Shown: positions 1 through 64,000 of the stretch, in pieces | Numbering within the stretch: the first letter of the stretch is position 1 | Layout: the number at the start of each line of letters is the position of its first letter | From: a virus | Length of the DNA stretch: 64,000 bases | Strand: one strand, 5' to 3' | Virus record (IMG/VR): IMGVR_UViG_3300032116_000033 | Location: 1 to 64,000 of that record | Notes under the pieces: model-generated | Told to the model about the DNA's origin: nothing | What the model saw: only the letters and a program-made list of their open reading frames with translations | Database searches by the model: none | Position numbers and translations under genes: made by a program

Positions 1-1
1 G

Positions 2-448
2 CGGTTTAGACTTGTTGTTGCTAATCCCTCAAGCCCGGTTGGGTATGGTAAGTCCAACTCTAACGAGTTTGGCCTGGTTGCCCCTAGAAGGGGACAACAG
101 GCGCTGACTGTGACGAGTACGCTCCCTAGTTGGAGCACAACTCGGGCCGTGGGCGTTTATTATCAAGACCAAGACGGAAACCACAGGCTTAAATTCAACT
201 TTACGGGGTCTTGTGCGGCGGGCGCGCGCACGTCCGGTACATGGGCTATTACTGGAGTTACGTGGAAAAACGTTGCTAACTTTTTGCAATGCGTTTCTGG
301 GTTTAGTAACGGAGGCGGTGCCGCCGTCGGAGCTTATACGACGCCGCCTAACGGCAACTCAATAAACCTGGAACATCTTTCTTCGACAACCACGCTGTAC
401 TGCATTTCCGGCGACGTCGAACTCGAATCTAGACCAAGCTGGGCATAA
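2..448 (+). CDS. 3' part of a tail-fibre-region structural protein (N-terminus outside window)
   Basis: The frame is open from the first complete codon at base 2 to the TAA at 446-448, so the beginning lies upstream. A GTG at 110 exists but the frame is open before it. The 148 visible residues are rich in Gly, Ser, Thr and Asn with alternating hydrophobic residues, as in beta-structured fibre proteins; I recognise no specific domain. It lies upstream of a run of fibre-like genes, which is the main reason for the call. It is followed closely by a 22-codon open frame and an intrinsic terminator, so it probably ends a transcription unit. Confidence 0.6.
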   Translation, partial: RFRLVVANPSSPVGYGKSNSNEFGLVAPRRGQQALTVTSTLPSWSTTRAVGVYYQDQDGNHRLKFNFTGSCAAGARTSGTWAITGVTWKNVANFLQCVSGFSNGGGAAVGAYTTPPNGNSINLEHLSSTTTLYCISGDVELESRPSWA

Positions 449-451
449 GCC

Positions 452-520
452 ATGGAACATCTAGAGCGTGTTTTAGACAAACTAGACCGCATCGATGAGC
501 GCTTGGACTTAAGCAATTGA
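452..520 (+). CDS. Putative 22-residue micropeptide after fibre gene
   Basis: An ATG four bases after the preceding stop opens a 22-codon frame (starts MEHLERVLDKLDRI) that would form one charged amphipathic helix. There is no strong Shine-Dalgarno, so translation would rely on coupling to the upstream stop. A peptide of identical length lies before the fibre gene at 3773 (see 3708-3776), which makes it a little less likely to be chance. No function can be assigned. Confidence 0.3.
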   Translation: MEHLERVLDKLDRIDERLDLSN

Positions 521-527
521 CGCCCTT

Positions 528-563
528 GCCGGTTTAGCGTAAAGTAGGAACCGGCTCTTTTTT
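528..563 (+). terminator. Intrinsic terminator after first fibre gene
   Basis: Perfect 7-bp stem GCCGGTT (528-534) / AACCGGC (549-555), 14-nt loop, then TCTTTTTT. It separates the upstream fibre gene from the next ribosome binding site at 583-590. Confidence 0.7.
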
Positions 564-598
564 CTCAATACATGGCCTCCATAAGGAGGACAGCGATA

Positions 599-727
599 GT
601 GGGTTACAATAAAGATAGCCAGGTCGAGTTCGACTCGATAGACAGAGCCAGCATCGCCTTGCAGCGCGACCGGCGCACGATAGCTAAGGCGATCGAGAGC
701 AATAGATGTGTAAACGGGTATTTTTGA
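599..727 (+). CDS. Orphan 42-residue NUMOD1-like DNA-binding peptide
   Basis: GTG start with an excellent AAGGAGGA ribosome binding site at 583-590; stop TGA at 725-727. The whole product resembles a single NUMOD1 repeat, the DNA-binding helix module found at the C-end of many HNH and GIY-YIG homing endonucleases: an EFDSIDRAS beginning, a DRRTIAKAIES helix, and the ending NGYF where NUMOD1 usually reads GYxF/W. No nuclease domain is attached. It may be a remnant of a homing endonuclease or a stand-alone DNA-binding peptide. The NUMOD1 match is by eye. Confidence 0.55.
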   Translation: MGYNKDSQVEFDSIDRASIALQRDRRTIAKAIESNRCVNGYF

Positions 728-744
728 AAGTTTAAGGAGTAGAT

Positions 745-1578
745 ATGCCACAGTTTTTTCAAGACAACATCCCGCTGCTCCAGAGGGACACTGGAACGCA
801 GATCAGCATGCCAGCGACGTACAACGGCCAGCTAGCGCGCGCCCGCGTGGCCGGCCAAGGCTACCGCTGGTCCTCCGCCCTCGCCTGCAACCTAGCCACC
901 ACCGGACTCGGCGGCCTCGATACCGGCGCACTCGCGGCCAACACCCTGTACCACGTGTACCTCTGCGTCAGCAGCAACATCGTAGGACTGGTGGTCAGCG
1001 CCAACGGCCCCAGCACGGGACCGACCGGCTTCAGCCAGAACAGGTACGTCGGGAGACTTCGAACACAGAGCGGCAGCGCGAACGTGGCAGAGCTCGCGGT
1101 AGTCAACGTGATCGTCGGAGCTGGCGATGAGATCCCGATGCCGATAGTAGGGGAGTGGCAGAGTTATACGCCTACCGTTGTTAGCGGTTGGACCGGCGGA
1201 ACTTTGGGCGGGCGCTACAGACGAGTCGGTAGCAACATGGATGTTGAAATAAGTATTGTTTCTCCAACAAGCTGGACCGGCAATATTGAAGCGAGGATTC
1301 CTACGGGCTTTACTGTCGATACAACTGCCATCCCAGCAGCAGCTCCTGGAGAGCGCTTTCCAGTTGGTCAAGCCGTATTTGTCGATGACTCCGCTTCGAC
1401 TCGATACCTAGGTACGGTCGTCTATTATACGACTACATCAGTTCGCATCTGGTCAACTGCTGGGGTAGATGTCTGGGCACCCATCGCCGGTAGACCTGTT
1501 GCAGGACAAAACGGTGCCGATGCAATCCATTTGACAATGACCGTCCCCATCGCCGAGTGGCAAGGTCTCTTCTCCTAA
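745..1578 (+). CDS. Tail fibre / receptor-binding structural protein (277 aa)
   Basis: ATG with an AAGGAG site (starts MPQFFQDNIPLLQRD). The N-terminal ~125 residues, with a region like YHVYLCVSSN and an RYVGRLRT turn, resemble the anchor segment common in phage tail-fibre distal proteins. The C-terminal ~150 residues (from about PIVGEWQSYTPTVVSGWT) form a Gly/Thr/Val-rich beta domain ending in LTMTVPIAEWQ, an arrangement typical of fibre tip or carbohydrate-binding domains. Base composition drops in GC from about position 1150, at the domain boundary, suggesting the tip was acquired separately. The exact fold is not recognised. Confidence 0.7.
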   Translation: MPQFFQDNIPLLQRDTGTQISMPATYNGQLARARVAGQGYRWSSALACNLATTGLGGLDTGALAANTLYHVYLCVSSNIVGLVVSANGPSTGPTGFSQNRYVGRLRTQSGSANVAELAVVNVIVGAGDEIPMPIVGEWQSYTPTVVSGWTGGTLGGRYRRVGSNMDVEISIVSPTSWTGNIEARIPTGFTVDTTAIPAAAPGERFPVGQAVFVDDSASTRYLGTVVYYTTTSVRIWSTAGVDVWAPIAGRPVAGQNGADAIHLTMTVPIAEWQGLFS

Positions 1579-1617
1579 ACCCTTTAACTTAACGAACATT
1601 AAACGAGGATCAAGCAT

Positions 1618-2976
1618 ATGTCACTTACCGGCACCGGCAGCTTAAGCCTAAAGAAAACGGATTTGTCCTCCGACCGCACCTCCGGCACCTACCGCAAGGT
1701 GCAGTTCGCCCACAAGGCCGCCGGCGGCGAGACCGGCATCAACCTGGCGGCCATGACGCTGCCGTCCTCGGAGATGCCTGGGTTCGTCCAGCCGACGCAG
1801 GCGGAGCTCGCGGCGTGCCAGCTTCTCTTCAACCAGCGGAACCTGACGCTGACCTCGTCCGTGCGCGGGACGCTCATCCCGTTCATGAGCTACGTGGTCG
1901 GATCGTCCACGCAGATAAACTTCACCGACTCCTTCGGCACCGCGCTTCCGGGCGAGGTCTTCGTGGGCGTCATCGACGGCACCAACCGCGACGGCGTGAG
2001 CGGAGCCGCCGCGAGCAGCATCGTGGCCACCGGTACGCTTCTGGCCGGAGCCAGCGACTTCAACGTCGGCACCCCGTTCGTCACGAACCTCTATCCTACG
2101 CAGCAGATCGGCGCGGTTTTAGTCTATCTAGACGGCCAGCTGATGATGCGGAACTCCGGCAACGCGACGGCTGCGCCATCCGCGGACGGCAACTACCAGG
2201 AAGTAAGTTCCGGCGGCGGTTACTCGAACCTGATCCGCTTTAATATCGTCGATAACTTGAACGACCGCGCGGTGACGGTGGTCAGCAACGGTAGCATGGT
2301 CGAGCAGCCTTCGGGCAGCATCAAGGCCACGGTAGAGACCTTGGCCGGACAGCAGGACGCAGTGATCCAGACCGTAGCGGCATTGGCCGGCGTTCCTACC
2401 AGCAACTTCTACGCGGCGCCGAACAACGTCGATATGCTTAGTTTTGGAAACTCGGTCTTGGCGTTGAACCAGAGCGCGGCACTGAAGAACGTGAGCAACA
2501 CGTTCACGCAGCCGCAGAATATCCCAGGCAAAACGGATGGTACGGCGGTGGCTCCTGGGTACATTGGAGAACGCATCACCTGGGCTACTCCGCCGTCGCT
2601 TCAGGCTGCCACCACTTCTTTATCAGATTGGACAAATGCTAACATTGTTCTTACTCCAGGTACTTGGCAGATTTTTGGAAGTTTTTTTGTTACAGGAACA
2701 ACTGCTACATCCATTGGAGCAGCAGCTACTACAGTGGTACAAATTACGGACGCTTCAAACACAGTTGTGCAAAATATGGAAAGTCAAATGTATATAATTA
2801 ATTCCGGCTCTTCTGCCTTAACTATAGGTTCTACAGTGGCACTGTATGGAACGGTAAGTATTAACACAACAACAACATATAAAGTAAGATTACAGAAAGC
2901 AGAAGCTGCAGCAACTTGTCAAATTTATAATACTGCTTTTGCTCGCAGCGTGTTTTACGCCGTCCGCATCGCCTAA
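1618..2976 (+). CDS. Tail fibre protein with C-terminal tip domain shared with the next gene (452 aa)
   Basis: ATG preceded by a GAGG site. Residues 1 to ~290 are a GC-rich fibre shaft/attachment region. Around residues 285-300 there is a motif NTFTQPQNIPGKTDG that commonly joins phage fibre shafts to tips. The last ~150 residues, beginning GERITWATPP and ending SVFYAVRIA, form a beta domain paralogous to almost the whole of the downstream 194-residue protein (shared GERxTWA, DWTNA, VRIA end). That tip is coded in distinctly AT-richer DNA than the shaft. Role inferred: receptor binding at the fibre end. Confidence 0.7.
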   Translation: MSLTGTGSLSLKKTDLSSDRTSGTYRKVQFAHKAAGGETGINLAAMTLPSSEMPGFVQPTQAELAACQLLFNQRNLTLTSSVRGTLIPFMSYVVGSSTQINFTDSFGTALPGEVFVGVIDGTNRDGVSGAAASSIVATGTLLAGASDFNVGTPFVTNLYPTQQIGAVLVYLDGQLMMRNSGNATAAPSADGNYQEVSSGGGYSNLIRFNIVDNLNDRAVTVVSNGSMVEQPSGSIKATVETLAGQQDAVIQTVAALAGVPTSNFYAAPNNVDMLSFGNSVLALNQSAALKNVSNTFTQPQNIPGKTDGTAVAPGYIGERITWATPPSLQAATTSLSDWTNANIVLTPGTWQIFGSFFVTGTTATSIGAAATTVVQITDASNTVVQNMESQMYIINSGSSALTIGSTVALYGTVSINTTTTYKVRLQKAEAAATCQIYNTAFARSVFYAVRIA

Positions 2977-3007
2977 ACTTAAACTAAATACTTGAAAGGA
3001 TAAAGAT

Positions 3008-3592
3008 ATGAGTATGGAACTTGTGCGTAAACCGGCTAGCTCATCCAACGACGGAGAGCTAGACTCATCCTCAGCACAGACGATAGCAGGAGCGAAGACG
3101 TTTACGGGAGCGTTGACTCCTTCAGGTGGGATAGTTGGAAGGACGGACGGGGTTGCGGTGCCGGCTGGGATGATTGGGGAGCGCGTTACTTGGGCGAGTG
3201 CTCCGGGAAACCAGGCAATGACCACGACAATGACCGACTGGACTAACGCATCTATATCATTATCCGCTGGTGTTTGGATGGTTTACGCTAACGTCCAGTG
3301 CATCGCAGAAACAGGCACAGCGGTATCTAACTTTAGCTCGGCCAACGTAGTAATAACAGATACCGGTAATGCTATTGTCCAGGAAATGGACCAACAATTG
3401 ATGTGCCGAACATCGGCGGCAGCTTCAGCCTTTCAAGCATGTACCTTGGCTTTCTCTTTTCTTGCTAATGTAAATAGCAGCACAACGTATAAAATTAGAG
3501 TTAGGCGTATTGACGGCGCGGGGACTGGCTCTGCTACGGTTTACAATCAAGGCACCAACAGGTCGCAATTTTACGCAGTCCGCATCGCGTGA
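3008..3592 (+). CDS. Short fibre protein, paralogue of the upstream fibre tip (194 aa)
   Basis: ATG after AAAGGATAAAG. After a 50-residue linker with KTFTGALTPSGG (the same fibre junction type as upstream) it carries a tip domain matching the C-terminal domain of the 1618-2976 product: TDGxAVPAG, GERVTWASAP, MTDWTNASI, and the same SQFYAVRIA ending. This looks like a duplicated receptor-binding module on a much shorter shaft, as in phages that diversify host range by carrying alternative tips. Function is inferred from this architecture. Confidence 0.7.
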   Translation: MSMELVRKPASSSNDGELDSSSAQTIAGAKTFTGALTPSGGIVGRTDGVAVPAGMIGERVTWASAPGNQAMTTTMTDWTNASISLSAGVWMVYANVQCIAETGTAVSNFSSANVVITDTGNAIVQEMDQQLMCRTSAAASAFQACTLAFSFLANVNSSTTYKIRVRRIDGAGTGSATVYNQGTNRSQFYAVRIA

Positions 3593-3600
3593 GCCCAGCT

Positions 3601-3663
3601 ATGAACGAACAACACAAGGTCATCCTGCCCCGCAAGGGGTCTCTCCCTGCTCTCGGCGCTTAA
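3601..3663 (+). CDS. Possible 20-codon leader peptide upstream of fibre gene
   Basis: ATG at 3601 to TAA at 3663 encodes a short basic/hydrophobic peptide (MNEQHKVILPRKGSLPALGA). Shine-Dalgarno is weak. It overlaps the first arm of two mutually exclusive hairpins (3625-3677), so a translating ribosome would control which forms. It may equally be chance; no conservation data are available. Confidence 0.25.
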   Translation: MNEQHKVILPRKGSLPALGA

Positions 3664-3677
3664 CGACCGCGGGGCAG
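3625..3677 (+). promoter_or_regulatory. Two competing RNA hairpins in the leader of a fibre gene
   Basis: CTGCCCCGC (3625-3633) is perfectly complementary to GCGGGGCAG (3669-3677). The same CCCC can instead pair locally as CCCC-GCAA-GGGG (3628-3639), a 4-bp stem with a GNRA loop. The two structures exclude each other. No U-run follows, so if functional this would act on translation or RNA stability rather than termination. Confidence 0.35.
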
Positions 3678-3707
3678 AACGGCCCAAGGAAGTGTGCTAA
3701 GATAGAT

Positions 3708-3776
3708 ATGGATACTCTGCGCTTAATCGACTCAAAGATACTAGAAAAAGCCAACAAGAAAGGTATCGTGAAATGA
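3708..3776 (+). CDS. 22-residue micropeptide translationally coupled to fibre gene
   Basis: ATG at 3708 to TGA at 3774-3776; the stop overlaps the next gene's ATG (3773) as ATGA, the usual coupling arrangement in this genome. The product (MDTLRLIDSKILEKANKK, then GIVK) is a charged helix of exactly the same length as the one at 452-520. Possible role: only to deliver ribosomes to the fibre gene. Confidence 0.4.
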   Translation: MDTLRLIDSKILEKANKKGIVK

Positions 3777-4837
3777 CTACGCCACGCATAGACAACCTAA
3801 ATAGCTATAATAATATGATTATAGGTGGAAATTTCGACTTCTGGCAGCGCGGTACGAGCTTCACCGCCGTAGCGAACAACGCCTACACCGCAGATCGCTG
3901 GCAGTACACGAAAGTCGGAGCAATGGTCGGCAACATCACAAGGTCCACAGACGTTCCTACCGTGGCGCAGTCCGGCTTCGCATCTCAGTTTAGTCTCCTG
4001 TACACGATCACCACCGTGGACTCGTCTATCGCCGCGGGCGAGGTCAGTCTCCTGAACTACAAGATCGAGGGATCCGACTACGCGCTCATCCACGGCGGTC
4101 AGAGCGCTAGGCTTCAGTTCTGGGTGAAGTCGTCGGTTACAGGCACGTACGGCGTTGCGCTTAGAAACAACGCCGTAAACAGATCGTACGTCACGACCAT
4201 AGCGATCAACGCTGCGAACACCTGGGAGCGCAAGACGATCGACTTTACCACCGACACCGCGGGAACATGGCTCCTCGACAACTCGACGGGTCTTCAGATC
4301 TCGATCGTGCTTGATTCTGGCACGGATTTCAGGACCTCGACTCTGAACAGCTGGCAGAACGGCAACTTTGTTGCGGGCAGCACCCAGGCAAACTTCTCGG
4401 CCACCAACGGCGCCACCTTCCAGCTCGCACAAGTCATGCTCGTTCCCGGCAGCTACCGCGCCGCGACGAACCTCATCTTCAAGCGCGCGGGAAGAAGCAT
4501 CGGCGACGAGCTGCGGATGTGTCAGCGGTACTGCGTTGCAGCCGCCACACTTCTTCCTGCAGCAGGTGGTGATGTAGCCGCAAACACAATAAATTTCTGG
4601 TTTCCTATGCCTGTTTTTATGCGAGGAACGATTAACTGGGACGCAAACGGCACTACATATGGAGTAGATTATGCCGTGGTGAATATCAACGGTACTAGTC
4701 AAAGTGGTTTTACATTAGCCACAGCATCCGCATCAGGTCTGCGCGCCAGGGTTATTGGCACAAAAAACGCGCATGGATTAACCACTGGGGTCTCTTTAGG
4801 CTGGGGCGGACTGGCCTTTTTTGAATCGGAACTCTAA
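3773..4837 (+). CDS. Tail fibre protein with carbohydrate-binding-like domain (354 aa)
   Basis: The N-terminus (NNMIIGGNFDFWQRG, then AYTADRWQY) is a signature often seen in phage tail-fibre and virion-associated carbohydrate-binding proteins, where a jelly-roll domain follows. Residues ~100-230 keep this beta-sandwich pattern (LQFWVKSSVTGTYG, FQLAQVMLVPGS) and contain FKRAGRSIGDELRMCQRYC, a C-terminal element typical of this family. The last ~90 residues are AT-richer. Start fixed by ATGA overlap with the upstream micropeptide. Likely a virion receptor-binding or spike protein. Confidence 0.7.
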   Translation: MTTPRIDNLNSYNNMIIGGNFDFWQRGTSFTAVANNAYTADRWQYTKVGAMVGNITRSTDVPTVAQSGFASQFSLLYTITTVDSSIAAGEVSLLNYKIEGSDYALIHGGQSARLQFWVKSSVTGTYGVALRNNAVNRSYVTTIAINAANTWERKTIDFTTDTAGTWLLDNSTGLQISIVLDSGTDFRTSTLNSWQNGNFVAGSTQANFSATNGATFQLAQVMLVPGSYRAATNLIFKRAGRSIGDELRMCQRYCVAAATLLPAAGGDVAANTINFWFPMPVFMRGTINWDANGTTYGVDYAVVNINGTSQSGFTLATASASGLRARVIGTKNAHGLTTGVSLGWGGLAFFESEL

Positions 4838-4875
4838 TCTAGATATACTACTCCAAACATAAGGGAGAACAATAC

Positions 4876-7140
4876 ATGGCAAAAGTATCACCACAGATCA
4901 AAGACATCGATTCTGCCATAGGACTAGAGCAGGAACCACTTACGTTTCTTCCTAGGGTCTCGGCACCTTTCACCACGGTAGTAAACCGCGCGCCGGTGGT
5001 AAACTTCGCCGCCGACGGACTTCCTAAGTTCGGCGTAGAGCGTATCATGACCCAGGGCATCGTAGAGGTACAGGGCGAGGTCGGTCCCAACGGCGAGCGA
5101 GTTTGGAAGCCGATCAACGACGTGCACAACGCGGTTAGGTTCTACGGTCCTTGGACGAATCCAATTGACGTAAACGGACAAAGACCTCAAGGTTCTTCTG
5201 GAGCAGTCTGTGAAATTACATTTTACGGAACTGGGCTAAATTTACTGAGATATAACGACAGTAGTAATAGAACTTTCAGTTACACAGTCAACGGAGGAAG
5301 CAGCACTAACGTAACAGGCGCTTGGGCCGACACTATCTTGGCCAGAAGCTACAGTTCTAATATAGTTTTTCCGATAATTAGTGGGTTGACTTTAGGATTA
5401 CACACCGTACAGCTCACAAGCTCAAGTAATGCTTTCGGTGTGTTTGGCTACGAGGTCCTCAACACCTCCGCATCCATCTTCCTCCCGCAGACCACCTCGT
5501 ACATCGGCGGCAGAAGACTGTTCCAGAACTCTACCGGGACCATGTCTCCTACGACCGGCTTCGAGTCCGGCACCTTAGGAACTCGCGGCGGCCACGTGCT
5601 GGTCTATCAGAAGGCTGACGGAACCATCGCCAAGGCCGTTACGCCCACCAACGCCGCAGCAGCTTTCCTGTCGTCGGCCGACCACACCAACGAGGAAGAG
5701 ATCCGTCGGTACTTTCCTCGTGAGTTTGGTGCTGGTCGGGGCGATGATTTTAGCAGCTTGACGGCATCAGCAAGCAACCGCGCCTTTACTTTAGATGACG
5801 GTACGACTACATTGGTTGGAAGTAATGCACTTATAAACGATAGATTTGCTATTGGTTACGAATATCTAAATACTTCTGCTACTGGTGATTACGTTACGCT
5901 TACTTTTGTTGGAACTGGATTAGATTTAGATGTTGTTCCAAGCACCGCTGCAGCTACCTTGTCTATTGCTATAGATGGATCGGCTGTTTCAGGGTCAGTA
6001 ACTTTCTCTACCGCCAACGTTAGGACAATAAGGAAAATATGTTCTGGTCTTCCATATGGAACGCACACTGTAAAAATCAATTGGACAACTAATGCTGTCG
6101 GCATTAATAGCTTCATCGTCTACGGTCCTAAAACTCCTACACTTCCTGCAGGTGCGGTGGCGCTGGCTGATTATTTTGTGATGGGGGATTCTACTGCAAT
6201 ATCTACTGCAGCAATAGACAGTGTAACTTCTGGAGCACTAAGAAAATATTGTGCACGAGAGTTTATATATTCTGGAACCTGGGCAATAACAGCAGTTAGC
6301 CCAAGTACTTTTCAGTCTGGACTAAACTTTCAATCTACAACTAATGGCGGATTTTGGGAATATAGTTTTTTTGGAACAGGGTTTGAGGTAAGAACTATTT
6401 TTGAGAACGCTCAAACTATGGCCTTAACAATTTCTGTTAATGGTAGTAGCAATCTATCGGGTTTTACCACACAATTCGCTCAGCAAAGCACAGGCTTAAG
6501 TTTCACAGCAAGTCCTACAGCTACTATATCTGGCACCTCAAGTGCCGTTGGTGTTGGTGTTTTGAGGGTTACTGGTTTAAGTTTAGGTCGACATACCGTA
6601 AGAATTACTAGTGGAAATACTGGTAGATGGTATGCCGACTCGTTCGACATCATCACCCCTATCCACTCGCCCAAGATCAACCAGCCGGGAGATCTTCAGA
6701 ACACGCTTCCGGTCGGATCGTGCGCGATCGGTGATATGAGGAAGTTCAGCGCGGCAGCGGTCAAGCCGTTGACGAACTGGGCGCAGGCGATTGGGGTTAC
6801 GAGTGCACCTACGACAACAAGTACGAGCTACGTACCGCTGCCTGATATGAGTCTTACGCTTAAGACCAGCGGTAATCCGGTTTTTATAACTTTTGATGCG
6901 CTTGTAACCAACAACACCGTAGGTCAGACGACTGACTTTTTCATATATGTCAACGGATTGCAAATACCAAACTTAAGGCAGGCGATGCCTGCCGCAAGCG
7001 GATACAGATCAGTTGTCAGTTTTGCTATGATCCAGCCATTAGCTGCAGGCTTTCACAAGATAGATGTATATTGGAGTGTCAGCGCTGGAACTGGAACAGC
7101 AATCGGTACAAACCGCACACTTACAGCTCGGGAGCTATAA
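4876..7140 (+). CDS. Large tail fibre/spike with three tandem beta-sandwich modules (754 aa)
   Basis: ATG with a GGGAG site. After a GC-rich ~90-residue N-terminal attachment region come three copies of one module, each beginning with (F/Y)xGTG(L/F) and ending with GLxxGxHTV: roughly residues 112-200, 330-410 and 490-595. This layout resembles the beta-sandwich domain found N-terminal to SGNH-type esterases and carbohydrate-binding modules. The modules are written in AT-rich codons while the linkers (FGAGRGDD, LPQTTSYIGGRR) are GC-rich. A C-terminal domain follows from ~residue 620. Likely a receptor-binding fibre; no catalytic Ser-His-Asp set is evident. Confidence 0.7.
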   Translation: MAKVSPQIKDIDSAIGLEQEPLTFLPRVSAPFTTVVNRAPVVNFAADGLPKFGVERIMTQGIVEVQGEVGPNGERVWKPINDVHNAVRFYGPWTNPIDVNGQRPQGSSGAVCEITFYGTGLNLLRYNDSSNRTFSYTVNGGSSTNVTGAWADTILARSYSSNIVFPIISGLTLGLHTVQLTSSSNAFGVFGYEVLNTSASIFLPQTTSYIGGRRLFQNSTGTMSPTTGFESGTLGTRGGHVLVYQKADGTIAKAVTPTNAAAAFLSSADHTNEEEIRRYFPREFGAGRGDDFSSLTASASNRAFTLDDGTTTLVGSNALINDRFAIGYEYLNTSATGDYVTLTFVGTGLDLDVVPSTAAATLSIAIDGSAVSGSVTFSTANVRTIRKICSGLPYGTHTVKINWTTNAVGINSFIVYGPKTPTLPAGAVALADYFVMGDSTAISTAAIDSVTSGALRKYCAREFIYSGTWAITAVSPSTFQSGLNFQSTTNGGFWEYSFFGTGFEVRTIFENAQTMALTISVNGSSNLSGFTTQFAQQSTGLSFTASPTATISGTSSAVGVGVLRVTGLSLGRHTVRITSGNTGRWYADSFDIITPIHSPKINQPGDLQNTLPVGSCAIGDMRKFSAAAVKPLTNWAQAIGVTSAPTTTSTSYVPLPDMSLTLKTSGNPVFITFDALVTNNTVGQTTDFFIYVNGLQIPNLRQAMPAASGYRSVVSFAMIQPLAAGFHKIDVYWSVSAGTGTAIGTNRTLTAREL

Positions 7141-7141
7141 T

Positions 7142-7489
7142 ATGTACTCTATCAAACTAGAATGGAAATCTTTTAACCTTGACCTTCAGGCAGTCGACGC
7201 TTGGATGAAAGCAAACTGCGGCGACAACTACTTAGGAAACTCTGCTGACGTTGCCCTCACGCTCTGGTTCAAAGAAAAACCAGAGAACGAGGAAGACGTC
7301 CTCGCCTACTGGGAACTTCTCGACGAGGAATCCGACGAGGCGAAGTCCTACCTTCCGGCCGAAGCGATCGCTAATAAGATCGCCGAACTAAAGGAAGGGC
7401 TCGTTCTTAAGTCGTGGGATGAGATGTCTGCGGCAGAGCGGAAGCTTATGCTGGGCAAATCGCCTTCCAGAGAAGATCTCGGACTCTGA
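7142..7489 (+). CDS. Acidic 115-aa protein, possible fibre assembly chaperone
   Basis: Start ATG 7142 chosen because GGGAG stands 7 nt upstream and it immediately follows the big fibre gene's stop. The product is acidic and helical (KPENEEDVLAYWELLDEE, WDEMSAAERKLML) with no signal or membrane segment. Phage genes in this position often encode fibre assembly chaperones; that is inference from place and size only. It is followed by an intrinsic terminator and a convergent gene. Confidence 0.6.
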   Translation: MYSIKLEWKSFNLDLQAVDAWMKANCGDNYLGNSADVALTLWFKEKPENEEDVLAYWELLDEESDEAKSYLPAEAIANKIAELKEGLVLKSWDEMSAAERKLMLGKSPSREDLGL

Positions 7490-7495
7490 TCTAAG

Positions 7496-7517
7496 AGGAC
7501 CCGTCAGGGTCCTTTTC
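7496..7517 (+). terminator. Intrinsic terminator between convergent genes
   Basis: AGGACCC (7496-7502), loop GTCA, GGGTCCT (7507-7513), then TTTTCTTTT. It ends the rightward fibre operon where it meets the leftward cluster; the hairpin overlaps the 3' end of the leftward gene. Confidence 0.85.
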
Positions 7518-7947
7518 TTTTCTCGTACAAAATTATCCGCACACCGTACGAGTCTTCCACGGGAAAGTTCTGCTGCATCGGCTGCTGGTATGCCCGATCC
7601 CAGTAGTCGGGCATCTCCTGCTCCATCACGTGCCGCGAGTGGTGCTCGTGAAACAGCTCGAACTGACCGATCCTGAAGCCGACCTCGTACCTCCATCCTA
7701 CCGTCATGAACTTCGAGTACGTTCCTTCACCGTGGATCTGGTTGCGCCAGAATCCGTTCCTCAGGAACGAGAGGTCGAAGTCGGTCGCGATCCTGCCGCG
7801 GTACTGATCGCACGGGATGTCGGGCGTCAGCATCTCGCGGTTGCACGTGAACTGCATAAGCTTCAGAGAGAACCTGTCGAGATCCAGGTACCGAGCCTGC
7901 GCCTCGGTTGCAAGGAGCATGACTATCGCGATAAGCAGAGTTTTCAT
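7504..7947 (-). CDS. Secreted/periplasmic protein of unknown function (147 aa)
   Basis: The N-terminus MKTLLIAIVMLLATEAQA is a classical signal peptide with a probable cleavage after AQA. The mature part is rich in aromatic and charged residues (SLKLMQFTC, YEVGFRIGQFELFHEHHSRH) and looks like a small beta-barrel or beta-sandwich; it has two Cys (in LMQFTC and IPCDQY) that could form a disulphide. It starts inside the last codons of the upstream metallopeptidase gene (ATGA overlap at 7944-7947). Candidate host-envelope or lysis/superinfection factor; family not recognised. Confidence 0.7.
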   Translation of the reverse strand: MKTLLIAIVMLLATEAQARYLDLDRFSLKLMQFTCNREMLTPDIPCDQYRGRIATDFDLSFLRNGFWRNQIHGEGTYSKFMTVGWRYEVGFRIGQFELFHEHHSRHVMEQEMPDYWDRAYQQPMQQNFPVEDSYGVRIILYEKRKGP

Positions 7948-8276
7948 CTCTTCCTCCTGTAAAGTGGAAGGAGCCCGTGCTCCAATGCCCTTATAACCGC
8001 CTCTTCCTGGCCGTCCTCCATCGCGTACTTGTGACCGCTGAGGAACAAGACCATGTGACAGATCTCGTGGAACACCGTGCGCTCCATCTCGTCTCTAGGC
8101 TGATCCAGGTTGATGTAGATCCGCTTCTCGTTGTGGTACGTGACGCCGAACGTGTCTACGTACCCCTTCGGCATCTCGTGGCAGTAGATGATCTCCACGG
8201 CATGCCCGTATACGAGCACGCGCGACGGAAAGCCGCTGGGTTTTCTGCCGCGCTTCACTTTCGGGTGTCTAGCCAC
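7944..8276 (-). CDS. HExxH zinc metallopeptidase-like protein (110 aa)
   Basis: The motif FHEICHMVLFLSGH contains the HExxH zinc-binding helix, within a short chain of the ImmA/IrrE-like or SprT-like type; the third ligand may be one of the later acidic residues (MEDGQEEAV). The basic N-terminus (KVKRGRKPSGF) has no signal peptide, so it is probably cytoplasmic. ImmA-like peptidases often cleave repressors and SprT-like ones act on DNA-bound proteins; neither partner can be shown here. It lies between a membrane-protein gene and a secreted-protein gene. Confidence 0.7.
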   Translation of the reverse strand: MARHPKVKRGRKPSGFPSRVLVYGHAVEIIYCHEMPKGYVDTFGVTYHNEKRIYINLDQPRDEMERTVFHEICHMVLFLSGHKYAMEDGQEEAVIRALEHGLLPLYRRKR

Positions 8277-8306
8277 GATGTTCTCCTGGTCTGTCTGGGC
8301 GATATT

Positions 8307-8630
8307 CTACTCGACGCCCATGTACATCGATATCACCGCTGCGATGGCCAAGCCGATACCGAGCCAGAACATCCAGTTCACCGACATCCCCCGCACGAGG
8401 TACGGGTACGCCGCCGTTATGATGACGAGCCCGAGCTCCCAGGCGACACCGTAGAACGATATCCAGCTGGCGCGCTCGAGCCATCTAGCAAGAAGGATCC
8501 AGATCAGGTTCATGGTCAGCGCGGCCGCGAGCCCGAGCCAGACGCTGCCGCCGCCGAACACGATGCTGCAGTACCACCAGTATACGGCAAGAACGATCGC
8601 TATGGAAAAGACCGGTATGATTATAGGCAT
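8307..8630 (-). CDS. Small integral membrane protein, four predicted helices (107 aa)
   Basis: Almost entirely hydrophobic. Four membrane spans can be drawn at about residues 3-24, 30-50, 58-78 and 84-104, separated by short loops such as ARWLERAS and YLVRGMS. Size and topology would suit a holin or a host-membrane-modifying protein. It sits in a cluster with a lipoprotein and a secreted protein, which suits a lysis or envelope role, but no endolysin is recognisable next to it. Confidence 0.65.
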   Translation of the reverse strand: MPIIIPVFSIAIVLAVYWWYCSIVFGGGSVWLGLAAALTMNLIWILLARWLERASWISFYGVAWELGLVIITAAYPYLVRGMSVNWMFWLGIGLAIAAVISMYMGVE

Positions 8631-8635
8631 GTCTT

Positions 8636-8986
8636 CTACTCGAACATCACGTCTACGACGCTTACGGTTATTGTCTCACCCCGGATGACGACCCGAAGTC
8701 CCTCGAGCCTAAGGTCCTCGATCTCCTCGCCGAACCACTCCATCTCGACCGTCACGGCAGGATCGAACCTCATCAGCTGCTTGACCAGCACGTCCGGCTT
8801 CTCCTGGATCAAGAAATAGCGTGCGACCGCGCTCTTGGTCCTAGAGAGCTCGTCGTCGAACTCCTTCAAGAACCGCAGGCACACGTCGCGCACGGACTCT
8901 TCTGGATGCTGGGGTCTGTCCGACCGCGCCTTGGAGACGCGCCTTCGGATCATGGCCTGCACGAGCTCGCGGGGCGTACTCTTCAT
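8636..8986 (-). CDS. Conserved-looking hypothetical protein (116 aa)
   Basis: Start chosen at MKSTPRELV because its ATG overlaps the upstream lipoprotein stop as ATGA; the longer frame would run through that gene. The N-terminal half is a charged helix (ESVRDVCLRFLKEFDDEL), the C-terminal half beta-rich with DLRLEGLRVVIRGETITVSV. Not recognised. Confidence 0.6.
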   Translation of the reverse strand: MKSTPRELVQAMIRRRVSKARSDRPQHPEESVRDVCLRFLKEFDDELSRTKSAVARYFLIQEKPDVLVKQLMRFDPAVTVEMEWFGEEIEDLRLEGLRVVIRGETITVSVVDVMFE

Positions 8987-9171
8987 CTGTCGATCCTGAT
9001 GCACGAGATGCTGCTCCCGTCGCTGTCGCGGTACACGTAGCACGTCGTGTCTCTGTTCCTGTCGTCGAACCTAGAGAGGCCGTTATCGACCACCCTATCG
9101 GTCATCCTCGACCAAGGGCTGGTCGCACATCCGGTCAAGGCAAGAGCAAAAGCCATCGTAAGAACTCTCAT
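8983..9171 (-). CDS. Small lipoprotein with lipobox (62 aa)
   Basis: Start MRVLTMAFA at 9171 is chosen because AAGGAG lies 6 nt upstream; a longer in-frame start would intrude on the HNH gene. The N-terminus ends in LALTGC, a good type II signal peptidase lipobox, giving a ~48-residue lipidated mature peptide with two further Cys. Small phage lipoproteins often act as outer-membrane spanin subunits or superinfection exclusion factors; neither can be proven. Start overlaps the HNH stop (ATGA), so it is translationally coupled to that gene. Confidence 0.65.
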   Translation of the reverse strand: MRVLTMAFALALTGCATSPWSRMTDRVVDNGLSRFDDRNRDTTCYVYRDSDGSSISCIRIDR

Positions 9172-9869
9172 GCGTCGTCTCCTTGTGTTAATAATATTTT
9201 GCTTCCTTTGGAAAGATTCTCTGACTCCCACAGAGGCTGAAGATTGGTATAATGAAAGGCTTTAAAAAACTCATCAGGATTTGATAGATCGAAACTTGAC
9301 ACTGGAAGTATATGATCGATATGCCAGCCTTCTCTACCCCAATTGTCCCACGTCATACCGGGCTTAAATTTAGCCTCAAGATGAGCCTTTAGATCTTCAG
9401 TGCTGCACCCTATATACTGCTCATACTTTCCTAGCTTAGAGCCGCCTTTTATTGCGATTGACGTACGGCATCTAATCTGATTCTCAATCCTTTTTAAGAG
9501 ATTCTTTCTCTTGTTTCTCTCAAACTCTCTTGCTCTGTTTCTTTTCTTCTCAAGCCACTGAGGATCTTGGGCTCGTCTTGCATACATTTCTTTACGCTCT
9601 TCTTGAGAGTAAGTCTTTCTCTTTTCTTCTTTATCAGTGCCTTTGTTTCTTAATCTTCTTAAGCGTTTATTTTCTCTTTCTCGTTCCGGATTTTCCGCCA
9701 TCCATTTTGTGCGATGGTCTTTGTATCTTTGTTTATTGTTTTTAACATATTCACTTGCTTTTATATTACGGCACTTTTTACATTGATTTTGAAGTCCGTC
9801 TTTTGCTTTACTAGAGCAATGAAAGTCAGAACGATCTTTTTCAAGTTTACAGTTAGTGCAAGTCTTCAT
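9168..9869 (-). CDS. HNH homing endonuclease (233 aa), AT-rich
   Basis: N-terminal zinc-finger-like module (CTNCKLEKDRSDF then CKKC), a long basic coiled region, and the C-terminal HNH core GWHIDHILPVSSFDLSNP followed by YTNLQPLW. The coding DNA is much richer in A+T than the flanking helicase and lipoprotein genes, a sign of recent arrival. It joins both neighbours through ATGA overlaps, so it was inserted into a coupled gene junction without breaking translation. Likely a free-standing homing endonuclease that cuts phages lacking it at this site. Confidence 0.9.
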   Translation of the reverse strand: MKTCTNCKLEKDRSDFHCSSKAKDGLQNQCKKCRNIKASEYVKNNKQRYKDHRTKWMAENPERERENKRLRRLRNKGTDKEEKRKTYSQEERKEMYARRAQDPQWLEKKRNRAREFERNKRKNLLKRIENQIRCRTSIAIKGGSKLGKYEQYIGCSTEDLKAHLEAKFKPGMTWDNWGREGWHIDHILPVSSFDLSNPDEFFKAFHYTNLQPLWESENLSKGSKILLTQGDDA

Positions 9870-10921
9870 GGCTCTTCAACATCCATCTTCGACACCATGT
9901 CGTTTATCGCGTCTATCTGGGCCTGATCCTTCAGTTCCTGAAGTTCCTTCTTTGAGACGTACGTGAACCTGCCGTTCTCGTACCGACAGGACACGGTGAC
10001 CTCAGCCTTTGAGAAGCGGCCTTTGGCCACGTAGAAGTTCGATACCGGTATGCCCTTGACCTTTATGATCTCGATCACGGCGGCGGCGGCCTCGTAGAAC
10101 CCGCGAACCCACTTTATACGCGTCTCAACGTTTCTCTCTGTCTCGTCTGACGATATCGGGATCAGCTGGGTCATCACTATCACCGGAGTCTTTGCGTACT
10201 GTGCGTAGTCCGTGATCAGATCCTTGAATCGGTATAGGGCATCCGTCCGTTCGATGCCTGGCACCACCACTGACTTGTTGATGCGCTGAAGGAAGTCCAC
10301 GATGACCGCCTGGTAGGCGCCGGACTCGTTCACCTCCTTGAGGATTGACTCGATCTTCTCCAGCGTCGTGCTCGCTATGGGATCGTCCATCACCGTGACG
10401 TACGGCTCGATCTCCAGGATCTTGTGTGCGATCTGCTTCCTGAAGCTCGCCGGTAGTTTGTCTTGGATGTAGAGGTTGAAGTCGATGCCGAGGTCCACGC
10501 ATGCCACGCGCGCGATGATCTTTGCTTCCGTCTCCTCGTTCGAGACGATGAAGGACCTCATGCCTTGCGCGTAGAGCCCGTGTGCGATCGCGGCCGTCGT
10601 AGTAGACTTGCCCGTGCCTGAGGCAGCACCCATCAGGTACACGGCACCCGGACACAGCGGGCATACCGTGCTCAGGGCAGAGTTTATGAAAGGCACCGCC
10701 TTACGAATCAGGTCCGCGTCGCGCTCAAGTATGCCGACCAGGCGCTTGGCGTTGCCCGAGCCTTTGCGGGCCTCGATCTCGCTAAGCGAGTAGTTCTCGA
10801 GTCTTTCCTGCAAGGCTTTCTTCTGGTTCAGCTTCGCGATGCCTTCCTGAACCTTCGCCTTCTCGAGTTCCTGCTTGGCCTCGAAAAGCTCGACCTTTGA
10901 GTTTATCTTAGGCTCACTCAT
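9866..10921 (-). CDS. DnaB/RecA-fold replicative helicase (351 aa)
   Basis: The N-terminal ~70 residues form a charged helix; the RecA-like motor then follows with Walker A GAASGTGKST (about residue 99-108), Walker B-type AVIVDFLQRI, and the NEETEAKIIARV segment typical of DnaB-family (SF4) helicases. It lacks the full N-terminal DnaB domain, as in some phage replicative helicases. It follows the initiator and primase in one leftward operon, consistent with replisome assembly. The start overlaps the initiator's end by 8 nt. Confidence 0.8.
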   Translation of the reverse strand: MSEPKINSKVELFEAKQELEKAKVQEGIAKLNQKKALQERLENYSLSEIEARKGSGNAKRLVGILERDADLIRKAVPFINSALSTVCPLCPGAVYLMGAASGTGKSTTTAAIAHGLYAQGMRSFIVSNEETEAKIIARVACVDLGIDFNLYIQDKLPASFRKQIAHKILEIEPYVTVMDDPIASTTLEKIESILKEVNESGAYQAVIVDFLQRINKSVVVPGIERTDALYRFKDLITDYAQYAKTPVIVMTQLIPISSDETERNVETRIKWVRGFYEAAAAVIEIIKVKGIPVSNFYVAKGRFSKAEVTVSCRYENGRFTYVSKKELQELKDQAQIDAINDMVSKMDVEEP

Positions 10922-11816
10922 CTTCCAGCACTCCTTGTCTAGGTCCGCTAGACATTATCCGCTCGTGCTCCCGCATCATCTCCTCGATGACGTCGTCGTC
11001 TGTCACCATCTTGAGCGCGGTCTCTATCGTTATCTGCCCGTCCATCTTCGATACCTTTACACCCCGTTCCTCTCGAACCTCAGGAACCGCAAGCTCGATG
11101 TCAGCGTTGAACGTCGCGCCTAGAGCTTTGTCCCACCAGTCCTCGTGGCGCTGCGGGAACTTAGATCTCTCCCAGCGGCGCAGGATCTTCTTCTTGAAGG
11201 AAGGTGAGATCTCGGCGGAGGAGAAGCCAGCGGTCTTCAAGGACTCGAACAGAACCAGGAGCTCATCGTAGCAGGACTTGAAGTCTGGTCTCTCAGGAAC
11301 CTCAGCTAGCCATCTCCGGTAGATGTCTTCCTGCGAAAATTTCGTCTTCTCTTCTTTCTTTTCTTCTATTCTTATTTGTGTGCCAGTTTTGTAACCCCCG
11401 TGGTCATGATTTGTAACCCCCGTGGTCGTGTTTTGTAACCCCCGCCCCTTGTTTCCTTGCAGGATGTCTATGATTGCTTCGTCGTTTAGGCAGTAGTAGT
11501 TGACTGTTTGTATTCCTTTAGAAGGAACTGAAGTTTGCTTAGAGTGGACCAATACAAGACCCTTTTCCTGAAGGTCTTTTGTGGCACGTCGTCGCATCTG
11601 AGCTCCCATAGCAAGATCTTCTTCTATGGTCTCAGAAAGCACATAAAAAGATCCGTCTTCAGTCAGATCTCCTCGAGAAGCGAAATATTCTCTTCTTTGG
11701 ATAAGATCCGACAACAGCACGACTGCGCTATAGTTGCCTTCAAGTGTTTTGACTAAATGTTTGTTTATAAGCCAAAATGAAGTCTGGCCTAAAACATTAG
11801 CAAGCAAAGATCTCAT
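10914..11816 (-). CDS. Winged-helix replication initiator / helicase-loader-like protein (300 aa)
   Basis: The N-terminal ~110 residues look like a winged-helix DNA-binding domain (FWLINKHLVKTL, VLLSDLIQRREYF, MRRRATKDLQEKGLV), as in phage replisome organisers and the RepA_N/DnaD group. A low-complexity linker (residues ~125-165) is encoded by the iteron-like repeats at 11388-11444, and an acidic C-terminal domain (DDVIEEMMREHERIM) could contact the helicase encoded next. Position between primase and helicase supports an initiator role, in the manner of lambda O. Confidence 0.65.
   Translation of the reverse strand: MRSLLANVLGQTSFWLINKHLVKTLEGNYSAVVLLSDLIQRREYFASRGDLTEDGSFYVLSETIEEDLAMGAQMRRRATKDLQEKGLVLVHSKQTSVPSKGIQTVNYYCLNDEAIIDILQGNKGRGLQNTTTGVTNHDHGGYKTGTQIRIEEKKEEKTKFSQEDIYRRWLAEVPERPDFKSCYDELLVLFESLKTAGFSSAEISPSFKKKILRRWERSKFPQRHEDWWDKALGATFNADIELAVPEVREERGVKVSKMDGQITIETALKMVTDDDVIEEMMREHERIMSSGPRQGVLEDE
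11388..11444 (+). repeat. Iteron-like direct repeats, candidate replication origin
   Basis: TTTGTAACCCCCGTGGTC occurs at 11388-11405 and 11410-11427 exactly, and its first 13 bases again at 11432-11444, a spacing of 22 bp (two helical turns). Immediately to the left (11342-11385) is a pyrimidine/AT-rich tract of T and C with few G. Repeats plus an AT-rich tract inside an initiator gene is the layout of the lambda origin. The encoded residues are an unstructured-looking linker, so selection on the DNA is plausible. Confidence 0.6.
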
Positions 11817-11819
11817 ATA

Positions 11820-12713
11820 TCAAGCCTTCTTTAATGAAGCGGCAAGGTGCGACGCCGGATCGCCTCCCGCCTTCAGGATGTCGTTCCAGTCTACGCCCTC
11901 TTCTTTCACGAAGGCGTAGTGGGTGCAGGCTCCGGCTGCGGCCATCTTCTCGAAGGCCTTGATGCCTGCCTCGTCGTTGTCGAATGCTGCCACGACCTTT
12001 GTTCCTGATTCGATAAGCTCCCTGAGCTTTTCAGAGTGGTACTTTGATACGCTTGCGCCTGACGTTGATATGCATCGATATGGATTCTTGATAAGGTTAC
12101 CGTACCTTAGGTTCAAGGACTGCTGAATGCTGGCTGCGTTTATGGCACCCTCGGCCACGACCACGTACCTGACGTTCGTACTCATGACCTGCTGAGACCA
12201 GCTCCAGAACAAGTACCCGAGTCTTGTACCAGGAAGCGTGGTGATCTTCCAGTCGTTTCCGTCCTCGTCCTTGCGAGGGGTTATGAACCTGATCTGTGCG
12301 CCGACGAACGTGTTCTCGTAGTAGTACGGGAAAACGATGCCGTCTCGCTCGGTGTCGTAGTACATCTCAGGCGGAGACACCAGACCGCGCGACCTAAGGT
12401 AGGCCACGCCTCTCTCGGCCTTAGGGTCAGATAGGGCAACGAAAGACCTCGGCCACGCCATAGCAGAGACTTCCATGTCTTTAGCTTCTTCAAATGTGAT
12501 ATTAGATTTAAGGAAGTCTTTAAGAGTAATCCCTGCCAGGGAGCAATATTCATACAGCGAATAACCACGCTTACACTTACCTTGACACCACAGCCAGATC
12601 TCGCCTGTGTCAGGATCTTTGTGCGCATAGATGCAGTCGTTCTTTTTCTTAGAACTTCCTGCAACCACCTTGCATATCAAACATTTCTTAAATCCTATGT
12701 TCATGTCATTCAT
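11820..12713 (-). CDS. DNA primase with zinc-binding N-terminus and Toprim domain (297 aa)
   Basis: Residues ~11-50 hold a Cys/His cluster (CLIC, CIYAHKD, WCQGKC) like the zinc ribbon of DnaG or T7 gp4 primase. The catalytic Toprim fold is visible as YVVVAEGAINAAS (acidic Glu) and VAAFDNDEAGIKAFEK (DxD). At 297 residues it is a minimal primase with no helicase part; the helicase is a separate downstream gene. It would synthesise RNA primers on single-stranded DNA. It is the second gene of the leftward operon. Confidence 0.85.
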   Translation of the reverse strand: MNDMNIGFKKCLICKVVAGSSKKKNDCIYAHKDPDTGEIWLWCQGKCKRGYSLYEYCSLAGITLKDFLKSNITFEEAKDMEVSAMAWPRSFVALSDPKAERGVAYLRSRGLVSPPEMYYDTERDGIVFPYYYENTFVGAQIRFITPRKDEDGNDWKITTLPGTRLGYLFWSWSQQVMSTNVRYVVVAEGAINAASIQQSLNLRYGNLIKNPYRCISTSGASVSKYHSEKLRELIESGTKVVAAFDNDEAGIKAFEKMAAAGACTHYAFVKEEGVDWNDILKAGGDPASHLAASLKKA

Positions 12714-12725
12714 AACACTTTACTC

Positions 12726-12989
12726 TCACTTGAAGAAGTCAATAAGGCTAAAATCTTCTTCTTTATTTTTAACGCCGTAGTCTTCTGGCTGCGGAAACTC
12801 GTCTTTGCATGTCTTAAGATTCGTGACTACAATCTTGACACCGTTATCCTGGTCGTTGATCTTTACAAGATCGATACGGTACTCGTCGCCGATGTAGAAC
12901 GGGCGGCGCCTGTTTAGCCACCAGTACATCTTAGTGTCGACTGGTTTTTTAACATCTTTCTCGGTCGATACGGATTTCTTGTCTGACAT
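12726..12989 (-). CDS. Small acidic/basic hypothetical protein leading the replication operon (87 aa)
   Basis: Start at 12989 is supported by AGGAGAT 5 nt upstream; longer in-frame starts would include that site. The chain has a Lys-rich N-terminus, a central RRRPFYIGDEYRIDLVKIND beta segment and an acidic tail ending KEEDFSLIDFFK. The acidic, aromatic-tipped tail resembles those of single-strand-binding proteins, but the body is too short to be sure. First gene of the leftward replication operon, divergent from the helicase at 13023. Confidence 0.6.
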   Translation of the reverse strand: MSDKKSVSTEKDVKKPVDTKMYWWLNRRRPFYIGDEYRIDLVKINDQDNGVKIVVTNLKTCKDEFPQPEDYGVKNKEEDFSLIDFFK

Positions 12990-13022
12990 GTAGAATCTCC
13001 TCATAACACGTTGGAGTTTTTT

Positions 13023-14444
13023 ATGCAAGGTGGTTATACGAACGATCACGAAGATATGGTCGCATACGTTACTAACGATATCATTCGCATAGACAACCCA
13101 CGAACGGATATCGAATCGGATATCATGACCGAGCTTTCCTATATCGACAAGTCCAAAGAGTATCAGCTCAAGCGCATGCAGAAGAACCCGTACGCCAAGG
13201 CGTCTCAGCAGTACGCCCAGCTTCAGAAAGAGTCTAAAGGAAATCTCTGCAAGAAGATAAACGATTCTTTGTTTATACCTTCGGGATTCATGAATCTTGT
13301 AAAAAGCAAAGTCAACACCGTCGTCGACACCCGGCAAGACACCGGGCCTCAGGTCTCGCTTCCGTGGGCTAATGCCTCATATTCCTTGAAGCTCAGAGAC
13401 TACCAGGAAGAGGCCGTGGAGCTGGCATCCCAGAGCTGGCGCGGCATCATCAACCTAGCAACCGGGCTCGGCAAGACCAAGACCGCCATAGCCCTCATAA
13501 GAAAGCTGAAGCGCAACACACTTGTAGTTTGTCCAAGCAAATCAATAGCCTTACAGTTCCACAGCGAGCTCGTCGAGGCCTTTGGAAAGTCCAAGGTCGG
13601 GTTCGTAGGAGACGGTAAGTATAAACCCTCTACAGTGACCGTCGGCATAGCAGCTTCCGTATGTAACCGCATCGACGACATCAAGGGCCTTAACCTTGGC
13701 GTTGTAGTCTTCGACGAGACCCACCACACTCCCGCAAACACCTTCTATGCTATCGCCGAGGGACTAGGTGCCGTGGGCCGTATATACGGACTCACGGCTA
13801 CCGCCTTCAGGTCAGACGGCAAAGACATCTTCATACACGCAGCATGCGGCGACATACTCGTGCAGCGCGATGTCTCCTGGGGCGTAGCGAACGGCTGGCT
13901 GTCTGATCCGTACTTCATAGTCAGGAAGGTGAAGACGGTAGGGAAAGACTTCAGAGACGATAAGCTCAAGTCATACAGAGCCCACGTCCTAGAATCAAAG
14001 GAGATGAACGACAGGATCATCTCAGACTGCAGAGCCTTCCACACTGCAGGAAAGTTTCTGCTCGTGCTGGTCGATCAGATCGAGCACGGCGACATCATCT
14101 CCTCAGCGCTCGGCATCCCGTTCGCGAACGGCAGGGACAAAGGCTCCGAAGTAAACATCCAGCACTTCAACGACGGCAATATAAAGGCACTTATCGCGAC
14201 CGATGGTCTGGTAGGCGAAGGCGTCGACACGAGGAACGTCGAGGTCCTCGTCGTAGCAAACTTCACAGCGTCTAAGTCGGCCGTGCTTCAAGCGGTCGGC
14301 AGAGGCCTCAGAAAGACACCCACCAAAGACAAGTGCATCATCCTAGACTACGTGCCAGAAGGATCGACGATGCTCGCCAGACACGCAAAGCAGCGGATCT
14401 CCTACTACCTCGAGATAACGGACAAGGTGAAGATCGTAGAATAA
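13023..14444 (+). CDS. UvsW-like superfamily 2 DNA helicase (473 aa)
   Basis: Start ATG at 13023 lies 6 nt after GGAG; the 13011 TTG is upstream of that site. After a 110-residue N-terminal region come the SF2 motifs: LRDYQEEAV (Q-like), ATGLGKTKTA (I), VVFDETHHTP (II, DExH), GLTATAF (III), and QAVGRGLRKTP (VI). This is the arrangement of T4 UvsW and related phage helicases that remodel recombination and replication intermediates. It is divergent from the primase operon with only 33 bp between. Confidence 0.85.
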   Translation: MQGGYTNDHEDMVAYVTNDIIRIDNPRTDIESDIMTELSYIDKSKEYQLKRMQKNPYAKASQQYAQLQKESKGNLCKKINDSLFIPSGFMNLVKSKVNTVVDTRQDTGPQVSLPWANASYSLKLRDYQEEAVELASQSWRGIINLATGLGKTKTAIALIRKLKRNTLVVCPSKSIALQFHSELVEAFGKSKVGFVGDGKYKPSTVTVGIAASVCNRIDDIKGLNLGVVVFDETHHTPANTFYAIAEGLGAVGRIYGLTATAFRSDGKDIFIHAACGDILVQRDVSWGVANGWLSDPYFIVRKVKTVGKDFRDDKLKSYRAHVLESKEMNDRIISDCRAFHTAGKFLLVLVDQIEHGDIISSALGIPFANGRDKGSEVNIQHFNDGNIKALIATDGLVGEGVDTRNVEVLVVANFTASKSAVLQAVGRGLRKTPTKDKCIILDYVPEGSTMLARHAKQRISYYLEITDKVKIVE

Positions 14445-14685
14445 GATCGTCTGTAACAAGACAGGAGTGTCTGTTCCTCCGCTTCTATAAGAAAGTGTAG
14501 CAGGAGCGCCTTGTCGGTCAGGTTGTTGGGTGTTAAAGGCAGCGTCAATTATCTGCTTGGCGCTGTCCGCTCGAAAGGGCGAACTATAGATCGACCGTTA
14601 GGCTGCGTGGGCAGAGCACGGCAGTTAGACGCAACCTGGGCATGTTGACAAAAGGCCCACCTTATCCCACACAAAGGAGATCTTC
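14445..14685 (+). promoter_or_regulatory. 241-bp structured leader upstream of dUTPase
   Basis: No credible gene. Several hairpins can be drawn: AGACA-GGAG-TGTCT near the start, a 7-bp GGCAGCG/CGCTGTC stem, CGCTC-GAAA-GGGCG with a GNRA loop, TGCGT/ACGCA, and TGGGC (14637-14641)/GCCCA (14655-14659). The final block (CCTGGGCATG at 14635 through GCCCACCTTATC) is closely matched in the leader at 21934-21968. AAAGGAG for dUTPase follows. Could be a structured RNA or a multi-site operator. Confidence 0.4.
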
Positions 14686-15135
14686 ATGGAAAAGAACGTA
14701 AGATGTCAGGTACTAGAGCACGGCAAACTTCCCGTCAAAGCACATGCCACAGACGCAGGCTATGACCTGTTCGCGACCGAAGACTTCGACATCTACCCAG
14801 GCGAGGTCGTAAAGCATCCGCTCAACATACGACTTGAGCTTCCTGACTCTACGTACGCAGAGGTAACGTCCAAGTCAGGAAACGGCGTAAAGGGTCTCCT
14901 CGTCTATGCCGGCATCATCGACGAAGGCTACCGCGGCATCGTCCACGTCATCATGACGAACCTAAACCACAACATACCGAGCAAGAAGCTCTCGATCCTC
15001 AAGGGGCAAAAGATCGCCCAGATGATAATGCACCCGTACTCAAAGCATTACACCATGGAGCAGGTAGAATCCGTAGACAGCAACACCGACCGAGGGGCAG
15101 GTGGATTCGGCTCGTCAGGAAATTCTCTTGCTTGA
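14686..15135 (+). CDS. dut: dUTP diphosphatase (149 aa)
   Basis: All five trimeric dUTPase motifs can be seen: DAGYDLFA (1), SKSGNG (2, a variant of the usual RSG), GIIDEGYRG (3, with the catalytic Asp), GQKIAQMIM (4) and RGAGGFGSSG (5, the mobile C-terminal arm that closes over the nucleotide). Length matches the family. It hydrolyses dUTP to dUMP, keeping uracil out of DNA and supplying thymidylate precursor. It begins a long rightward operon. Confidence 0.95.
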   Translation: MEKNVRCQVLEHGKLPVKAHATDAGYDLFATEDFDIYPGEVVKHPLNIRLELPDSTYAEVTSKSGNGVKGLLVYAGIIDEGYRGIVHVIMTNLNHNIPSKKLSILKGQKIAQMIMHPYSKHYTMEQVESVDSNTDRGAGGFGSSGNSLA

Positions 15136-15142
15136 GGAGAGT

Positions 15143-15847
15143 ATGACTAATACTTCAACAATATTCGGCACTTCCATAAAGATCAATCAGACAAAGCTCT
15201 TTGATCCCGACTCCGTGTGGCCGCAGAACGTCGAGGTCTGCGTCACGCGCGTGCCAATAAGAAGGCGCGACGGATACTCTCAGGAGTTCATCAGGGGCTT
15301 TGCAAACAAGCTTAAAGGTTCTATGGTAAAGAACGGGGTCGTGTTTCTGGTCTGCTACGCACCCACAGAGGCAAAGTGGCGCCCTTTCGAGGTCGCAAAG
15401 GAGATGGTCGACGCAGGCTTCACGCACGTAGACAACATCGTCGTAGAGAAGACCTGGCTTCCAGGCAAGCGAGCAGAGAACATGCTCGTCAACAGCCACG
15501 ACTACGTTCTTTTCTTCTGCAACGGCGATGTGTGGAAGCTTGATCGCAAGCCGGTCAAGAAGTACTCGATGCTTGAGGAGTCTGTGCAGTGCATCGGCAA
15601 TACATGGCTGGTAGAGACCGGATCGCTTGACGAGGCGTACTCTGAAGACCTCGCAGAGCTTCTCCTGAGGACGGCAGATGCCCTTCCCGGCAGCAGTGTC
15701 TTCGATCCTTTCATGGGAAACGTTGCGTCGCTCAAGGCGTGCTTGAAGCTCGGCCATTCGCTGACCGGGTTTGAGACCGACCAGCGCAAGATCTCCCAGT
15801 ACAACAAGATCATACAAGACTTCAAGAAGAAAGGCGCGTTCGGATGA
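15143..15847 (+). CDS. DNA methyltransferase-like protein lacking the usual catalytic motif (234 aa)
   Basis: Start MTNTSTIFG fits GAGGAG just upstream. The C-terminal segment VFDPFMGNVASLKACLKLGHSLTGFETD-type region (about residues 185-212) is SAM-binding motif I of beta-class N4/N6 amino-methyltransferases, and the middle (KNGVVFLVCY, VDNIVVEKTW, DYVLFFC) follows that fold. Where DPPY/SPPY should stand, the chain reads CVTRVPIRR. It may be inactive, methylate by other means, or bind DNA only. It overlaps the chaperonin gene by 4 nt. Confidence 0.7.
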   Translation: MTNTSTIFGTSIKINQTKLFDPDSVWPQNVEVCVTRVPIRRRDGYSQEFIRGFANKLKGSMVKNGVVFLVCYAPTEAKWRPFEVAKEMVDAGFTHVDNIVVEKTWLPGKRAENMLVNSHDYVLFFCNGDVWKLDRKPVKKYSMLEESVQCIGNTWLVETGSLDEAYSEDLAELLLRTADALPGSSVFDPFMGNVASLKACLKLGHSLTGFETDQRKISQYNKIIQDFKKKGAFG

Positions 15848-17547
15848 TGTACGTAAAGTCAAAGTCTAAGGATATGATAGACGATCGCGATCAGCTGCAG
15901 CAGATCGTGACTTCTACGTTGTCTCGTATGGCTGCCATCGCGGGTCGCACCTTAGGCCCTGGCGGAACTATTGTTCTTATCGAACGCGAGGGAATGCCTC
16001 CCCTTATGACGAAGGACGGCGTGACCGTGATCAAATCGCTGGGGATGCCTAATGCGGCAGCAAATACAGTTCTTGACACTTGCAAGGAGATTTCGCTTAA
16101 CACAGCGCGAGATGCGGGTGATGGCACGACTACTGCGATCGTTCTCGCGGATGCGATTGTAAAGGCTGGATCTCTTTTCATGATGAGGAACGCACGATAC
16201 AATCCTCAGCGCTTAGTAAACGAGCTCCGCAAGTGCTACGACAAGATCATCGTTCCTTACCTTAGCGAAGTCTCGATCAAGGTCAAGTCAGACGACGATC
16301 TAAGGCGTGTGGCCCTGATCTCGGCAAACGGCGACCACGACGTGGCAAGCGTTGTAGTCAAGGCTTTCCTTGCGGCAGGCGAGGACGGCCATATCCTCAT
16401 CCAAGAGGACCAAGGCGGCGGTATGAGAGTAGAGACCGTCGACGGCTTCATCGTGACGTCTGGTCTCAAGGATCTAGGGTCTATCGGCTCTGTCTTCATC
16501 AACGATCGCGCCAACCAGCAGGTCAGGATGGACGCAGGTCTGGTAGTGCTTTTTGACGGCACGCTCAACGATCTGGTTCTGCCGGCAGCGATCCAGACAG
16601 CATGCGAGTCAGATCCTGACTTCTTCGGCAAGCCTATCATCGTCATGGCCCACGGGTTCGCAGACCCAGTGATCGAGAAATGTCTAAAGACCTCCAAGTC
16701 AGGCGTCACGGTTCTTCCGGTAAAGGTTCCCAAGTCTACTCTTGCAAACTCACGAACCATGTTCCTCCATGATATGGCAGCTTACACCGGTGCCACGGTG
16801 ATGGATCCTGCAACTGCGGCAAGCTTCGACACGAAACATTTCGGAGCCTTTACATCTGCTAAAGTGAACACATACGAGACCTTCATCCAGTGCGAGTCAG
16901 ACGCCGATCTCATCGACGAGCGCGTGTCAGAGCTCAAGGCGATAATGGCCGCCGCACACTCTGAGCATGACCGCGCACACCTTCGTGCAGCCATCGCAAA
17001 ATTAACCGGCGGTATCTCTACTATATGGGTAGGCGGCATCACGGACGCAGAGATCCGCGAGCGTCGCGATCGCGTTCAGGACGCGGTCGAGGCCGTAAGA
17101 TCTGCAGTAGCAGAAGGCATAGTCGCCGGCGGATGCGCGACCCATATCGCTCTTGCCGACCGCATCAGGCGATCAGAGCCGACGCCGGCGTGGGAGATAC
17201 TGGCCGATGCTCTAGAAAAACCCTTCAGCGTTCTTCTGTCGAACTGCGGCGAGTACGACCGGTACGCTGAACTTACGTCGGCCATCAGAGAGTCCATGGG
17301 CACGTCCGGGACGCCGAAGGTCGTGTTTGACGCAAGCGCGCACGAGATCGTCGATCCGTTCGATGCAGGCATCGTGGAGCCGGCGAAGGTCCATCGCGTG
17401 GCGATAGGAAACGCGTTATCGGTGGCATCGCTGATGGTGACGCTTGGCGGCATCGTTGTGGCGCCGCGTGACTACAACCTTGAGACCCAGATGGAGCTCA
17501 GCAAGGCTGCGTTCAAGGACATGCTAAACGACACGGGTGAAGAATGA
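15844..17547 (+). CDS. Phage GroEL-like chaperonin (567 aa)
   Basis: Clear group I chaperonin: GRTLGPGGT, TKDGVTV (the Asp matching GroEL Asp52), DAGDGTTTAIVLAD (ATP binding), and DRVQDAVEAVRSAVAEGIVAGG, where the Asp corresponds to GroEL Asp398 needed for hydrolysis. Length is near full size and all three domains appear present, but the C-terminal GGM repeats are missing. No GroES is visible here. Phage GroELs such as that of phage EL fold phage proteins; this one probably assists capsid or replication proteins. Confidence 0.92.
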   Translation: MMYVKSKSKDMIDDRDQLQQIVTSTLSRMAAIAGRTLGPGGTIVLIEREGMPPLMTKDGVTVIKSLGMPNAAANTVLDTCKEISLNTARDAGDGTTTAIVLADAIVKAGSLFMMRNARYNPQRLVNELRKCYDKIIVPYLSEVSIKVKSDDDLRRVALISANGDHDVASVVVKAFLAAGEDGHILIQEDQGGGMRVETVDGFIVTSGLKDLGSIGSVFINDRANQQVRMDAGLVVLFDGTLNDLVLPAAIQTACESDPDFFGKPIIVMAHGFADPVIEKCLKTSKSGVTVLPVKVPKSTLANSRTMFLHDMAAYTGATVMDPATAASFDTKHFGAFTSAKVNTYETFIQCESDADLIDERVSELKAIMAAAHSEHDRAHLRAAIAKLTGGISTIWVGGITDAEIRERRDRVQDAVEAVRSAVAEGIVAGGCATHIALADRIRRSEPTPAWEILADALEKPFSVLLSNCGEYDRYAELTSAIRESMGTSGTPKVVFDASAHEIVDPFDAGIVEPAKVHRVAIGNALSVASLMVTLGGIVVAPRDYNLETQMELSKAAFKDMLNDTGEE

Positions 17548-18293
17548 TTGCTATCCTAAACAACCAGTACGCTAGATACGCCATAGTCTTCTTTGCAGGC
17601 ATCGCCATGACGATCTTGCTCTATCCTAGTGAATCGACGTCGATCGTAGAGAAGGAAAAGATCCTTAATGAAACTCGCGCATCTTATGAGTCTAAGCTTC
17701 AAGAGTCCGAGAAGACCCTAAAGCAAGAGCGCGAGACGCATCAGAAAGATATCGAGACCGTTAGGCAAGAATCTTTCAGGCGTGAGCAAGAGCTTACGAC
17801 GAGGATCAGTTCTTTGTCCACCGAGAACTCTTCCTTGAAGCAGAAGACCAAGATGGTCACGGTAGAGAAGGTCCATCCAGACGGCACCGTGGAAAGAAAG
17901 ACCATCTCGACCTCCGAGCTCGAGTCTGAGACTCAAGTTATCGCTCAGATACAGAGAGAGGCCGAGGAGAAGATCGTGGACACAGTGTCTAAGCTCAAGT
18001 TCGAGCACGCCAGAGAGCTCAACGAGAAGACGTCCGTTCTTCAGACCAAGATCGACAAGCTCTCGCTGGAGCTTAACAAGAGCGAGAGTCTGCTAAAGGA
18101 AGAGCGCGAGAAGACATCGAGAACGACGTCTAATCCTAGACCGTTTGCGCTAGGACTAGGACTCAACACCGACAGACAGTACACTGTAGAGACCCATTAC
18201 ACCTTCTGGGGACCTGTCTACGTAGGTGCCTCGTATGATAGAGGGGGTATATCTAATGATAGAGCAGGCCTATCATTGGGGATAAGATTCTGA
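17544..18293 (+). CDS. Membrane-anchored coiled-coil protein (249 aa)
   Basis: One N-terminal transmembrane helix (about residues 11-28, YAIVFFAGIAMTILLYP), then ~150 residues of heptad-type coiled coil (charged, with repeated Leu and Glu/Lys), then a ~50-residue beta-rich C-terminal domain ending in GLSLGIRF. Overlaps the chaperonin stop by 4 nt. Topology recalls spanin or envelope-spanning proteins, with an outer-membrane-protein-like C-terminal Phe, but the family is not recognised. Confidence 0.65.
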   Translation: MIAILNNQYARYAIVFFAGIAMTILLYPSESTSIVEKEKILNETRASYESKLQESEKTLKQERETHQKDIETVRQESFRREQELTTRISSLSTENSSLKQKTKMVTVEKVHPDGTVERKTISTSELESETQVIAQIQREAEEKIVDTVSKLKFEHARELNEKTSVLQTKIDKLSLELNKSESLLKEEREKTSRTTSNPRPFALGLGLNTDRQYTVETHYTFWGPVYVGASYDRGGISNDRAGLSLGIRF

Positions 18294-18646
18294 TGCCTAA
18301 GTACAGATTCACGTGCAGGCAGTGCGAGGCCGAGATCGTCAAGTACGTTCCGGCCTCTACTCTTTATGCGGTGTGCAGCGTATGCGGAGGCGATATGCAG
18401 CGACTTATACCGTCTACGGTCGAGCAGTCTACGGTAAAAGAGATGGTCGACTCTTATTCCGGCATCCACCTTGCACCAGACAACAAAGAGATCCTTGAGG
18501 CCAGAAGGTCTGAATACTTCTGGGCAGTAGAGGTTCCAAGACTGGTTCAAGAGTATCCGCCAGATCACTGCCTTAAAGAGGGCTGGATCTACTACGACGA
18601 GCAGGGCAACATAAAAGTTCACACAAAACCACCGCACAAGAGGTGA
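18293..18646 (+). CDS. FmdB-like zinc-ribbon protein (117 aa)
   Basis: The N-terminal 45 residues (MPKYRFTCRQCEAEI ... CSVCGGDMQRLIPS) match the FmdB-family zinc ribbon: two CxxC pairs and the typical MPxYxxxC beginning. The remaining 70 residues are helical and polar. FmdB-like ribbons are found in small regulators and in phages; a nucleic-acid or protein-binding role is likely but the partner is unknown. Stop-start contact with both neighbours places it in the dut-sbcC operon. Confidence 0.7.
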   Translation: MPKYRFTCRQCEAEIVKYVPASTLYAVCSVCGGDMQRLIPSTVEQSTVKEMVDSYSGIHLAPDNKEILEARRSEYFWAVEVPRLVQEYPPDHCLKEGWIYYDEQGNIKVHTKPPHKR

Positions 18647-18649
18647 GTG

Positions 18650-20398
18650 ATGCGCATATCATCGCTGACGATCGAGAACATACTGTCGATCGAGCACGCG
18701 CATATCGACTTTCCCGAGAGCGGTCTTGTTCTCGTAGAAGGCTGGAACCACGACACAAACTCTGCAAACGGCGCAGGCAAGACCGCCATATTCGAGGCGC
18801 TTGCCTGGGGCATATTCAACCAGTTCCCAAGGTCAACGACCGTGTCAGAGTTCGTGCGAATAGGCTCGAAGCAGTCTAGGGTCTGCGTCGCCATCCATAC
18901 TCAGTACGGCAAGATAGAGGTCGAGCGAAGCAGACCCAAGGGCTTCAAAGCCACCCTTGACGGTGCCATACTCATGGAGGAAGAGTATCTCAAGCTTCTG
19001 CCCATAAACTACCAGCAGTTCGTGATCGCTCAGTATGCATGTCAGACAGGAGGACTAAGGTTCCTAGAGCTGAATGACTCAGGCCGCAAGGACCTTATCC
19101 TGGAGCTCATGAGAGCCGACGGTTTCGCAGACGCGAAGTCAAAGCTTGACTCAGAGCTTAAGGACAAGAACGCAGAGGTCTTAAGGATGACGAACGAGAT
19201 CTCTAACCTTCGAGCAAAGGTCTCTGCTTACCAGGAGAGCCTCATAGACGAGAGCGCCTGCGAGACAGAGATGCAGCGCATAAAAGAATCTGTGCTAGAG
19301 TCGAGTGCCAAGGTGTCTGATCTAGAGTCTCAGATCGACGACGAAGAAGACTACAGATATCAAGACACCATGGGAAAGCTCACGAACAAGCTCAACGAGA
19401 TATCGGTCAACAAGGGCAGATTAAACGTCTACAAGAAGATGCTTAAGGACATGACCGCACCAGAAGAGAGCCTCTCTCCTGACGGAGAGTGCCCGTGCTG
19501 CGGGGTGGACATAGACGTCGTTGACGGTAGGTTCGTCAAGCACGACAAAGTTTCGCTTAAGGCCAAGGCCGACGAAAGAAAGGCCGCGTACGACAAGCGG
19601 CGAGAAGACATCGTGTCGAGCATCAAGGACATAGAGTCTAAGATCTCGAAAGAGCAGCAGATATCAGACGCTCTCGACAGCGTCAGGCAGACCATAAAAG
19701 ACAGAGAAAGAGATAACAGGTCCGTGAGCAACAGGATCGCAGAGCTTAAGGCTTTCGTTAAGCAGTCTGAGATAAGGATGCAGATGATGCAGGCTTCTTT
19801 AGACAAGCAGTCTATAGTGTCTGAAAAGATACAGCACATCTCGCGCGAGATCCTAAAGCTCTCAGAGAAGCTCGACGAGAGAAAGGCAAGGATCGAGCTC
19901 CTTCAGACAGGGTCTATGATCCTGTCCCCGCTGGGCGTTCCAGCGTACGTCATGGACTCTGTGGTTCAAGGCATAAACGACAGGATACACGACATAATCC
20001 AGGTCGTGTGGCCGAGCTCCTCGTACGAGCTGTTGTCCTTCAAGGAAAATAAGTCCGGCAAGGTTACGACTAAGATGTCCGACAGCTTCGTGGTAGACGG
20101 CATCAAGCGAACTATAGGGTCACTGTCAGGCGGCGAGAGGAAATGTCTGTCTATTGCTATAGACTTTGCCATACTCAGCGTAGTGTCGTCGTATACCGGA
20201 GCAGATCTTAACCCATTGATATTAGACGAACCTTTTGACCACCTCGATGCCTCTAACCGCACAAAGATCGTGGAACTTCTTCAGGAGATGGCAAAGGATC
20301 GCTGTATAATAGTGATTGATCACGCTGCTGAGGCAAAGGCGATGTTTGATAAGTCAATAAGCGTCGTGAAGAAAAGCGGCATAACAATGGTATCATAA
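18650..20398 (+). CDS. SbcC/Rad50-like recombination ATPase, gp46 type (582 aa)
   Basis: Walker A NSANGAGKTAIFEAL near the N-terminus, long coiled coils with a zinc hook CPCC at about residue 281, then SLSGGERK (signature) and LILDEPFDHLD (Walker B) at the C-end. This is the split ABC ATPase of SbcC/Rad50; at 582 residues it matches phage gp46 rather than the 1000-residue bacterial protein. The likely nuclease partner SbcD lies at 33044-34036, unusually in a separate part of the region. Together they process DNA ends for recombination-dependent replication. Confidence 0.92.
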   Translation: MRISSLTIENILSIEHAHIDFPESGLVLVEGWNHDTNSANGAGKTAIFEALAWGIFNQFPRSTTVSEFVRIGSKQSRVCVAIHTQYGKIEVERSRPKGFKATLDGAILMEEEYLKLLPINYQQFVIAQYACQTGGLRFLELNDSGRKDLILELMRADGFADAKSKLDSELKDKNAEVLRMTNEISNLRAKVSAYQESLIDESACETEMQRIKESVLESSAKVSDLESQIDDEEDYRYQDTMGKLTNKLNEISVNKGRLNVYKKMLKDMTAPEESLSPDGECPCCGVDIDVVDGRFVKHDKVSLKAKADERKAAYDKRREDIVSSIKDIESKISKEQQISDALDSVRQTIKDRERDNRSVSNRIAELKAFVKQSEIRMQMMQASLDKQSIVSEKIQHISREILKLSEKLDERKARIELLQTGSMILSPLGVPAYVMDSVVQGINDRIHDIIQVVWPSSSYELLSFKENKSGKVTTKMSDSFVVDGIKRTIGSLSGGERKCLSIAIDFAILSVVSSYTGADLNPLILDEPFDHLDASNRTKIVELLQEMAKDRCIIVIDHAAEAKAMFDKSISVVKKSGITMVS

Positions 20399-20402
20399 GC
20401 AT

Positions 20403-20849
20403 ATGGAAACGTTGATTAAAAAACTCGCTCAGCTGTCTGACCTGCTCAAGGCAAGTCTGATGCCAAGCCTAAGGATGCCTTCAATTGATCCGCCAAAGCC
20501 ACCTAAGATGCCGTCTATGGCGCCAAAGTCTAAGAAGAACCCAATCAAGGTTGCGCAGCAGGTCGCGGCCCCTAGCGCAAAGGATTTTGCTATGCGACAA
20601 GCCACTTCTCAGGTCCAAGCGTCCAGTAACCCTCTTGCATACGCCACAAAATCCGAGGGCGAATCGCACCACTATCACATAACAGAGAACGGTCAGAGGA
20701 TCACCGACAAGCCTATGTCTCTGTCTGAGATCAACGCCAAGCACGGCGGGGTACAAAGACTCGAGTCGGCCGGCTTTCGGCTCGTCCCCGTCAAGAAAGA
20801 GAAGCTGACTCTCTCCAAGAACGGGCAGTGGACTCTCACAAAAGAGTGA
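20403..20849 (+). CDS. Proline/lysine-rich protein with C-terminal NGQW motif (148 aa)
   Basis: An unstructured Pro/Lys/Met-rich N-terminal half (SLRMPSIDPPKPPKM) is followed by a small folded segment (SHHYHITENGQRITDKPM). The extreme C-terminus is LSKNGQWTLTKE. The same NGQWxLxK signature occurs at the ends of three proteins of the virion block (60556, 61588, 62521), suggesting a shared docking peptide. Function unknown; may be a virion protein whose gene lies outside the head block. Confidence 0.65.
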   Translation: METLIKKLAQLSDLLKASLMPSLRMPSIDPPKPPKMPSMAPKSKKNPIKVAQQVAAPSAKDFAMRQATSQVQASSNPLAYATKSEGESHHYHITENGQRITDKPMSLSEINAKHGGVQRLESAGFRLVPVKKEKLTLSKNGQWTLTKE

Positions 20850-21496
20850 CCGTGAAAACCATACTCGCGATCGATCCTGGCCAATCGTGCGGATACTCGG
20901 TAGTCAAGATCGACGGCGATCGCTGCGAGATCGTCGAGTACGGTTTCATAGACGTAGACAACTCCTCGCCGTACCTCGGTGACTGGTGCATAGACCTTCA
21001 AGACAGACTCACCTTAGTGCAAGACCGCATAAAAGCAGACGAGATCGCCGTAGAGGATTATTTCTACTCTACAAGGTTCAAGCAGGGCGCGAACGTTAAC
21101 CCAGCCTACAGGACCGCGATTCATATGTGGTGCAGAAAGCAGGGTCTTCACTACGAGGTCCTGAACATCTCTAACTGGAAGGTGTTCGCTGCCGGAAGAT
21201 CTACTCCCACCAAAGAGCAGAAATTGCGCTGGGGCAAAGAGCCGGCCAAGAAGCTTATGGTAGTAGAGGCACTGTGGAGAAGATTCAACATCCGCTTTCC
21301 TAACCACAGCATCTCAGAGGCCACCGGAAAGCCCATAATGTTCAGGTTCGACGTTGTCGACGCCGTAGCTCAGGGAATGTATGCCGCGTACCTTCGATAC
21401 AACTGCAAGACGTACACGAGCCTAGTTCCTGTGCCGCCAGACTTTACCTTCAAGAAGATCAGCAAGAAACAATTCGCGTACGACGATCTTGTATAA
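20846..21496 (+). CDS. RuvC-like Holliday junction resolvase (216 aa)
   Basis: GTG start overlaps the previous stop (GTGA); another GTG two codons on is possible. The RNase H-fold motifs are TILAIDPGQSCGYSVV (catalytic Asp), IAVEDYFYS (catalytic Glu) and FDVVDAVAQGMYAAY (last Asp pair), in the order of RuvC. It would resolve Holliday or branched junctions, as T4 gp49 does before packaging. Neighbouring SbcC supports a recombination role. Confidence 0.85.
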   Translation: MTVKTILAIDPGQSCGYSVVKIDGDRCEIVEYGFIDVDNSSPYLGDWCIDLQDRLTLVQDRIKADEIAVEDYFYSTRFKQGANVNPAYRTAIHMWCRKQGLHYEVLNISNWKVFAAGRSTPTKEQKLRWGKEPAKKLMVVEALWRRFNIRFPNHSISEATGKPIMFRFDVVDAVAQGMYAAYLRYNCKTYTSLVPVPPDFTFKKISKKQFAYDDLV

Positions 21497-21532
21497 AGAC
21501 CCTCGATCAAATAAACAGCCACGGAGATCGAA

Positions 21533-21853
21533 ATGGCAAACAGCAAGGTCAACATCGGTAAAGCAAAAAACGTACTTTCTAAGGCGTTTGTCGAGAACAA
21601 CACCAGCATCACCCCAGAAGAAGCAGAGCACCTCATCGCAAAAGCAGAGCTCAAGATCAAGTTCCTGCGAGAAGAGAAAGCAGCAGACGACAAGCTCAAC
21701 GCTGCCAAGCAGATCGTCAAGGACCTCAACGAGGGCTACAACTCTGCTATCAAATACGAGAAGGCCAAGATCGACTTCCTTCTAGGAAAGATCGAGGAGA
21801 TCGAGTCTGGTGAAGTAAATCCGACATCAAGTCTTTCCCAAGCGTATCCGTGA
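21533..21853 (+). CDS. Small coiled-coil protein (106 aa)
   Basis: ATG after GGAGATCGAA (starts MANSKVNIGKAKNVL). Residues 28-90 are helical and charged (AEHLIAKAELKIKFLREE, AKIDFLLGKIEEIE), typical of a coiled-coil homo-oligomer. No domain recognised. Last gene of the dut to ruvC operon before a regulatory gap. Confidence 0.65.
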   Translation: MANSKVNIGKAKNVLSKAFVENNTSITPEEAEHLIAKAELKIKFLREEKAADDKLNAAKQIVKDLNEGYNSAIKYEKAKIDFLLGKIEEIESGEVNPTSSLSQAYP

Positions 21854-22011
21854 CGCGCGGAATGGTGAGCCCATAAAAGAAGTTGTTGCTCTAAGCTGCT
21901 GAAATGTATCAGCTACGTTACAGCTGGATAAGGCCTGGGCATGCCTAACTGCCCACCTAATCTGCCCATGGCGTATAATAGTCTCTGAGCTTTGCGTTCC
22001 AAGGAGACAAT
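21854..22011 (+). promoter_or_regulatory. Leader with conserved hairpin block and TATAAT promoter
   Basis: A 158-bp gap. CCTGGGCATG at 21934-21943 with TGGGC (21936-21940) can pair with GCCCA at 21951-21955 or alternatively at 21964-21968. The block CCTGGGCATG...GCCCACCTAATC matches the end of the dUTPase leader (14635-14664). A -10-like TATAAT stands at 21974-21979 (preceded by GCG), with no -35 at 17 bp. AAGGAG for the next gene follows. Confidence 0.5.
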
Positions 22012-22614
22012 ATGGCCACCCTGAAATCACTCTACTTAGACGGCAACAACGGCCTCAACGGCAAGCTGGCCGAGGCGTTCGATCTAGGCCGCAGATTCAT
22101 ACTTCCTAGGTACGACGATGTGGTTCTAGAAGATGCCGTAGACATCTCGACCACGTCTCCTATGTTCACCATCAAGAACTCAGGATCTAACGCGCCGATA
22201 CTAGCCGGCTACACGGTCCGATATCTCGACTCAGGTGATATGGTCGAAAGGATCGTAGAGACCCCGGTTACGGCAGGATCCACGTTCGACACCACCGTAG
22301 CACCAGACAACGCGCTCAGCGACAAATCGCTGAGATACTCTAGCCCTCGTCCAGCCTCGTACGCCACCCTTCTCAGCGGTCTTCAGGCTGCTGCAGCAGC
22401 AGGAAAATCTGTGTTCACTGTCACGGTGACGACGACAGACAACACCACGTACCTAAGGCTCAAAGGCAACTATATGAAGGCATACTTCGCCGGCATATAC
22501 TACGCCTTGAACAAAGAAGGAATCTTCAACACATACGAGGTTTCTCTGAGCCTTGACACTAGTCAGGTGTCTTCGACCGGCATAATATTCAGCTTCACGT
22601 TCACATATTCTTAA
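22012..22614 (+). CDS. Structural-looking beta-rich protein of unknown function (200 aa)
   Basis: Starts ATGGCCACC after CCAAGGAG. The chain is Thr/Ser/Asp-rich with many beta strands (PMFTIKNSGSN, VFTVTVTTTD, TGIIFSFTFTYS) and no cysteines. Such proteins are usually virion components. It stands alone behind its own promoter, in the middle of replication genes, so it may be expressed at a different time from its neighbours. Not recognised. Confidence 0.6.
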   Translation: MATLKSLYLDGNNGLNGKLAEAFDLGRRFILPRYDDVVLEDAVDISTTSPMFTIKNSGSNAPILAGYTVRYLDSGDMVERIVETPVTAGSTFDTTVAPDNALSDKSLRYSSPRPASYATLLSGLQAAAAAGKSVFTVTVTTTDNTTYLRLKGNYMKAYFAGIYYALNKEGIFNTYEVSLSLDTSQVSSTGIIFSFTFTYS

Positions 22615-22665
22615 TCCTATGCCTGTGAAAAAGTTGTAGAATAATCTCCAATATAGGAGAATATT

Positions 22666-23001
22666 ATGAACTGGGCAGAGCATAGACATCATTTCAACAA
22701 GATGATCGAAGAAGAGACAGAGCTTCTGTATAAGAAGGGTCTTGAGTATGCCGGAGCCTCTGATTCTCTTGGCAACTTTAAGGACTGCGACGACATCGGC
22801 GTAGACCCTAAGCAGAAGCTGTGGATATACTTGTCTAAGCATCTATCATCTATCAAGAGCTACATCAAGAACGGTCAAGTATACTCTAACGAGAGCATCG
22901 AGAGCCGAATAGCAGACGCAAGAAACTATCTTGCTCTTTTGTATATGCTCATCCAAGAAGAGAAAGAGCAGAAGATCAAACTCCTTGAAAAGGCAGAGTG
23001 A
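22666..23001 (+). CDS. Small all-alpha protein of Nmad1/DUF1599-like or MazG-like type (111 aa)
   Basis: The features KKGLEYAGASDSLGNF, KHLSSIKSYIKNG, SNESIESRIADARNYLALL resemble an alpha-helical family common in phages (DUF1599, nucleotide modification associated), in which a conserved DY/EY-x-NF, a KH and an ESI-x-RI-x-D-x-x-NY follow in this order. MazG-like folds hydrolyse nucleotides, but activity cannot be shown. Overlaps the next gene's ATG by one base. Confidence 0.6.
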   Translation: MNWAEHRHHFNKMIEEETELLYKKGLEYAGASDSLGNFKDCDDIGVDPKQKLWIYLSKHLSSIKSYIKNGQVYSNESIESRIADARNYLALLYMLIQEEKEQKIKLLEKAE

Positions 23002-24590
23002 TGAAAGACAAGAAGAGCCATATAGTAAAGACGTACGTCAAGCTTGCAAAGAAGCTCAAGCGCGATATCAAGATGAAAGATCTTCAGGAAGCGGACATCA
23101 CCAAAGATATGGTCTCTCACCATTTCGGATCTTTGTCTGCGCTCGAGCGCGTCGCGAGAAACTACAAGCCTGACGATTTCTTCGATGTCCCCGTAGAGAA
23201 CCTTTACTCTCCTAAGGCTCTTGCATCGCTCAGGGACGACGTAAAAGCGCACTCAAGGTTCGTTGTGACTACGGCAGTGACCGGGTGTAACGTTCACGAC
23301 AAGTTCTACGCGTCGATAAAGACGTACTGCAAGGAAAACAACGCGAAGCTTCTTATCCTGATGTCGTCTGATCCTGCCCACACTAAGTCTAGGGAATGGG
23401 GTACTATCGCATCAAAGCTCAAGGATGAGACCATCGTTCTCGAGGACACGAAGCTGAACTCGAACGTCTTCTTGTCTACGATCAAGCTTTCAGCAAAGCA
23501 CATAGACCCGACGACGGGCCTAGGTCGCATCGGCCAGCGAAACGGTACGTTCATATATGCCTCTCCTAAGCAGAGGCTCAAAGCCGTGCCTACGTCCAAC
23601 AAAGAGCTCCCGCACTTCATGATGACCACCGGCGCCATCACGGCTCCCAACTACGCATCTGACATCTACATGTCGCAGCGTACTGCCTACATCGCAGAGC
23701 ACGACCACGTCCTAGGCGCGATCGTCGTGGAGATCAAGGATGACGAGATCTACCACTTTCGCCAGATCCAAGCTGACTCAAAGGGCGCGTTTTTCGATCT
23801 CGGCACAAAGTACACGTCTACAGCAACTACTCCTAGTAGGCCAGAGGCCTTCGTGCTTGGCGACTGGCACGCAGGATCCACGGACCCTAAGGCTCGCGAA
23901 GCGTGGTTCGCCGTGTCTAAGGAAACGAGACCCAAGCGGATAATCTTGCACGACGCCTTCGACGGCGTTTCCATAAACCATCACGAGCAACACTACAAAC
24001 TCCTTAAGGCAAAGCGCGCCGAAAAGGGCCAGCTTTCTCTTGAAGAAGAGCTCAAGATCCTTGGAAGAGACCTTGACGATATCGCGGCCATAACAGACGA
24101 GGTCGTCATCGTAAAATCGAACCACGATCAGTTCCTAGAGCGTTACCTTCAGGAAGCGCGCTACGTTCAAGATCCCCACAACCATCGTGTGGCCCTGACG
24201 CTAGCGATCGAGGTCCTGGACGGAAAAGATCCGCTTAAGTCAGCCATCTCGCGCTTCGTGAAGGCAGAGACTGCCAAGAAGCTCACATGGCTGTCGATAG
24301 ACGATGACTACACCGTCGAAGGCATACAGTGCGGGGCGCACGGCCATCTCGGCGCAAACGGTGCCAGAGGGAGTCTTCAGTCTATGGAGTCTTCGTACGG
24401 AAACTCTGTATCCGGTCACTCTCATACGCCAGAGATCCTAAGAGGAGCATGGTGCGTAGGGACGTCGTCTTATCTAAAGCTTGAGTACAACAAGGGCAGC
24501 TCTTCGTGGCTCCACTCGTCGTGCCTCGTTTATCAGGGCGGTGCTCGTCAGCTCATCAACGCCATAGACGGCGAATGGCACGTAGGATGA
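23001..24590 (+). CDS. Metallophosphoesterase with N-terminal HTH, A1-like (529 aa)
   Basis: N-terminal ~60 residues form a helix-turn-helix-like region (KDMVSHHFGSLSALERVARNY). The C-terminal half has calcineurin-type motifs: FVLGDWHAG, VIVKSNHDQFLERYL (the N-H-D signature) and SVSGHSHTPEI (GHxH). This architecture recalls the phage T5 A1 protein, implicated in host DNA degradation, but similarity to T5 A1 is from memory. Alternatively a nucleotide or DNA-end phosphatase/nuclease. An upstream coupling ATG supports the start. Confidence 0.75.
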   Translation: MKDKKSHIVKTYVKLAKKLKRDIKMKDLQEADITKDMVSHHFGSLSALERVARNYKPDDFFDVPVENLYSPKALASLRDDVKAHSRFVVTTAVTGCNVHDKFYASIKTYCKENNAKLLILMSSDPAHTKSREWGTIASKLKDETIVLEDTKLNSNVFLSTIKLSAKHIDPTTGLGRIGQRNGTFIYASPKQRLKAVPTSNKELPHFMMTTGAITAPNYASDIYMSQRTAYIAEHDHVLGAIVVEIKDDEIYHFRQIQADSKGAFFDLGTKYTSTATTPSRPEAFVLGDWHAGSTDPKAREAWFAVSKETRPKRIILHDAFDGVSINHHEQHYKLLKAKRAEKGQLSLEEELKILGRDLDDIAAITDEVVIVKSNHDQFLERYLQEARYVQDPHNHRVALTLAIEVLDGKDPLKSAISRFVKAETAKKLTWLSIDDDYTVEGIQCGAHGHLGANGARGSLQSMESSYGNSVSGHSHTPEILRGAWCVGTSSYLKLEYNKGSSSWLHSSCLVYQGGARQLINAIDGEWHVG

Positions 24591-24593
24591 TCG

Positions 24594-24599
24594 TATAAT
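24594..24599 (+). promoter_or_regulatory. -10-like GTATAAT before the polymerase gene
   Basis: TCGTATAATCC, 27 nt before the polymerase start; nothing like TTGACA stands at 16-18 bp. Member of the GTATAAT set seen at ten intergenic sites. Confidence 0.5.
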
Positions 24600-24625
24600 C
24601 CGATGGAACAGCCATCGGAGAAGAG

Positions 24626-27600
24626 ATGAAAGCCTACCTTTACCTCGACGTCGAGACCACGGGCCTCAACCCCACCCTCAACGACGTCGTCCAGCTCGCG
24701 TGCATCCCTATCATAAATGGCGTAGAGCATGCGCCTTTCAACGAGTTCTGTCAGCCCACAAACTGGAACAACATCGACGATGGAGCCGTAAAAGTACACG
24801 GCATCACGCGCGAGCGGATGCTATCGTTTCAGCCGTCCGCCGAGCTGGTCGACAAGTTCGTGCGATACCTTTCATCCTTCAACGTCAAGTTCGTGATGTC
24901 TGGCTACAACACAAACTTCGACAGATCCTTTGTTGCGGCTCTGTTTCAGAAAGCCGGCAGACAGAGCCATTTTTCTTCTTTGTTCTCGAGCGAGATCAGA
25001 GACGTCTACGCCAGGGCAAAGGGCGTAAAAGACAAGCTCAAGACGACCAAGTTCAAGCTCGTCAATCTGGCCGAAGAGTTCGGCATCGAGATAGATGCCC
25101 ACGAAGCCATGAGCGACATACGTGCCACGTATCTAGTAGACATGAAGATCGCAGAGATCGCAGGAGAAGAGTTCGCGGAGATCTCCATAGTAGACGAAGT
25201 AAGATCGCTCAACATCGCTCCGCTTCCTCAGCTCCACGTCCACTCTGAGTACAGCAACACGGACTCTGTGGTGTCGGTCGAGGACTGGATCCTATGGGCG
25301 CACAGCAACAGCGTCAGCGCGATATCGTTTCCAGACCACCACTGGGCTGCGTCTTTGTATAAGTCTATAAACAAGAAGTCCGTTCTAGACAAGATCAAGA
25401 AGCTCCACAAGATCTCGATCCCTGAGGATGCGATCACCGTGGTTCCGTCTATAAGCCTAAACGTGTCGCTCGACGGAAAGCTCGAGTACTTCAGGCTAAA
25501 CGCCTGGGCGACGTCTGACGCCGGTTACTACAACCTTCTAAAGCTGGCGTCTCTTGGCTGGGACGAGTCAAGAGAAGATTCCGAGGTAAGGATCGCGGTC
25601 GTTTCCCTAGACAAGATCTCAAAGTACAGAGAAGGCGTCGTGTTCGGCACCGGGTGCGAGAAGGGCCTTATAGGCAAGCTTCTGCTTGATGCTTCTATCG
25701 ATCTTGAGGGCTACGTAAAAGAGGTCAGGCGAAAGCTCGGATCTCTGGTCCTAGAGCTGATCCCAGTAGACGTCACAAAATACTTCAGCAAAGGCATCGG
25801 CTTCAGGTCCTATCAAGACGTGCCAAACCTAACGGAGCTCGTCAATCGCACTATATCAGGTCTGATAGACTCTCACGGCTACGACTTTATCATATCTTCT
25901 ACGGCTAATTTCATATCGCCCGACGACAAGGTGCTGCAGGACGTCGTCTCTAAGTCGTCGTTCAAGGACAAGCGCTTCTTCTACGAGTCTAGGCATCAAA
26001 GGTCCATGGACGAGCAGTATGCCATACTCAAGCGCCATCTTGGAGACTGGATGAGCCTAGACGTCGTTGAAAAAGCAAGATCTAACGCTATGAAGATAGT
26101 AGAGAGATCTAAGACAATCAACATAAAGCACGAATATCACTTGCCTAAGATAGAGATTCCGCAATCCATACTAGACAAGACCGACGACTACGACAAGCAG
26201 CTCTACTTTCTTCTTATGGCAAAGGTCAAAGAGCACGGTAGATGGTCAGACGATCCGGTCTACGTCGCGCGCTTCAAGAAAGAGCTCGAGGTCATATGGA
26301 AGAACCCTAAGCTCAACTTCCTGCCGTACTTCTTGATGTACGAGGATATCTGCGCGTTTGCCAGGGCAAAAGGCATACTACAGAACCTGGCTCGTGGTTC
26401 CGCCGGTGGGTGTCTGATCTCGTACTATCTGAAGATCATACACGTAAACCCCATAGAAGAAAAGCTGCCTTTCGAGCGGTTTCTAAGCCACGCCCGTATC
26501 AACGCAGGATCATTTCCTGACATCGACCTGGACCTCGGCAACAGGTCTCCGGTGCTCAAGTACCTTCAAGAGAAGTACGGCGTAGGCTTCGCGCAGATCG
26601 GCACGTTTCAGAGGTTCAAGACCAAGAACGCGCTCAAGGATGCCATGTTCGCTATATTCGGTAGGAGCCGCACCGACAAAGAGGTCATGGATATATGCTC
26701 GACGATACCAGACTCGCCGCAGGGCTTAGACGAGGCCGACTTTTTGTACGGATACGTAGACTCAGAGGGCGTATATCACAGAGGCCATCTCGAGACGAAC
26801 GAGACGCTTCAGAGCTTCTTCAGGCAATACCCAGAGATCGAGTACATCACCAAGCGATTGATCGGTCTTCCCAAGGGTATGGGTCGACACGCTTCTGCTT
26901 TCGTGATATCGACCTTAGACATCTCGCAGACGCGCGTGCCGACCATGGTGTTCGACGACGAGGAACTTGGTCCTGTGCCGGTGACCCAGTTTGAGGCTCC
27001 GATGGTCGAGAAGTCAGGCCTAGTGAAGGCAGACATACTAGGTCTCACGACCATCAAGACCATCGAACGAGTGGTAGATCTCGTGAAAACAAACACAGGC
27101 ATCGATCTTCTCGAGGAAGACGACAAAGGCGTTCAGATGCTCTATCGCCTGCCGGAAGATCCAGGCGTGTACGAGGACTTCTATAAGCGCAAGACCGACT
27201 CTTCGTTTCAGTTCAACACAGACCTCATCAAGAGCTACATCAAGCAGTTTGCTCCGGTGTGTCGAAAAGATCTTGCCGACCTTACGGCGCTGTGTCGCCC
27301 TGGTGCGTTGGACGTAGAATTTATCCCTGGTGTGTCGGCAACGCAGTTCTACATAGATGTCAGGAACGGAGCCCGCGAGCCGGAATACGTTCACGAAGAT
27401 CTCAAAGAGATCCTCGAGGAAACCAACGGCGTAGTCACTTACCAAGAGCAACTAATGGAGATCTTGGTTAAATTCTGCGGATACACGCTGGAAGAATCAG
27501 ACCAGATACGGTCGGCCATCGCTAAGAAGAAGCGCGATGTGATGACAAAGGCGTTTGATAAAGTTAGGACTGAAACCTCAAAGCATGGCTGGACGCTTCA

Positions 27601-28645
27601 GCAGGCAGAAGAGCTGTGTAAGGTTCTAGAAGCGTACTCGAACTACAGTTTCAACAGATCTCATTCGGCCGCCTACGGACACCTTGGCTACATAACGATG
27701 TATCTGAAACGAAACTTTCCTCTAGAGTGGTGGACAGCAGAGCTCAACAACTCAGGCGAGGAAAAGATCCGCCACTACGTTTCCATCCTCGGCAACACGA
27801 TCATACCGCCGTCTGTTAGAAATCCAGCCGACAGATTCACCATAGTCGGAAACAGGATCGCGGCTCCGCTGTCGACAGTCAAAGGTCTAGGTCCAGCGAG
27901 TATCAGGAACATAATCGACAAGGGTCCGTTCTCCTCCTTCGAGGACTTCGTTGCCAAGACCAACGGACCCATAAACTCGTCTCACTTCTGGGCTCTGTTT
28001 AAGGCAGGCGTTTTCGACGAGCTCGCCAACGAAACCGAGTCAATAGCAGAAGCTAGGGAGCGTTTTCTGTCGCACTACACAAAGCTAAAGAAGATCAAGA
28101 AGATCCCAGACGACGTGGTAGACGTCTCGCCGTTGAACATCTTCCTCAACCAGCGTGAGGTCTACAAGTGCTTCAACAAGGCCGTGCTCGACGATCAGTA
28201 TATAAGAAACCAGATCTCGGACATGTGGCCGGCGATGCGAGAGACCAAGCGAAAAGACATACCGCTGGCGTTCGGTACATCGCCAGCAGTCCCTGTCATA
28301 GCGTCTGTCAGTGTGGCCGAGAAGCTTGTGGCGTCGAGCGAGTCCTCAGAAAACGGCCATAACGTAAGGGTCGCGATGATAGGACTGTATCAGTCCTCGG
28401 AGCATGCGGAAGGCGTCTCCAAGAGCGGAAGACAGTGGTCTAGAGTCAGAGTGGTTCTGTCTGACGGTCTATCGACCATGGAGTGCATCAAGTGGGACCA
28501 GAAGAAAGCCTTTCGCTTTCCAGTAGACTCGCTGGTCTACGTCATGGGCAACCTGAAGCGCGGATGGAGAGGCTCACCAACGCTCGAGATACTCGAGATC
28601 GAGAAGGTAGAGAGAAACGACACCAGAAGCAAGAAGACCCTGTAG
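24626..28645 (+). CDS. DNA polymerase III alpha with fused N-terminal proofreading exonuclease (1339 aa)
   Basis: Residues 1-175 are a DnaQ/epsilon-like 3'-5' exonuclease with all DEDDh motifs (LDVETTGLN, NTNFDRSF, HEAMSDIRAT). A PHP domain follows from about 206 (LHVHSEYS, FPDHHWA). The C-family polymerase core has ARGSAGGCL, the catalytic PDIDLD at residues 631-636, VKADILGL and FNRSHSAAYG, and a C-terminal OB fold (residues ~1245-1320). Exonuclease ahead of PHP differs from PolC, where it is inside PHP. It is the phage's own replicase; no sliding clamp is visible. Confidence 0.95.
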   Translation: MKAYLYLDVETTGLNPTLNDVVQLACIPIINGVEHAPFNEFCQPTNWNNIDDGAVKVHGITRERMLSFQPSAELVDKFVRYLSSFNVKFVMSGYNTNFDRSFVAALFQKAGRQSHFSSLFSSEIRDVYARAKGVKDKLKTTKFKLVNLAEEFGIEIDAHEAMSDIRATYLVDMKIAEIAGEEFAEISIVDEVRSLNIAPLPQLHVHSEYSNTDSVVSVEDWILWAHSNSVSAISFPDHHWAASLYKSINKKSVLDKIKKLHKISIPEDAITVVPSISLNVSLDGKLEYFRLNAWATSDAGYYNLLKLASLGWDESREDSEVRIAVVSLDKISKYREGVVFGTGCEKGLIGKLLLDASIDLEGYVKEVRRKLGSLVLELIPVDVTKYFSKGIGFRSYQDVPNLTELVNRTISGLIDSHGYDFIISSTANFISPDDKVLQDVVSKSSFKDKRFFYESRHQRSMDEQYAILKRHLGDWMSLDVVEKARSNAMKIVERSKTINIKHEYHLPKIEIPQSILDKTDDYDKQLYFLLMAKVKEHGRWSDDPVYVARFKKELEVIWKNPKLNFLPYFLMYEDICAFARAKGILQNLARGSAGGCLISYYLKIIHVNPIEEKLPFERFLSHARINAGSFPDIDLDLGNRSPVLKYLQEKYGVGFAQIGTFQRFKTKNALKDAMFAIFGRSRTDKEVMDICSTIPDSPQGLDEADFLYGYVDSEGVYHRGHLETNETLQSFFRQYPEIEYITKRLIGLPKGMGRHASAFVISTLDISQTRVPTMVFDDEELGPVPVTQFEAPMVEKSGLVKADILGLTTIKTIERVVDLVKTNTGIDLLEEDDKGVQMLYRLPEDPGVYEDFYKRKTDSSFQFNTDLIKSYIKQFAPVCRKDLADLTALCRPGALDVEFIPGVSATQFYIDVRNGAREPEYVHEDLKEILEETNGVVTYQEQLMEILVKFCGYTLEESDQIRSAIAKKKRDVMTKAFDKVRTETSKHGWTLQQAEELCKVLEAYSNYSFNRSHSAAYGHLGYITMYLKRNFPLEWWTAELNNSGEEKIRHYVSILGNTIIPPSVRNPADRFTIVGNRIAAPLSTVKGLGPASIRNIIDKGPFSSFEDFVAKTNGPINSSHFWALFKAGVFDELANETESIAEARERFLSHYTKLKKIKKIPDDVVDVSPLNIFLNQREVYKCFNKAVLDDQYIRNQISDMWPAMRETKRKDIPLAFGTSPAVPVIASVSVAEKLVASSESSENGHNVRVAMIGLYQSSEHAEGVSKSGRQWSRVRVVLSDGLSTMECIKWDQKKAFRFPVDSLVYVMGNLKRGWRGSPTLEILEIEKVERNDTRSKKTL

Positions 28646-28686
28646 GTACAAACATACTGCACAGCAAATGTCTCAAGGAGAGAATA

Positions 28687-29397
28687 ATGAACAGCGTCTA
28701 TGTCTCTACAAAATCTCCCCCTAAGATCATCTCGCACCAGGAGATGGTCCTGGCTCCGCCGACCTTCGTAGAAGAGGTCAGAGCATGCTTCAAGAAGAAA
28801 GGCGGTTCCGCTATACTGGGCCCAAACTACCTTAGGGCGATAGCCGAAGAGATCGGCCGCAGGTACGACCGCAGCTTCAACGCGTACCGCAACGTCGTCC
28901 CGCACGACTACATGGGCCGATACTGCGCCTCAGACGAAGAGGTCGCACTGGTGGTTCACGAGATGTTTCAAGCGCGGTATCCCACCATCTACCAGAGATA
29001 CTATGAGACAGTCATAAAGGAAAGATCCTTAGATATCAAAGTCATATATTTCACAGGCGACGAGCAGGACGAGTCTGTCTTCTTCAGGCTCGGCATCGGC
29101 AAGATCGACCTCAGCGAGGCTGGTGCCCATCTCACGGTCGAGAAACCTGTGGAAGAGCGCAAGCCTTCCGTAGAGCAGGTGGTCGACAGGCTCAAGATCA
29201 TGGAAGAAGTGAAGATCGACAGATCTGAGCCAGAGCAACCCAAGCCAGATCCTGAGGTCTCTGAGGCGTTAGACCTTCTTGTAGAGATGGTAGAGCTTGA
29301 AGAAAAACCTGCACCGCTGCCTAAGCCAGAGAAACCCTCTAACAACCACCGCCGAAACCGAGAGCAAAAGGCATCTTCTCAGCCTGTCGATAAATGA
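28687..29397 (+). CDS. Hypothetical protein with acidic Pro-rich tail (236 aa)
   Basis: Start ATG at 28687 is set by AAGGAG 8 nt upstream. The N-terminal 140 residues are folded-looking and mixed alpha/beta (YLRAIAEEIGRRYDRSF, EEVALVVHEMFQARYP), and the last ~90 are a disordered Glu/Pro/Lys tail (EEKPAPLPKPEKP). Placed between polymerase and SSB, so a replication accessory role is likely; family not recognised. Confidence 0.65.
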   Translation: MNSVYVSTKSPPKIISHQEMVLAPPTFVEEVRACFKKKGGSAILGPNYLRAIAEEIGRRYDRSFNAYRNVVPHDYMGRYCASDEEVALVVHEMFQARYPTIYQRYYETVIKERSLDIKVIYFTGDEQDESVFFRLGIGKIDLSEAGAHLTVEKPVEERKPSVEQVVDRLKIMEEVKIDRSEPEQPKPDPEVSEALDLLVEMVELEEKPAPLPKPEKPSNNHRRNREQKASSQPVDK

Positions 29398-29405
29398 ATT
29401 GGATG

Positions 29406-29411
29406 TATAAT
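29406..29411 (+). promoter_or_regulatory. -10-like GTATAAT before the SSB gene
   Basis: ATGTATAATATC stands 44 nt before the SSB start. No -35 consensus is seen upstream. Suits separate strong expression of SSB. Confidence 0.5.
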
Positions 29412-29454
29412 ATCATTAGACATTGTGTCTATTCACTAAACTTAGGAGCTTAAC

Positions 29455-30504
29455 ATGTCAAAGACACCACTCAAGATCAACCTCGATTCTCTCAAAGAGC
29501 GCAAAGGCTGGAAACGCCACGAAGTAAACCAAGGAGACAACGTCTACCGCGTACTGCCGCCGTTCGGCGAGAACTCAGACGGCTACGCTTATCGCCGCTG
29601 GGTCGTAGCATGGCTGACCGACCCTCAGTCCGGCCGTCGTCGTCCGTACGCTTCTCCACGATCGTTCGGCGAAGATGCCTGTCCTGTTACCGAGTACATC
29701 GCTCGCCTCGAGAAGAAGCGCGAAGCCATCGAGACAGAGCTTAAGGCCCAAGGCCTAAGCAAGGAAGAGATCCGAGACCAGCTCAAGCCCATCAGCGACG
29801 TTATCTGGACCACCAAGCCAAAAGCAACGTACGTCTACAACGCCTGCAACAAGGCCGGCGAGGTCGGTCTTCTCGAGCTCAAGAAAACCGCGCACGACGC
29901 CATGAAGAAGCAGATGATGCAGTACGTGACAGACTACGGCCAAGATCCTACCTCTCTCCTGTCAGAGGACGACGACTCTGGCGTGTGGTTCAAGATCCGC
30001 CGAGAAGGCGAGGGCACATCTACCGAGTACTCGGTCTCTAAGAGTCAGGCCAAAGAGAAAACTGCCAAAGGCATCAGCTACATCGACGACCGTGATCCTC
30101 TGCCGCAGAACGTCGTAGACAACTACGACAATCTGGGCTACGATCTTACGACCCTCTACAAGCGCATGTCGTACGAGGAGCTCAAAGATGTCTTGATGGC
30201 AAATCTTTCCGTGATCTACCAGCAGAACCCAGACGCAGCGGTAGACGGCTTCTTGGTCGAGGAAGACGAGCTTCCAGCGCCTACACCCATCAAGAAGGCT
30301 CAGGCTCCAGCCGCAAAGAAGATCACGACCCGCTTCGACGACGCAGACGATGAAGAGACTCCTCCTTGGGAAGCCAAGAAGCCCGTAGCGCAAGCTCAGG
30401 CACAAACGCAAGCCAAAAAGCCTACACCGGCACCAGCCAGCAAAGCTCGCGCTTCGTCCGACGACGATATCTTCTCTTACGCAGAATCACTCCTCGACAA
30501 CTGA
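29455..30504 (+). CDS. Single-stranded DNA-binding protein, gp32-like (349 aa)
   Basis: N-terminal basic segment (LKERKGWKRHEVNQGDNVYRVLPP-type, residues ~11-37) and body resemble the OB-fold core of T4 gp32-type SSBs, with a Cys/aromatic patch (YVYNACNKAGEVGL) where gp32 has its zinc site. The C-terminus is a long Ala/Pro/Lys linker ending in acidic DDDIFSYAESLLDN, the classic tail that binds replication partners. The individual promoter and position before recA fit. Identification is by pattern, not alignment. Confidence 0.8.
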   Translation: MSKTPLKINLDSLKERKGWKRHEVNQGDNVYRVLPPFGENSDGYAYRRWVVAWLTDPQSGRRRPYASPRSFGEDACPVTEYIARLEKKREAIETELKAQGLSKEEIRDQLKPISDVIWTTKPKATYVYNACNKAGEVGLLELKKTAHDAMKKQMMQYVTDYGQDPTSLLSEDDDSGVWFKIRREGEGTSTEYSVSKSQAKEKTAKGISYIDDRDPLPQNVVDNYDNLGYDLTTLYKRMSYEELKDVLMANLSVIYQQNPDAAVDGFLVEEDELPAPTPIKKAQAPAAKKITTRFDDADDEETPPWEAKKPVAQAQAQTQAKKPTPAPASKARASSDDDIFSYAESLLDN

Positions 30505-30512
30505 GGTGAACC

Positions 30513-30986
30513 GTGTCTGTAGACCTTGCAACGATAGAGTCTACGCTGGAGGCGATCGACCTAAAGAAGATCGCCGAGTTCACCAGAAAGCTCAGCGACA
30601 TCGGACAAGGCTTCAACAAGATGATGGCTCCCGTGTATCTGCGGGAGTTCATCATCGCGTATGACGTCACGTCAGTGATGCACGCTAAAGCGGTTCAGGC
30701 AGAGCTCAACGCAAAATCAGCAGTAGATACAGCAGAAGCGATCGCATACCTAGACAGAGCACCAGACTTCTTCAGGCAAAGAAACGAGAAGCCCACGGTC
30801 GAGTCCCGTAAGGCGTACGTGGCACTGGACCCTGACGTTCAGCACGCCAAGGAAGTTCACGCCAGGGCACAAGCCATGTCCCTCCTGATGAGGAACAAGG
30901 TGCAAGAATTTAGGTTCGCGATCGATGCGGTAAAGAAACTGTCAGAAGATGGATACATGACGCCTTGGGAAGGCATGAAAGGATGA
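30513..30986 (+). CDS. Helical protein between SSB and RecA (157 aa)
   Basis: GTG start after CTGAGGTG. Almost entirely alpha-helical with heptad-like regions (IESTLEAIDLKKIAEFTRK; VHARAQAMSLLMRN). Its place between SSB and RecA suggests a recombination or helicase-loading mediator, as in T4 uvsY/gp59, but no sequence signature proves it. Confidence 0.6.
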   Translation: MSVDLATIESTLEAIDLKKIAEFTRKLSDIGQGFNKMMAPVYLREFIIAYDVTSVMHAKAVQAELNAKSAVDTAEAIAYLDRAPDFFRQRNEKPTVESRKAYVALDPDVQHAKEVHARAQAMSLLMRNKVQEFRFAIDAVKKLSEDGYMTPWEGMKG

Positions 30987-30992
30987 AGTGTA

Positions 30993-31676
30993 GTGTCTGT
31001 GGATAAAACAGATTTTCAAATAAGGATTCAAAATAGCGGCAAAAGACAAAAGCTCTACAGACACTATTGTGATAAATGTGGTTTAGATAGGGGATATATT
31101 GTCTACTCTAAGATGAGTGATATTTCTTCTGCTGATAGGCCATGTAAAAAATGCAGAGATAAAGTGGTTGGTCTAGCTTCAATTGGTAGAGTCCCTACCA
31201 ACAAGGGCAAGCCAATGAGTGAAGATATGAAGCAAAAGCTTCGCAAAGCAAATCTAGGAAAGTCTCCCCCTAACAAGGGACAGAGCGTCTCAGAAGAAAC
31301 AAAGATAAAGATTAGTTGCAAGGTTCGTGGAATATCACTAGATGAGTTTGATGACTTTGGCTGGAAGCAGGAAGCCGTTAGAAAACAGCAGTTTGATATT
31401 AAACTTCGTAAGCAGTGTTTTGAGTTAGCAGACTATACTTGTGATTGTTGCTCTAAAAGAGGTGTGGCATTGAATGCTCATCATCTATACGATTATGCAA
31501 ATCATCCTCACCTTTTGAACGAGTTAAGCAATCTGGTATGTCTTTGCGAAACATGCCATAAAGAATTTCATGTCAGACACGGTAGAACGCAAAGAAATAA
31601 GAAGATCTTAAACACCAAAGAGCAATATTTAGAATTTAAGGAGCATAAAAATGTCGACAAACAAATGGATGTCTAA
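30993..31676 (+). CDS. HNH homing endonuclease with NUMOD3 repeats (227 aa), AT-rich
   Basis: A zinc-finger-like N-terminus (YCDKCG ... CKKC), two NUMOD3 elements (PTNKGKPMSEDMKQKL; PPNKGQSVSEETKIKI), and a C-terminal HNH nuclease (YTCDCC, AHHLYDYAN, NLVCLCETCHKEFH). It starts GTGTCTGTGGAT..., coding MSVDK, close to MSTNK of the downstream RecA, and its end overlaps recA by 26 nt. Base composition is far AT-richer than neighbours. Free-standing homing endonuclease inserted at the start of recA. Confidence 0.92.
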   Translation: MSVDKTDFQIRIQNSGKRQKLYRHYCDKCGLDRGYIVYSKMSDISSADRPCKKCRDKVVGLASIGRVPTNKGKPMSEDMKQKLRKANLGKSPPNKGQSVSEETKIKISCKVRGISLDEFDDFGWKQEAVRKQQFDIKLRKQCFELADYTCDCCSKRGVALNAHHLYDYANHPHLLNELSNLVCLCETCHKEFHVRHGRTQRNKKILNTKEQYLEFKEHKNVDKQMDV

Positions 31677-32739
31677 ACTAACAAGCGATATAGGCGTTGC
31701 TGTATCTAAGTTAAGATCTCAAACACCCTCGGCTATTCCTACTTGGTCTCCGTCTTTAAATTGGGCCACGTGCCAAGGCGGCTTTATCCCAGGCAAAGTG
31801 AATATTTTATATGGTCCAGAGAGCTCTGGAAAATCGATGCTCGCTATGATGGCGCTGATCGAGCTTCAGAGGCTTGATAAAGAGGCTTTAGCGATCTGGT
31901 TTGATGCCGAGTACTCCTTCAATTCACAGATGTTCATCAAACTAGGCGGCGACGCAGATCGTCTTGTCGTAAGGAAATCAAACGATCCGGTTAAGATCTT
32001 CGACTATATCGGCGGTGAGATGCTTGAGCTGATTCAGGATGGCGCACCGATCAAGGCCATTGTGATCGATTCGATTAAGTCGATCAGATATCCTAAGGAC
32101 GTACGCAAGCAGACCACTGACCAAATTATGGGTGGTAGTGGATCCCAGTACCTCGGCTCTGCGTTGAAACTCGTGGTCCCCGTAGTTGCAGAACATAAAC
32201 TATTAACCCTGTTTATTCAACAAGTTACGGCGCAAATGGACCCGATGAAGGCACTGCGCAACCCGTACGTCATCTCAGAAGGCCACGCGCTCAAGCACGC
32301 GGCAGATCTTATGCTTGAGATCACACGCGTTGACTCTAAGAAGGGCGTGATCGAGTCAGGCGAGACCATAACCGGCGCAGCGGCTCAAGTAGGCCACAAG
32401 GTTCGCGTAAAGGTGAAGAAGAACCGGATGGGCGCGCCTGCTCGCCAGGCAGAGTTCACGTTCCACTACGACCTAGGCGTCATCGACACGGGAGGCGAGA
32501 TCTTCGAGCTCGCTAAAGCATTGGGTGTCATCAAGCATCCTACAAACCCAGACACAGGCAGAGAGAACCCGCAGATGTGGTGCTTCGCAAACGAGGCACC
32601 GGTTCGCGGCGAGCAGAACATCAAGAACATGGTGATAGGGGACAAAGATCTCCAGAACCGTATCCTAAGTGCCTGCTACGAGCATCAGGACGCCAAGGTC
32701 GAGATCGACTCGTCTGGGTTTGTGGAAGACGACGTATGA
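31651..32739 (+). CDS. recA: RecA/UvsX-like recombinase (362 aa)
   Basis: Walker A GPESSGKSMLA (about residues 53-63), Walker B KAIVIDSIKS, and the L1/L2-like loops (MGGSGSQYLGSALK, QVTAQMDPMKALRNP) are in RecA order. C-terminal basic domain binds DNA. First ~80 codons are AT-rich and unlike the rest of the gene, adjoining the HNH gene, which suggests a co-conversion tract. It pairs homologous DNA strands; works with SSB, SbcCD and RuvC of this window. Confidence 0.92.
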   Translation: MSTNKWMSKLTSDIGVAVSKLRSQTPSAIPTWSPSLNWATCQGGFIPGKVNILYGPESSGKSMLAMMALIELQRLDKEALAIWFDAEYSFNSQMFIKLGGDADRLVVRKSNDPVKIFDYIGGEMLELIQDGAPIKAIVIDSIKSIRYPKDVRKQTTDQIMGGSGSQYLGSALKLVVPVVAEHKLLTLFIQQVTAQMDPMKALRNPYVISEGHALKHAADLMLEITRVDSKKGVIESGETITGAAAQVGHKVRVKVKKNRMGAPARQAEFTFHYDLGVIDTGGEIFELAKALGVIKHPTNPDTGRENPQMWCFANEAPVRGEQNIKNMVIGDKDLQNRILSACYEHQDAKVEIDSSGFVEDDV

Positions 32740-32900
32740 ACACCTTAGCGAACCACAACCTAAGACGATTAGTAAAGGGCCGTTTCCTGATTGTCAGGGT
32801 TGTGTACGCGTTCTGCAGACTCAAGATGAGTAGAAGCATCGCTATATCGGATCCAGAGATAGAGCGACTGCTTTCGATAGCAGGAAGTCGCGGTCTATGA
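32736..32900 (+). CDS. Small basic protein (54 aa)
   Basis: Starts in ATGA overlap with the recA stop. Basic N-terminus with a hydrophobic stretch (GRFLIVRVVYAFC) that might be a short membrane or hydrophobic helix, then SIAISDPEIERLLSIAGS. Translational coupling on both sides makes it credible despite its size. Unknown function. Confidence 0.6.
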   Translation: MNTLANHNLRRLVKGRFLIVRVVYAFCRLKMSRSIAISDPEIERLLSIAGSRGL

Positions 32901-33034
32901 TGCGTGATCCTGACGACGACTATGATCTAGACTCGTTTGAGGCATACATGGTGTATGTGTGCTTCATACGAGCCATAGAGCGACTCAAGATAGTCAAGAG
33001 CATCGACTCGATAAATCTCAGCTTCAAGATCTGA
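32897..33034 (+). CDS. Small acidic/hydrophobic protein (45 aa)
   Basis: Two tandem ATGs at 32897 and 32900; the first overlaps the previous stop (ATGA). Acidic N-terminus (RDPDDDYDLDSFEAYM) then a helix VYVCFIRAIERLKIVKSI. A third gene in a row joined by ATGA suggests a coupled recA-associated set. Unknown function. Confidence 0.55.
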   Translation: MMRDPDDDYDLDSFEAYMVYVCFIRAIERLKIVKSIDSINLSFKI

Positions 33035-33043
33035 AGGAAAGAT

Positions 33044-34036
33044 ATGACTAGAATCCTGCTCATCGGCGACCCACATATCCGCCACACCCATCTTTCAGAG
33101 GGCAAGGCCCTACTGGAGTGGGTGGAGTTTATCGCCGAGACCAAGAAGCCAGACTTGATCGTAAACCTAGGCGACACGTTCGACACCCACGCCATTATCC
33201 GAGCAGAGGTGATGTGTACGGTCTCTAGGCATCTCGACCGTCTCCTCGAGCTCAAGATCCCGACCGTGCTTCTCCTAGGCAACCACGACATGCATAAACC
33301 CAACTCAAGCGAGTATCACGCGCTCGAGCCTTTCGAGAGTAAAAACCTGATAGTGGCCGACGTCGTCACCGTGGCAGACGGCATAACGTATGTCCCCTAC
33401 GTCCATGACCCAAGAGACTGGCCTAAGATCTCAACCAGCGTCGCGATAACGCACAACACATTCATAGGCGCAGACTATGGCTTCAAGACGGCTACTGACG
33501 GAATCTCAACTGATGTCTTGGATTGCGACCTTGTCGCATCTGGGCATATTCACAAGAAGCAGGTTCTCGAGTATGGACCGATGGGATCTGGCAGAGTTCT
33601 ATACCCAGGTACGCCTATGTGTCTATCTGCAGGCGATGCGGGACAGACCAAAGGACTCACCATACTAGACATATCCGATATGTCCCAGGAGTTCATAGAG
33701 TCACCCTTTCCTATGTGGCGGACCCTAGACTTCGAGGTCGGCAAAGATTCTGCTATGAACATAAACTCGACAGACATGTGGATAGTAAAACTTATAGGGC
33801 CAAGGGCAGAGGTCAAGGCCATGCTCGAGTCCAAAGAGATCAAGGAACTCAAGAAAGTGGCCCACGTGACCTTCAAGACCGAGTTCACGGACACGGCAAG
33901 ATCATCCAGGGTCTCTATATCGGCTCCTACGATCGAGACTATGACCGACCAGTACGTAGACAAGGTCTACGCTGGAGGAATCGACAGGGACACCCTTAAG
34001 TCAACCCTGAGACACTACACGAGGACGGATCGATGA
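33044..34036 (+). CDS. SbcD/Mre11-like nuclease, gp47 type (330 aa)
   Basis: Calcineurin-type phosphoesterase motifs in order: ILLIGDPHIRHTH, VNLGDTFDTH, VLLLGNHDMH, ITHNTF, and ASGHIHKKQ. This set plus ~330 residues matches SbcD/Mre11 nucleases that dock on SbcC. The proposed partner gene (18650-20398) is 13 kb upstream, rather than adjacent as in most phages. Processes DNA ends for recombination. Confidence 0.92.
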   Translation: MTRILLIGDPHIRHTHLSEGKALLEWVEFIAETKKPDLIVNLGDTFDTHAIIRAEVMCTVSRHLDRLLELKIPTVLLLGNHDMHKPNSSEYHALEPFESKNLIVADVVTVADGITYVPYVHDPRDWPKISTSVAITHNTFIGADYGFKTATDGISTDVLDCDLVASGHIHKKQVLEYGPMGSGRVLYPGTPMCLSAGDAGQTKGLTILDISDMSQEFIESPFPMWRTLDFEVGKDSAMNINSTDMWIVKLIGPRAEVKAMLESKEIKELKKVAHVTFKTEFTDTARSSRVSISAPTIETMTDQYVDKVYAGGIDRDTLKSTLRHYTRTDR

Positions 34037-34458
34037 GCACGGTATCCAGCGAGTACCTAGACCAGCAGCGCTGGCTTATGAACAGCGGCCTCTTCACCGA
34101 CAACGCCAAAGACACGCTTTTCATGTACGGCAGCATCGTCAACAAGCACATTACAGCACTGGAACTATCGATAGATCCAGACAATAAGCGCGTACACTAC
34201 GTCTTGTATGCGGCCCCATCCTTGGTCAAAGCTTATAATAAGTATCAAGAGCTCAAGAGTCTAGGCTCTGTATGGGCTATGTGGAGAACAAGACGTATCC
34301 TTAGCAATAACGGAAACCTTGAGTTTCAGCAGTTGCTGTCGACGTTTGTGCGGTCGTATTGTGGCCCGGGATGGGCCACATCAATGGAGTTAAAGAAGAG
34401 TTCTGAGTATGAGGAACAAAGATCCAAAGATAATGATGATAAAGGAAAAGATCGATAG
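34033..34458 (+). CDS. Hypothetical protein (141 aa)
   Basis: ATGA overlap with sbcD. Mixed alpha/beta chain with a nearly central hydrophobic segment (VHYVLYAAPSLVKAYNKY) and a Lys/Asp-rich end. Overlaps the next gene by 50 nt. Not recognised; position suggests transcription- or recombination-associated accessory. Confidence 0.6.
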   Translation: MSTVSSEYLDQQRWLMNSGLFTDNAKDTLFMYGSIVNKHITALELSIDPDNKRVHYVLYAAPSLVKAYNKYQELKSLGSVWAMWRTRRILSNNGNLEFQQLLSTFVRSYCGPGWATSMELKKSSEYEEQRSKDNDDKGKDR

Positions 34459-34843
34459 ACTTTCGACCAACGAGGACGATCGTCAGGATCTTTGGGTGCG
34501 ATACCTAGAAAACCCTGACTCTGATTTATACAGTAATATCGAAGACATAAGCTTCAGAAACTCTATAAGAGACAGGATCGCCGACGACATAGTGAACCTC
34601 TACACCTCAACGCTTAAGGTCGGCTTTGTTCAGAATATACTCAGTAATTTCACCGACCTAGAGCGCTCAATCATAGTTCTCATCCTTTTAGGTCTATCCA
34701 ACGAGCAGATATCAAGGTATAAGATGATAGGGTTGCTGCGTCTAAATCAGACGCTGCACAACATCTCTTTGCACCCAGTGTGGGAGACCTTGCGTGTCGA
34801 AGAAAAAGCTAAGCTCGGAGCAGAAGCACGGGCTGACCGGTGA
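34409..34843 (+). CDS. Sigma-factor-like helix-turn-helix protein (144 aa)
   Basis: The segment DDRQDLWVRYLENPDSD resembles the start of ECF-sigma region 2 (D..DLxQE), and FTDLERSIIVLILLGLSNEQISRYKMIG resembles a sigma region 4 helix-turn-helix. Length (~144 aa) suits a compact phage sigma such as T4 gp55. It may direct RNA polymerase to GTATAAT sites found throughout the window. Alternatively any small HTH regulator; the match is weak and by eye. Overlaps both neighbours. Confidence 0.5.
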   Translation: MRNKDPKIMMIKEKIDRLSTNEDDRQDLWVRYLENPDSDLYSNIEDISFRNSIRDRIADDIVNLYTSTLKVGFVQNILSNFTDLERSIIVLILLGLSNEQISRYKMIGLLRLNQTLHNISLHPVWETLRVEEKAKLGAEARADR

Positions 34844-35405
34844 ACAGATCGCAGAGATCGAGCGTTACCTTCGTCAGCCGACTGCGTCAGGCGCGATAGA
34901 CAAACAAGAAGCATCACCGATATACGAGCTGTTCCTGATCGGCTACAGCACCGAGGAACTTGCCGCTCGATTTCCGCAGTACTCCAAGTCGCGCATACTG
35001 TACACGGCTGCCGCCGGCGGATGGGTGAAGGACAAGGAAAGGCTGGCGAGCTCGATATACGACCGCATCAGGGCCAGGATAATCAGGTCCACCGTAGAGC
35101 AGGTCGAGTTCCTGACCGACATGATAACCGTTTCGTCGGTCGAGAACGCGGACGAGATAAGGAAGTTCCTTGACGATCCCAAGAACAACCCGCTGCCGAA
35201 CATGCGCATAAAGAACTTCAAAGAGTACCAGCAGGTCATCGACACCTTGGCCAAGGTCACCGACTCGGTCCGCTCGCTCACCAACCCGAACGCGCAGCAG
35301 GAGGCGAGGGTGGTAAAGACTAAGTCGACGAAGAAGCTTCTGCCAAAGTCAGAAGAGGCCATGCTCCTTGAGCAGCTCGTGCAGGTAGACGACGATGGAC
35401 AGTAA
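34794..35405 (+). CDS. terS: Terminase small subunit-like protein (203 aa)
   Basis: GTG start; overlaps the sigma-like gene and the terminase large gene. Residues ~35-75 (YELFLIGYSTEELAARF then AAAGGWVKDKERLA) form a helix-turn-helix of the type found in phage small terminase subunits, followed by a helical oligomerisation region (IIRSTVEQVEFLTDM). Direct position before terL supports this. It would recognise phage DNA and load the large subunit. Confidence 0.75.
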   Translation: MSKKKLSSEQKHGLTGEQIAEIERYLRQPTASGAIDKQEASPIYELFLIGYSTEELAARFPQYSKSRILYTAAAGGWVKDKERLASSIYDRIRARIIRSTVEQVEFLTDMITVSSVENADEIRKFLDDPKNNPLPNMRIKNFKEYQQVIDTLAKVTDSVRSLTNPNAQQEARVVKTKSTKKLLPKSEEAMLLEQLVQVDDDGQ

Positions 35406-37650
35406 GAACAGGACATGCACCGTAGAAGGCTGCAGCAAACCGTTGAAGTCCAGAGGCTACTGCACCGGGCACTATAAGTCTATAATCGACCGACCAAAGA
35501 TCAAGCAGAAGAAGATCGAGGAGACCAAGGCTGCGCGCCAGGAGGTGATAAACCGCAAGATCTCAGAGAACGCGTCCAAGTTTACGCCAGAGCAGCTGGA
35601 GCGTATACTGCTAACGCCGTGCCGCACGGAGAAAGACCTCAAGAACTTTATCCGGTACTTCTTCAACCTACACCTGCCAGACTGCAAGGTCTCCAGGTAT
35701 GCAGACACCACTCCTTTTCATGCAGTTTGGGACGTGTACGACATATGCACGAACAACAACAATCCGCAAAATATCCAAGAATTACTGTATGTTGCAGGAA
35801 GGGGCAGCGGTAAGTGCGTTTCGCAAGATACTGTAATCATTACCAATAGTGGTACCAAATATGTACAAAACGTTAAGGTTGGCGATTTAGTTTGGACCGG
35901 CTGGTCCTGGAAACCCGTGGTCGAAACTTTTGACGAAGGCATTAAAGATGGCGTAACCATTACTACCAAACATCTTACCAAAGATGGCGCATGGTCTTTG
36001 ACTGGTTCCTTAAAGCATCGTGTTCAAGCCCTTGACCCCGAGACCGGCAAGATCGACTGGGTCTACATGAAAAATCTTATTCCGGGCCAGTTGATCTATA
36101 GGTCCTTAGAGTCACTAGGTGCCTTAGTAGACACGTCTTCTAACGATTACGAACTAGGATGGCTTGTTGGCTGCATAACCGGAGATGGTTCTGTTAGTCG
36201 CTTTGATAATGCCATATCTTTTGCCGCAAAAGATAAAGATCAATTAGCAATATATATAGATACTATAGTCAAACATTTTGGCGTAGAACCAAAAGTGAAA
36301 TATGACAAAAGATCGCCAAATCTCAGTATAGCTGGTATCTGTAGCAAGGCTTTAAGAGAATACTGCGACTCCATTATCGAGGGCGAACTCTGCTATTTCA
36401 AAAAGCTGAAGACATTGAACCATAGTCCAAGTTTTCTGGCTGGTTTTATATCTGGAATGATGGAGACCGATGGCTCCAAAGACTCGATAACGTTAGCCAA
36501 TCCAGAGCTCATAAAACAAATAGCTCAGATTTTGAATTTATTCGGTGTTCATGCCGTCATCAACAAAAAACGACGCAAGCCTTCTACAACTAAGTTTGTT
36601 AAAGACCACGTAGTGGAGTATCACTGCGTCGATTATAAAACCGCTCTACCAGAATATTTGATGCCATTGTTCTCTAAGCGCGAGGCCTTCAAGATCTACA
36701 GCGCTAAGATGAACGAGCAGTTTCGCTATCCGTCTAAATTGTTGAAACCCTTTGCATCTTTTATAAAAGACAAGTATGAGATCGCGAATGGATACTGGCG
36801 TCTCGAGGCGGGAAAAAAGACCCACTCCGATATAAAGTATTCTAAAGATCTTTGGGGATCTGGCGAGAAGGCTAAGGAGCTTTATGTCTACGGTTACAAG
36901 ATCGATTATTTCATAGATCTAGCGAAACGCCTAGAGGAATATGATTGGGCCGACTACCTTTCCTTCGTCAGGAGGGGGTGTTACGAGACCGTAGATTCAG
37001 TTGCCTTTGGCAAACATTACTTCTACGATCTTGAAGTAGACGTCGATCACGCGTACTGGTCGAACGGCTTCATCAGCCACAACACCCTCGGCATGGCCAT
37101 AGCTGAGCTTCTAGTGCTGATGCACGATCAGCGCGATGTGGTGCACGTGGGCGCGATCCTTTCTCAGGCAAAACGATGCTACGAGTATCAGCAGAAATTC
37201 CTTCTTTCAGACCGAATAAAGCCGATAGTGAACCCACCGAAGGTCAGCGAAGAGAACAAGATCCTAGAGAAGATGACGATGGAGAAGTCAGTGTTCAACA
37301 TCAAGAGTGAGAAAGTCACACTTGAAGTGCTCCCGTGCACGCTGCGAGCGTGCCTGGTTTCCTCCGCTACGTCAACCGATGTGCATGGTACAATAAGATC
37401 ATTGGCAGATTTCAAGCCAGGCGATTTTATCAAAGACACCACCGGCTTCGTCGAGGTCCTCGGCAACGAGCTAGAAGACGCCGAGTGCATAAGGATAGAG
37501 CTAGAAGATGGAAGAGTCATCGAAGGAACCCTCGACCACAAAGTCTGGACCCAGCGCGGATGGATCGAGCTTCAGCACCTCACCGACGCCGACGAGATCT
37601 CATCCTTGGAAAGCACCTCAACGCGAGCGCATGCAGAAGTTAAAGCGTAA
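35395..37650 (+). CDS. terL: Terminase large subunit, N-terminal half, with cis intein and N-terminal half of split intein (751 aa)
   Basis: Extein residues 1-140 begin with a zinc-finger-like CTVEGCSKPLKSRGYC and end at the Walker A loop VAGRGSGK. An intein (residues 141-563) interrupts it before the Thr. Extein resumes at TLGMAIAELLV (564-652), ending LPCTLRA, and residue 653 (Cys) starts a second, split intein that runs to the stop. The missing part of terminase (Walker B, nuclease) lies in a separate gene at 40163. Without both splicing events the ATPase is broken. Overlaps terS by 11 nt. Confidence 0.92.
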   Translation: MDSKNRTCTVEGCSKPLKSRGYCTGHYKSIIDRPKIKQKKIEETKAARQEVINRKISENASKFTPEQLERILLTPCRTEKDLKNFIRYFFNLHLPDCKVSRYADTTPFHAVWDVYDICTNNNNPQNIQELLYVAGRGSGKCVSQDTVIITNSGTKYVQNVKVGDLVWTGWSWKPVVETFDEGIKDGVTITTKHLTKDGAWSLTGSLKHRVQALDPETGKIDWVYMKNLIPGQLIYRSLESLGALVDTSSNDYELGWLVGCITGDGSVSRFDNAISFAAKDKDQLAIYIDTIVKHFGVEPKVKYDKRSPNLSIAGICSKALREYCDSIIEGELCYFKKLKTLNHSPSFLAGFISGMMETDGSKDSITLANPELIKQIAQILNLFGVHAVINKKRRKPSTTKFVKDHVVEYHCVDYKTALPEYLMPLFSKREAFKIYSAKMNEQFRYPSKLLKPFASFIKDKYEIANGYWRLEAGKKTHSDIKYSKDLWGSGEKAKELYVYGYKIDYFIDLAKRLEEYDWADYLSFVRRGCYETVDSVAFGKHYFYDLEVDVDHAYWSNGFISHNTLGMAIAELLVLMHDQRDVVHVGAILSQAKRCYEYQQKFLLSDRIKPIVNPPKVSEENKILEKMTMEKSVFNIKSEKVTLEVLPCTLRACLVSSATSTDVHGTIRSLADFKPGDFIKDTTGFVEVLGNELEDAECIRIELEDGRVIEGTLDHKVWTQRGWIELQHLTDADEISSLESTSTRAHAEVKA
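35815..37083 (+). other. Intein 1 in terminase Walker A, LAGLIDADG type (423 aa)
   Basis: Starts at Cys141 (CVSQDTVIITNSG, block A), has block B GSLKHRV, block F/G FYDLEVDVDHAYWSNG and ends GFISHN before Thr+1. Two LAGLIDADG motifs stand inside: LGWLVGCITGDGS and LAGFISGMMETDGS, so it carries its own homing endonuclease. It splits GRGSGK from T of the P-loop, a site where imperfect loss is lethal. Codon use is AT-richer than the extein, suggesting later arrival. Confidence 0.92.
37351..37650 (+). other. N-terminal half of a split intein (99 aa)
   Basis: Begins Cys653 (CLVSSATSTDV), continues with FKPGDFIKDTTGFVEVLGNE and block B GTLDHKVWTQRGW, and then stops. There is no C-terminal intein block in this gene. 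The complementary C-half (HN-Cys) opens the gene at 40163. The length of ~99 residues is typical of split intein N-fragments. Confidence 0.9.
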
Positions 37651-38428
37651 AGCCGACTACTGTGAATCCTGCCAGAAGCCTCTCTACAAGAATGTCTACA
37701 CGACGTGCAAGGAATGCCGCCTAGATAAAGGCTGCACCAAGTGTGGTTCCTCTATCTTTCGCAGGGGCATGTGTAGGTCCCATTACGATAAAGATAGATT
37801 TGCAACTCGACCTAGATGCTCCGAATATGACTGCAAAGAAAATGCAAAGCACAACGGGCTTTGTTCTGTGCACTACAACGCCAACAAACTAAAACAGGCC
37901 CCAGAGTGCTCAATTTCTGGGTGCACAAAGAAGGTTGAGAAAAAAGGCTTATGTGGCACGCATTATCAAGCGTGGCGAATTAGGCAACCTAAAAAGAAAT
38001 GCTCCCATGCTTCATGCGACAACAATGCCTTCAAGCATAAACTTTGTTTTTCACACTGGAAGATATTCGATCCAGAAACGGCTTTCGTGCGCGGCATAAG
38101 GGTGAGGATAACCAACTCGATCAACAGGCGCTACAAGAAGAACGACAAGGCCGAGAAGCTGTTGGGGCTCAACATAGAGGGAGTTAGAAGACACCTGGAG
38201 TCCTTGTTCCAGCCGGGGATGTCGTGGGACAACTTTGGTAGCTGGCACATCGACCACATATGTCCTTGTTCTCAGGCTCAGAACGAAGAAGAGCTCATAA
38301 AGCTGCAGCACTACACCAACCTTAGCCCGATGTGGAAAGACGAGAACTTCGCAAAGCGTGACACTGCTACGGAGCAAGCAATAGCATCGTGCAGTAGGCT
38401 TCTGGGAAGGGGGTGGATTGGTCCATGA
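37631..38428 (+). CDS. HNH endonuclease inside the fractured terminase (265 aa)
   Basis: Start ATG 37631 overlaps the end of the N-intein by 20 nt. The N-terminal half carries five Cys/His clusters, three of which repeat the pattern Cx4CxnGLCxxHY (CSEYDCKENAKHNGLC, CSISGCTKKVEKKGLC, CSHASCDNNAFKHKLC). The C-terminal half has FQPGMSWDNFGSWHIDHICPC and LQHYTNLSPMW, an HNH core closest to that at 47828. Zinc-finger half and nuclease half differ in base composition. Probable homing endonuclease mobilising the fracture. Confidence 0.88.
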   Translation: MQKLKRKADYCESCQKPLYKNVYTTCKECRLDKGCTKCGSSIFRRGMCRSHYDKDRFATRPRCSEYDCKENAKHNGLCSVHYNANKLKQAPECSISGCTKKVEKKGLCGTHYQAWRIRQPKKKCSHASCDNNAFKHKLCFSHWKIFDPETAFVRGIRVRITNSINRRYKKNDKAEKLLGLNIEGVRRHLESLFQPGMSWDNFGSWHIDHICPCSQAQNEEELIKLQHYTNLSPMWKDENFAKRDTATEQAIASCSRLLGRGWIGP

Positions 38429-38481
38429 GCTGCTTTGTAAAAAAAATGCACCGTAATCAAGGCTAATTGATAAATATCGGG

Positions 38482-38487
38482 TATAAT
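38482..38487 (+). promoter_or_regulatory. -10-like GTATAAT before the EDxHD-like nuclease gene
   Basis: GGGTATAATCCC lies 25 nt upstream of the chosen TTG start, within the gap behind the HNH gene. It could let the nuclease be transcribed independently of terminase. Confidence 0.5.
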
Positions 38488-38511
38488 CCCTATGGCACTA
38501 AGGGGATTATA

Positions 38512-40170
38512 TTGTCTAACGTCAGGACATCACCAGACAAGATACGGCAGCTTCTGCTGGAGAAGCACGGCGGCCTAGTGTCTATAGACGTCTCAACCTT
38601 CTGCGGCATGAACAAGAAAGCCAAGTTCATCGACGTAGACCACGGAGAGTGGTGGGCGACGCCTACGAAGGTGGTCACATGCGGCCAAAAGCACCCCAAT
38701 AGAAGAAAGATATCGCTTGCGGACATAATCGCCGCACTCGATACAAACCATCAAGGTCTAGTTTTTATAGACTCAAGCTCGTACTCTTCCTCCAACAAGA
38801 AAGCCAAGTTCATCGACGTAGACCACGGAGAGTGGTGGGCTCCGGTGTACAAGGTTGCTTTCTACGGTCAGTCTCATCCTGGAAGAAAGTCTAAGAAGCT
38901 GTCGGACAGCCGTGCGTCGACCCACACCACAGACGACTTCAGGGCAAAGATGAGTCAGAGGATAAAGGAAAAATACCACGACATAGCGAGCACGAACCTC
39001 CAGCGGTACGGCGTGTCCACTCCGCTGCTCCTGCCAGAGACGATAGACAAGAACAGGTCCCGCTTCCTTAGCCCTGAGGCCTTGAAGAAGAAAGAAGAGA
39101 CCAGAGCCGAAAGAAGATTAAGACTAAACGAGAGAAAGAGATCTAAAAGGACAAAGGCGGATCCAGCGGATAGGCTACGAAAACTTCAAGAGATCGGCGT
39201 AGCTAAGAGCTTAGACGGAAGATCCATCAAAGATATATGGAAGCTCAACTTCGCAGACAAGATAAGCTACTCGTTCGTGTGCAAGATCTATGCCAAGCAC
39301 CTACCAGCTACGGAGAGCGATTTTATCAGCCTAGTCGAAGAGCACTTTACCATGAGCGACATAGAAACGCTAATGAGCTCAAATCCTATGTTATCAAGGT
39401 TCGATAAGTTCCCGGCAAAAGGATGCAACATAAGACCTGACTTCAAGGTCTCCGATCGCGTCTACGTCAACGTCGACGGTCTATACTGGCACTCGGACAA
39501 AACATTACACAAGAAATACCACCTGAAGGCAAGGCTAAAAGCAGAAGAGTTTAACTTAAGGCTCCTGCAGTTCAGGGCAGACGAGGTGATCTACAAGCGG
39601 TCGATCGTCGACTCTATGATAGCGGTAAAGGCTGGCGCGGTGAAAGATAAACTCCATGCCAGGAAGCTTGATATAAGACAAGTGACCGCACCGGAGGCGA
39701 AGACCTTCCTCAAGGCCAACCATCTCATGGGGTTCGCGTCCGCTTCCGTGTATCTGGCCCTCAAGGACGTAGATCAGATAAAAGTCCTGCTCTCCTTAAG
39801 GTTCGAGGGCAGTCAAGTAAAAATAGTAAGGTTCGCTTCTGCGCTGAGCACCGTGGTCGTTGGCGGTTACTCCAAGCTGCTCAAGTATGCTATAAAGACG
39901 TTCGATATAGATAAGATCTACACGTTCGTCGACCTGCGGTACGGCGACGTCGCCTCGCTCAAGGACATGGGCTTCGTGCACGTCGGCACCACGCTGGGAT
40001 GGAAGTGGACCGACTACGACAAGACCTACAATCGTCTGTTCTGCAAGGCTAACATGGACGAGAGAAAATTGACACAGAAAGAGTACGCCAAAGAGCTTGG
40101 CTTGGTCAAGATCTACGACGCGGGTCAGGCGAAGATGGTCTTAAGCGTTGACAGAGGTTCAGATGGCTAA
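38512..40170 (+). CDS. Vsr/EDxHD-like homing endonuclease inside the fractured terminase (552 aa)
   Basis: TTG start at 38512 has AAGGGG a few bases upstream; an earlier TTG at 38467 is behind the promoter-like site. The N-terminus has two near-identical ~60-residue repeats (KAKFIDVDHGEWWA, GQxHPxRK). The C-terminal half has a PD-(D/E)XK/Vsr-like core around VYVNVDGLYWHS, KYHLKARLKAEEFNLRLLQFR, and a long C-domain (KANHLMGFA, FVDLRYGDVASL, GWKWTDYDKTYNRL). The same C-half occurs in the gene at 53015. EDxHD/Vsr-type nucleases are known partners of split inteins in fractured phage genes. Confidence 0.85.
   Translation: MSNVRTSPDKIRQLLLEKHGGLVSIDVSTFCGMNKKAKFIDVDHGEWWATPTKVVTCGQKHPNRRKISLADIIAALDTNHQGLVFIDSSSYSSSNKKAKFIDVDHGEWWAPVYKVAFYGQSHPGRKSKKLSDSRASTHTTDDFRAKMSQRIKEKYHDIASTNLQRYGVSTPLLLPETIDKNRSRFLSPEALKKKEETRAERRLRLNERKRSKRTKADPADRLRKLQEIGVAKSLDGRSIKDIWKLNFADKISYSFVCKIYAKHLPATESDFISLVEEHFTMSDIETLMSSNPMLSRFDKFPAKGCNIRPDFKVSDRVYVNVDGLYWHSDKTLHKKYHLKARLKAEEFNLRLLQFRADEVIYKRSIVDSMIAVKAGAVKDKLHARKLDIRQVTAPEAKTFLKANHLMGFASASVYLALKDVDQIKVLLSLRFEGSQVKIVRFASALSTVVVGGYSKLLKYAIKTFDIDKIYTFVDLRYGDVASLKDMGFVHVGTTLGWKWTDYDKTYNRLFCKANMDERKLTQKEYAKELGLVKIYDAGQAKMVLSVDRGSDG
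38611..38840 (+). repeat. 47-bp perfect direct repeat within the nuclease gene
   Basis: Bases 38611-38657 and 38794-38840 are identical over 47 nt, encoding two copies of NKKAKFIDVDHGEWWA. Perfect identity indicates a recent duplication of a DNA-binding-like module or gene conversion between copies. Confidence 0.9.
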
Positions 40171-40294
40171 GGTAACGAAAATCGAGCGCACGGGCATAAA
40201 GCAAATAGCGAAATTGGAGGTTCGTTCAAGCGACGATCCGACCAATCCGATGTCAAATTCGTTTGTTACAGCTGACGGCACCATCAACCACAAC
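40163..40294 (+). other. C-terminal half of the split intein (44 aa)
   Basis: MAKVTKIERTGIKQIAKLEV is block F type and MSNSFVTADGTINHN is block G, ending Asn44 before Cys+1 (Cys45). Penultimate His and final Asn are intact, so class 1 trans-splicing with the N-half at 37351-37650 is chemically plausible. Size (~44 aa) is usual for split intein C-fragments. Confidence 0.9.
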
Positions 40295-42826
40295 TGCAAT
40301 GGACCACACGTGCCGCTGGTCGTGGTGGACGAGATTGATACAGTATCAGGCGAGGGGCTTAGAGCCTACAAAGAAATCTCCGGTATGCTCGACTCCAAGC
40401 GCGGCCGTAAGCCGCTGCGCGTGGGCATATCGACCAGAAAGTCGCGATACGGTCTCATGAACCAAGCCATCGAGAACGCCGAGAAGCAGGGCAGACATGT
40501 TCGTCGCTGGACCGCATTTGAGTTCACCGAGCGATGCCCAGACTCACGATCTGGAACGCAGCGCCAAGAATACTACATCGATCAGCAGTCGTTCGACGTG
40601 AGATCTCCGTCAGAGTTCGAGAAGCTCGGCGAGCAGAGGAAGAAAGAGTACGAGAGATACGAGATGTACATAGGCTGCGGGAAATGCCCACTCGCTCCTA
40701 TATGCCTCGGCGACGCCAAGAATCAAGTCTCAGAATCGCCGATGCTCAAGTCTATAGACGAGCTCGCGCAGAAGGTCTTGTCAGAGGGTCCTGACTGGGC
40801 GATGTCCCAGCTGATGAATCTAAAGCCGTCGGTCGAGGGGATCATCTACAAAGAGTTCGACGAGCGCATGCACGTCAAGACCTGGAACCAGATGTGGTTG
40901 TCGCTGACCGGAAAAGAGTTTCCTGGCGAGTGCAACCACGATATATTCGTCAAGAAATGCTTCAGTGACGACACTGAGGTTTTGACGAACAACGGCTTTA
41001 AGCTTTTTAAAGATCTTACTGAGTATGACACTCTAGCCACCCTAGACAACGGTGGTGTGTTAAACTACCAGAAACCGATAGAGCACATCTCGTATCACTA
41101 TAAGGGAAAGATGGTAAACCTTTACAATGAGATAGGCGGAGGCAAGCACCATCTCGACCTTCTGGTTACTCCCAACCACGATGTCGAGTACCTTCACGGT
41201 AGAAACTTCAGAAAGAAGCAAGAGATAAAGCTTTTGAAGCAGCGAGCAGACTCTCTTGACGAGCTGAACGATTTTTACATACCGGCTACCTGGCTTTCCG
41301 GCTCTACAGCAAACAACATGGACATAAAATCTCCTATAAGCTTCATGACCGGCGATCAGTTTATGGCCTTCATGGGGCTTTGGCTGAGCGAAGGCTCTAT
41401 GAGTTCGACAAGAGCAAACGACGAGTGGGGGCACAACAAGGTAGAGGTTTCTCAGTCTAAGAGCAGAGACGCCTCTGACAAGGTTGAGCGGCTTATGGCA
41501 TCGATAGCTTGGCCCAACAAGCTTCACAGAGAGTCTGATGCTCGGGATCAGGTTGACTATACGACAAACTGGTCCGTATACAACAAAGAACTATATAATT
41601 ACTTAAAGCCTTTAAAGTTTGCCGTCAACAAGTTGATATCTAGGAACATACTTGAACAAGCTTCCCGCAGGCAGCTATCGATCCTTTTGGAGTGGCTATG
41701 CTTCGGGGACGGCTCGTACATGTTCGACGGATCAAGGCAACAGCCTTATTATTCAACAGGCTCTGAGCAGCTTGCCAACGATGTTCAAGAGCTATGCTTT
41801 AGATTGGGATATAAGAGTTCTCTTTCAATGCAGGGTAATCAAGGCAAAACGCACAAGAACACAGGGACTGAGTACCTAAGACGTTTTAGAGTTAATTTTC
41901 ACTTTAAGACAAACAACAAGCCAGCAGATCGTTCGTACTACATCAACAACGGAACCAACAAGAGCGAATATTCTAATAAAACACAAGGAAACATAGGTGA
42001 AGTAGACTACGATGGAATGGTCTATTGTGTAACGATGCCCTCGTCTAGGTTATTTGTTCGCCGCAACGGAGTAATATCGCTGAGCGGCAACTGTCACAAC
42101 ATGGGTCTTCCAGCGTACGCCGGCATCGACTGGGGATGGTCAAACCCGCACACGCTCGTGGTATTTTTCGTGGACGCAAAAGAGAACATATACGTCGTAA
42201 GATGCGACGGCATGACGTATATATCAAGGCCCACGTGGATGCACCACATCAAGAACAAGTGGCATCAGCCATACCGTATCCAACTCTACTTTCCTGACCA
42301 AGCGGATCCTGGTGACGCAGTAGAGATGAGGAAGCTTGGCCTTCCGACTTCGACAAACACAGACAAGGGCAACATCAACACCGGCATACAGATCATAAAG
42401 AAGTGGCTTAAGATTCCAGGCACTGCCGAGTCTAAGCTTTTCATTGCTCAGGAGACATGTCAGGCTCTGATAAGGGAGTTCCAGCTCTACCACTACAAAA
42501 CCGATGCCGCTGGCCAGATATCAGACACTCCAGACAGCGAGCACGATCACTGGCTGGATGCTTTACGATACCCGCTGACGAACCTTTTCGGCAAGAACCA
42601 GATCGTGCTTTCATCTGCCGGTTTGGACGTCGATATGGCAAAACTGGTTGATAACAATGGAAATTTCTTCAAGGCGCCCACTCCAGAAGAGTACGCGAAA
42701 CTCAACAACCTGCCGTTTAATCCAGAGGTTAATGCCGATAAGCTTGGTAAAATAGGAAGGCTGTCTGAGATCGATGACGAGGAAGACGATAAGTCTGTAG
42801 ACGGTGGATTTCTTTGGACGTTTTGA
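40163..42826 (+). CDS. terL: Terminase large subunit, C-terminal half, with split-intein C-half and a third intein (887 aa)
   Basis: ATG 40163 stands 5-8 nt after AGAGG; it overlaps the nuclease stop by 8 nt. Residues 1-44 are a split-intein C-fragment; Cys45 starts extein CNGPHVPLVVVDEIDTV, with Walker B and catalytic Glu. Residues 45-265 complete the ATPase; intein 3 spans 266-643; residues 644-887 are the RNase H-fold nuclease (AGIDWGWSNPHTLVV, PDQADPGDA, DSEHDHWLDALRY). Joined with the first half, the mature enzyme would be ~694 aa. Confidence 0.92.
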   Translation: MAKVTKIERTGIKQIAKLEVRSSDDPTNPMSNSFVTADGTINHNCNGPHVPLVVVDEIDTVSGEGLRAYKEISGMLDSKRGRKPLRVGISTRKSRYGLMNQAIENAEKQGRHVRRWTAFEFTERCPDSRSGTQRQEYYIDQQSFDVRSPSEFEKLGEQRKKEYERYEMYIGCGKCPLAPICLGDAKNQVSESPMLKSIDELAQKVLSEGPDWAMSQLMNLKPSVEGIIYKEFDERMHVKTWNQMWLSLTGKEFPGECNHDIFVKKCFSDDTEVLTNNGFKLFKDLTEYDTLATLDNGGVLNYQKPIEHISYHYKGKMVNLYNEIGGGKHHLDLLVTPNHDVEYLHGRNFRKKQEIKLLKQRADSLDELNDFYIPATWLSGSTANNMDIKSPISFMTGDQFMAFMGLWLSEGSMSSTRANDEWGHNKVEVSQSKSRDASDKVERLMASIAWPNKLHRESDARDQVDYTTNWSVYNKELYNYLKPLKFAVNKLISRNILEQASRRQLSILLEWLCFGDGSYMFDGSRQQPYYSTGSEQLANDVQELCFRLGYKSSLSMQGNQGKTHKNTGTEYLRRFRVNFHFKTNNKPADRSYYINNGTNKSEYSNKTQGNIGEVDYDGMVYCVTMPSSRLFVRRNGVISLSGNCHNMGLPAYAGIDWGWSNPHTLVVFFVDAKENIYVVRCDGMTYISRPTWMHHIKNKWHQPYRIQLYFPDQADPGDAVEMRKLGLPTSTNTDKGNINTGIQIIKKWLKIPGTAESKLFIAQETCQALIREFQLYHYKTDAAGQISDTPDSEHDHWLDALRYPLTNLFGKNQIVLSSAGLDVDMAKLVDNNGNFFKAPTPEEYAKLNNLPFNPEVNADKLGKIGRLSEIDDEEDDKSVDGGFLWTF
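40958..42091 (+). other. Intein 3 in terminase before the nuclease domain, LAGLIDADG type (378 aa)
   Basis: Cys266 starts block A (CFSDDTEVLTNNGFKLFKDL), block B is TPNHDVEYLH, blocks F/G are YCVTMPSSRLFVRRNG and ISLSGN, before Cys+1. Two LAGLIDADG-like motifs: FMAFMGLWLSEGSM and LLEWLCFGDGS. The penultimate residue is Gly rather than His, a known but less common variant. The extein beyond begins CHNMGLPAYAGIDWG, the first nuclease catalytic motif. Confidence 0.9.
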
Positions 42827-42839
42827 TAAGTATAATAAA

Positions 42840-42845
42840 TAAAAG
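42840..42845 (+). promoter_or_regulatory. -10-like GTATAAT before portal gene
   Basis: AAGTATAATAAAT between the terminase stop and portal start, with no -35 match. One of the GTATAAT set; closest in form to the T4 late-promoter TATAAATA type. Confidence 0.5.
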
Positions 42846-42865
42846 CGCATATTATTGGAGACTTT

Positions 42866-44785
42866 ATGTCTTGGATTGAAGATATCAAGAAAGCGGTTAC
42901 CGACTCGATTCGCAAGGACATAGAGGACTTAACAAAAGTCGACGCAGACGACGCGCCAGACAAATCCCAAAGTCAGCCGGGCACCGGCGAGCTCGTAGGC
43001 GCCAAGGCCATACTGACCGACCCGTTCTACGACCACGCGGTCCACAACTACTTTCTCTCAAAGAGCAGGGTCTCTCGCATATCTAACAGAACCCTGCGCG
43101 AGATATCGATGCGCGACTGGCTCGTGAACACGATCCTTCAGATCCGCTGCGATACGGTCCTGAGGTTCTCTCGCCCCCAGCACAAGCGCTTCGACATGGG
43201 ATACAAGTTCGTCAAGACAGACCACTCGGCCATGTCTCAGGAAGACATCGACAACATCCGCATGCTGGAAGACTTCGTCTACCACTGCGGTCGCATAGAC
43301 GGAACGCCTCGCGGCGAGGAGATGCTCTTCGGCGAGTTCGTCAAGCTCATCGTGTGGGACGCGCTCTGCTTCGGCCACATCGCGTGCGAGAAGGTCCTGA
43401 CCAGGAAAGGCGGCCTTCACAGGTTCCGTCCCCTGCCCGCGGAGACGGTCTACAAGGTAAACCCCAACATCAACCGAGCCACGGTAGAGGGCCAGGCCAA
43501 GGTCGCCGTAGACCTGTATCACAAGAAAAGATCCGACAACGACTCGTCTAACCGCGGCCACGTAAACACGCCCGAGATCGAGTACTTCAAGTACGTCCAG
43601 CAGTCGGTCGACAACCGAGTCCTCAACGTCTTCGGCGACGAGGACATGATCTTCAAGCTGTTCAATCCCAAGAACTTTGCAGACTCGAACGGTTACGCCA
43701 TATCCATGGTCGAGCAGTCGGTGATAATGATCACGAACCACCTTAACGTGGAATCATACAATGCGAACTACTTCACCCATGGCTACGCTGCACGAGGAAT
43801 ACTACACCTTAAGGGCACGGTTACTCAGAACACTCTTGCATCTTTCCGTCGTCAGTTCTACAACACTATATCAGGATCCAACAATGCTTGGCGGACGCCT
43901 ATAGTCGCCGGCCTAGACGACGTGCAGTGGATACCGATGTCTGGTTCGGCCAAGGAGATGGAGTACATCAACTTCAACTCCCACATCATGCGAAGCATAT
44001 GCGCGCAGTTCCAGATCGACCCCATCGAGGTCGGCCTCGACTACCTTACCACGGCGAACGGTCGCGCGGCCTCTCAGGCCAAAGAGTCAGGCCAGTTCAA
44101 GATCACGTACTCTCGCGAGCGTGGTCTGCTGCCGATACTGTTCTTCATCGAGGACCTGATAAACCAAGATGTCGTTCCTGCGCTGGACAAAACGCTGGCA
44201 GAGCGCTATAAGTTCAAGTTCGTAGGCTACACGGACGATACACCTCAGACAGATATATCGCTCAGACAAGCGCAGCAGACAGTTTTTGCTTCTATGAACG
44301 ATCTTCTGAAAAATGAAGACAAAAAACCCCTTAGTCATCCAATTGCAGATCTTCCTCTTAATCAGTCGTTCTGGACTCTTGTAGACAAGATGATGACCAA
44401 GGGAGAGCAACGTGAGTTCTTTCTGGGTGATACTGGAGCAACAAATAGAAATGAATTAAAATATCTACCAGGCGATCCTATGTTCCTTCAATTTCAAAAT
44501 CTGCTTATGACAAAGCAGGCCCATAAAGAAGCAAAAGATCAACAGCAGCAACAGATGGAAATGCAGCAGCAACAGCTTCAGTCTCAGCAAGATGTCGTCG
44601 ATGGTCAGGCTGAAAGACAAAAACAAGCAGATGCTCAGGCAGCGGTTCGGCAAAGCAAGCAAGAGTCTCCTGTACAGCAGCTTCAGGAATCCGCTAAGCA
44701 GTACGGCGCAACTCGAGCTGGAAGCGTAGAAGGCCAGGTCATGCGCAACCCGATAAACGCCGCCGCAGAAGCCGAAAAAGAGTGA
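42866..44785 (+). CDS. Portal protein (639 aa)
   Basis: Large protein directly after terL with portal-like traits: a helical stretch ending with FGEFVKLIVWDALCFGHIACEKV, the segment GGLHRFRPLPAETVYKVNP, DEDMIFKLFNPKNF, and the helix near RAASQAKESGQFKITYSRERG. The C-terminal ~100 residues are a Gln-rich tail (KDQQQQQMEMQQQQLQSQQ). It would form the dodecameric ring for DNA passage. Codons of the region 44280-44650 are AT-richer than the rest, a trace of mosaic exchange. Confidence 0.88.
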   Translation: MSWIEDIKKAVTDSIRKDIEDLTKVDADDAPDKSQSQPGTGELVGAKAILTDPFYDHAVHNYFLSKSRVSRISNRTLREISMRDWLVNTILQIRCDTVLRFSRPQHKRFDMGYKFVKTDHSAMSQEDIDNIRMLEDFVYHCGRIDGTPRGEEMLFGEFVKLIVWDALCFGHIACEKVLTRKGGLHRFRPLPAETVYKVNPNINRATVEGQAKVAVDLYHKKRSDNDSSNRGHVNTPEIEYFKYVQQSVDNRVLNVFGDEDMIFKLFNPKNFADSNGYAISMVEQSVIMITNHLNVESYNANYFTHGYAARGILHLKGTVTQNTLASFRRQFYNTISGSNNAWRTPIVAGLDDVQWIPMSGSAKEMEYINFNSHIMRSICAQFQIDPIEVGLDYLTTANGRAASQAKESGQFKITYSRERGLLPILFFIEDLINQDVVPALDKTLAERYKFKFVGYTDDTPQTDISLRQAQQTVFASMNDLLKNEDKKPLSHPIADLPLNQSFWTLVDKMMTKGEQREFFLGDTGATNRNELKYLPGDPMFLQFQNLLMTKQAHKEAKDQQQQQMEMQQQQLQSQQDVVDGQAERQKQADAQAAVRQSKQESPVQQLQESAKQYGATRAGSVEGQVMRNPINAAAEAEKE

Positions 44786-44811
44786 CATCTCAAACATATA
44801 GATCCCATGTG

Positions 44812-44817
44812 TATAAT
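44812..44817 (+). promoter_or_regulatory. -10-like GTATAAT before the kinase-fusion gene
   Basis: GTGTATAATATG immediately after the portal stop; 20 nt before the gene's start. No -35 at standard spacing. Confidence 0.45.
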
Positions 44818-44836
44818 ATGATGCATGGAGGTCTAT

Positions 44837-45655
44837 ATGGCTCTGATCATAATCGAAGGCATCGATCGTTCGGGCAAGAGTACGCTTGCGAAAGCATATG
44901 AGGCCCAAGGCTACCGCTACATTCATTTCTCCGCTCCTGATAAAAAATACTACCAGCCAGGCTACACTGGGCCATCATATCTTGACGATATGATCGATAC
45001 CCTAGTGTCATTGTCTGGGCAAGATGTCGTACTAGACAGATCGCACTACGGTGAGTGCGTGTGGCCTTACGTATACCGGCGAAATCCGCTACTCTCAGAC
45101 GACGATCTAGAGATCCTTCGCGAGATCGAGCAGCAGAACGACGTCACCCGCATCCTGATGTACGATGACAACATCGAGGCGCACTGGAAAAGGTGCGTCG
45201 ACAACAACGAGCCCCTGACGCGAACAGACTTTGATTCTGCCATTCAGCTCTACGATGCGCTTGCCTATAAGTACGGTTTCGTAAAACTGACTAAGCAAGA
45301 CATCGCCCCGATACTCAATGAAGCCAAGACGTCAACACCCGAGAAGGTAGAAGATATGGCACAGGCACAGGAAAAACTTCCAGAGTCAAACGTCGTGAAG
45401 ATAGACACTACATCCAAGCTAACGCCAGAGCAGCTCAAGCTGCAGCAAGCCAACGCGATCAACGATATCCTGTCGTCAAGGATCATCAAGCGCAAGGGCA
45501 ACGAGTACGAGATCATCGAGAACAAGATCAGAGAGTTCTTGAACGTAGAGCTGGCCCAGCTGCTGGGTACCGGCAGATCCGTTCCTCAGCTGTCTACAGA
45601 AGACATCGCCATACTTAAGGCACTAGCAGACCGAGTCCGCGAGAAGCGAGCTTGA
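44837..45655 (+). CDS. P-loop dNMP-kinase-like domain fused to a helical C-terminal domain (272 aa)
   Basis: ATG 44837 has GGAGG 6 nt upstream. Residues 1-170 have the P-loop EGIDRSGKSTLA and a DRSHYGE motif of thymidylate-kinase-like enzymes. Residues ~174-272 are a separate helical domain (KLTPEQLKLQQANAIND, IENKIREFLNVELAQLL). An internal ATG at 45356 with GAAGG a few bases before it could start that domain alone (99 aa). The location between portal and capsid genes is odd for nucleotide metabolism, hinting at a head-assembly function for the C-domain. Confidence 0.75.
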   Translation: MALIIIEGIDRSGKSTLAKAYEAQGYRYIHFSAPDKKYYQPGYTGPSYLDDMIDTLVSLSGQDVVLDRSHYGECVWPYVYRRNPLLSDDDLEILREIEQQNDVTRILMYDDNIEAHWKRCVDNNEPLTRTDFDSAIQLYDALAYKYGFVKLTKQDIAPILNEAKTSTPEKVEDMAQAQEKLPESNVVKIDTTSKLTPEQLKLQQANAINDILSSRIIKRKGNEYEIIENKIREFLNVELAQLLGTGRSVPQLSTEDIAILKALADRVREKRA

Positions 45656-45674
45656 TCAACATAAACCGGGAGGC

Positions 45675-46259
45675 ATGATGAGAATTATGGACCACAAGAA
45701 CAAGAAACGAGTAGTGAGCACCTCGGAGAGACTCGAAGCCCTCGAGAAAGAGGCCACGAACCTTTCCTTGGCCATCAGAGTAAATCAGGCGCTGATGAAG
45801 CAGCTGATGGAGCAGCTCCGCCCGATGCAGGACGATCTTACCCGCTTCTACGGGGCGCTGAACGACACCCAGTACAAGCTAAACGCGATCGTCTCTACGC
45901 TGAACGTAGACAAGACCCTACTAGCAAAAGAGGCAGACAGGTTCAAGCTCGAGGACTGGCAGTCGGCGTCGGACCGAGACGACACCGCTCGCGGACTGGA
46001 AGCCGCCACGGTCGTGTCCTCTCCTGAGGACATCGTCATCATCACGTCGACGACGCCCGACGAGCCCGAAGACAGAGGCATCTTCAGGTCAAAGACCGCG
46101 CTGAGCGAGATCTCTAACAAGGACATCGTGGACGGTTTCCTGGGCAAGTCCGTCGGCCACACGGTCGAGACGAGCATCAACGGATCACGCCACATCGTAG
46201 AGCTTATCGGTGTCAGGTCGGCACCTAAGGCAACAACCCAGCAAGCAGAGGCACAGTGA
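45675..46259 (+). CDS. Coiled-coil protein with GreA/FKBP-like C-terminus (194 aa)
   Basis: Two or three in-frame ATGs follow GGGAGG; 45675 or 45678 is likely. Residues 15-80 form a coiled coil (ERLEALEKEATNLSLA, LMKQLMEQLRPMQDD). The C-terminal segment SNKDIVDGFLGKSVGHTVET with NGSRHIVELIGVR resembles the beta domain of GreA or FKBP-like proteins. Placement in the head cluster suggests assembly role; the resemblance is weak. Confidence 0.6.
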   Translation: MMRIMDHKNKKRVVSTSERLEALEKEATNLSLAIRVNQALMKQLMEQLRPMQDDLTRFYGALNDTQYKLNAIVSTLNVDKTLLAKEADRFKLEDWQSASDRDDTARGLEAATVVSSPEDIVIITSTTPDEPEDRGIFRSKTALSEISNKDIVDGFLGKSVGHTVETSINGSRHIVELIGVRSAPKATTQQAEAQ

Positions 46260-46462
46260 TGAAAGTAGATCTAAAAGTTTTACTGCGATACGCGTCGGCG
46301 ACGATCCTGGCCCTGGTGGTCGGGTTCCTGCTAGGAGACGAGGTCCTTAACCGATTAGACCGCCACGTCTACCGCGACCGCTGCGTAGACATGCACGTTC
46401 AGACCATGGGTGCAGAAGCCCTGCCGCTGATCGAGATGAAGTGCCACCAGCTCTTTCCCTGA
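46259..46462 (+). CDS. Small single-span membrane protein (67 aa)
   Basis: Overlaps the preceding stop by one base (ATG at 46259, TGA at 46257-46259). One hydrophobic helix (about residues 11-27, ASATILALVVGFLLGD) near a Lys-rich N-terminus, then a mixed charged tail with two Cys (RDRCVDMHV, MKCHQLFP). Could be a holin-like or inner-membrane-anchored peptide. Unknown. Confidence 0.55.
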   Translation: MKVDLKVLLRYASATILALVVGFLLGDEVLNRLDRHVYRDRCVDMHVQTMGAEALPLIEMKCHQLFP

Positions 46463-46474
46463 TAGGCTTCAAAG

Positions 46475-46639
46475 ATGTCTGACGAAGAGAACCTCTTCAA
46501 CCTAGACGACTACCGACGCATATGGTGCGTCGGTTTTCTCGAATGCCGATCCTGCCGCCATCAGCAGATAACAATATGGAAAACAGGAACAAAGACGCTG
46601 GAGTGCCCGTGCTGCGGGGGTCCGATAGACCTTTCGTGA
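46475..46639 (+). CDS. Small zinc-ribbon protein (54 aa)
   Basis: ATG 46475 to TGA 46637-46639, too short for most gene finders. Two CxxC pairs (LECRSCRHQQ and LECPCCGGPI) bracket ~18 residues, the spacing of a zinc ribbon. The N-terminus is acidic. Probably binds nucleic acid or a polymerase subunit; may regulate late transcription, but that is inference. Confidence 0.6.
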   Translation: MSDEENLFNLDDYRRIWCVGFLECRSCRHQQITIWKTGTKTLECPCCGGPIDLS

Positions 46640-46688
46640 GTATAACTTTGCTGACTGCGCAAAAAAGCAGACGTAAAGTGAGGATTCA

Positions 46689-47339
46689 GTGGGCGATCTA
46701 GAATTTAATCAGCAATGCACATGCGGACAGCCTGTATCTCATAAAAGATATAGGCTGTGTAGCAATTGCTATAAAGATAAAAGAAAACAAGATTGGAAAA
46801 TAAACGAACAAATTCGTAGAGCAAATGATCCAGATAGAGTTCGCAAAATATCGGAAGCAAAATCAAATAAATATAAAGAACTTAAGGTCCTTAGACCTAA
46901 AGTGCCTAAAAAATGTGCATGCGGAAACGTTGCTCTAAAAGGATCTAGGCGTGTATTGTGTGAAACCTGCTCGAAAGAAAATAGAAGAACTAAGAAAATA
47001 AAATATCAAAACAATAGAAAGAAAACTCACACACCCTCAAAGATTCGTGAAAATATTAAAAGTAGACTCAAAAGAGCATTAAAAAGCAATAAGTCTATGT
47101 CTATTGTTGAATACTTAGGTTGCTCTATGGATTTTTATATAAAATACTTAGAATCTAAATTCTTACCCGGCATGACTTGGGAAAACTATGGTATAAATGG
47201 ATGGCACATAGATCATATAATTCCATTAAGTACAGATTATAGTAATTTAGATTTGCATAACTATAAGAATACTCAGCCTATTTGGGAAAACGACCACTTA
47301 TTAAAAACCTCACAAGAAAACAAAAGAGAGGGAACTTAA
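46689..47339 (+). CDS. HNH homing endonuclease (216 aa), strongly AT-rich
   Basis: GTG start; N-terminal Cys clusters (CTCGQPVSHKRYRLC; CACGNVALKGSRRVLC), basic middle, HNH core FLPGMTWENYGINGWHIDHIIPLST. AT content is the most extreme of the HNH genes along with 61947, so probably the newest. Its first codons (GTGGGCGATCTAGAA, MGDLE) closely copy the start of the next gene (GTGGGTGATCTGGAC, MGDLD). Confidence 0.92.
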   Translation: MGDLEFNQQCTCGQPVSHKRYRLCSNCYKDKRKQDWKINEQIRRANDPDRVRKISEAKSNKYKELKVLRPKVPKKCACGNVALKGSRRVLCETCSKENRRTKKIKYQNNRKKTHTPSKIRENIKSRLKRALKSNKSMSIVEYLGCSMDFYIKYLESKFLPGMTWENYGINGWHIDHIIPLSTDYSNLDLHNYKNTQPIWENDHLLKTSQENKREGT

Positions 47340-47340
47340 A

Positions 47341-47754
47341 GTGGGTGATCTGGACAAAAGATTCAAGGCCAGATGCCCGAGGCAGCTTAAGGCGCTGCCG
47401 GACACGTGGTGCCCTTTGGCCGTGCTTAGGCTGAAGACCATAAAGGCACTTGGTCGTGAACCCACAGAAGACGAAGAGGCAAGGATGCCGGGCTGCCCCT
47501 GGGCCATCGCGCACCAACTTTCAGGATACTGCTGGTTCAAGTACGAGGCCCACTTCATGTACGACTCACCCTCGTCCGACCTCGACATCGCCGCGCTCCT
47601 GCAGATCTCCGTAGACACCGTCAAGAAAACATCAGAGAAATCAATCGCTAAGCTTCAAGACAAGACCAGCGTGGCAGAGCTGAAGTCATTGTTCAACGAC
47701 GAGAGCGTCATAGAGGACTCATCGATAAGCGACGACAGCATATACTGCGAGTAG
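47341..47754 (+). CDS. Helix-turn-helix protein of sigma-region-4 type (137 aa)
   Basis: GTG immediately after the HNH gene. Residues ~78-112 (SSDLDIAALLQISVDTVKKTSEKSI) look like a sigma region 4/LuxR-type HTH, preceded by a Cys- and Pro-rich N-terminal half (CPLAVLRLKTIKALG; MPGCPWAIA), and followed by an acidic tail. Possible late-transcription regulator or co-activator; the family is not certain. Its start region is mirrored by the HNH gene upstream. Confidence 0.55.
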   Translation: MGDLDKRFKARCPRQLKALPDTWCPLAVLRLKTIKALGREPTEDEEARMPGCPWAIAHQLSGYCWFKYEAHFMYDSPSSDLDIAALLQISVDTVKKTSEKSIAKLQDKTSVAELKSLFNDESVIEDSSISDDSIYCE

Positions 47755-47781
47755 CAGTGTCAGCGTAAGGCTTTGATATGG

Positions 47782-47787
47782 TATAAT
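47782..47787 (+). promoter_or_regulatory. -10-like GTATAAT before HNH gene at 47828
   Basis: ATGGTATAATAAAG; a weak GCCT-ATTT-AGGC hairpin followed by a T/A run lies just after it (47794-47815). This nuclease thus seems to have its own promoter. Confidence 0.45.
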
Positions 47788-47827
47788 AAAGATGCCTATT
47801 TAGGCTATTTTTATTATTGAGGTGTAT

Positions 47828-48604
47828 ATGAGGAAAGCTTGGAACTACGTAGAGATAGAAGCTGGCACTAGATTTGGTCAACTGGTTGTCGTAGAAGAAA
47901 CAAGTACCGATCGTCAAAATAGACGCTTTAAATGCTTATGCGACTGCGGAAAAGAACACGAAACAAGCTATGCCTGCCTGCGATACGGCAAGTCTAAATC
48001 TTGCGGCTGCTTAAAAATAAGAGAAACAATAGAACGACACAACTCAACCCGCGGCTCTACTGTAGTCGGTCTTGCTAACGGTTCATGGGTGGTTTTCTCT
48101 TATTCTGGTCGCACGTACAATTGTCGCTGCGAAGTTTGCGGCAGCGAGAAAAGCTTCAACGAGTCATCCTTTAAGTGCGGCGGCATATCGTCGTGTTGTA
48201 GACCGGTCTCTAGGAATCATGTCTATTACAAAAGATCGCTGCGGACGTGCATCGGCATGGCTATAGGCAAGCAATATAAGAAAACTCAAAAATCCGCGGA
48301 TATGCTTGGTATGCCTATAGACGAAGTGCTTAAGCACATAGAGTCGCTGTGGCAGCCTGGCATGAGTTGGAAAAATAAAGGCAAACGTGGACCAGATGGC
48401 TGGGACATCGATCATATATGTCCTTGCTCTCAAGCGCAGAACGAAGAAGAGCTAATAAAGTTACAGCATTACACAAACTTGAGGCCGATGTGGGCGATCG
48501 ATAACAGGACTAAGAATGATTTTAAAACCCCAGAGGGAGAAGACATATGCCAAAAACTTCTGGGGCGAGAGTGGATAGATAAACCTAAGTGGTACAATCT
48601 ATAA
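47828..48604 (+). CDS. HNH homing endonuclease with CxCDCG zinc module (258 aa)
   Basis: ATG 47828 has GAGG 5 nt upstream; GTG at 47822 is inside that site. The N-terminal zinc module (RRFKCLCDCGKEHE ... GKSKSCGC) is also the N-terminus of the EDxHD-like nuclease at 53015. The C-terminal HNH (WQPGMSWKNKG, GWDIDHICPCSQAQNEEELI, LQHYTNLRPMW) is close to that of the HNH in the fractured terminase. Free-standing, lying just before the prohead protease. Confidence 0.9.
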   Translation: MRKAWNYVEIEAGTRFGQLVVVEETSTDRQNRRFKCLCDCGKEHETSYACLRYGKSKSCGCLKIRETIERHNSTRGSTVVGLANGSWVVFSYSGRTYNCRCEVCGSEKSFNESSFKCGGISSCCRPVSRNHVYYKRSLRTCIGMAIGKQYKKTQKSADMLGMPIDEVLKHIESLWQPGMSWKNKGKRGPDGWDIDHICPCSQAQNEEELIKLQHYTNLRPMWAIDNRTKNDFKTPEGEDICQKLLGREWIDKPKWYNL

Positions 48605-48629
48605 AGATAGTAAGGTAGGGAGATCTATA

Positions 48630-49517
48630 GTGGCCACAAAATTTGATGCAGTTGCTGGATCCCAGCTACGAGATACACAAGGCGAGATCCTTGATGTTGG
48701 AGGCGCTGATATTTCAGAACTTGAAGCTGGTCGTGGCATAATAAATGATAACCATTCTAATAAGTTACCTGATGTAATCGGTCGTATTACTGGTGTAAAG
48801 AAGATCTTTGGTTTAGAAGACTGCGATACCGATCGTCACAGATACTACTGGAACAAGATAAAGGCACCGTATATCTACACAGAAGGTCTACTCTTCGACG
48901 ACGAAGACCATCGCTCTGCCAAAGCCGCTGCCGCTATAATCAAGCACCAGTTCAGAACTGATTCTCCGCTTAAGATGAAATGCTCGGTCGAAGGCGGCAT
49001 CGTCGAACGCGGCAAGAAGGACGAACGTATACTGGCCAGGACAAAGATCAGGGGGCTAGCGCTTACGTTTACGCCGGCAAACAACGCCACCCTAGTCGAA
49101 GGCCTAGACCTCGCTAAGTCTGCCCCAACGCTCGACGAGATCGACCTGATCAAATCCTACGCGCCGTATGCTACAGTCAACGTCCCGGCCCTTATCGACC
49201 TTTCCCAGAGGTCCTCGATCGCCAAGATCCGCGGCAACATCGAGAAGATCCACGACATAGTTGATGGCTTAAAAAAAAACAGTAGATTAGATAAAGCCCT
49301 AACCGCTGGTTACGGCGGAGCAGGATCGCCCACCAGCCTCACCGGGGGCGGAGTGTTTCAGACCGAGAGCGTAGAAGGATCAAGGACTTTCAAGTATATC
49401 GACTGCCCGGCTTGCGGAAAAGAGCAGCCGTACATGAAATACCAAGTGAAATGCCGATCCTGCGGCAAGAGTCTGCCGTTCGACACATTGGCAAAGTTCT
49501 TTATATCGCACAAGTGA
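48630..49517 (+). CDS. Prohead protease with capsid-mimic segment and zinc ribbon (295 aa)
   Basis: GTG start. Residues 1-170 resemble HK97-type prohead proteases: IINDNHSNKLPDVIGRI with the His used in catalysis, and SPLKMKCSVEGGIVE with the likely Ser, plus RTKIRGLALTFTPAN. Residues ~220-252 (LDKALTAGYGGAGSP, TSLTGGGVFQTESVEGS) repeat the N-terminal segment of the major capsid protein. A CxxC-CxxC zinc ribbon (CPACGKEQ, CRSCGKSL) ends the protein. First ~180 nt are AT-rich, adjoining an HNH gene. Confidence 0.8.
   Translation: MATKFDAVAGSQLRDTQGEILDVGGADISELEAGRGIINDNHSNKLPDVIGRITGVKKIFGLEDCDTDRHRYYWNKIKAPYIYTEGLLFDDEDHRSAKAAAAIIKHQFRTDSPLKMKCSVEGGIVERGKKDERILARTKIRGLALTFTPANNATLVEGLDLAKSAPTLDEIDLIKSYAPYATVNVPALIDLSQRSSIAKIRGNIEKIHDIVDGLKKNSRLDKALTAGYGGAGSPTSLTGGGVFQTESVEGSRTFKYIDCPACGKEQPYMKYQVKCRSCGKSLPFDTLAKFFISHK
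49274..49280 (+). other. Slippery A_AAA_AAC heptamer in protease gene
   Basis: Nine A residues (49271-49279) then C form an in-frame A-AAA-AAC heptamer. A -1 slip would read CAG TAG and end the protein just before the capsid-mimic and zinc ribbon. A stem with GCTGGT (49305-49310)/ACCAGC (49332-49337), with GGCG/CGCC inside, lies 24 nt downstream, further than usual. Candidate for a truncated protease isoform. Confidence 0.35.
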
Positions 49518-49524
49518 TCATAGC

Positions 49525-50169
49525 ATGAAGACGTGCAGTAAGTGTAAAGAGTCTAAGAGTTTAGATAGTTTTGCAGGAGACAACAAAAGATCCGACGGAA
49601 AGCGCCCTTCCTGCAAGCAGTGCAATAGGGCTTTCTATAAGCAAAACTACAGCAAGGGCGACATACCGACGCCGATGACCGAAGAAGAGAAGCGCAAGAT
49701 AAGATCAGACTACTACAAAGACAACAAAGATATGCTGCTGGCCAAACATGCCAAGTGGAGATCAGAGAACAAAGATACAATAAAAGGGCTGAATCGCGCC
49801 TGGTACGAGAAGAACGGCAAGCAGTACTATAAAGACCGCTATGAAAATGATCTAAACTTCAGGATGTTGAAGGTGATAAGGTCTCGCTTAAACTCCGCGA
49901 TAAAAAACTGCGCCAAGACCGGATCGGCGGTGTCCTCGCTTGGCTGCTCGATAGAGGAGCTCAAGTCGCACCTGGCCGAGATGTTCCAGCCTGGTATGTC
50001 GTGGGACAACTGGGGCAAAGGCGATGGAAAATGGAACATAGACCACATCATTCCATTGAGCTCGTTCGACCTGTCGAATCCTGACGAATTCAACAAAGCC
50101 TGCAATTATAAAAACTTACAACCGCTGTGGGAGTTTGACAATCTTTCCAAGAAAGACAGACTAATTTAA
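49525..50169 (+). CDS. HNH homing endonuclease (214 aa)
   Basis: N-terminal zinc motif CSKCKESKSLDSF ... CKQC, a lysine-rich middle, and HNH core FQPGMSWDNWGKGDGKWNIDHIIPLSSFDLSNP then YKNLQPLW. Belongs to the same subfamily as 9168 and 61947. The codon use resembles the phage's own more than those two do, so it may be an older insertion. It separates the protease from the head genes. Confidence 0.9.
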   Translation: MKTCSKCKESKSLDSFAGDNKRSDGKRPSCKQCNRAFYKQNYSKGDIPTPMTEEEKRKIRSDYYKDNKDMLLAKHAKWRSENKDTIKGLNRAWYEKNGKQYYKDRYENDLNFRMLKVIRSRLNSAIKNCAKTGSAVSSLGCSIEELKSHLAEMFQPGMSWDNWGKGDGKWNIDHIIPLSSFDLSNPDEFNKACNYKNLQPLWEFDNLSKKDRLI

Positions 50170-50193
50170 AATAAAGCATACTACTAGCGATAG

Positions 50194-50235
50194 TATAATC
50201 TTGAGGTTATAGGTTTGCTGCTTAACTACAGCAGC
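50194..50235 (+). promoter_or_regulatory. -10-like GTATAAT and leader hairpin before capsid genes
   Basis: TATAAT at 50194-50199 (AGTATAATC). A 6-bp hairpin GCTGCT (50217-50222)/AGCAGC (50230-50235) with a 7-nt loop lies in the leader. AAAGGAG precedes the gene at 50288. The hairpin may stabilise the highly expressed capsid mRNA. Confidence 0.5.
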
Positions 50236-50287
50236 GTGATATAGTAAATTACGAATGTTTAAATGCATTCACTTAAAGGAGTGAAAA

Positions 50288-50671
50288 ATGAGCAATCCAG
50301 TTCAAGTACTCGACAAAATTAAGAGAAACCTCGACGCAGTAGGCGTTGCGGCTACTCGAAATGCTACCTCAGTTACAGCAGCTGGTTTGACCATCAGCTA
50401 CACAGACGCGTCGATCCAGTCCCCGATGGGCGGCATCAACGACACAACATCTCCTTTCCTAGGTATCGGCATCGGCAACCCAGGGACGATCAAGATCAAA
50501 GGTGCAGCCGGCGAAAACAGCATCGCAGCCATCTTTGTGAACGCCTCAGACCTTGCAGTACTCGCTTGCTGCACCCGCTTCACTAACGACGTAGTCCTCG
50601 AAGCCGGTGACACGACGACCGAACTCGCTCGTCTTGCTGGTCACCCAGATATGAAGATGATGGGCCAATAA
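50288..50671 (+). CDS. Head structural protein, decoration-like (127 aa)
   Basis: Starts after AAAGGAGTGAAAA. Small, Gly/Ala/Thr-rich and beta-predicted (TSVTAAGLTISYTDASI, KIKGAAGENSIAAIF, DVVLEAGDTTTELARLAG). It comes first in the capsid transcription unit, before scaffold and capsid, where decoration or minor head proteins often stand. Not matched to a named family. Confidence 0.6.
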   Translation: MSNPVQVLDKIKRNLDAVGVAATRNATSVTAAGLTISYTDASIQSPMGGINDTTSPFLGIGIGNPGTIKIKGAAGENSIAAIFVNASDLAVLACCTRFTNDVVLEAGDTTTELARLAGHPDMKMMGQ

Positions 50672-50691
50672 GGTTAAAGAGGAACAAACCG

Positions 50692-51390
50692 ATGGAAAAC
50701 AATCTCGCTAAAAGTCTCACCGATCTGATCGACGAGACGCTGGCTGAGATCGAGGCCCTTAAGAAGAGCGATCGCTTCGCAGCAGAAGAGATCGAGATGG
50801 GCCACGACGCAGACGGCGACATGCGCACTGAAGAAGTTGCAGCAAAAGCAGAAGACGAAGACGAAAAAGAAGAAGAGCACGAAGACGAAGAAGAGCACGA
50901 AGACGAAGCCAAGAAAGCTGAAAAAGCTTATTCTAAAGCAGAAGAAGAGTGCGAAAAAGCCGAGCACGCTTACAAAGAAGCTATGAAGAAGCGCGAGATG
51001 TGCAAGGCTGAGTGCGACAAATACATGGGCAAGAAAGAAGACAAGGACGACAAGGACGACAAAGAAGACAAGAAAGAAGACAAGGACGAGCTTTCCAAGT
51101 CGATCGACGCCAAGATCGCTCCTATCCAAAGTCAGATCTCTGAGCTTCTTAGCGCGGTAAAGCAGCTGGCGGAAGCGCCTGTTCCTGCTCGCGGCGCAAC
51201 CTACAAGCACGTTCAAGCCTTGGCTAAAGGTGCAGTAGAAGAAGAGCCGCTCAACAAGGCCCAGGTCCTGAACGAACTGATCACACTCAAGAAATCTGGA
51301 AAAGAAGTTTCTATCGAGGACGTCCTGAAGGCTGAGATCGGCGGAGCCGGCGAGCTTCAAGACATCGCTAACAAGTACGGCATCAAGTAA
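50692..51390 (+). CDS. Scaffolding-like protein, highly acidic (232 aa)
   Basis: A central ~70-residue region is almost all Glu/Asp/Lys (KEEEHEDEEEHEDEAKKAEK) with predicted coiled coil; the C-terminal ~100 residues contain DELSKSIDAKIAPIQSQISEL and LKAEIGGAGELQDIANKYG. The composition and place just before the major capsid gene fit a scaffolding or prohead core protein degraded by the protease. A short KAxxGGAG echo of the capsid/protease motif occurs near its C-end. Confidence 0.7.
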   Translation: MENNLAKSLTDLIDETLAEIEALKKSDRFAAEEIEMGHDADGDMRTEEVAAKAEDEDEKEEEHEDEEEHEDEAKKAEKAYSKAEEECEKAEHAYKEAMKKREMCKAECDKYMGKKEDKDDKDDKEDKKEDKDELSKSIDAKIAPIQSQISELLSAVKQLAEAPVPARGATYKHVQALAKGAVEEEPLNKAQVLNELITLKKSGKEVSIEDVLKAEIGGAGELQDIANKYGIK

Positions 51391-51408
51391 CTAAGGGAGA
51401 TATGAGAG

Positions 51409-52863
51409 ATGTATCAAGACGCAATGAATCAGATTATGCAAGGCTTGGAGCAGGGTCTCGTCTCCCAGGCTGAGATCGAGAACCTCAACAAGGCCCTCAG
51501 CGCTGGCTACGGCTACGCTGGTCGTCCGACCGACCTCACCTACGGTGGCGTTATCCAAACTGAATCGCTGGAATCTACTCTCAAAGTAGTGACCTTCGAC
51601 ATGAAGAACCTGAAGCTGTGGCCTGCCCTCAGCATCGACAAAGCCTACAACCTGTTCGAGCAGTACAACCGCTTGGTAGGCTACGGCTCCGACGCTTCTC
51701 CGTACATCGGCGAAGGCGGCAGCGGACAAGAAGAAGATTCAACATACGTACGCGACGGCCAACGGATCGCTTTCTTCAGCAAGCGTCGTAAGGTCTCGCA
51801 CCAGATGACACTCGTTCGCACCTCCGTAGGCGACGTAGTTGCTCAGCAGGCAAAAGAAGGAACGATGGACCTTCTGAAGAACGTCGAGCGCGAACTCTAC
51901 TGGGGCCACGCACACTTCACCGACGCCAACGGCGACCAGACCGGTGCAACCGCCGATCTTCCAGTAAACAGCATCGCGATGTCCGGCCTTCTCCAGCAGA
52001 TCCTGAAAGGTGACCGCGACAGCCAGTTCATCTCTAAAGACTTTGAAGGCTGGGGCGCTGAGTCGACCTCGATCGTCAAAGACCTCGCCGGCGCAAGCTT
52101 CGCGCAGGACGACGTAGAAGACCTCGCAGTAAAAGCACTCGAGAACTTCGGTGCACCGACCCAGTTCCACGCCGAGCCGCTCGCGATCTCGACCTTCGTA
52201 CGCCAGTTCTATCCTCAGTTCCGTAGCGAGCCAGGTCTCTCCGGTCAGACCGTAGGTTACGACGTTTCTAAGGTTACGACCACGGCGGGCGCGATCGACC
52301 TCAAGCCGAACCTCTTCCTCCGTCCTCGTCAGCAGGTTCGCTCGAGCGCAGTAAACGCAAGCGCACCAAGCATCGCAGGCCTCAGCATCGCTGGTACTGC
52401 TGCTGGTTCAGGATCTGATCTCGCCGCTGGTGCTTACAGCTACGCGTTGACCTTGGTTAACGACTTCGGTGAGTCTGCTCCAGTGTTGACTGCATCGGCT
52501 GTCAGCCCAACGGCTGGCCAACGCGTGACCATCGCCATCACCGGCTCGGTTCCGTCTACCGCCAAGTACTACAAGCTGTACCGCTCGGCTAACGGCGCCG
52601 CTGCTAGCACGGCTCAGTTCATCGGTAACTACCGCGTAGGCATCTCGGCTATCGTTGATGCTGGTCGTAAGCGTCCAGGCCTCGGCGAAGCATTCTTGCT
52701 GGATCTCGGCGCTGAGTCGATGAAGTTTAAGCAACTTGCCCCATTGGCTAAGATGAACCTAGCGGTAGTCACTACTGCTTTGGAATTCTTGCTCTTGATG
52801 TACGGAGCGCTTTTCGTGTATGCTCCTCGCTTCCAAGGCGTCATGAGAAACGTTGGCAAATAA
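51409..52863 (+). CDS. Major capsid protein with inserted Ig-like domain (484 aa)
   Basis: HK97-type features: an N-terminal ~28-residue helix before the segment LNKALSAGYGYAGRPTDLT, then ESLESTLKVVTFDMKNLKLWP, YNRLVGYGSD, and ERELYWGHAHF. Residues ~315-410 form an Ig/Fn3-like insertion (GAYSYALTLVNDFGESAP, AKYYKLYRSANG) before the conserved C-terminal part ending FQGVMRNVGK. The Ig domain is probably exposed on the capsid. The strong terminator after it fits very high expression. Confidence 0.9.
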   Translation: MYQDAMNQIMQGLEQGLVSQAEIENLNKALSAGYGYAGRPTDLTYGGVIQTESLESTLKVVTFDMKNLKLWPALSIDKAYNLFEQYNRLVGYGSDASPYIGEGGSGQEEDSTYVRDGQRIAFFSKRRKVSHQMTLVRTSVGDVVAQQAKEGTMDLLKNVERELYWGHAHFTDANGDQTGATADLPVNSIAMSGLLQQILKGDRDSQFISKDFEGWGAESTSIVKDLAGASFAQDDVEDLAVKALENFGAPTQFHAEPLAISTFVRQFYPQFRSEPGLSGQTVGYDVSKVTTTAGAIDLKPNLFLRPRQQVRSSAVNASAPSIAGLSIAGTAAGSGSDLAAGAYSYALTLVNDFGESAPVLTASAVSPTAGQRVTIAITGSVPSTAKYYKLYRSANGAAASTAQFIGNYRVGISAIVDAGRKRPGLGEAFLLDLGAESMKFKQLAPLAKMNLAVVTTALEFLLLMYGALFVYAPRFQGVMRNVGK

Positions 52864-52893
52864 GTTCTTAAGATTGTTGACTAAATGATCTTT

Positions 52894-52923
52894 AGGGTAC
52901 CGTTTATACGGTACCCTTTTTCT
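52894..52923 (+). terminator. Strong intrinsic terminator after the capsid gene
   Basis: Perfect 10-bp stem AGGGTACCGT (52894-52903), loop TTAT, ACGGTACCCT (52908-52917), followed by TTTTTC. Isolates the capsid operon from the nuclease gene behind it. Confidence 0.92.
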
Positions 52924-52991
52924 TTATCAGTATACGAACAGCGTGCCATATAAGATCTCCATTTCTCCCACTGCTTAATTCATCTTCTGTG

Positions 52992-52997
52992 TATAAT
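52992..52997 (+). promoter_or_regulatory. -10-like GTATAAT before the EDxHD-like nuclease at 53015
   Basis: GTGTATAATAATACC, 18 nt before the start; the nuclease would then be transcribed independently, downstream of the capsid terminator. Confidence 0.5.
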
Positions 52998-53014
52998 AAT
53001 ACCAGAGGTGAGAT

Positions 53015-54556
53015 ATGTCTAGACTTACAGCAAAAGCAAACGATAAATACAATAGATGGACTTTCGTAGAAAAGAAACTTGGAGACGACGGTCGCCAGGT
53101 TGGATGGATCTGTAGGTGTGACTGTGGAACAGAGCGATTGATAAAGACGCCCAACACTATTCTTCACGGTAAGTCTCAGTCTTGTGGCTGCTACAAATCA
53201 GAGTTCTTTTCTGAAAACAATCCAATGTACAGAGAAGATATTGTTGAAAAAGTAAGACAATCTATGAAGTCTGATCCTAACAGACCAGAGATCTTAAAAA
53301 GGGCAGTCGAAGCCTCCAAGTCTCAACAGACCAAAAACAAAAGAAAGTCCACTAATCAGCTCAAATACGGCGGAGCAGCTCCTGCATGCAGCCCTGATAT
53401 CAAGGATAAGATCAAGTCTACCAATATTGACCGCTACGGAACTTCTGCTCCAAGTCAAAATAAAGAAGTGTTCGCAAAGATGTCTATGACAAACTTAGAA
53501 CGCTACGGTGTAGAAAATGCTATGCTCAACAAAGACGTAGCAATGAAGGTTGCAAGTTCTATATCTCAAACTCTAAGAGAAAAGGGAATTCAATCTTTTC
53601 CAGATGGCAGGATAGTCGTCGATTCCTGTAAAGAAAAAGGAGTAAGGCCTACTTCGCTTCGCAATGTCGCTAGAGAGCTTGGATGGGACGCTGCGCAAGA
53701 CTGGTTGGATAATTATCATAAACATCGTTCTTCTTTGGAGCTTCTGTCAATAAACATGTTTAAGAACAGCGGGTTAGATGCAGAGGCTTACAATCTTGGC
53801 GTCCCAGAGATGCTGGAAAAAGGTATTAGATATAGGCCAGATATCATATTGAAGCACGACAATAAAACTATATATGTAGATGTAGACGGACTATATTCAC
53901 ACTCGATGCGCGACAAACAATACCACATTAAAAAGGCATATACATATAAAGAAAACAACGTGCGTCTACTTCAGTTTCGCCAGGACGAAATAAAGAATAC
54001 TCCTGACATAGTCTGTTCTATGGTCGCCAATGTATTGGGTTTAAGCAAAAAGATAGGAGCTAGAAAACTTGAAGTTAAAAGCATCTCGGTCGACGATGCC
54101 GCTGCCTTTATGCAAAGCAACCATCTTATGGGCTCAGCAAGATGCTCGACTGCTATTGCTTTGGTCCTTAACTCAGAACCAATGATGGTTATAACGTATC
54201 GTCGTCACAAGGATGGCATAGACTTGGTCAGAGTCGCAACAAAGATTGGTTTTCAGATTCAGGGCGGATTGTCTCGTCTTCTGAAGCGTATAGAAACGTT
54301 ATCTAAACCACGATTCATTCAGTCGTTTGTAGATCTGCGCTACGCTGACGGTTCCAGCTTAAAGGCTGTAGGTTTTAATTTGATGTCTGTGACCTTAGGA
54401 TGGCAGTGGACAGACAATCATAATACGTTTAATAGACTGCGTTGTCGCGCAAATATGGACGACAGGCTGCTGTCAGAGAAACAACACGCAGAAGAACTTG
54501 GATGGACAAGGCTATATGACGCAGGTCAGGCAAAGTATGTTATGTATTGTGTTTAA
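53015..54556 (+). CDS. Vsr/EDxHD-like homing endonuclease with CxCDCG zinc module (513 aa)
   Basis: The N-terminus (GWICRCDCGTERLI ... GKSQSCGC) matches the zinc module of the HNH enzyme at 47828. It is followed by repeated NxxRYGxxxPxxNxxV-type segments (IDRYGTSAPSQN, LERYGVENAMLN), then a Vsr-like core IYVDVDGLYSHS, KQYHIKKAYTY, RLLQFRQDE, and a C-domain paralogous to that at 38512 (QSNHLMGSA, FVDLRYADGSSL, GWQWTDNHNTFNRL). Free-standing behind the capsid gene. Differs from its paralogue in the N-terminal modules. Confidence 0.85.
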   Translation: MSRLTAKANDKYNRWTFVEKKLGDDGRQVGWICRCDCGTERLIKTPNTILHGKSQSCGCYKSEFFSENNPMYREDIVEKVRQSMKSDPNRPEILKRAVEASKSQQTKNKRKSTNQLKYGGAAPACSPDIKDKIKSTNIDRYGTSAPSQNKEVFAKMSMTNLERYGVENAMLNKDVAMKVASSISQTLREKGIQSFPDGRIVVDSCKEKGVRPTSLRNVARELGWDAAQDWLDNYHKHRSSLELLSINMFKNSGLDAEAYNLGVPEMLEKGIRYRPDIILKHDNKTIYVDVDGLYSHSMRDKQYHIKKAYTYKENNVRLLQFRQDEIKNTPDIVCSMVANVLGLSKKIGARKLEVKSISVDDAAAFMQSNHLMGSARCSTAIALVLNSEPMMVITYRRHKDGIDLVRVATKIGFQIQGGLSRLLKRIETLSKPRFIQSFVDLRYADGSSLKAVGFNLMSVTLGWQWTDNHNTFNRLRCRANMDDRLLSEKQHAEELGWTRLYDAGQAKYVMYCV

Positions 54557-54596
54557 TTTAAAAAGCACCTCCGACGAAGTACTCGCATACCTTCGC

Positions 54597-55517
54597 TCAG
54601 TATATCCCAAGCGAGTCTAGTCCGTCTATGAACCTCGCAGCGGTCATCTTGGTCACACACTCCGCAAGATCCATCTTCCTCGGGCAGTTGTTGAAGTTCC
54701 AGAAGTTAAGGTTCCAGTCTGACTCGCAGAAGTTACAGTGAATGTTCGGCACCACCGCTATTGTCTTTGCGTTGCCCCTGAACGGTACGCGATACTCAGG
54801 CCGAACCGTCGTAAATCCGCACACCACCGGGGTCTGGGTCGTGAAGGCGATGTGTATGGGCCCGCTGTCCATGCCGACGACGGCTTTCGACCTTGCCATC
54901 ACCGAGGCCAGCTCGCGGAACGTGGTCTGATTCCGTAGGTCAACGCCGAATCCTGGATACTCGAAGTCCGATATGGCCAGGTTCTTCTTCCATATGCTTA
55001 TCGCACCGGTTTTTCCGACGTACACCGGCGTCAGTCCCTTCGAGGCGACGTACTGCGAGATCTTGAGGATCTCGTCCGGCAAGATGCTCCGCTGTCTGTC
55101 GCGGTAAGTCGTTATTATGACTACTGCTTTATCGAAGTCTACGCCGTAGCGCGAGACGTCCACCGGCTCCAGCGGCACGTACTGCAGCTCGACGTCGTTC
55201 AGGACCTTGGCCATTAAGTTTATCGACCCGTAGTGCGCGAGCTTCATCCTGGACGGCGTAATCTTGCAGACGTTGCTTTTGTCTCTGGGCGGGTTCAGGA
55301 AGCGGACCGAGTAATCGCTGGGATAGTCTGGCGTTATGGCCACGAACCTGTCCGCCGGCACGAACGGAAACAGGTCCTTGAAGTCGTCGTATATCCCCAC
55401 CAGGTACGGTGTCTTGGCGTGGTAGTTGTCTATGGTGTACTTCAGCGTCGGTGCGGCCGCCACGAGATCGCCCACCGCGGCGCTGTTTAGTGCGTATACG
55501 GTCTTGTTGGCGAACAT
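54597..55517 (-). CDS. Glycosyltransferase family 9-like protein (306 aa)
   Basis: Resembles the GT9/heptosyltransferase family: an N-terminal Rossmann start (VYALNSAAVGDLVAAAPTLKY) and the C-terminal nucleotide-sugar site SKAVVGMDSGPIHIAFTTQTPVV, with FGFTTVRPEYRVPF-type loop after. Acts on sugar nucleotides; possible targets are the host LPS, which would block superinfection, or phage DNA. It alone runs leftward in a long rightward structural block, convergent with the nuclease gene, so it is a moron-like cargo gene. Confidence 0.75.
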   Translation of the reverse strand: MFANKTVYALNSAAVGDLVAAAPTLKYTIDNYHAKTPYLVGIYDDFKDLFPFVPADRFVAITPDYPSDYSVRFLNPPRDKSNVCKITPSRMKLAHYGSINLMAKVLNDVELQYVPLEPVDVSRYGVDFDKAVVIITTYRDRQRSILPDEILKISQYVASKGLTPVYVGKTGAISIWKKNLAISDFEYPGFGVDLRNQTTFRELASVMARSKAVVGMDSGPIHIAFTTQTPVVCGFTTVRPEYRVPFRGNAKTIAVVPNIHCNFCESDWNLNFWNFNNCPRKMDLAECVTKMTAARFIDGLDSLGIY

Positions 55518-55532
55518 TCATCGTCTCCTGGT

Positions 55533-55568
55533 GATGTGCGTCGTTTGTGCACATCGTGTTTGTACAAA
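55533..55568. promoter_or_regulatory. Divergent-promoter region with inverted repeats
   Basis: GATGTGC (55533-55539)/GCACATC (55549-55555) form a 7-bp inverted repeat and TTTGTACAAA (55559-55568) is a perfect palindrome; both stand between the leftward glycosyltransferase and the rightward gene at 55603. Suggests operator sites for a repressor controlling one or both genes. Confidence 0.4.
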
Positions 55569-55602
55569 GTATAAGATCGTAGTAACGCAACGTGAGGATC
55601 GT

Positions 55603-55971
55603 ATGGCGCTCGTTACCTTATCAGCATCGGCATCAAAAGGCGGTTCCGTGGTCGTGACCCTGGACAAGACTACACTTTTTGGACTATCGCCCGTTTCCGG
55701 CGACCCGTACTGGTCGGACGACTTCAACGTCGACCGCGTGCTCGTCCACTACGCGTCTGCTGCAAACAAGCAGCGCAAGATCTTGACTTTTCACGTAGAA
55801 GACGCCCAGCCAGAGGCCGATGTATTCTTCTCGCTGTCGGCGGACGACGAGTTTCAGCTGGACCTGATAACCCTTATCGACTACGACGGCGCGACCTTCA
55901 CCTTAGGCAGACCCGCGCTCGCCACCGCCATACCTACCATCTCATCGCTGGACATAAGCGTAGGCGAGTGA
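55603..55971 (+). CDS. Beta-rich virion-like protein (122 aa)
   Basis: Start ATG 55603 is set by GAGGATC upstream; longer frames lie over the divergent region. Beta-rich chain (ALVTLSASASKGGSVVVTLD, RKILTFHVEDAQPE, DLITLIDYDGATFTL) of unknown fold. Followed by a terminator, so transcribed alone or as first gene. Virion accessory likely by position. Confidence 0.6.
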   Translation: MALVTLSASASKGGSVVVTLDKTTLFGLSPVSGDPYWSDDFNVDRVLVHYASAANKQRKILTFHVEDAQPEADVFFSLSADDEFQLDLITLIDYDGATFTLGRPALATAIPTISSLDISVGE

Positions 55972-55993
55972 ACGCAGTGAGATCCTCCTTTTG

Positions 55994-56020
55994 GGTTCGG
56001 CCTTTAGGTCGGACCTTTTT
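55994..56020 (+). terminator. Intrinsic terminator before virion gene cluster
   Basis: Stem GGTTCGGCC (55994-56002), loop TTTA, GGTCGGACC (56007-56015) with two G-U pairs, then TTTTT. Precedes a new -10-like site at 56055. Confidence 0.85.
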
Positions 56021-56054
56021 GCTTTTTACCGATGTCATTAACTTCGGTTGATAG

Positions 56055-56060
56055 TATAAT
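56055..56060 (+). promoter_or_regulatory. -10-like GTATAAT before virion gene cluster
   Basis: ATAGTATAATTGA, 29 nt before the next start, behind a terminator, so initiation here is needed to express the cluster to 63.8 kb and beyond. Confidence 0.55.
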
Positions 56061-56088
56061 TGATATAGCTTTGATAAGGAGAGCCTAG

Positions 56089-56400
56089 ATGGCACGCGCT
56101 ATAAATTTACCAACCGGAGCGAGCAGGATCGCAGACGTTGGGCTGGTTTGGCAAGAGATCAAGTCCGGCGGTGGATCGACCACCTTCGAGGTTCCAAAGT
56201 ACTGCGCCGTTCGCGTGCGGTCTGCCATCGCGAGCCTTACGGTCTCGTTCGACTCTGTTCTTTCGGCGACGATGGCGGACACAGAGGTCCTGATCTTCAA
56301 CAGCGGTCGCGGATTGAACTCCGACACGAAAGACACCGTCACCCTTACGGTCAGCGGCAACTGCTTTATCCAACTAGGCATAGAAGTAGACAGGGCATAA
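56089..56400 (+). CDS. Small beta-rich protein (103 aa)
   Basis: ATG with AAGGAGAG. Beta-predicted (STTFEVPKYCAVRVRS, IASLTVSFDSVLSATMADTEVL, DTVTLTVSGNCFIQLG), about the size of small virion or neck proteins. Not recognised. First gene of a coupled series. Confidence 0.6.
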   Translation: MARAINLPTGASRIADVGLVWQEIKSGGGSTTFEVPKYCAVRVRSAIASLTVSFDSVLSATMADTEVLIFNSGRGLNSDTKDTVTLTVSGNCFIQLGIEVDRA

Positions 56401-56401
56401 C

Positions 56402-57475
56402 ATGCGCACTCTTGCTTCGTTTCGCGAGCTTCTGCTCAGGAAAACAGACGACAACGATTTACGGTATCTGATAAAGACGGCCGCAGACGAAGTCATAGCG
56501 GATCATGTTCTCGAGTCGCTCGAGAAGATGGCGACGAACAAGAGCGCCGGATCTCACGCGAACGCCGCGATCCGGGATCTGGGTTCGCAGATGGACCCAG
56601 AGCTCGAGCCAGCGATGATACGCGAAGCGCTCGGGCACCACGCGTCTCGCTACAAAGCTGCGCTGCAGGGCGAAAATCAGGGCATGGCAAACAAGCACGC
56701 CGAGCAGTTCTTTAAACTACTGGACATGGTGCACAAGCTTCAGCCTCACTCTGGCGGAAAACTTCACGCCGACGCTGTAGACATAAAGCCGTGGGAGCGA
56801 ACGCATTCCTCTAAGTCCGAGACTTTCGCGCAGCGCATAGCACGCGATCCTGAGTACGCCAAAGACAACCCGGTCACTCGCGGCAAGAAAAAACCGCACC
56901 AGTTCGTCAACGACACAGAAGGCTTCTCCTTCAAGCCTAAAGGAAACGACTGGTCCTTCCTTCAGGGCAACCCTCACGAGGCGTACGCAGGCGAGACGCT
57001 CAAGACAGGCCACACCGGCGCATACCCGATGGAGCGGACCAAGATCAACGGAAAACACATTCCCATAGAAGACGTGTCAGAGATTCACGACGGAAATTTC
57101 AACCATCCGTTCGACCATCACCCTATAATGTCTCACTACAACGAGTCTAGCAAGAGCCGCTCTCCTGAGCGAGACTCTCAGTATGTCTCTCAAAGAGACG
57201 CGTATATGGACTCTGAGCATGTCGGACGCCATCTTCAGCACCAAGAAGATCTTCACGGCTCTGGTCAGCTCGAGGGAAGAGGCCGTACGTTCGGCGCACC
57301 GGTCCACGGTGAAAAAACACCGGCGCCAGCACAACCGGTTCCAGCACCAGCGCAACCGGCTCCAGCCCAGGCGCCTGTCGTTCGCAGATCCGCCGGTTCA
57401 GCCGTGACTCCGTCCGGCGACGTCGATATGTCCAAGCTTTCACCCGCCGCACGCGCGTTGCTCGGAGGTAAATGA
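56402..57475 (+). CDS. Virion-like protein with Pro/Ala linker and RR tail (357 aa)
   Basis: Helical N-terminal 120 residues, a long hydrophilic middle with many His/Glu/Arg (HHPIMSHYNESSKSRS), then a Pro-Ala-Gln linker (APAQPVPAPAQPAPAQA) and a terminal VVRRSAGSAV plus helix SPAARALLGGK. The next gene ends in the same way (linker, VIRRRAS, helix, KKG), suggesting related C-terminal docking tails. Possibly injected or internal head proteins; not recognised. Confidence 0.65.
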   Translation: MRTLASFRELLLRKTDDNDLRYLIKTAADEVIADHVLESLEKMATNKSAGSHANAAIRDLGSQMDPELEPAMIREALGHHASRYKAALQGENQGMANKHAEQFFKLLDMVHKLQPHSGGKLHADAVDIKPWERTHSSKSETFAQRIARDPEYAKDNPVTRGKKKPHQFVNDTEGFSFKPKGNDWSFLQGNPHEAYAGETLKTGHTGAYPMERTKINGKHIPIEDVSEIHDGNFNHPFDHHPIMSHYNESSKSRSPERDSQYVSQRDAYMDSEHVGRHLQHQEDLHGSGQLEGRGRTFGAPVHGEKTPAPAQPVPAPAQPAPAQAPVVRRSAGSAVTPSGDVDMSKLSPAARALLGGK

Positions 57476-57476
57476 T

Positions 57477-58838
57477 ATGCCAAAAGGTGTCGTAGAGACT
57501 CAAGCCCAAGAGAAGAAGTGGGAGCGAGCAAAAGACATCGCAGAGAAGCAGGGCAAAGGAAAGCGGTGGCCCTTGATAATGCACATCTTCAAGGAACTTG
57601 GAGGCATGTCAAAGGTCGAGGGCGAGGACAGGAACGTGCTCATCGAGCGCGCCCTTGAGCGCCAAGGAAAAAAGACCGTCATGCCAGACGAGGTTCATCA
57701 GGTTCTTCACTCGTGGTGGAACGACAACAATGCAAAGAAGCTCACACATGAGCAGCATCAGGCTTTAGCGGACATCAAGACCGCAAAGAACAAGCCAAAG
57801 CCTAACTTGAAGCTCGCTAAGGCGCGCGAGCTAGAGGGCCTGTATGGTGCACTTAGCGCGCTTCGTCAGGTGATCGCAGAAGACCTGCGCAAAGACAGCA
57901 AGAAGTCATCGTCTCGCGAGTGGGAGATGAGCAAGAACCACACTCCTCAGGAGATGGCCGAGATGAACAAGCTGATCCAGGAGGGATACCATCCTCGCGA
58001 GGCAGCGCATCTTGTGTCTAAGGGACTAGGCGGCCGCGGCGAGCCTCGCGACTTCATGCGTGCTCTGACCAGCGGTGTAAAGCCAACCATGATGTCAGAC
58101 AAGATGATGGGCGAGATGCGCGACGTCGCCAGACAGTGGCTCGACAACTACCACACCAAGACGGCAAAATACCTCGAGCCAGAGAAGAATCCCATCAAGC
58201 ACGCTTCGGCGCAGATGAAGGCAGCTCACCAGGGCAGATCGGCAAAGTTCGACAAAGAGTTCTCAGATTTCCTTGCTTCGGACGAGCTCAAGGGAAAATC
58301 TCCCATGGAGCGACACAAAGCGGTCCAAGCCTGGAAAACCGACTGGCGCTCCAAGAACCCAGAGCACGACGCCTCGATAGTCGACGTAAACCAGGCCGGA
58401 AAGCAGTTCAAGGAATCTGAGGCCGCTCGTCGTCAACACGTCGACGAGATCAAGGCGCATCTCGTTCACGGCGGCATGCCGGTCGAGTCTGCGTCTGGCG
58501 AGGAGTTCGAATCTGCACCGATGACCGGTCGCGCGGTGGCCGAGCACATGGGCCTAAAGCAGGACGAGGAAGGCGGCATGCAGTACGCTACGACAAAAGA
58601 TCCTGCGATGCAGTTTGCCGGTGCCCACAAGAAGTTCATCGAGAGCCAGCTTGCTCCTCAGGTTCGCGCAAAGCAGGCACAGCAAGCACCCGCAGCGCCC
58701 GTAGCAGTGTCGGCAGAGCCGAAACCCGCAGCGCCGGCTGAGCCAGCGAAAGCAGTCATAAGACGCCGAGCCTCGCCAGAGCAGGTCGAGCGAATGTCCC
58801 GCATAGACGCAGCCAAGATGGCAGAGAAGAAGGGGTAA
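57477..58838 (+). CDS. Lys/Glu-rich helical virion-like protein (453 aa)
   Basis: Starts one base after the previous stop with GGAGG behind it. The N-terminus (EKKWERAKDIAEKQGKGKRW) is similar to a common DUF found in phage and plasmid proteins. Middle: MNKLIQEGYHPREAAHLVSKG, a motif repeated in the 59694 product. C-terminus: Ala/Pro linker then VIRRRASPEQVERM. Likely internal virion or structural accessory protein; the exact role is unknown. Confidence 0.65.
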   Translation: MPKGVVETQAQEKKWERAKDIAEKQGKGKRWPLIMHIFKELGGMSKVEGEDRNVLIERALERQGKKTVMPDEVHQVLHSWWNDNNAKKLTHEQHQALADIKTAKNKPKPNLKLAKARELEGLYGALSALRQVIAEDLRKDSKKSSSREWEMSKNHTPQEMAEMNKLIQEGYHPREAAHLVSKGLGGRGEPRDFMRALTSGVKPTMMSDKMMGEMRDVARQWLDNYHTKTAKYLEPEKNPIKHASAQMKAAHQGRSAKFDKEFSDFLASDELKGKSPMERHKAVQAWKTDWRSKNPEHDASIVDVNQAGKQFKESEAARRQHVDEIKAHLVHGGMPVESASGEEFESAPMTGRAVAEHMGLKQDEEGGMQYATTKDPAMQFAGAHKKFIESQLAPQVRAKQAQQAPAAPVAVSAEPKPAAPAEPAKAVIRRRASPEQVERMSRIDAAKMAEKKG

Positions 58839-58841
58839 GAC

Positions 58842-59675
58842 ATGGCAATCAGCAACTCGCCGAACAATCCTCCGTTTCCGTTCATGGAGGGCGAAGAGAA
58901 AGAACCAGGGAGTGTGACCCGCTACCTGTCGCTTCCTACTGCCCAGACGCTCAAGGATACTAGTCTGTTCGGCATACCGCTGAAGTCTGCGCTCACCGGG
59001 CAGACCTTGTCAGACGACACGCTCGATAAGTACATCATTAAAGCGATCTCGAGCCTAGAGCACACCCTCAATATGTTCATAACTCCTGTGCACTTCGAGG
59101 AGAGACACGACTACGATCGCGAGATCTGGACGCAGCAGTACGCCTGGGTTAAACTGAACAACTCGCCCATACTCGACGTGCAGTCGGTCCAGCTCAGCTT
59201 CGGCAACGGAACCCCGCTTCCTCCGCTGGTAGAATTTCCTTTGGAATTCGTGTACGTCAACGGTCAAGAAGGTGCGATTCGTTTAGTTCCTGTTTTAGGA
59301 ACGCCTACGTCTGGTTTTGTTCTGTCTTCTTTCGCGGGCGCGCAGTTCATGGCTTTGATCGCCATGGGGATCTGGAACTTTCCTGGTGCGGTGCTTGTTA
59401 AATATCGCGCTGGATTCGAGCCAAACAAAGTCCCAGCGATGATATCGGGCTTGATAGAGAAGATGGCAGCGTACATGGTTTTGAGCACGATAGGGCATCT
59501 ACTGTTTCCATACAGTTCGGTAGGGATATCACTAGACGGGACCGGGCAAAATGTGGGCCTTCCCGGCCCGCAGTTTCTAGCAGCCAGACTGCAGCAACTG
59601 CAACAGCAGATTCAAGAAGAGACCGATGCGGCTAAAAACTACTATTTAAAGAAGTTCCTGATCGACCATATCTGA
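58842..59675 (+). CDS. Head-tail connector/adaptor-like protein (277 aa)
   Basis: N-terminal LSLPTAQTLKDTSLFGIPL, SDDTLDKYIIKAISSLEHTLNMFITPV is the helical arrangement of phage head-tail adaptors (gp6/gp15-like), with a beta region SPILDVQSVQLSFGNG behind. The C-terminus is helical and Gln-rich (ARLQQLQQQIQEETDAAKNYY). Located after portal and capsid genes in a virion cluster. Probably binds below the portal. Confidence 0.7.
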   Translation: MAISNSPNNPPFPFMEGEEKEPGSVTRYLSLPTAQTLKDTSLFGIPLKSALTGQTLSDDTLDKYIIKAISSLEHTLNMFITPVHFEERHDYDREIWTQQYAWVKLNNSPILDVQSVQLSFGNGTPLPPLVEFPLEFVYVNGQEGAIRLVPVLGTPTSGFVLSSFAGAQFMALIAMGIWNFPGAVLVKYRAGFEPNKVPAMISGLIEKMAAYMVLSTIGHLLFPYSSVGISLDGTGQNVGLPGPQFLAARLQQLQQQIQEETDAAKNYYLKKFLIDHI

Positions 59676-59693
59676 AACACCAAGGATCGACGT

Positions 59694-60554
59694 ATGCCGA
59701 AAGCACTGCATAAAAAGAAATGGCACAATATCTCAGACATCGAGAAGTGCGAAGACGGCTTCAGATACCAGCTCGAAGGCATCGACGGCAAAGTTTACGC
59801 CAAAGACATCGACGACGTGAAGATGTCTAAAGCTGAGATGCACGAGATCAAGAACCCAGACGGATCCATCACGAGAGGCCCTGGCAAAGAACCGCTCATG
59901 AAGCCGATGAAGAAATCCATCCACGAGCGGTGGGAGATGATAAAGGCGATGATAAGCCACGAGCAAGCTTTCATGCCCATGGAAGATCAAGACGAAGATC
60001 AGCAGCCTCAGGAAGATCAAGACCAACCTACGCAGGCTGGCATAAAGGGCCCAGACGTGGACGACGCGTCAGATGCGGTGGACGCCAGCCAACTAGGAGG
60101 ACAAGATGGTCTGGTATCGGGAGGAAGCGATGATGGACAGCAGCTCCAAGGCGATGCTGTTCAGGATGGTGCTGGCGTCGCTCAGGATAGTGGCGGGTCC
60201 GAAGTGGACCAAGATGCCGGTTCAGACCTACTCGGTGAAGAGGAACTCGCCCAGCTCCTAGAGCAGGAAGGGTACTCTCCAGCAGAGATTGCCCACATCG
60301 TCCACGGCCACACACCGGTGCAAGACCCAGCCGCGCAGCAGATGGATCTTGAGCAGGCGCGCGAGCAGGAGAAGCATGACCACAAGATGGATCACAGCCG
60401 CAGCGAGAGCGACTTAAAGCTCGACCACGCAAAGCGCATGGCAGACCTGGAGCACGACCACGCCAAGCGCGAGAAAGAGATGAGACTTAAATATCTAGAG
60501 GAAGAGCTCAAATCAAAAGTTGAGAACCTCAAGAACAGATCTAAAGGTGAGTGA
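59694..60554 (+). CDS. Acidic Gln/Asp-rich protein with coiled-coil C-terminus (286 aa)
   Basis: N-terminal ~75 residues folded (KKWHNISDIEKCEDGFRYQL), then ~100 of low-complexity Asp/Gln/Gly, then LAQLLEQEGYSPAEIAHIVHGHTP, whose QEGYxPxExAHxV pattern recurs in the 57477 product, then a His/Glu/Lys coiled coil (AKRMADLEHDHAKREKEM). Virion-associated by neighbourhood; function unknown. Confidence 0.65.
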   Translation: MPKALHKKKWHNISDIEKCEDGFRYQLEGIDGKVYAKDIDDVKMSKAEMHEIKNPDGSITRGPGKEPLMKPMKKSIHERWEMIKAMISHEQAFMPMEDQDEDQQPQEDQDQPTQAGIKGPDVDDASDAVDASQLGGQDGLVSGGSDDGQQLQGDAVQDGAGVAQDSGGSEVDQDAGSDLLGEEELAQLLEQEGYSPAEIAHIVHGHTPVQDPAAQQMDLEQAREQEKHDHKMDHSRSESDLKLDHAKRMADLEHDHAKREKEMRLKYLEEELKSKVENLKNRSKGE

Positions 60555-60555
60555 T

Positions 60556-60906
60556 ATGGAAAAGCTTATCAAGTCAGACAACGGCCAGTGGGCGCTGGTA
60601 AAAGCGGCACCAAAGGGCGTAAACAAAGAAAAATGGGATCGCTGCGTAGAAGACGTCAAGGCAGAAGGTAAAGTAGAGAGCCCGCATGCTGTCTGCACCG
60701 CTGCTATGGCAAAGGAAGAAGACCACGACTCGAAGATGCTCTTCTCACAGCTCGAGGCGATCATGCACCATATCAAAGAAATAAGAGAAGCGATGTCTCC
60801 TGAGGAAGATGCTCCGGACTGGGTTGATGCCAAGATCACAGAAGCGGCCAAGCAGTTGTCAGACGTCGCGCACTACATCCAGGGCGAGAAAGCCGCGAAG
60901 AAGTAA
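60556..60906 (+). CDS. Small protein with N-terminal NGQW motif and PHAVC motif (116 aa)
   Basis: ATG 60556 two bases after the upstream stop. Starts MEKLIKSDNGQWALVKAAP, the NGQWxLxK signature. Then KWDRCVEDVKAEGKVESPHAVCTAAM, a Cys-containing motif widespread in small phage proteins, and a helical C-half. The NGQW module is at the N-end here and at the C-end in other proteins, so it seems a portable docking element. Confidence 0.7.
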   Translation: MEKLIKSDNGQWALVKAAPKGVNKEKWDRCVEDVKAEGKVESPHAVCTAAMAKEEDHDSKMLFSQLEAIMHHIKEIREAMSPEEDAPDWVDAKITEAAKQLSDVAHYIQGEKAAKK

Positions 60907-60916
60907 GGACAGCAAC

Positions 60917-61594
60917 ATGTCAGAAGTCGAAAAGATAGCGGATCTACTGAAAGCGATGCTTAGGAGCGACCAGCCTAACGTCCGCAAGCCTACTCCTTCT
61001 CAGTGGAAGAGCTTGAGCCAAGGCCAGCTGCAGCAGATGGGCACCAAATGGAAAGACACCATACCAAAAGATCATCCCGATCACGCGGCGATGGTCTCTC
61101 ACGTAAACTTTCTGATCGGCTCGGGTAACATACAGGACGCTGGGCAGCTAAGCGATCGGTACCTCACAGGCGGCGGGGACCACGCCAAAGACAGACCCAT
61201 GAACAAGTCCTTAGACGATTCTTCAATAAACATAATAGCTTACTCAGACGGTACCGTGGATCTAGAGTTCGGTCCTGACGTTTCAGAAGTCTTAGAAAAG
61301 TCCGCTGTAGAATATATAAGGTCTCAAGGTTACGAGGAGATACTGGACAAAGGCCTTAAGGCAGAGCACAAGAGCCCCAAAGGCGGCATGACCGCTGCTG
61401 GAGTAAAGGCTTACCGCCGCGAGAATCCAGGATCAAAGCTTCAGACCGCGGTCTCAGAGAAGAACCCAAAGGGCAAGCGGGCCAAGCGCAGGAGATCTTT
61501 CTGCGCCAGGATGTCCGGCATGCCGGGGCCGATGAAGGACAAAAAAGGTAGACCGACCCGCAAAGCTCTAGCACTTAGGAGATGGCGATGCTGA
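60917..61594 (+). CDS. Virion-like protein with basic Cys-containing C-terminal domain (225 aa)
   Basis: ATG 60917. The N-terminal ~100 residues are helical; the C-terminal ~70 (GGMTAAGVKAYRRENPG, KGKRAKRRRSFCARMSGMPG, RPTRKALALRRWRC) is a basic module frequently seen in phage proteins of unknown function, probably DNA-contacting. Overlaps the next gene's start. Confidence 0.7.
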   Translation: MSEVEKIADLLKAMLRSDQPNVRKPTPSQWKSLSQGQLQQMGTKWKDTIPKDHPDHAAMVSHVNFLIGSGNIQDAGQLSDRYLTGGGDHAKDRPMNKSLDDSSINIIAYSDGTVDLEFGPDVSEVLEKSAVEYIRSQGYEEILDKGLKAEHKSPKGGMTAAGVKAYRRENPGSKLQTAVSEKNPKGKRAKRRRSFCARMSGMPGPMKDKKGRPTRKALALRRWRC

Positions 61595-61902
61595 CCGTTA
61601 AGGAAGAGTTGATGGCCCTTTACAAGGCAAAGCCGGAGCTTATCGAAGAGCATAAGCGACTGGTCGGCGTACTTCGTTCTGGCTCTAAAAAAGAGCAGAT
61701 CGACGAAGCCAAGCGTCAGCTAAAAGAACTTAAAGAGATGATGGCCAAGAAAGAGCGCTGCTGGGAAGGCTACGAGCCCACCCCAGGTAAGAAGCCTTAC
61801 GAGAAGGGCTCATGTCAGCCGATCAAGAAAGACGACGAGGTCCTCAAGGTAGAGACAAACGGCCAGTGGTCGTTGGGTAAGTCTAAATTAAGATATAAAT
61901 AA
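61588..61902 (+). CDS. Small CWxGYxPxPGKKPYxxGSC protein with C-terminal NGQW motif (104 aa)
   Basis: Start 61588 fits AGGAG 6 nt upstream. Helical N-terminal 60 residues, then CWEGYEPTPGKKPYEKGSC, a two-Cys motif common in phage proteins, and LKVETNGQWSLGKSKLRYK at the end. After NGQWSLGKS the codons become AT-rich, right at the junction with the HNH gene, hinting that the original C-terminus was altered. Confidence 0.65.
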   Translation: MLTVKEELMALYKAKPELIEEHKRLVGVLRSGSKKEQIDEAKRQLKELKEMMAKKERCWEGYEPTPGKKPYEKGSCQPIKKDDEVLKVETNGQWSLGKSKLRYK

Positions 61903-61946
61903 TATTGTCTTATTAAGAGCTAATAGTGGCTTAAGGATTTCTAAAT

Positions 61947-62528
61947 ATGCAGGTAATTGTTTGCAACAATTGTAAAAATACAAAATCTATAGATTGTTTC
62001 TATAGTTATAGTTTAACTAAATGTAAAGCTTGTTTTTCTGAATATCAAAAAGCATATCATGCTGCGAACAAAGACAAAAGATCAGAATATGCAAAAGAGC
62101 ATTATAAAGCAAATAGAGAAAATCATTTACTTAAAAACAAACAGTATTATTTAGAAAATAAGCTCAAACACCAAGAGGCATGTAGGTTAAGATCTCTTGA
62201 AAGAAGGCGCTCTGATATACAATATAAGTTGACTAAATTGTTAAGAAAAAGATTAAATAGCGCCATAAAGAACAAAGCTAAATCAGGCTCTGCTGTTAGA
62301 GATGTTGGGTGTACAATTGAGGAATTAAAGACTTATTTGGAGTCTAAATTTCAACCTGGCATGACATGGGAAAATTGGTCGCTAACTGGCTGGCACATAG
62401 ATCATATAGTTCCATTAAGTAAATTTGATCTAACCGATTCAGATCAACTAAGAAAAGCATGTCATTATACTAATTTGCAACCAATGTGGGCGAAAGACAA
62501 TCTTATAAAGAGTAATAAATATGTCTAA
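61947..62528 (+). CDS. HNH homing endonuclease (193 aa), very AT-rich
   Basis: Zinc-like N-terminus (CNNCKNTKSIDCF ... KCKAC), lysine-rich middle, and HNH core SKFQPGMTWENWSLTGWHIDHIVPLSKFDLTD with YTNLQPMW. Subfamily of 9168 and 49525. Very high A+T suggests recent acquisition. It is flanked on both sides by sequences coding NGQWSLxKS; the next gene starts 8 nt before its stop. Confidence 0.92.
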   Translation: MQVIVCNNCKNTKSIDCFYSYSLTKCKACFSEYQKAYHAANKDKRSEYAKEHYKANRENHLLKNKQYYLENKLKHQEACRLRSLERRRSDIQYKLTKLLRKRLNSAIKNKAKSGSAVRDVGCTIEELKTYLESKFQPGMTWENWSLTGWHIDHIVPLSKFDLTDSDQLRKACHYTNLQPMWAKDNLIKSNKYV

Positions 62529-63015
62529 TGAAAAAATAATCACATCGCCAAATGGCCAATGGTCTCTTGTTAAATCCAACTACGGCCCCAAGGACATGGG
62601 TCTCTACAACCCTGTAGACAACATCAAGCGCAAGCAGACCAGGACCGGCGAAGAGCTGGAGCACGTAGGGCAGAACAAAGGCGTCCGCGAGTACACTTCT
62701 GCTCTGCAGGGTACCGCTAGCCAGCAGGCGTCCGCCCAGGCAAAAGCAGACAAGAAGCGCTCCAAGGAAAACCCCGTCAAGACCATGAAAGACATGACTT
62801 CTGAGGAACTGGAGTCTATAAAGGCAAAGTACGCTTCCAAGGCAGAGCTGCACAAGACTCTCACAGATGCAGAGGCTGCAGATCTTATGCGCCATGTGTC
62901 TATGCGTCAGCCGTCCGACAGCGAGATCGCCATGCTGCTTGAGTACAACCATAGAAGAATCGAGCAAGCACAGCAAGCTCAAGTCAAACAACCAGAGGAA
63001 GAGTTCGGATACTGA
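62521..63015 (+). CDS. Virion-like protein with N-terminal NGQW motif (164 aa)
   Basis: Overlaps the HNH end by 8 nt. Starts MSNEKIITSPNGQWSLVKSN with the NGQWxLxK signature. The following chain is helical and hydrophilic, with Ala/Gln/Lys composition (QQASAQAKADKKRSKE), ending in EEEFGY. The AT-rich first ~20 codons contrast with the rest, again at the HNH junction. Function unknown. Confidence 0.7.
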   Translation: MSNEKIITSPNGQWSLVKSNYGPKDMGLYNPVDNIKRKQTRTGEELEHVGQNKGVREYTSALQGTASQQASAQAKADKKRSKENPVKTMKDMTSEELESIKAKYASKAELHKTLTDAEAADLMRHVSMRQPSDSEIAMLLEYNHRRIEQAQQAQVKQPEEEFGY

Positions 63016-63016
63016 T

Positions 63017-63766
63017 ATGCTAGAGAAATTCTGGAAAGAGGTGCCATCGCAGTTCTTTACCGCCACCGGAACATCGGACGGCGTTGTGACCGTTGCTGCG
63101 ACCTCACCGTTCAAGATCAAGCAGTTCGTGGTCGTGCTTAACCCGAGTCTTCCGTCCATAGTCGGCGAGATAAAGGCGATACTGTCCGAGACGCAGATTG
63201 CCATCGGGCCTCAGGGGCCAAACCCCAACATGCGCATAGATTTCTCTTCCTACGGAACCAGCTCGACCATAAGTGCGCCGGAGCAGCCTAGGCCGTCGAT
63301 CCCCATCCAGGAGATCGATCGCTGGACCTACGAGGAAGAGCCGACCGTTGCTCGCAGGACCATACCCGTCGACGAAGCGGGCAATATCCTGAAGTTCGTG
63401 AGATCTGCACCGGGCCAGGCTAAGAGCATGGCGGTAAACGTAGACAACCTTACCTTCACCACGTTCAACGAGGCAAGGGTATCAGACTCGCTGCAGGGCA
63501 ACGCTCAGGGGCAGGCTATAAGCGTAGGCAACAGCCCCATAGAGGCTAAAGGCGGCGCTACCGCGCTTGCCACTCGCAAGGGCCTCTTCATCATGCCCAT
63601 AGACAAGAACATGTACATGGGATTCAGCAACGCTGTGACTGTCGTCAACGGCATGCCGATCTTCATAAACCAGATGATCTATATCCCTGCCACCGCTCAG
63701 ATGAGCATATGGCTCGTGCACAACCACTCAGGAAGTGCTGAAGCTAGGATCTGGGAGGTCGGTTAA
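63017..63766 (+). CDS. Beta-rich virion protein (249 aa)
   Basis: ATG one base after the previous stop. Starts MLEKFWKEVPSQFFTATGTSDG, then beta-rich with GPQGPNPNMRIDFSSY and RGxFxMP (KGLFIMPIDKNMYMGF), ending HNHSGSAEARIWEVG. This type of sequence is typical of phage tail-terminator-adjacent or baseplate/fibre-like proteins. Not assigned to a known family. Confidence 0.6.
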   Translation: MLEKFWKEVPSQFFTATGTSDGVVTVAATSPFKIKQFVVVLNPSLPSIVGEIKAILSETQIAIGPQGPNPNMRIDFSSYGTSSTISAPEQPRPSIPIQEIDRWTYEEEPTVARRTIPVDEAGNILKFVRSAPGQAKSMAVNVDNLTFTTFNEARVSDSLQGNAQGQAISVGNSPIEAKGGATALATRKGLFIMPIDKNMYMGFSNAVTVVNGMPIFINQMIYIPATAQMSIWLVHNHSGSAEARIWEVG

Positions 63767-64000
63767 TGTTTAACACGTTCTTTACACCGACCGCTGAGTC
63801 TATTCCGGTATCCGGAAGCGGTCTTGGTTCATTGAACGTGCTAGACGCGTTAAAGAAGCTCGCGTTCCTGACGCAGGCGTCTAACCTTCTGAACCAGGAC
63901 GGAGACATCGTCCTAAGGATCGGCGCCTCACCGACCTCGGTGATACTGTCTAGTCCCGTAGGGCGCTGGGAGGTTAAGGCGACCGACGAAGGCGAGCTCT
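63766..64000 (+). CDS. 5' part of a virion protein (cut by window end)
   Basis: ATG at 63766 overlaps the previous stop by one base (TAATG). 78 residues are visible (MFNTFFTPTAESIPVSGSG, LKKLAFLTQASNLLNQ, IVLRIGASPTSVIL); the frame stays open to the last base. Likely another structural gene of the cluster. Confidence 0.6.
   Translation, partial: MFNTFFTPTAESIPVSGSGLGSLNVLDALKKLAFLTQASNLLNQDGDIVLRIGASPTSVILSSPVGRWEVKATDEGEL

What the first reader, a model, noticed from the sequence alone, without database searches (positions are those of the whole stretch)
35395..42826. Terminase large subunit fractured by a split intein with two homing endonuclease genes between the halves
Seen: gene 1 ends in a Cys-started intein N-fragment with blocks A and B and then a stop; gene 2 starts with an intein C-fragment ending HN-Cys. 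The exteins join as LPCTLRA|CNGPHVPLVVVDE, just before Walker B. Between them lie an HNH gene (37631) and a Vsr/EDxHD-like gene (38512). Known: 'fractured genes' with split inteins and Vsr-like nucleases have been described from environmental phage data. Inference: DNA packaging needs protein trans-splicing. I am not aware of this in terminase.
Basis: partly seen in the sequence, partly recalled or inferred. Interest (0 to 1): 0.95.

Follow-up and report, generated by a model that had tools for sequence, protein, structure and literature searches.

The report
Phage packaging gene split by intein
A phage's DNA-packaging motor gene is cut in two by a split protein-splicing element with DNA-cutting genes in the gap, and relatives show the same site empty, unbroken, or filled with quite different genes, a natural record of how a mobile element can break an essential gene.

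Summary
terL of this 134,893-base phage record is two genes (35395-37650; 40163-42826). Gene 1 ends in a canonical IntN; gene 2 begins with a 44-residue IntC ending HN|C. Each half also carries a contiguous LAGLIDADG intein, so three splicing events would yield a 694-aa, 79.5-kDa TerL. An HNH-type gene and an EDxHD/Vsr-like homing-endonuclease gene lie between; no second terL was found. The kind is known: split TerL inteins (AceL-TerL, GOS-TerL) and TerL inteins with homing endonucleases are in print. New here is an allelic series at one codon boundary: of 86 distinct entries, 70 are uninterrupted, 2 carry a contiguous LAGLIDADG intein, 14 are split (12 without near copies). Split alleles hold five kinds of endonuclease-type gene or, in three, no recognised endonuclease (polymerase-beta-like nucleotidyltransferase plus unknown protein, twice; trypsin-like protease, once). 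One allele pair shows a gradient of synonymous divergence (0.89-0.22-0.03 | 0.03-0.40-0.88) centred on the intein, as homing with co-conversion predicts. Trans-splicing is inferred, not measured. New variant of a known kind.

The parts
35395..37650 (+). terL gene 1: N-extein 1 - INT1 - N-extein 2 - IntN of split intein, 751 aa
35395..35814 (+). N-extein 1 (140 aa) up to Walker A GRGSGK
   Evidence: contiguous with N-extein 2 in relatives without INT1
35815..37083 (+). INT1, contiguous intein with LAGLIDADG_3 domain, between Lys and Thr of Walker A (423 aa)
   Evidence: PF14528 1.4e-9; PF14890 9.5e-6, below its cut-off; TIGR01443 3.4e-4, over its cut-off
37084..37350 (+). N-extein 2 (89 aa), ends LPCTLRA
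37351..37647 (+). IntN of the split intein (99 aa), Cys1, block B TLDH
   Evidence: TIGR01445 7.7e-5, just under its cut-off; alignment of split alleles; stop in frame
37631..38428 (+). free-standing HNH-type gene (HNH-A) with Cys/His finger repeats; starts inside the end of gene 1
   Evidence: phrog_5351 HNH endonuclease 2.1e-7, matched over the finger part of ORF 37508-38428; no Pfam match; the relative in L046 matches phrog_1035 endonuclease VII at 7.8e-5 over its nuclease part; HNH motif itself read by eye; start context
38512..40170 (+). free-standing EDxHD/Vsr-like homing-endonuclease gene (VSR1) with a GNAT-like C-terminal domain
   Evidence: phrog_3339 1e-38; profile match to 3r3p; fold; GNAT-like domain; start context
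40163..42826 (+). terL gene 2: IntC - C-extein 1 - INT3 - C-extein 2
   Evidence: PHROG terminase large subunit 1.2e-20
40163..40294 (+). IntC of the split intein (44 aa from ATG 40163), ends INHN
40295..40957 (+). C-extein 1 (221 aa), begins CNGPHVPLVVVDEID (Walker B)
40958..42091 (+). INT3, contiguous intein with LAGLIDADG_3 domain (378 aa), before GIDWGW
   Evidence: PF14528 4.3e-6
42092..42823 (+). C-extein 2 (244 aa), RNase-H-like nuclease domain
   Evidence: Terminase_3C 4.3e-4, below its cut-off; PHROG terminase
42866..44785 (+). portal protein gene, next gene downstream
   Evidence: PF04860 4.3e-16

Best explanation
It is a fractured terL gene. Two polypeptides are translated from a co-directional cluster with overlapping genes (gene 1/HNH overlap 20 nt; nuclease gene/gene 2 overlap 8 nt). 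INT1 and INT3 splice in cis. The canonical split intein (IntN 99 aa, IntC 44 aa) associates and splices in trans, giving a 694-aa TerL. The split intein and the genes in its gap can move together as a homing unit: a free-standing nuclease is expected to cut the uninterrupted terL codon boundary of a co-infecting phage, and repair copies intein halves, cargo and flanking extein, including the Cys+1 that splicing needs. At this codon boundary the element exists in three forms: a contiguous LAGLIDADG intein; a split intein with one or two free-standing endonuclease-type genes; and a split intein whose gap holds other genes. Shown by sequence: anatomy, the three forms at one site, cargo variety, and a transfer-like gradient in one allele pair. 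Inferred: trans-splicing, cutting by HNH-A or VSR1, and the order contiguous, then split, then cargo swap.
For: Split-intein landmarks, in-frame stops and extein continuity. Site 2 is empty in 70, split in 14 and contiguous in 2 of 86 distinct entries; the contiguous ones (L122, L320) match LAGLIDADG_2 at 7.3e-31 and 5e-28. L122 is one 1818-aa ORF with inteins at the same three sites. Varied cargo. dS of L012 vs L013: N1 0.89, N2 0.22, IntN 0.03, nuclease 0.17, IntC 0.03, C1 0.40, C2 0.88 (identity windows). In an extein tree of 72 rows site 2 needs at least 8 state changes. +1 is Cys in 13 of 13 split rows (L057 among them is a cut copy of L049); in the window's own 21-row clade it is Cys in 10 of 10 split and 0 of 11 empty rows, which have Leu or Val. 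The nuclease domain resembles I-Bth0305I. No RNA intron match in 37300-40400 at E up to 1.
Against: No splicing or cutting was measured. +1 Cys against state gives only 3 independent pairs (sign test p 0.25). Of the pairs compared (13), only L012/L013 is close enough to show the gradient, and there the nuclease gene (dS 0.17) differs more than the intein halves (0.03). L046/L049 go the other way: exteins nearer than inteins. Tree conflict is partly supported: window+L010 held together on intein data is not rejected (p-AU 0.084), nor window+L014 on extein data (0.053); window+L046+L014 on extein data is, a group chosen after seeing the intein tree. The penultimate His is Ala in split L114 and Lys in split L162; contiguous L122 ends HAN and L320 ends LQ. 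Intein fragments vary more than exteins (pN/pS 0.05-0.47 in 7 comparisons with the window, up to 0.72 for L031/L114). L122's intein core is very divergent and its LAGLIDADG family is not that of INT1/INT3, so descent of the split forms from it is not shown (long branches).
Confidence: 0.87

Rival explanations
1. Genes-in-pieces without splicing: the two polypeptides assemble non-covalently into a working TerL and the intein fragments are inert tails.
For: A working phage ribonucleotide reductase broken by a homing endonuclease gene without splicing is in print (Friedrich 2007, seen only as cited in passages).
Against: Catalytic intein residues are kept in all 12 split alleles aligned (Cys1; block B TxxH in 11, SxxH in L114; terminal Asn; Cys+1), with pN/pS 0.05-0.47 in 7 comparisons with the window; inert tails should decay.
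Confidence: 0.06
2. The gap (37648-40162) is removed as an RNA intron, so that the intein is translated whole and splices in cis.
For: A phage terL spliced at RNA level exists (ICP1, PMC10448857 passages).
Against: No Rfam match in the gap at E up to 1 or in the window at gathering scores. Distance between the exteins at site 2 runs from 947 to 2944 bases with unrelated content, in two alleles with the nuclease gene on the other strand. The 11 IntC looked at begin at an ATG (7) or TTG (4).
Confidence: 0.03
3. terL here is a dead or decaying copy and another terminase does the work.
For: The record may be incomplete; its completeness is not given.
Against: No other terL piece in 134,893 bases, both strands; exteins strongly conserved; next to the portal gene.
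Confidence: 0.03

Closest known systems
Fractured genes with split inteins and Vsr-like nucleases (Dassa et al. 2009; definition recalled, paper not held)
   Same: Conserved phage enzyme gene cut in two at a split intein, free-standing endonuclease gene between, EDxHD/Vsr-like nuclease.
   Different: Host gene is terL; two endonuclease-type genes in one gap; two more contiguous inteins in the same protein; relatives show empty, contiguous and endonuclease-free states of the same site.
AceL-TerL and GOS-TerL naturally split inteins (PMC11766414, PMC13014065, passages)
   Same: Naturally split inteins in the terminase large subunit, shown to splice in trans.
   Different: Those are atypically split (S2 site, IntN 25 and 37 aa); here IntN is 99 aa and IntC 44 aa. 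Their insertion codon was not compared.
Campylobacter phage IBB_35 terL (PMC3322345 passages; record HM246721)
   Same: terL broken by intein-like pieces with endonuclease ORFs between; one insertion (GYA|C .. HN|CNIIVVDE) lies just before Walker B.
   Different: T4-like phage; short IntN-like piece; authors describe one intein and one intron. The intein pieces were read by eye here.
Lactobacillus phage CL2 terL (KR905067)
   Same: TerL ORF ends in an IntN, then an HNH gene, then an IntC plus C-extein that is not annotated (read by eye).
   Different: Different site (AHDH|CMDATRY); no second endonuclease gene in the gap.
TerL inteins of mycobacteriophages and cyanophage Mic1 (PMC5050341, PMC7156551, passages)
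   Same: TerL is a frequent intein host; mycobacteriophage site a lies between Lys and Thr of the P-loop, as INT1 here; two inteins in Mic1 TerL.
   Different: Described as inteins within one gene; the words 'split intein' and 'fractured' do not occur in PMC5050341.

Membership tests
Naturally split intein (canonical split) | Cys1 at the start of IntN and block B TxxH | tested here: met
   CLVSS..GTLDH in the window; TxxH in 11 of 12 split alleles, SxxH in L114
Naturally split intein (canonical split) | IntC ends His-Asn followed by Cys/Ser/Thr +1 | tested here: met
   INHN|C in the window; penultimate His in 10 of 12 split alleles, Ala in L114, Lys in L162
Naturally split intein (canonical split) | Fragments on separate polypeptides with exteins contiguous in homologues | tested here: met
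   In-frame stop after IntN in all 14 split entries; 70 of 86 entries uninterrupted
Naturally split intein (canonical split) | Trans-splicing activity | not testable with these tools
   Needs co-expression
Fractured gene (Dassa-type; definition recalled) | Free-standing endonuclease gene between the halves | tested here: met
   VSR1; HNH-A with weaker support
AceL/GOS-type atypical split TerL intein | Short IntN (25-37 aa) split after the first helix | tested here: not met
   IntN 99 aa, IntC 44 aa; definition from passages
EDxHD homing endonuclease (I-Bth0305I) | Profile and fold match to the I-Bth0305I catalytic domain | tested here: met
   3r3p E 0.002 with a 38-sequence profile, 'Endonuclease I' 3cae 0.0015; Foldseek rank 2-3, prob 0.93 and 0.80, target TM 0.65 and 0.61, but E 0.16 and 0.28; rank 1 is 3hrl, a putative endonuclease-like protein; Pfam Vsr matches 2, Phage_endo_I 4 and DUF559 6 of 38 members, none matches the window's own domain
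EDxHD homing endonuclease (I-Bth0305I) | The named catalytic residues in place | tested here: inconclusive
   Invariant PD, DGLxxH, a further H and QF in 38 members, not mapped residue by residue to 3r3p
EDxHD homing endonuclease (I-Bth0305I) | Cuts the intein-free allele | not testable with these tools
   Needs a cleavage assay
Group I/II intron | Intron RNA in the gap | tested here: not met
   No Rfam match up to E 1 in 37300-40400

The most novel reading that the evidence does not exclude
A fracture point outlives its homing endonuclease and becomes a gene-docking site inside an essential gene: once the split intein makes the break harmless, endonuclease-type genes replace one another there (two HNH types, three EDxHD types, in either orientation). 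In three split alleles the gap now holds only genes that are not recognised endonucleases (a polymerase-beta-like nucleotidyltransferase with an unknown partner, kept in two alleles at 56% and 35% identity; a trypsin-like protease), so that an ordinary cargo gene is kept in the packaging operon by obligatory protein trans-splicing of the motor.
Probability: 0.4. Interest if true: 0.75.

Novelty: new variant of a known kind. Interest (0 to 1): 0.64.

Why it matters
How contiguous inteins become split inteins, and what the homing endonuclease does in it, has been argued from scattered loci (recalled). Here one codon boundary in one phage gene family shows the uninterrupted state, the contiguous LAGLIDADG state, the split state with several kinds of free-standing endonuclease-type gene, and the split state without a recognised one, with a homing-like gradient in one allele pair. 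That makes the steps testable with matched alleles. It would also make DNA packaging of this phage depend on three protein-splicing reactions, one of them between two polypeptides, and it offers a set of split inteins for protein engineering.

Tried and rejected
Considered and set aside: RNA intron in the gap; a second terL in the record (searches had looked at one strand only, so one search repeated it on both); L071-L077 as contiguous versions of the split intein (L072, looked at, has a Hint-like stretch in a 2722-aa ORF; the other six give the same match); a promoter or terminator in the gap (9 promoter-like and 10 terminator-like sites in 34500-43200, shuffles 8.0 and 9.0, so nothing above chance); a close solved relative of IntN (best E 0.059, gp41-1). 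A fold search with the whole nuclease was filled by the GNAT-like C-terminal domain, so the nuclease domain was folded alone. Relatives of the two L010 cargo proteins in phage records: none. Tests of tree conflict were mixed. INT3 of window and L005 is 91% identical in protein, but its fourfold sites differ as much (0.54) as those of C-extein 2 (0.53), so recent transfer of INT3 is not shown.

Rows dropped: counts use loci with both N-extein 2 and C-extein 1 found and with different DNA (86, the window's own allele included; 83, where either was enough). L057, counted apart, has the same gap as L049 base for base and is a cut copy; L008 differs from the window at 10 of 7432 bases; without these two, 12 split alleles remain. 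From 83 to the 72 tree rows, 11 were dropped for missing parts or as near-twins of the window (L008, L001, L006 among them); L057 stayed in. Retrieval kept the best 80 of 153, of 127 and of 203 relatives, so the counts are no estimate of frequency. The scan of bacterial genomes gave 3 loci, in metagenome-assembled Saprospiraceae, Cytophagales and Flavobacteriaceae, none split.
Full report
What is there. The window lies in a 134,893-base virus record. terL is in two pieces. Gene 1 (35395-37650) reads N-extein 1, INT1, N-extein 2, IntN. Gene 2 (40163-42826; mechanical ORF from 40148) reads IntC, C-extein 1, INT3, C-extein 2. INT1 and INT3 are contiguous inteins with LAGLIDADG_3 domains. The split intein has Cys1, block B GTLDH and a C-terminal HN before Cys+1. 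The two extein sides meet at LPCTLRA|CNGPHVPLVVVDE. The spliced product is 694 aa, 79.5 kDa; the precursors are 85.5 and 101.4 kDa. All three inteins sit at or near active-site motifs: inside Walker A, before Walker B, and before the GIDWGW stretch of the nuclease domain (motif names recalled).

The gap. An HNH-type gene (37631-38428) starts inside the last codons of gene 1. Its support is modest: phrog_5351 HNH endonuclease 2.1e-7 over the finger part, no Pfam match, a relative in L046 with phrog_1035 endonuclease VII at 7.8e-5, and an HNH motif read by eye. A second nuclease gene (38512-40170) overlaps gene 2 by 8 bases. Its PHROG is a homing endonuclease family (1e-38). A profile of 38 nuclease domains finds 'Endonuclease I' (3cae, E 0.0015) and 3r3p (E 0.002) among solved structures. 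3r3p is the catalytic domain of the homing endonuclease I-Bth0305I; the predicted domain (pLDDT 83.8) has it at Foldseek rank 2-3 (prob 0.93 and 0.80, weak E-values). I-Bth0305I is the example given for EDxHD homing endonucleases (PMC3943268 passages). The C-terminal domain (about 399-567) is GNAT-like, with phage Mu Mom among the matches (Z 12.9).

Relatives. Six scans of viral contigs and one of bacterial genomes gave, after removing duplicate DNA, 86 entries with both N-extein 2 and C-extein 1, the window's own included. Site 2 is uninterrupted in 70. In L122 (1818-aa ORF) and L320 (1039-aa ORF) it holds a contiguous intein with a LAGLIDADG_2 domain (7.3e-31 and 5e-28); L122 has inserts at all three sites. 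In 14 it is split, each with a stop after IntN, 12 without near copies. Cargo of these 12: HNH-A with VSR1 (window); VSR1 alone (L012, L013, L047); HNH-A alone (L046); HNH-A with a different EDxHD-type nuclease on the other strand (L014); that type of nuclease alone (L058); a third EDxHD-type (L162; phrog_3339 5.6e-48); a second HNH type (L114; phrog_1035 endonuclease VII 1.1e-20; 42% identical to the end part of HNH-A); a polymerase-beta-like nucleotidyltransferase plus an unknown protein (L010, L049; PF14791 3.3e-12 and 1.6e-8); and a trypsin-like protease (L031; PF13365 1.5e-6). 'No endonuclease' in the last three means none was recognised: the unknown protein has no Pfam or PHROG match, and the L010 copy no phage match.

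Mobility. Between L012 and L013, dS is 0.89 in N-extein 1, 0.22 in N-extein 2, 0.03 in IntN, 0.17 in the nuclease gene, 0.03 in IntC, 0.40 in C-extein 1 and 0.88 in C-extein 2. This is what a transfer of intein plus cargo with co-converted flanks would leave, although the nuclease gene has changed more than the intein halves. INT1 of the window and L070 is 94% identical in protein (dS 0.89, fourfold sites 0.41) while their exteins are 64-87% identical and saturated (fourfold 0.68-0.71): a sign of separate transfer. INT3 of the window and L005 is 91% identical against exteins 58-85%, but its synonymous sites do not stand out. L046 and L049 have near exteins and more distant inteins, as if one intein had been replaced or each gained its own. 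On an extein tree of 72 rows the site-2 state changes at least 8 times. In the window's 21-row clade all 10 split rows (one a cut copy) have Cys at +1, and all 11 empty ones Leu or Val. L046 and L049 read TLKA|C although the empty relatives L070, L015, L017 and L018 read TMRA|L, again as co-conversion predicts; but only 3 independent pairs exist (p 0.25). Over the whole tree 39 of 58 empty rows have Cys, either sites open to invasion or sites that lost the intein. Direct tests of tree conflict were mixed.

Reading. The simplest account is a fractured gene kept working by trans-splicing and spread by homing. Under it the contiguous alleles show the form with an internal endonuclease at the same codon boundary, most split alleles the form in which free-standing endonucleases have taken over, and L010, L049 and L031 a form in which they have been lost or replaced. 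The order of these steps is inferred.

Known or new. TerL is the most frequent intein host in mycobacteriophages and inteins of it splice there (PMC5050341, passages). Split TerL inteins AceL and GOS splice in trans. Campylobacter phage IBB_35 terL is in print with an intein, an intron and a homing endonuclease, and its record shows several intein-like pieces (read by eye). Lactobacillus phage CL2 has a fractured terL whose C-half is not annotated. So the kind is known. Searches of the open library for split inteins with terminase, TerL, fractured genes, metagenomes and EDxHD listed no paper that I recognised as describing one site with empty, contiguous, split and endonuclease-free alleles; listings were seen for all, passages of ten papers, no paper was read whole, and the founding paper on fractured genes was not held.

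Noticed in passing
window 35395-35550: The N-terminus of TerL carries a Cys/His finger like the repeats of the HNH gene in the gap (phrog_5351 HNH endonuclease matches TerL residues 4-53 at 2.6e-6). Eight more distant alleles (L030-L037; L034 starts at its contig end) align with N-extein 1 only from residue 51 or later. It may be a captured endonuclease DNA-binding module.
   Followed up: partly
window 53015-54556: A second EDxHD-type gene (35% identical) lies further downstream and aligns along the GNAT-like part too.
   Followed up: partly
window 9207-9428, 47043-47306, 48227-48577, 49864-50157, 62214-62516: Five further matches to the gap HNH protein in this window, and others in the rest of the record (L078, L079, L081): the phage is loaded with such genes.
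   Followed up: no
L220 (Campylobacter phage CPt10) 1690-5757: nrdA is cut by split-intein-like pieces (by eye) with two ORFs in between that have no Pfam match: a possible second case of a gap without a recognised endonuclease, in an isolate.
   Followed up: partly
L222 (Lactobacillus phage CL2) 506-2800: Fractured terL whose IntC and C-extein are not annotated; the C-half lies between the HNH gene and the portal gene and overlaps the portal start (by eye).
   Followed up: partly
L338 (Campylobacter phage IBB_35) 41760-47033: terL with a small contiguous intein at the ATPase site, a short IntN-like piece, an ORF that looks GIY-YIG-like, and an IntC-like piece ending INHN before CNIIVVDE, then more intein-like sequence with the MobE gene (by eye).
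   Followed up: partly
L231 and L232, 2584-3258: An IntC-like gene start (SNGVFLHN|S) upstream of an EDxHD-type gene in large phage contigs: possibly another fractured gene.
   Followed up: no
L072 1794-9962: An intein-like Hint stretch inside a 2722-aa ORF, ending VHN followed by Lys, not Cys/Ser/Thr (by eye).
   Followed up: no
L122 1795-7251 and L320 3282-6401: Contiguous site-2 inteins carry LAGLIDADG_2, whereas INT1 and INT3 of the window carry LAGLIDADG_3; L320 ends in Gln instead of Asn.
   Followed up: partly
window 60520-60906, 62521-63015; L010 7048-7926: A recurring N-terminal motif like LIKxxNGQWxLxK is shared by several phage ORFs and the unknown gap protein (by eye).
   Followed up: no
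window 15844-17547: ORF that looks like a GroEL-type chaperonin (by eye from its start; not tested).
   Followed up: no
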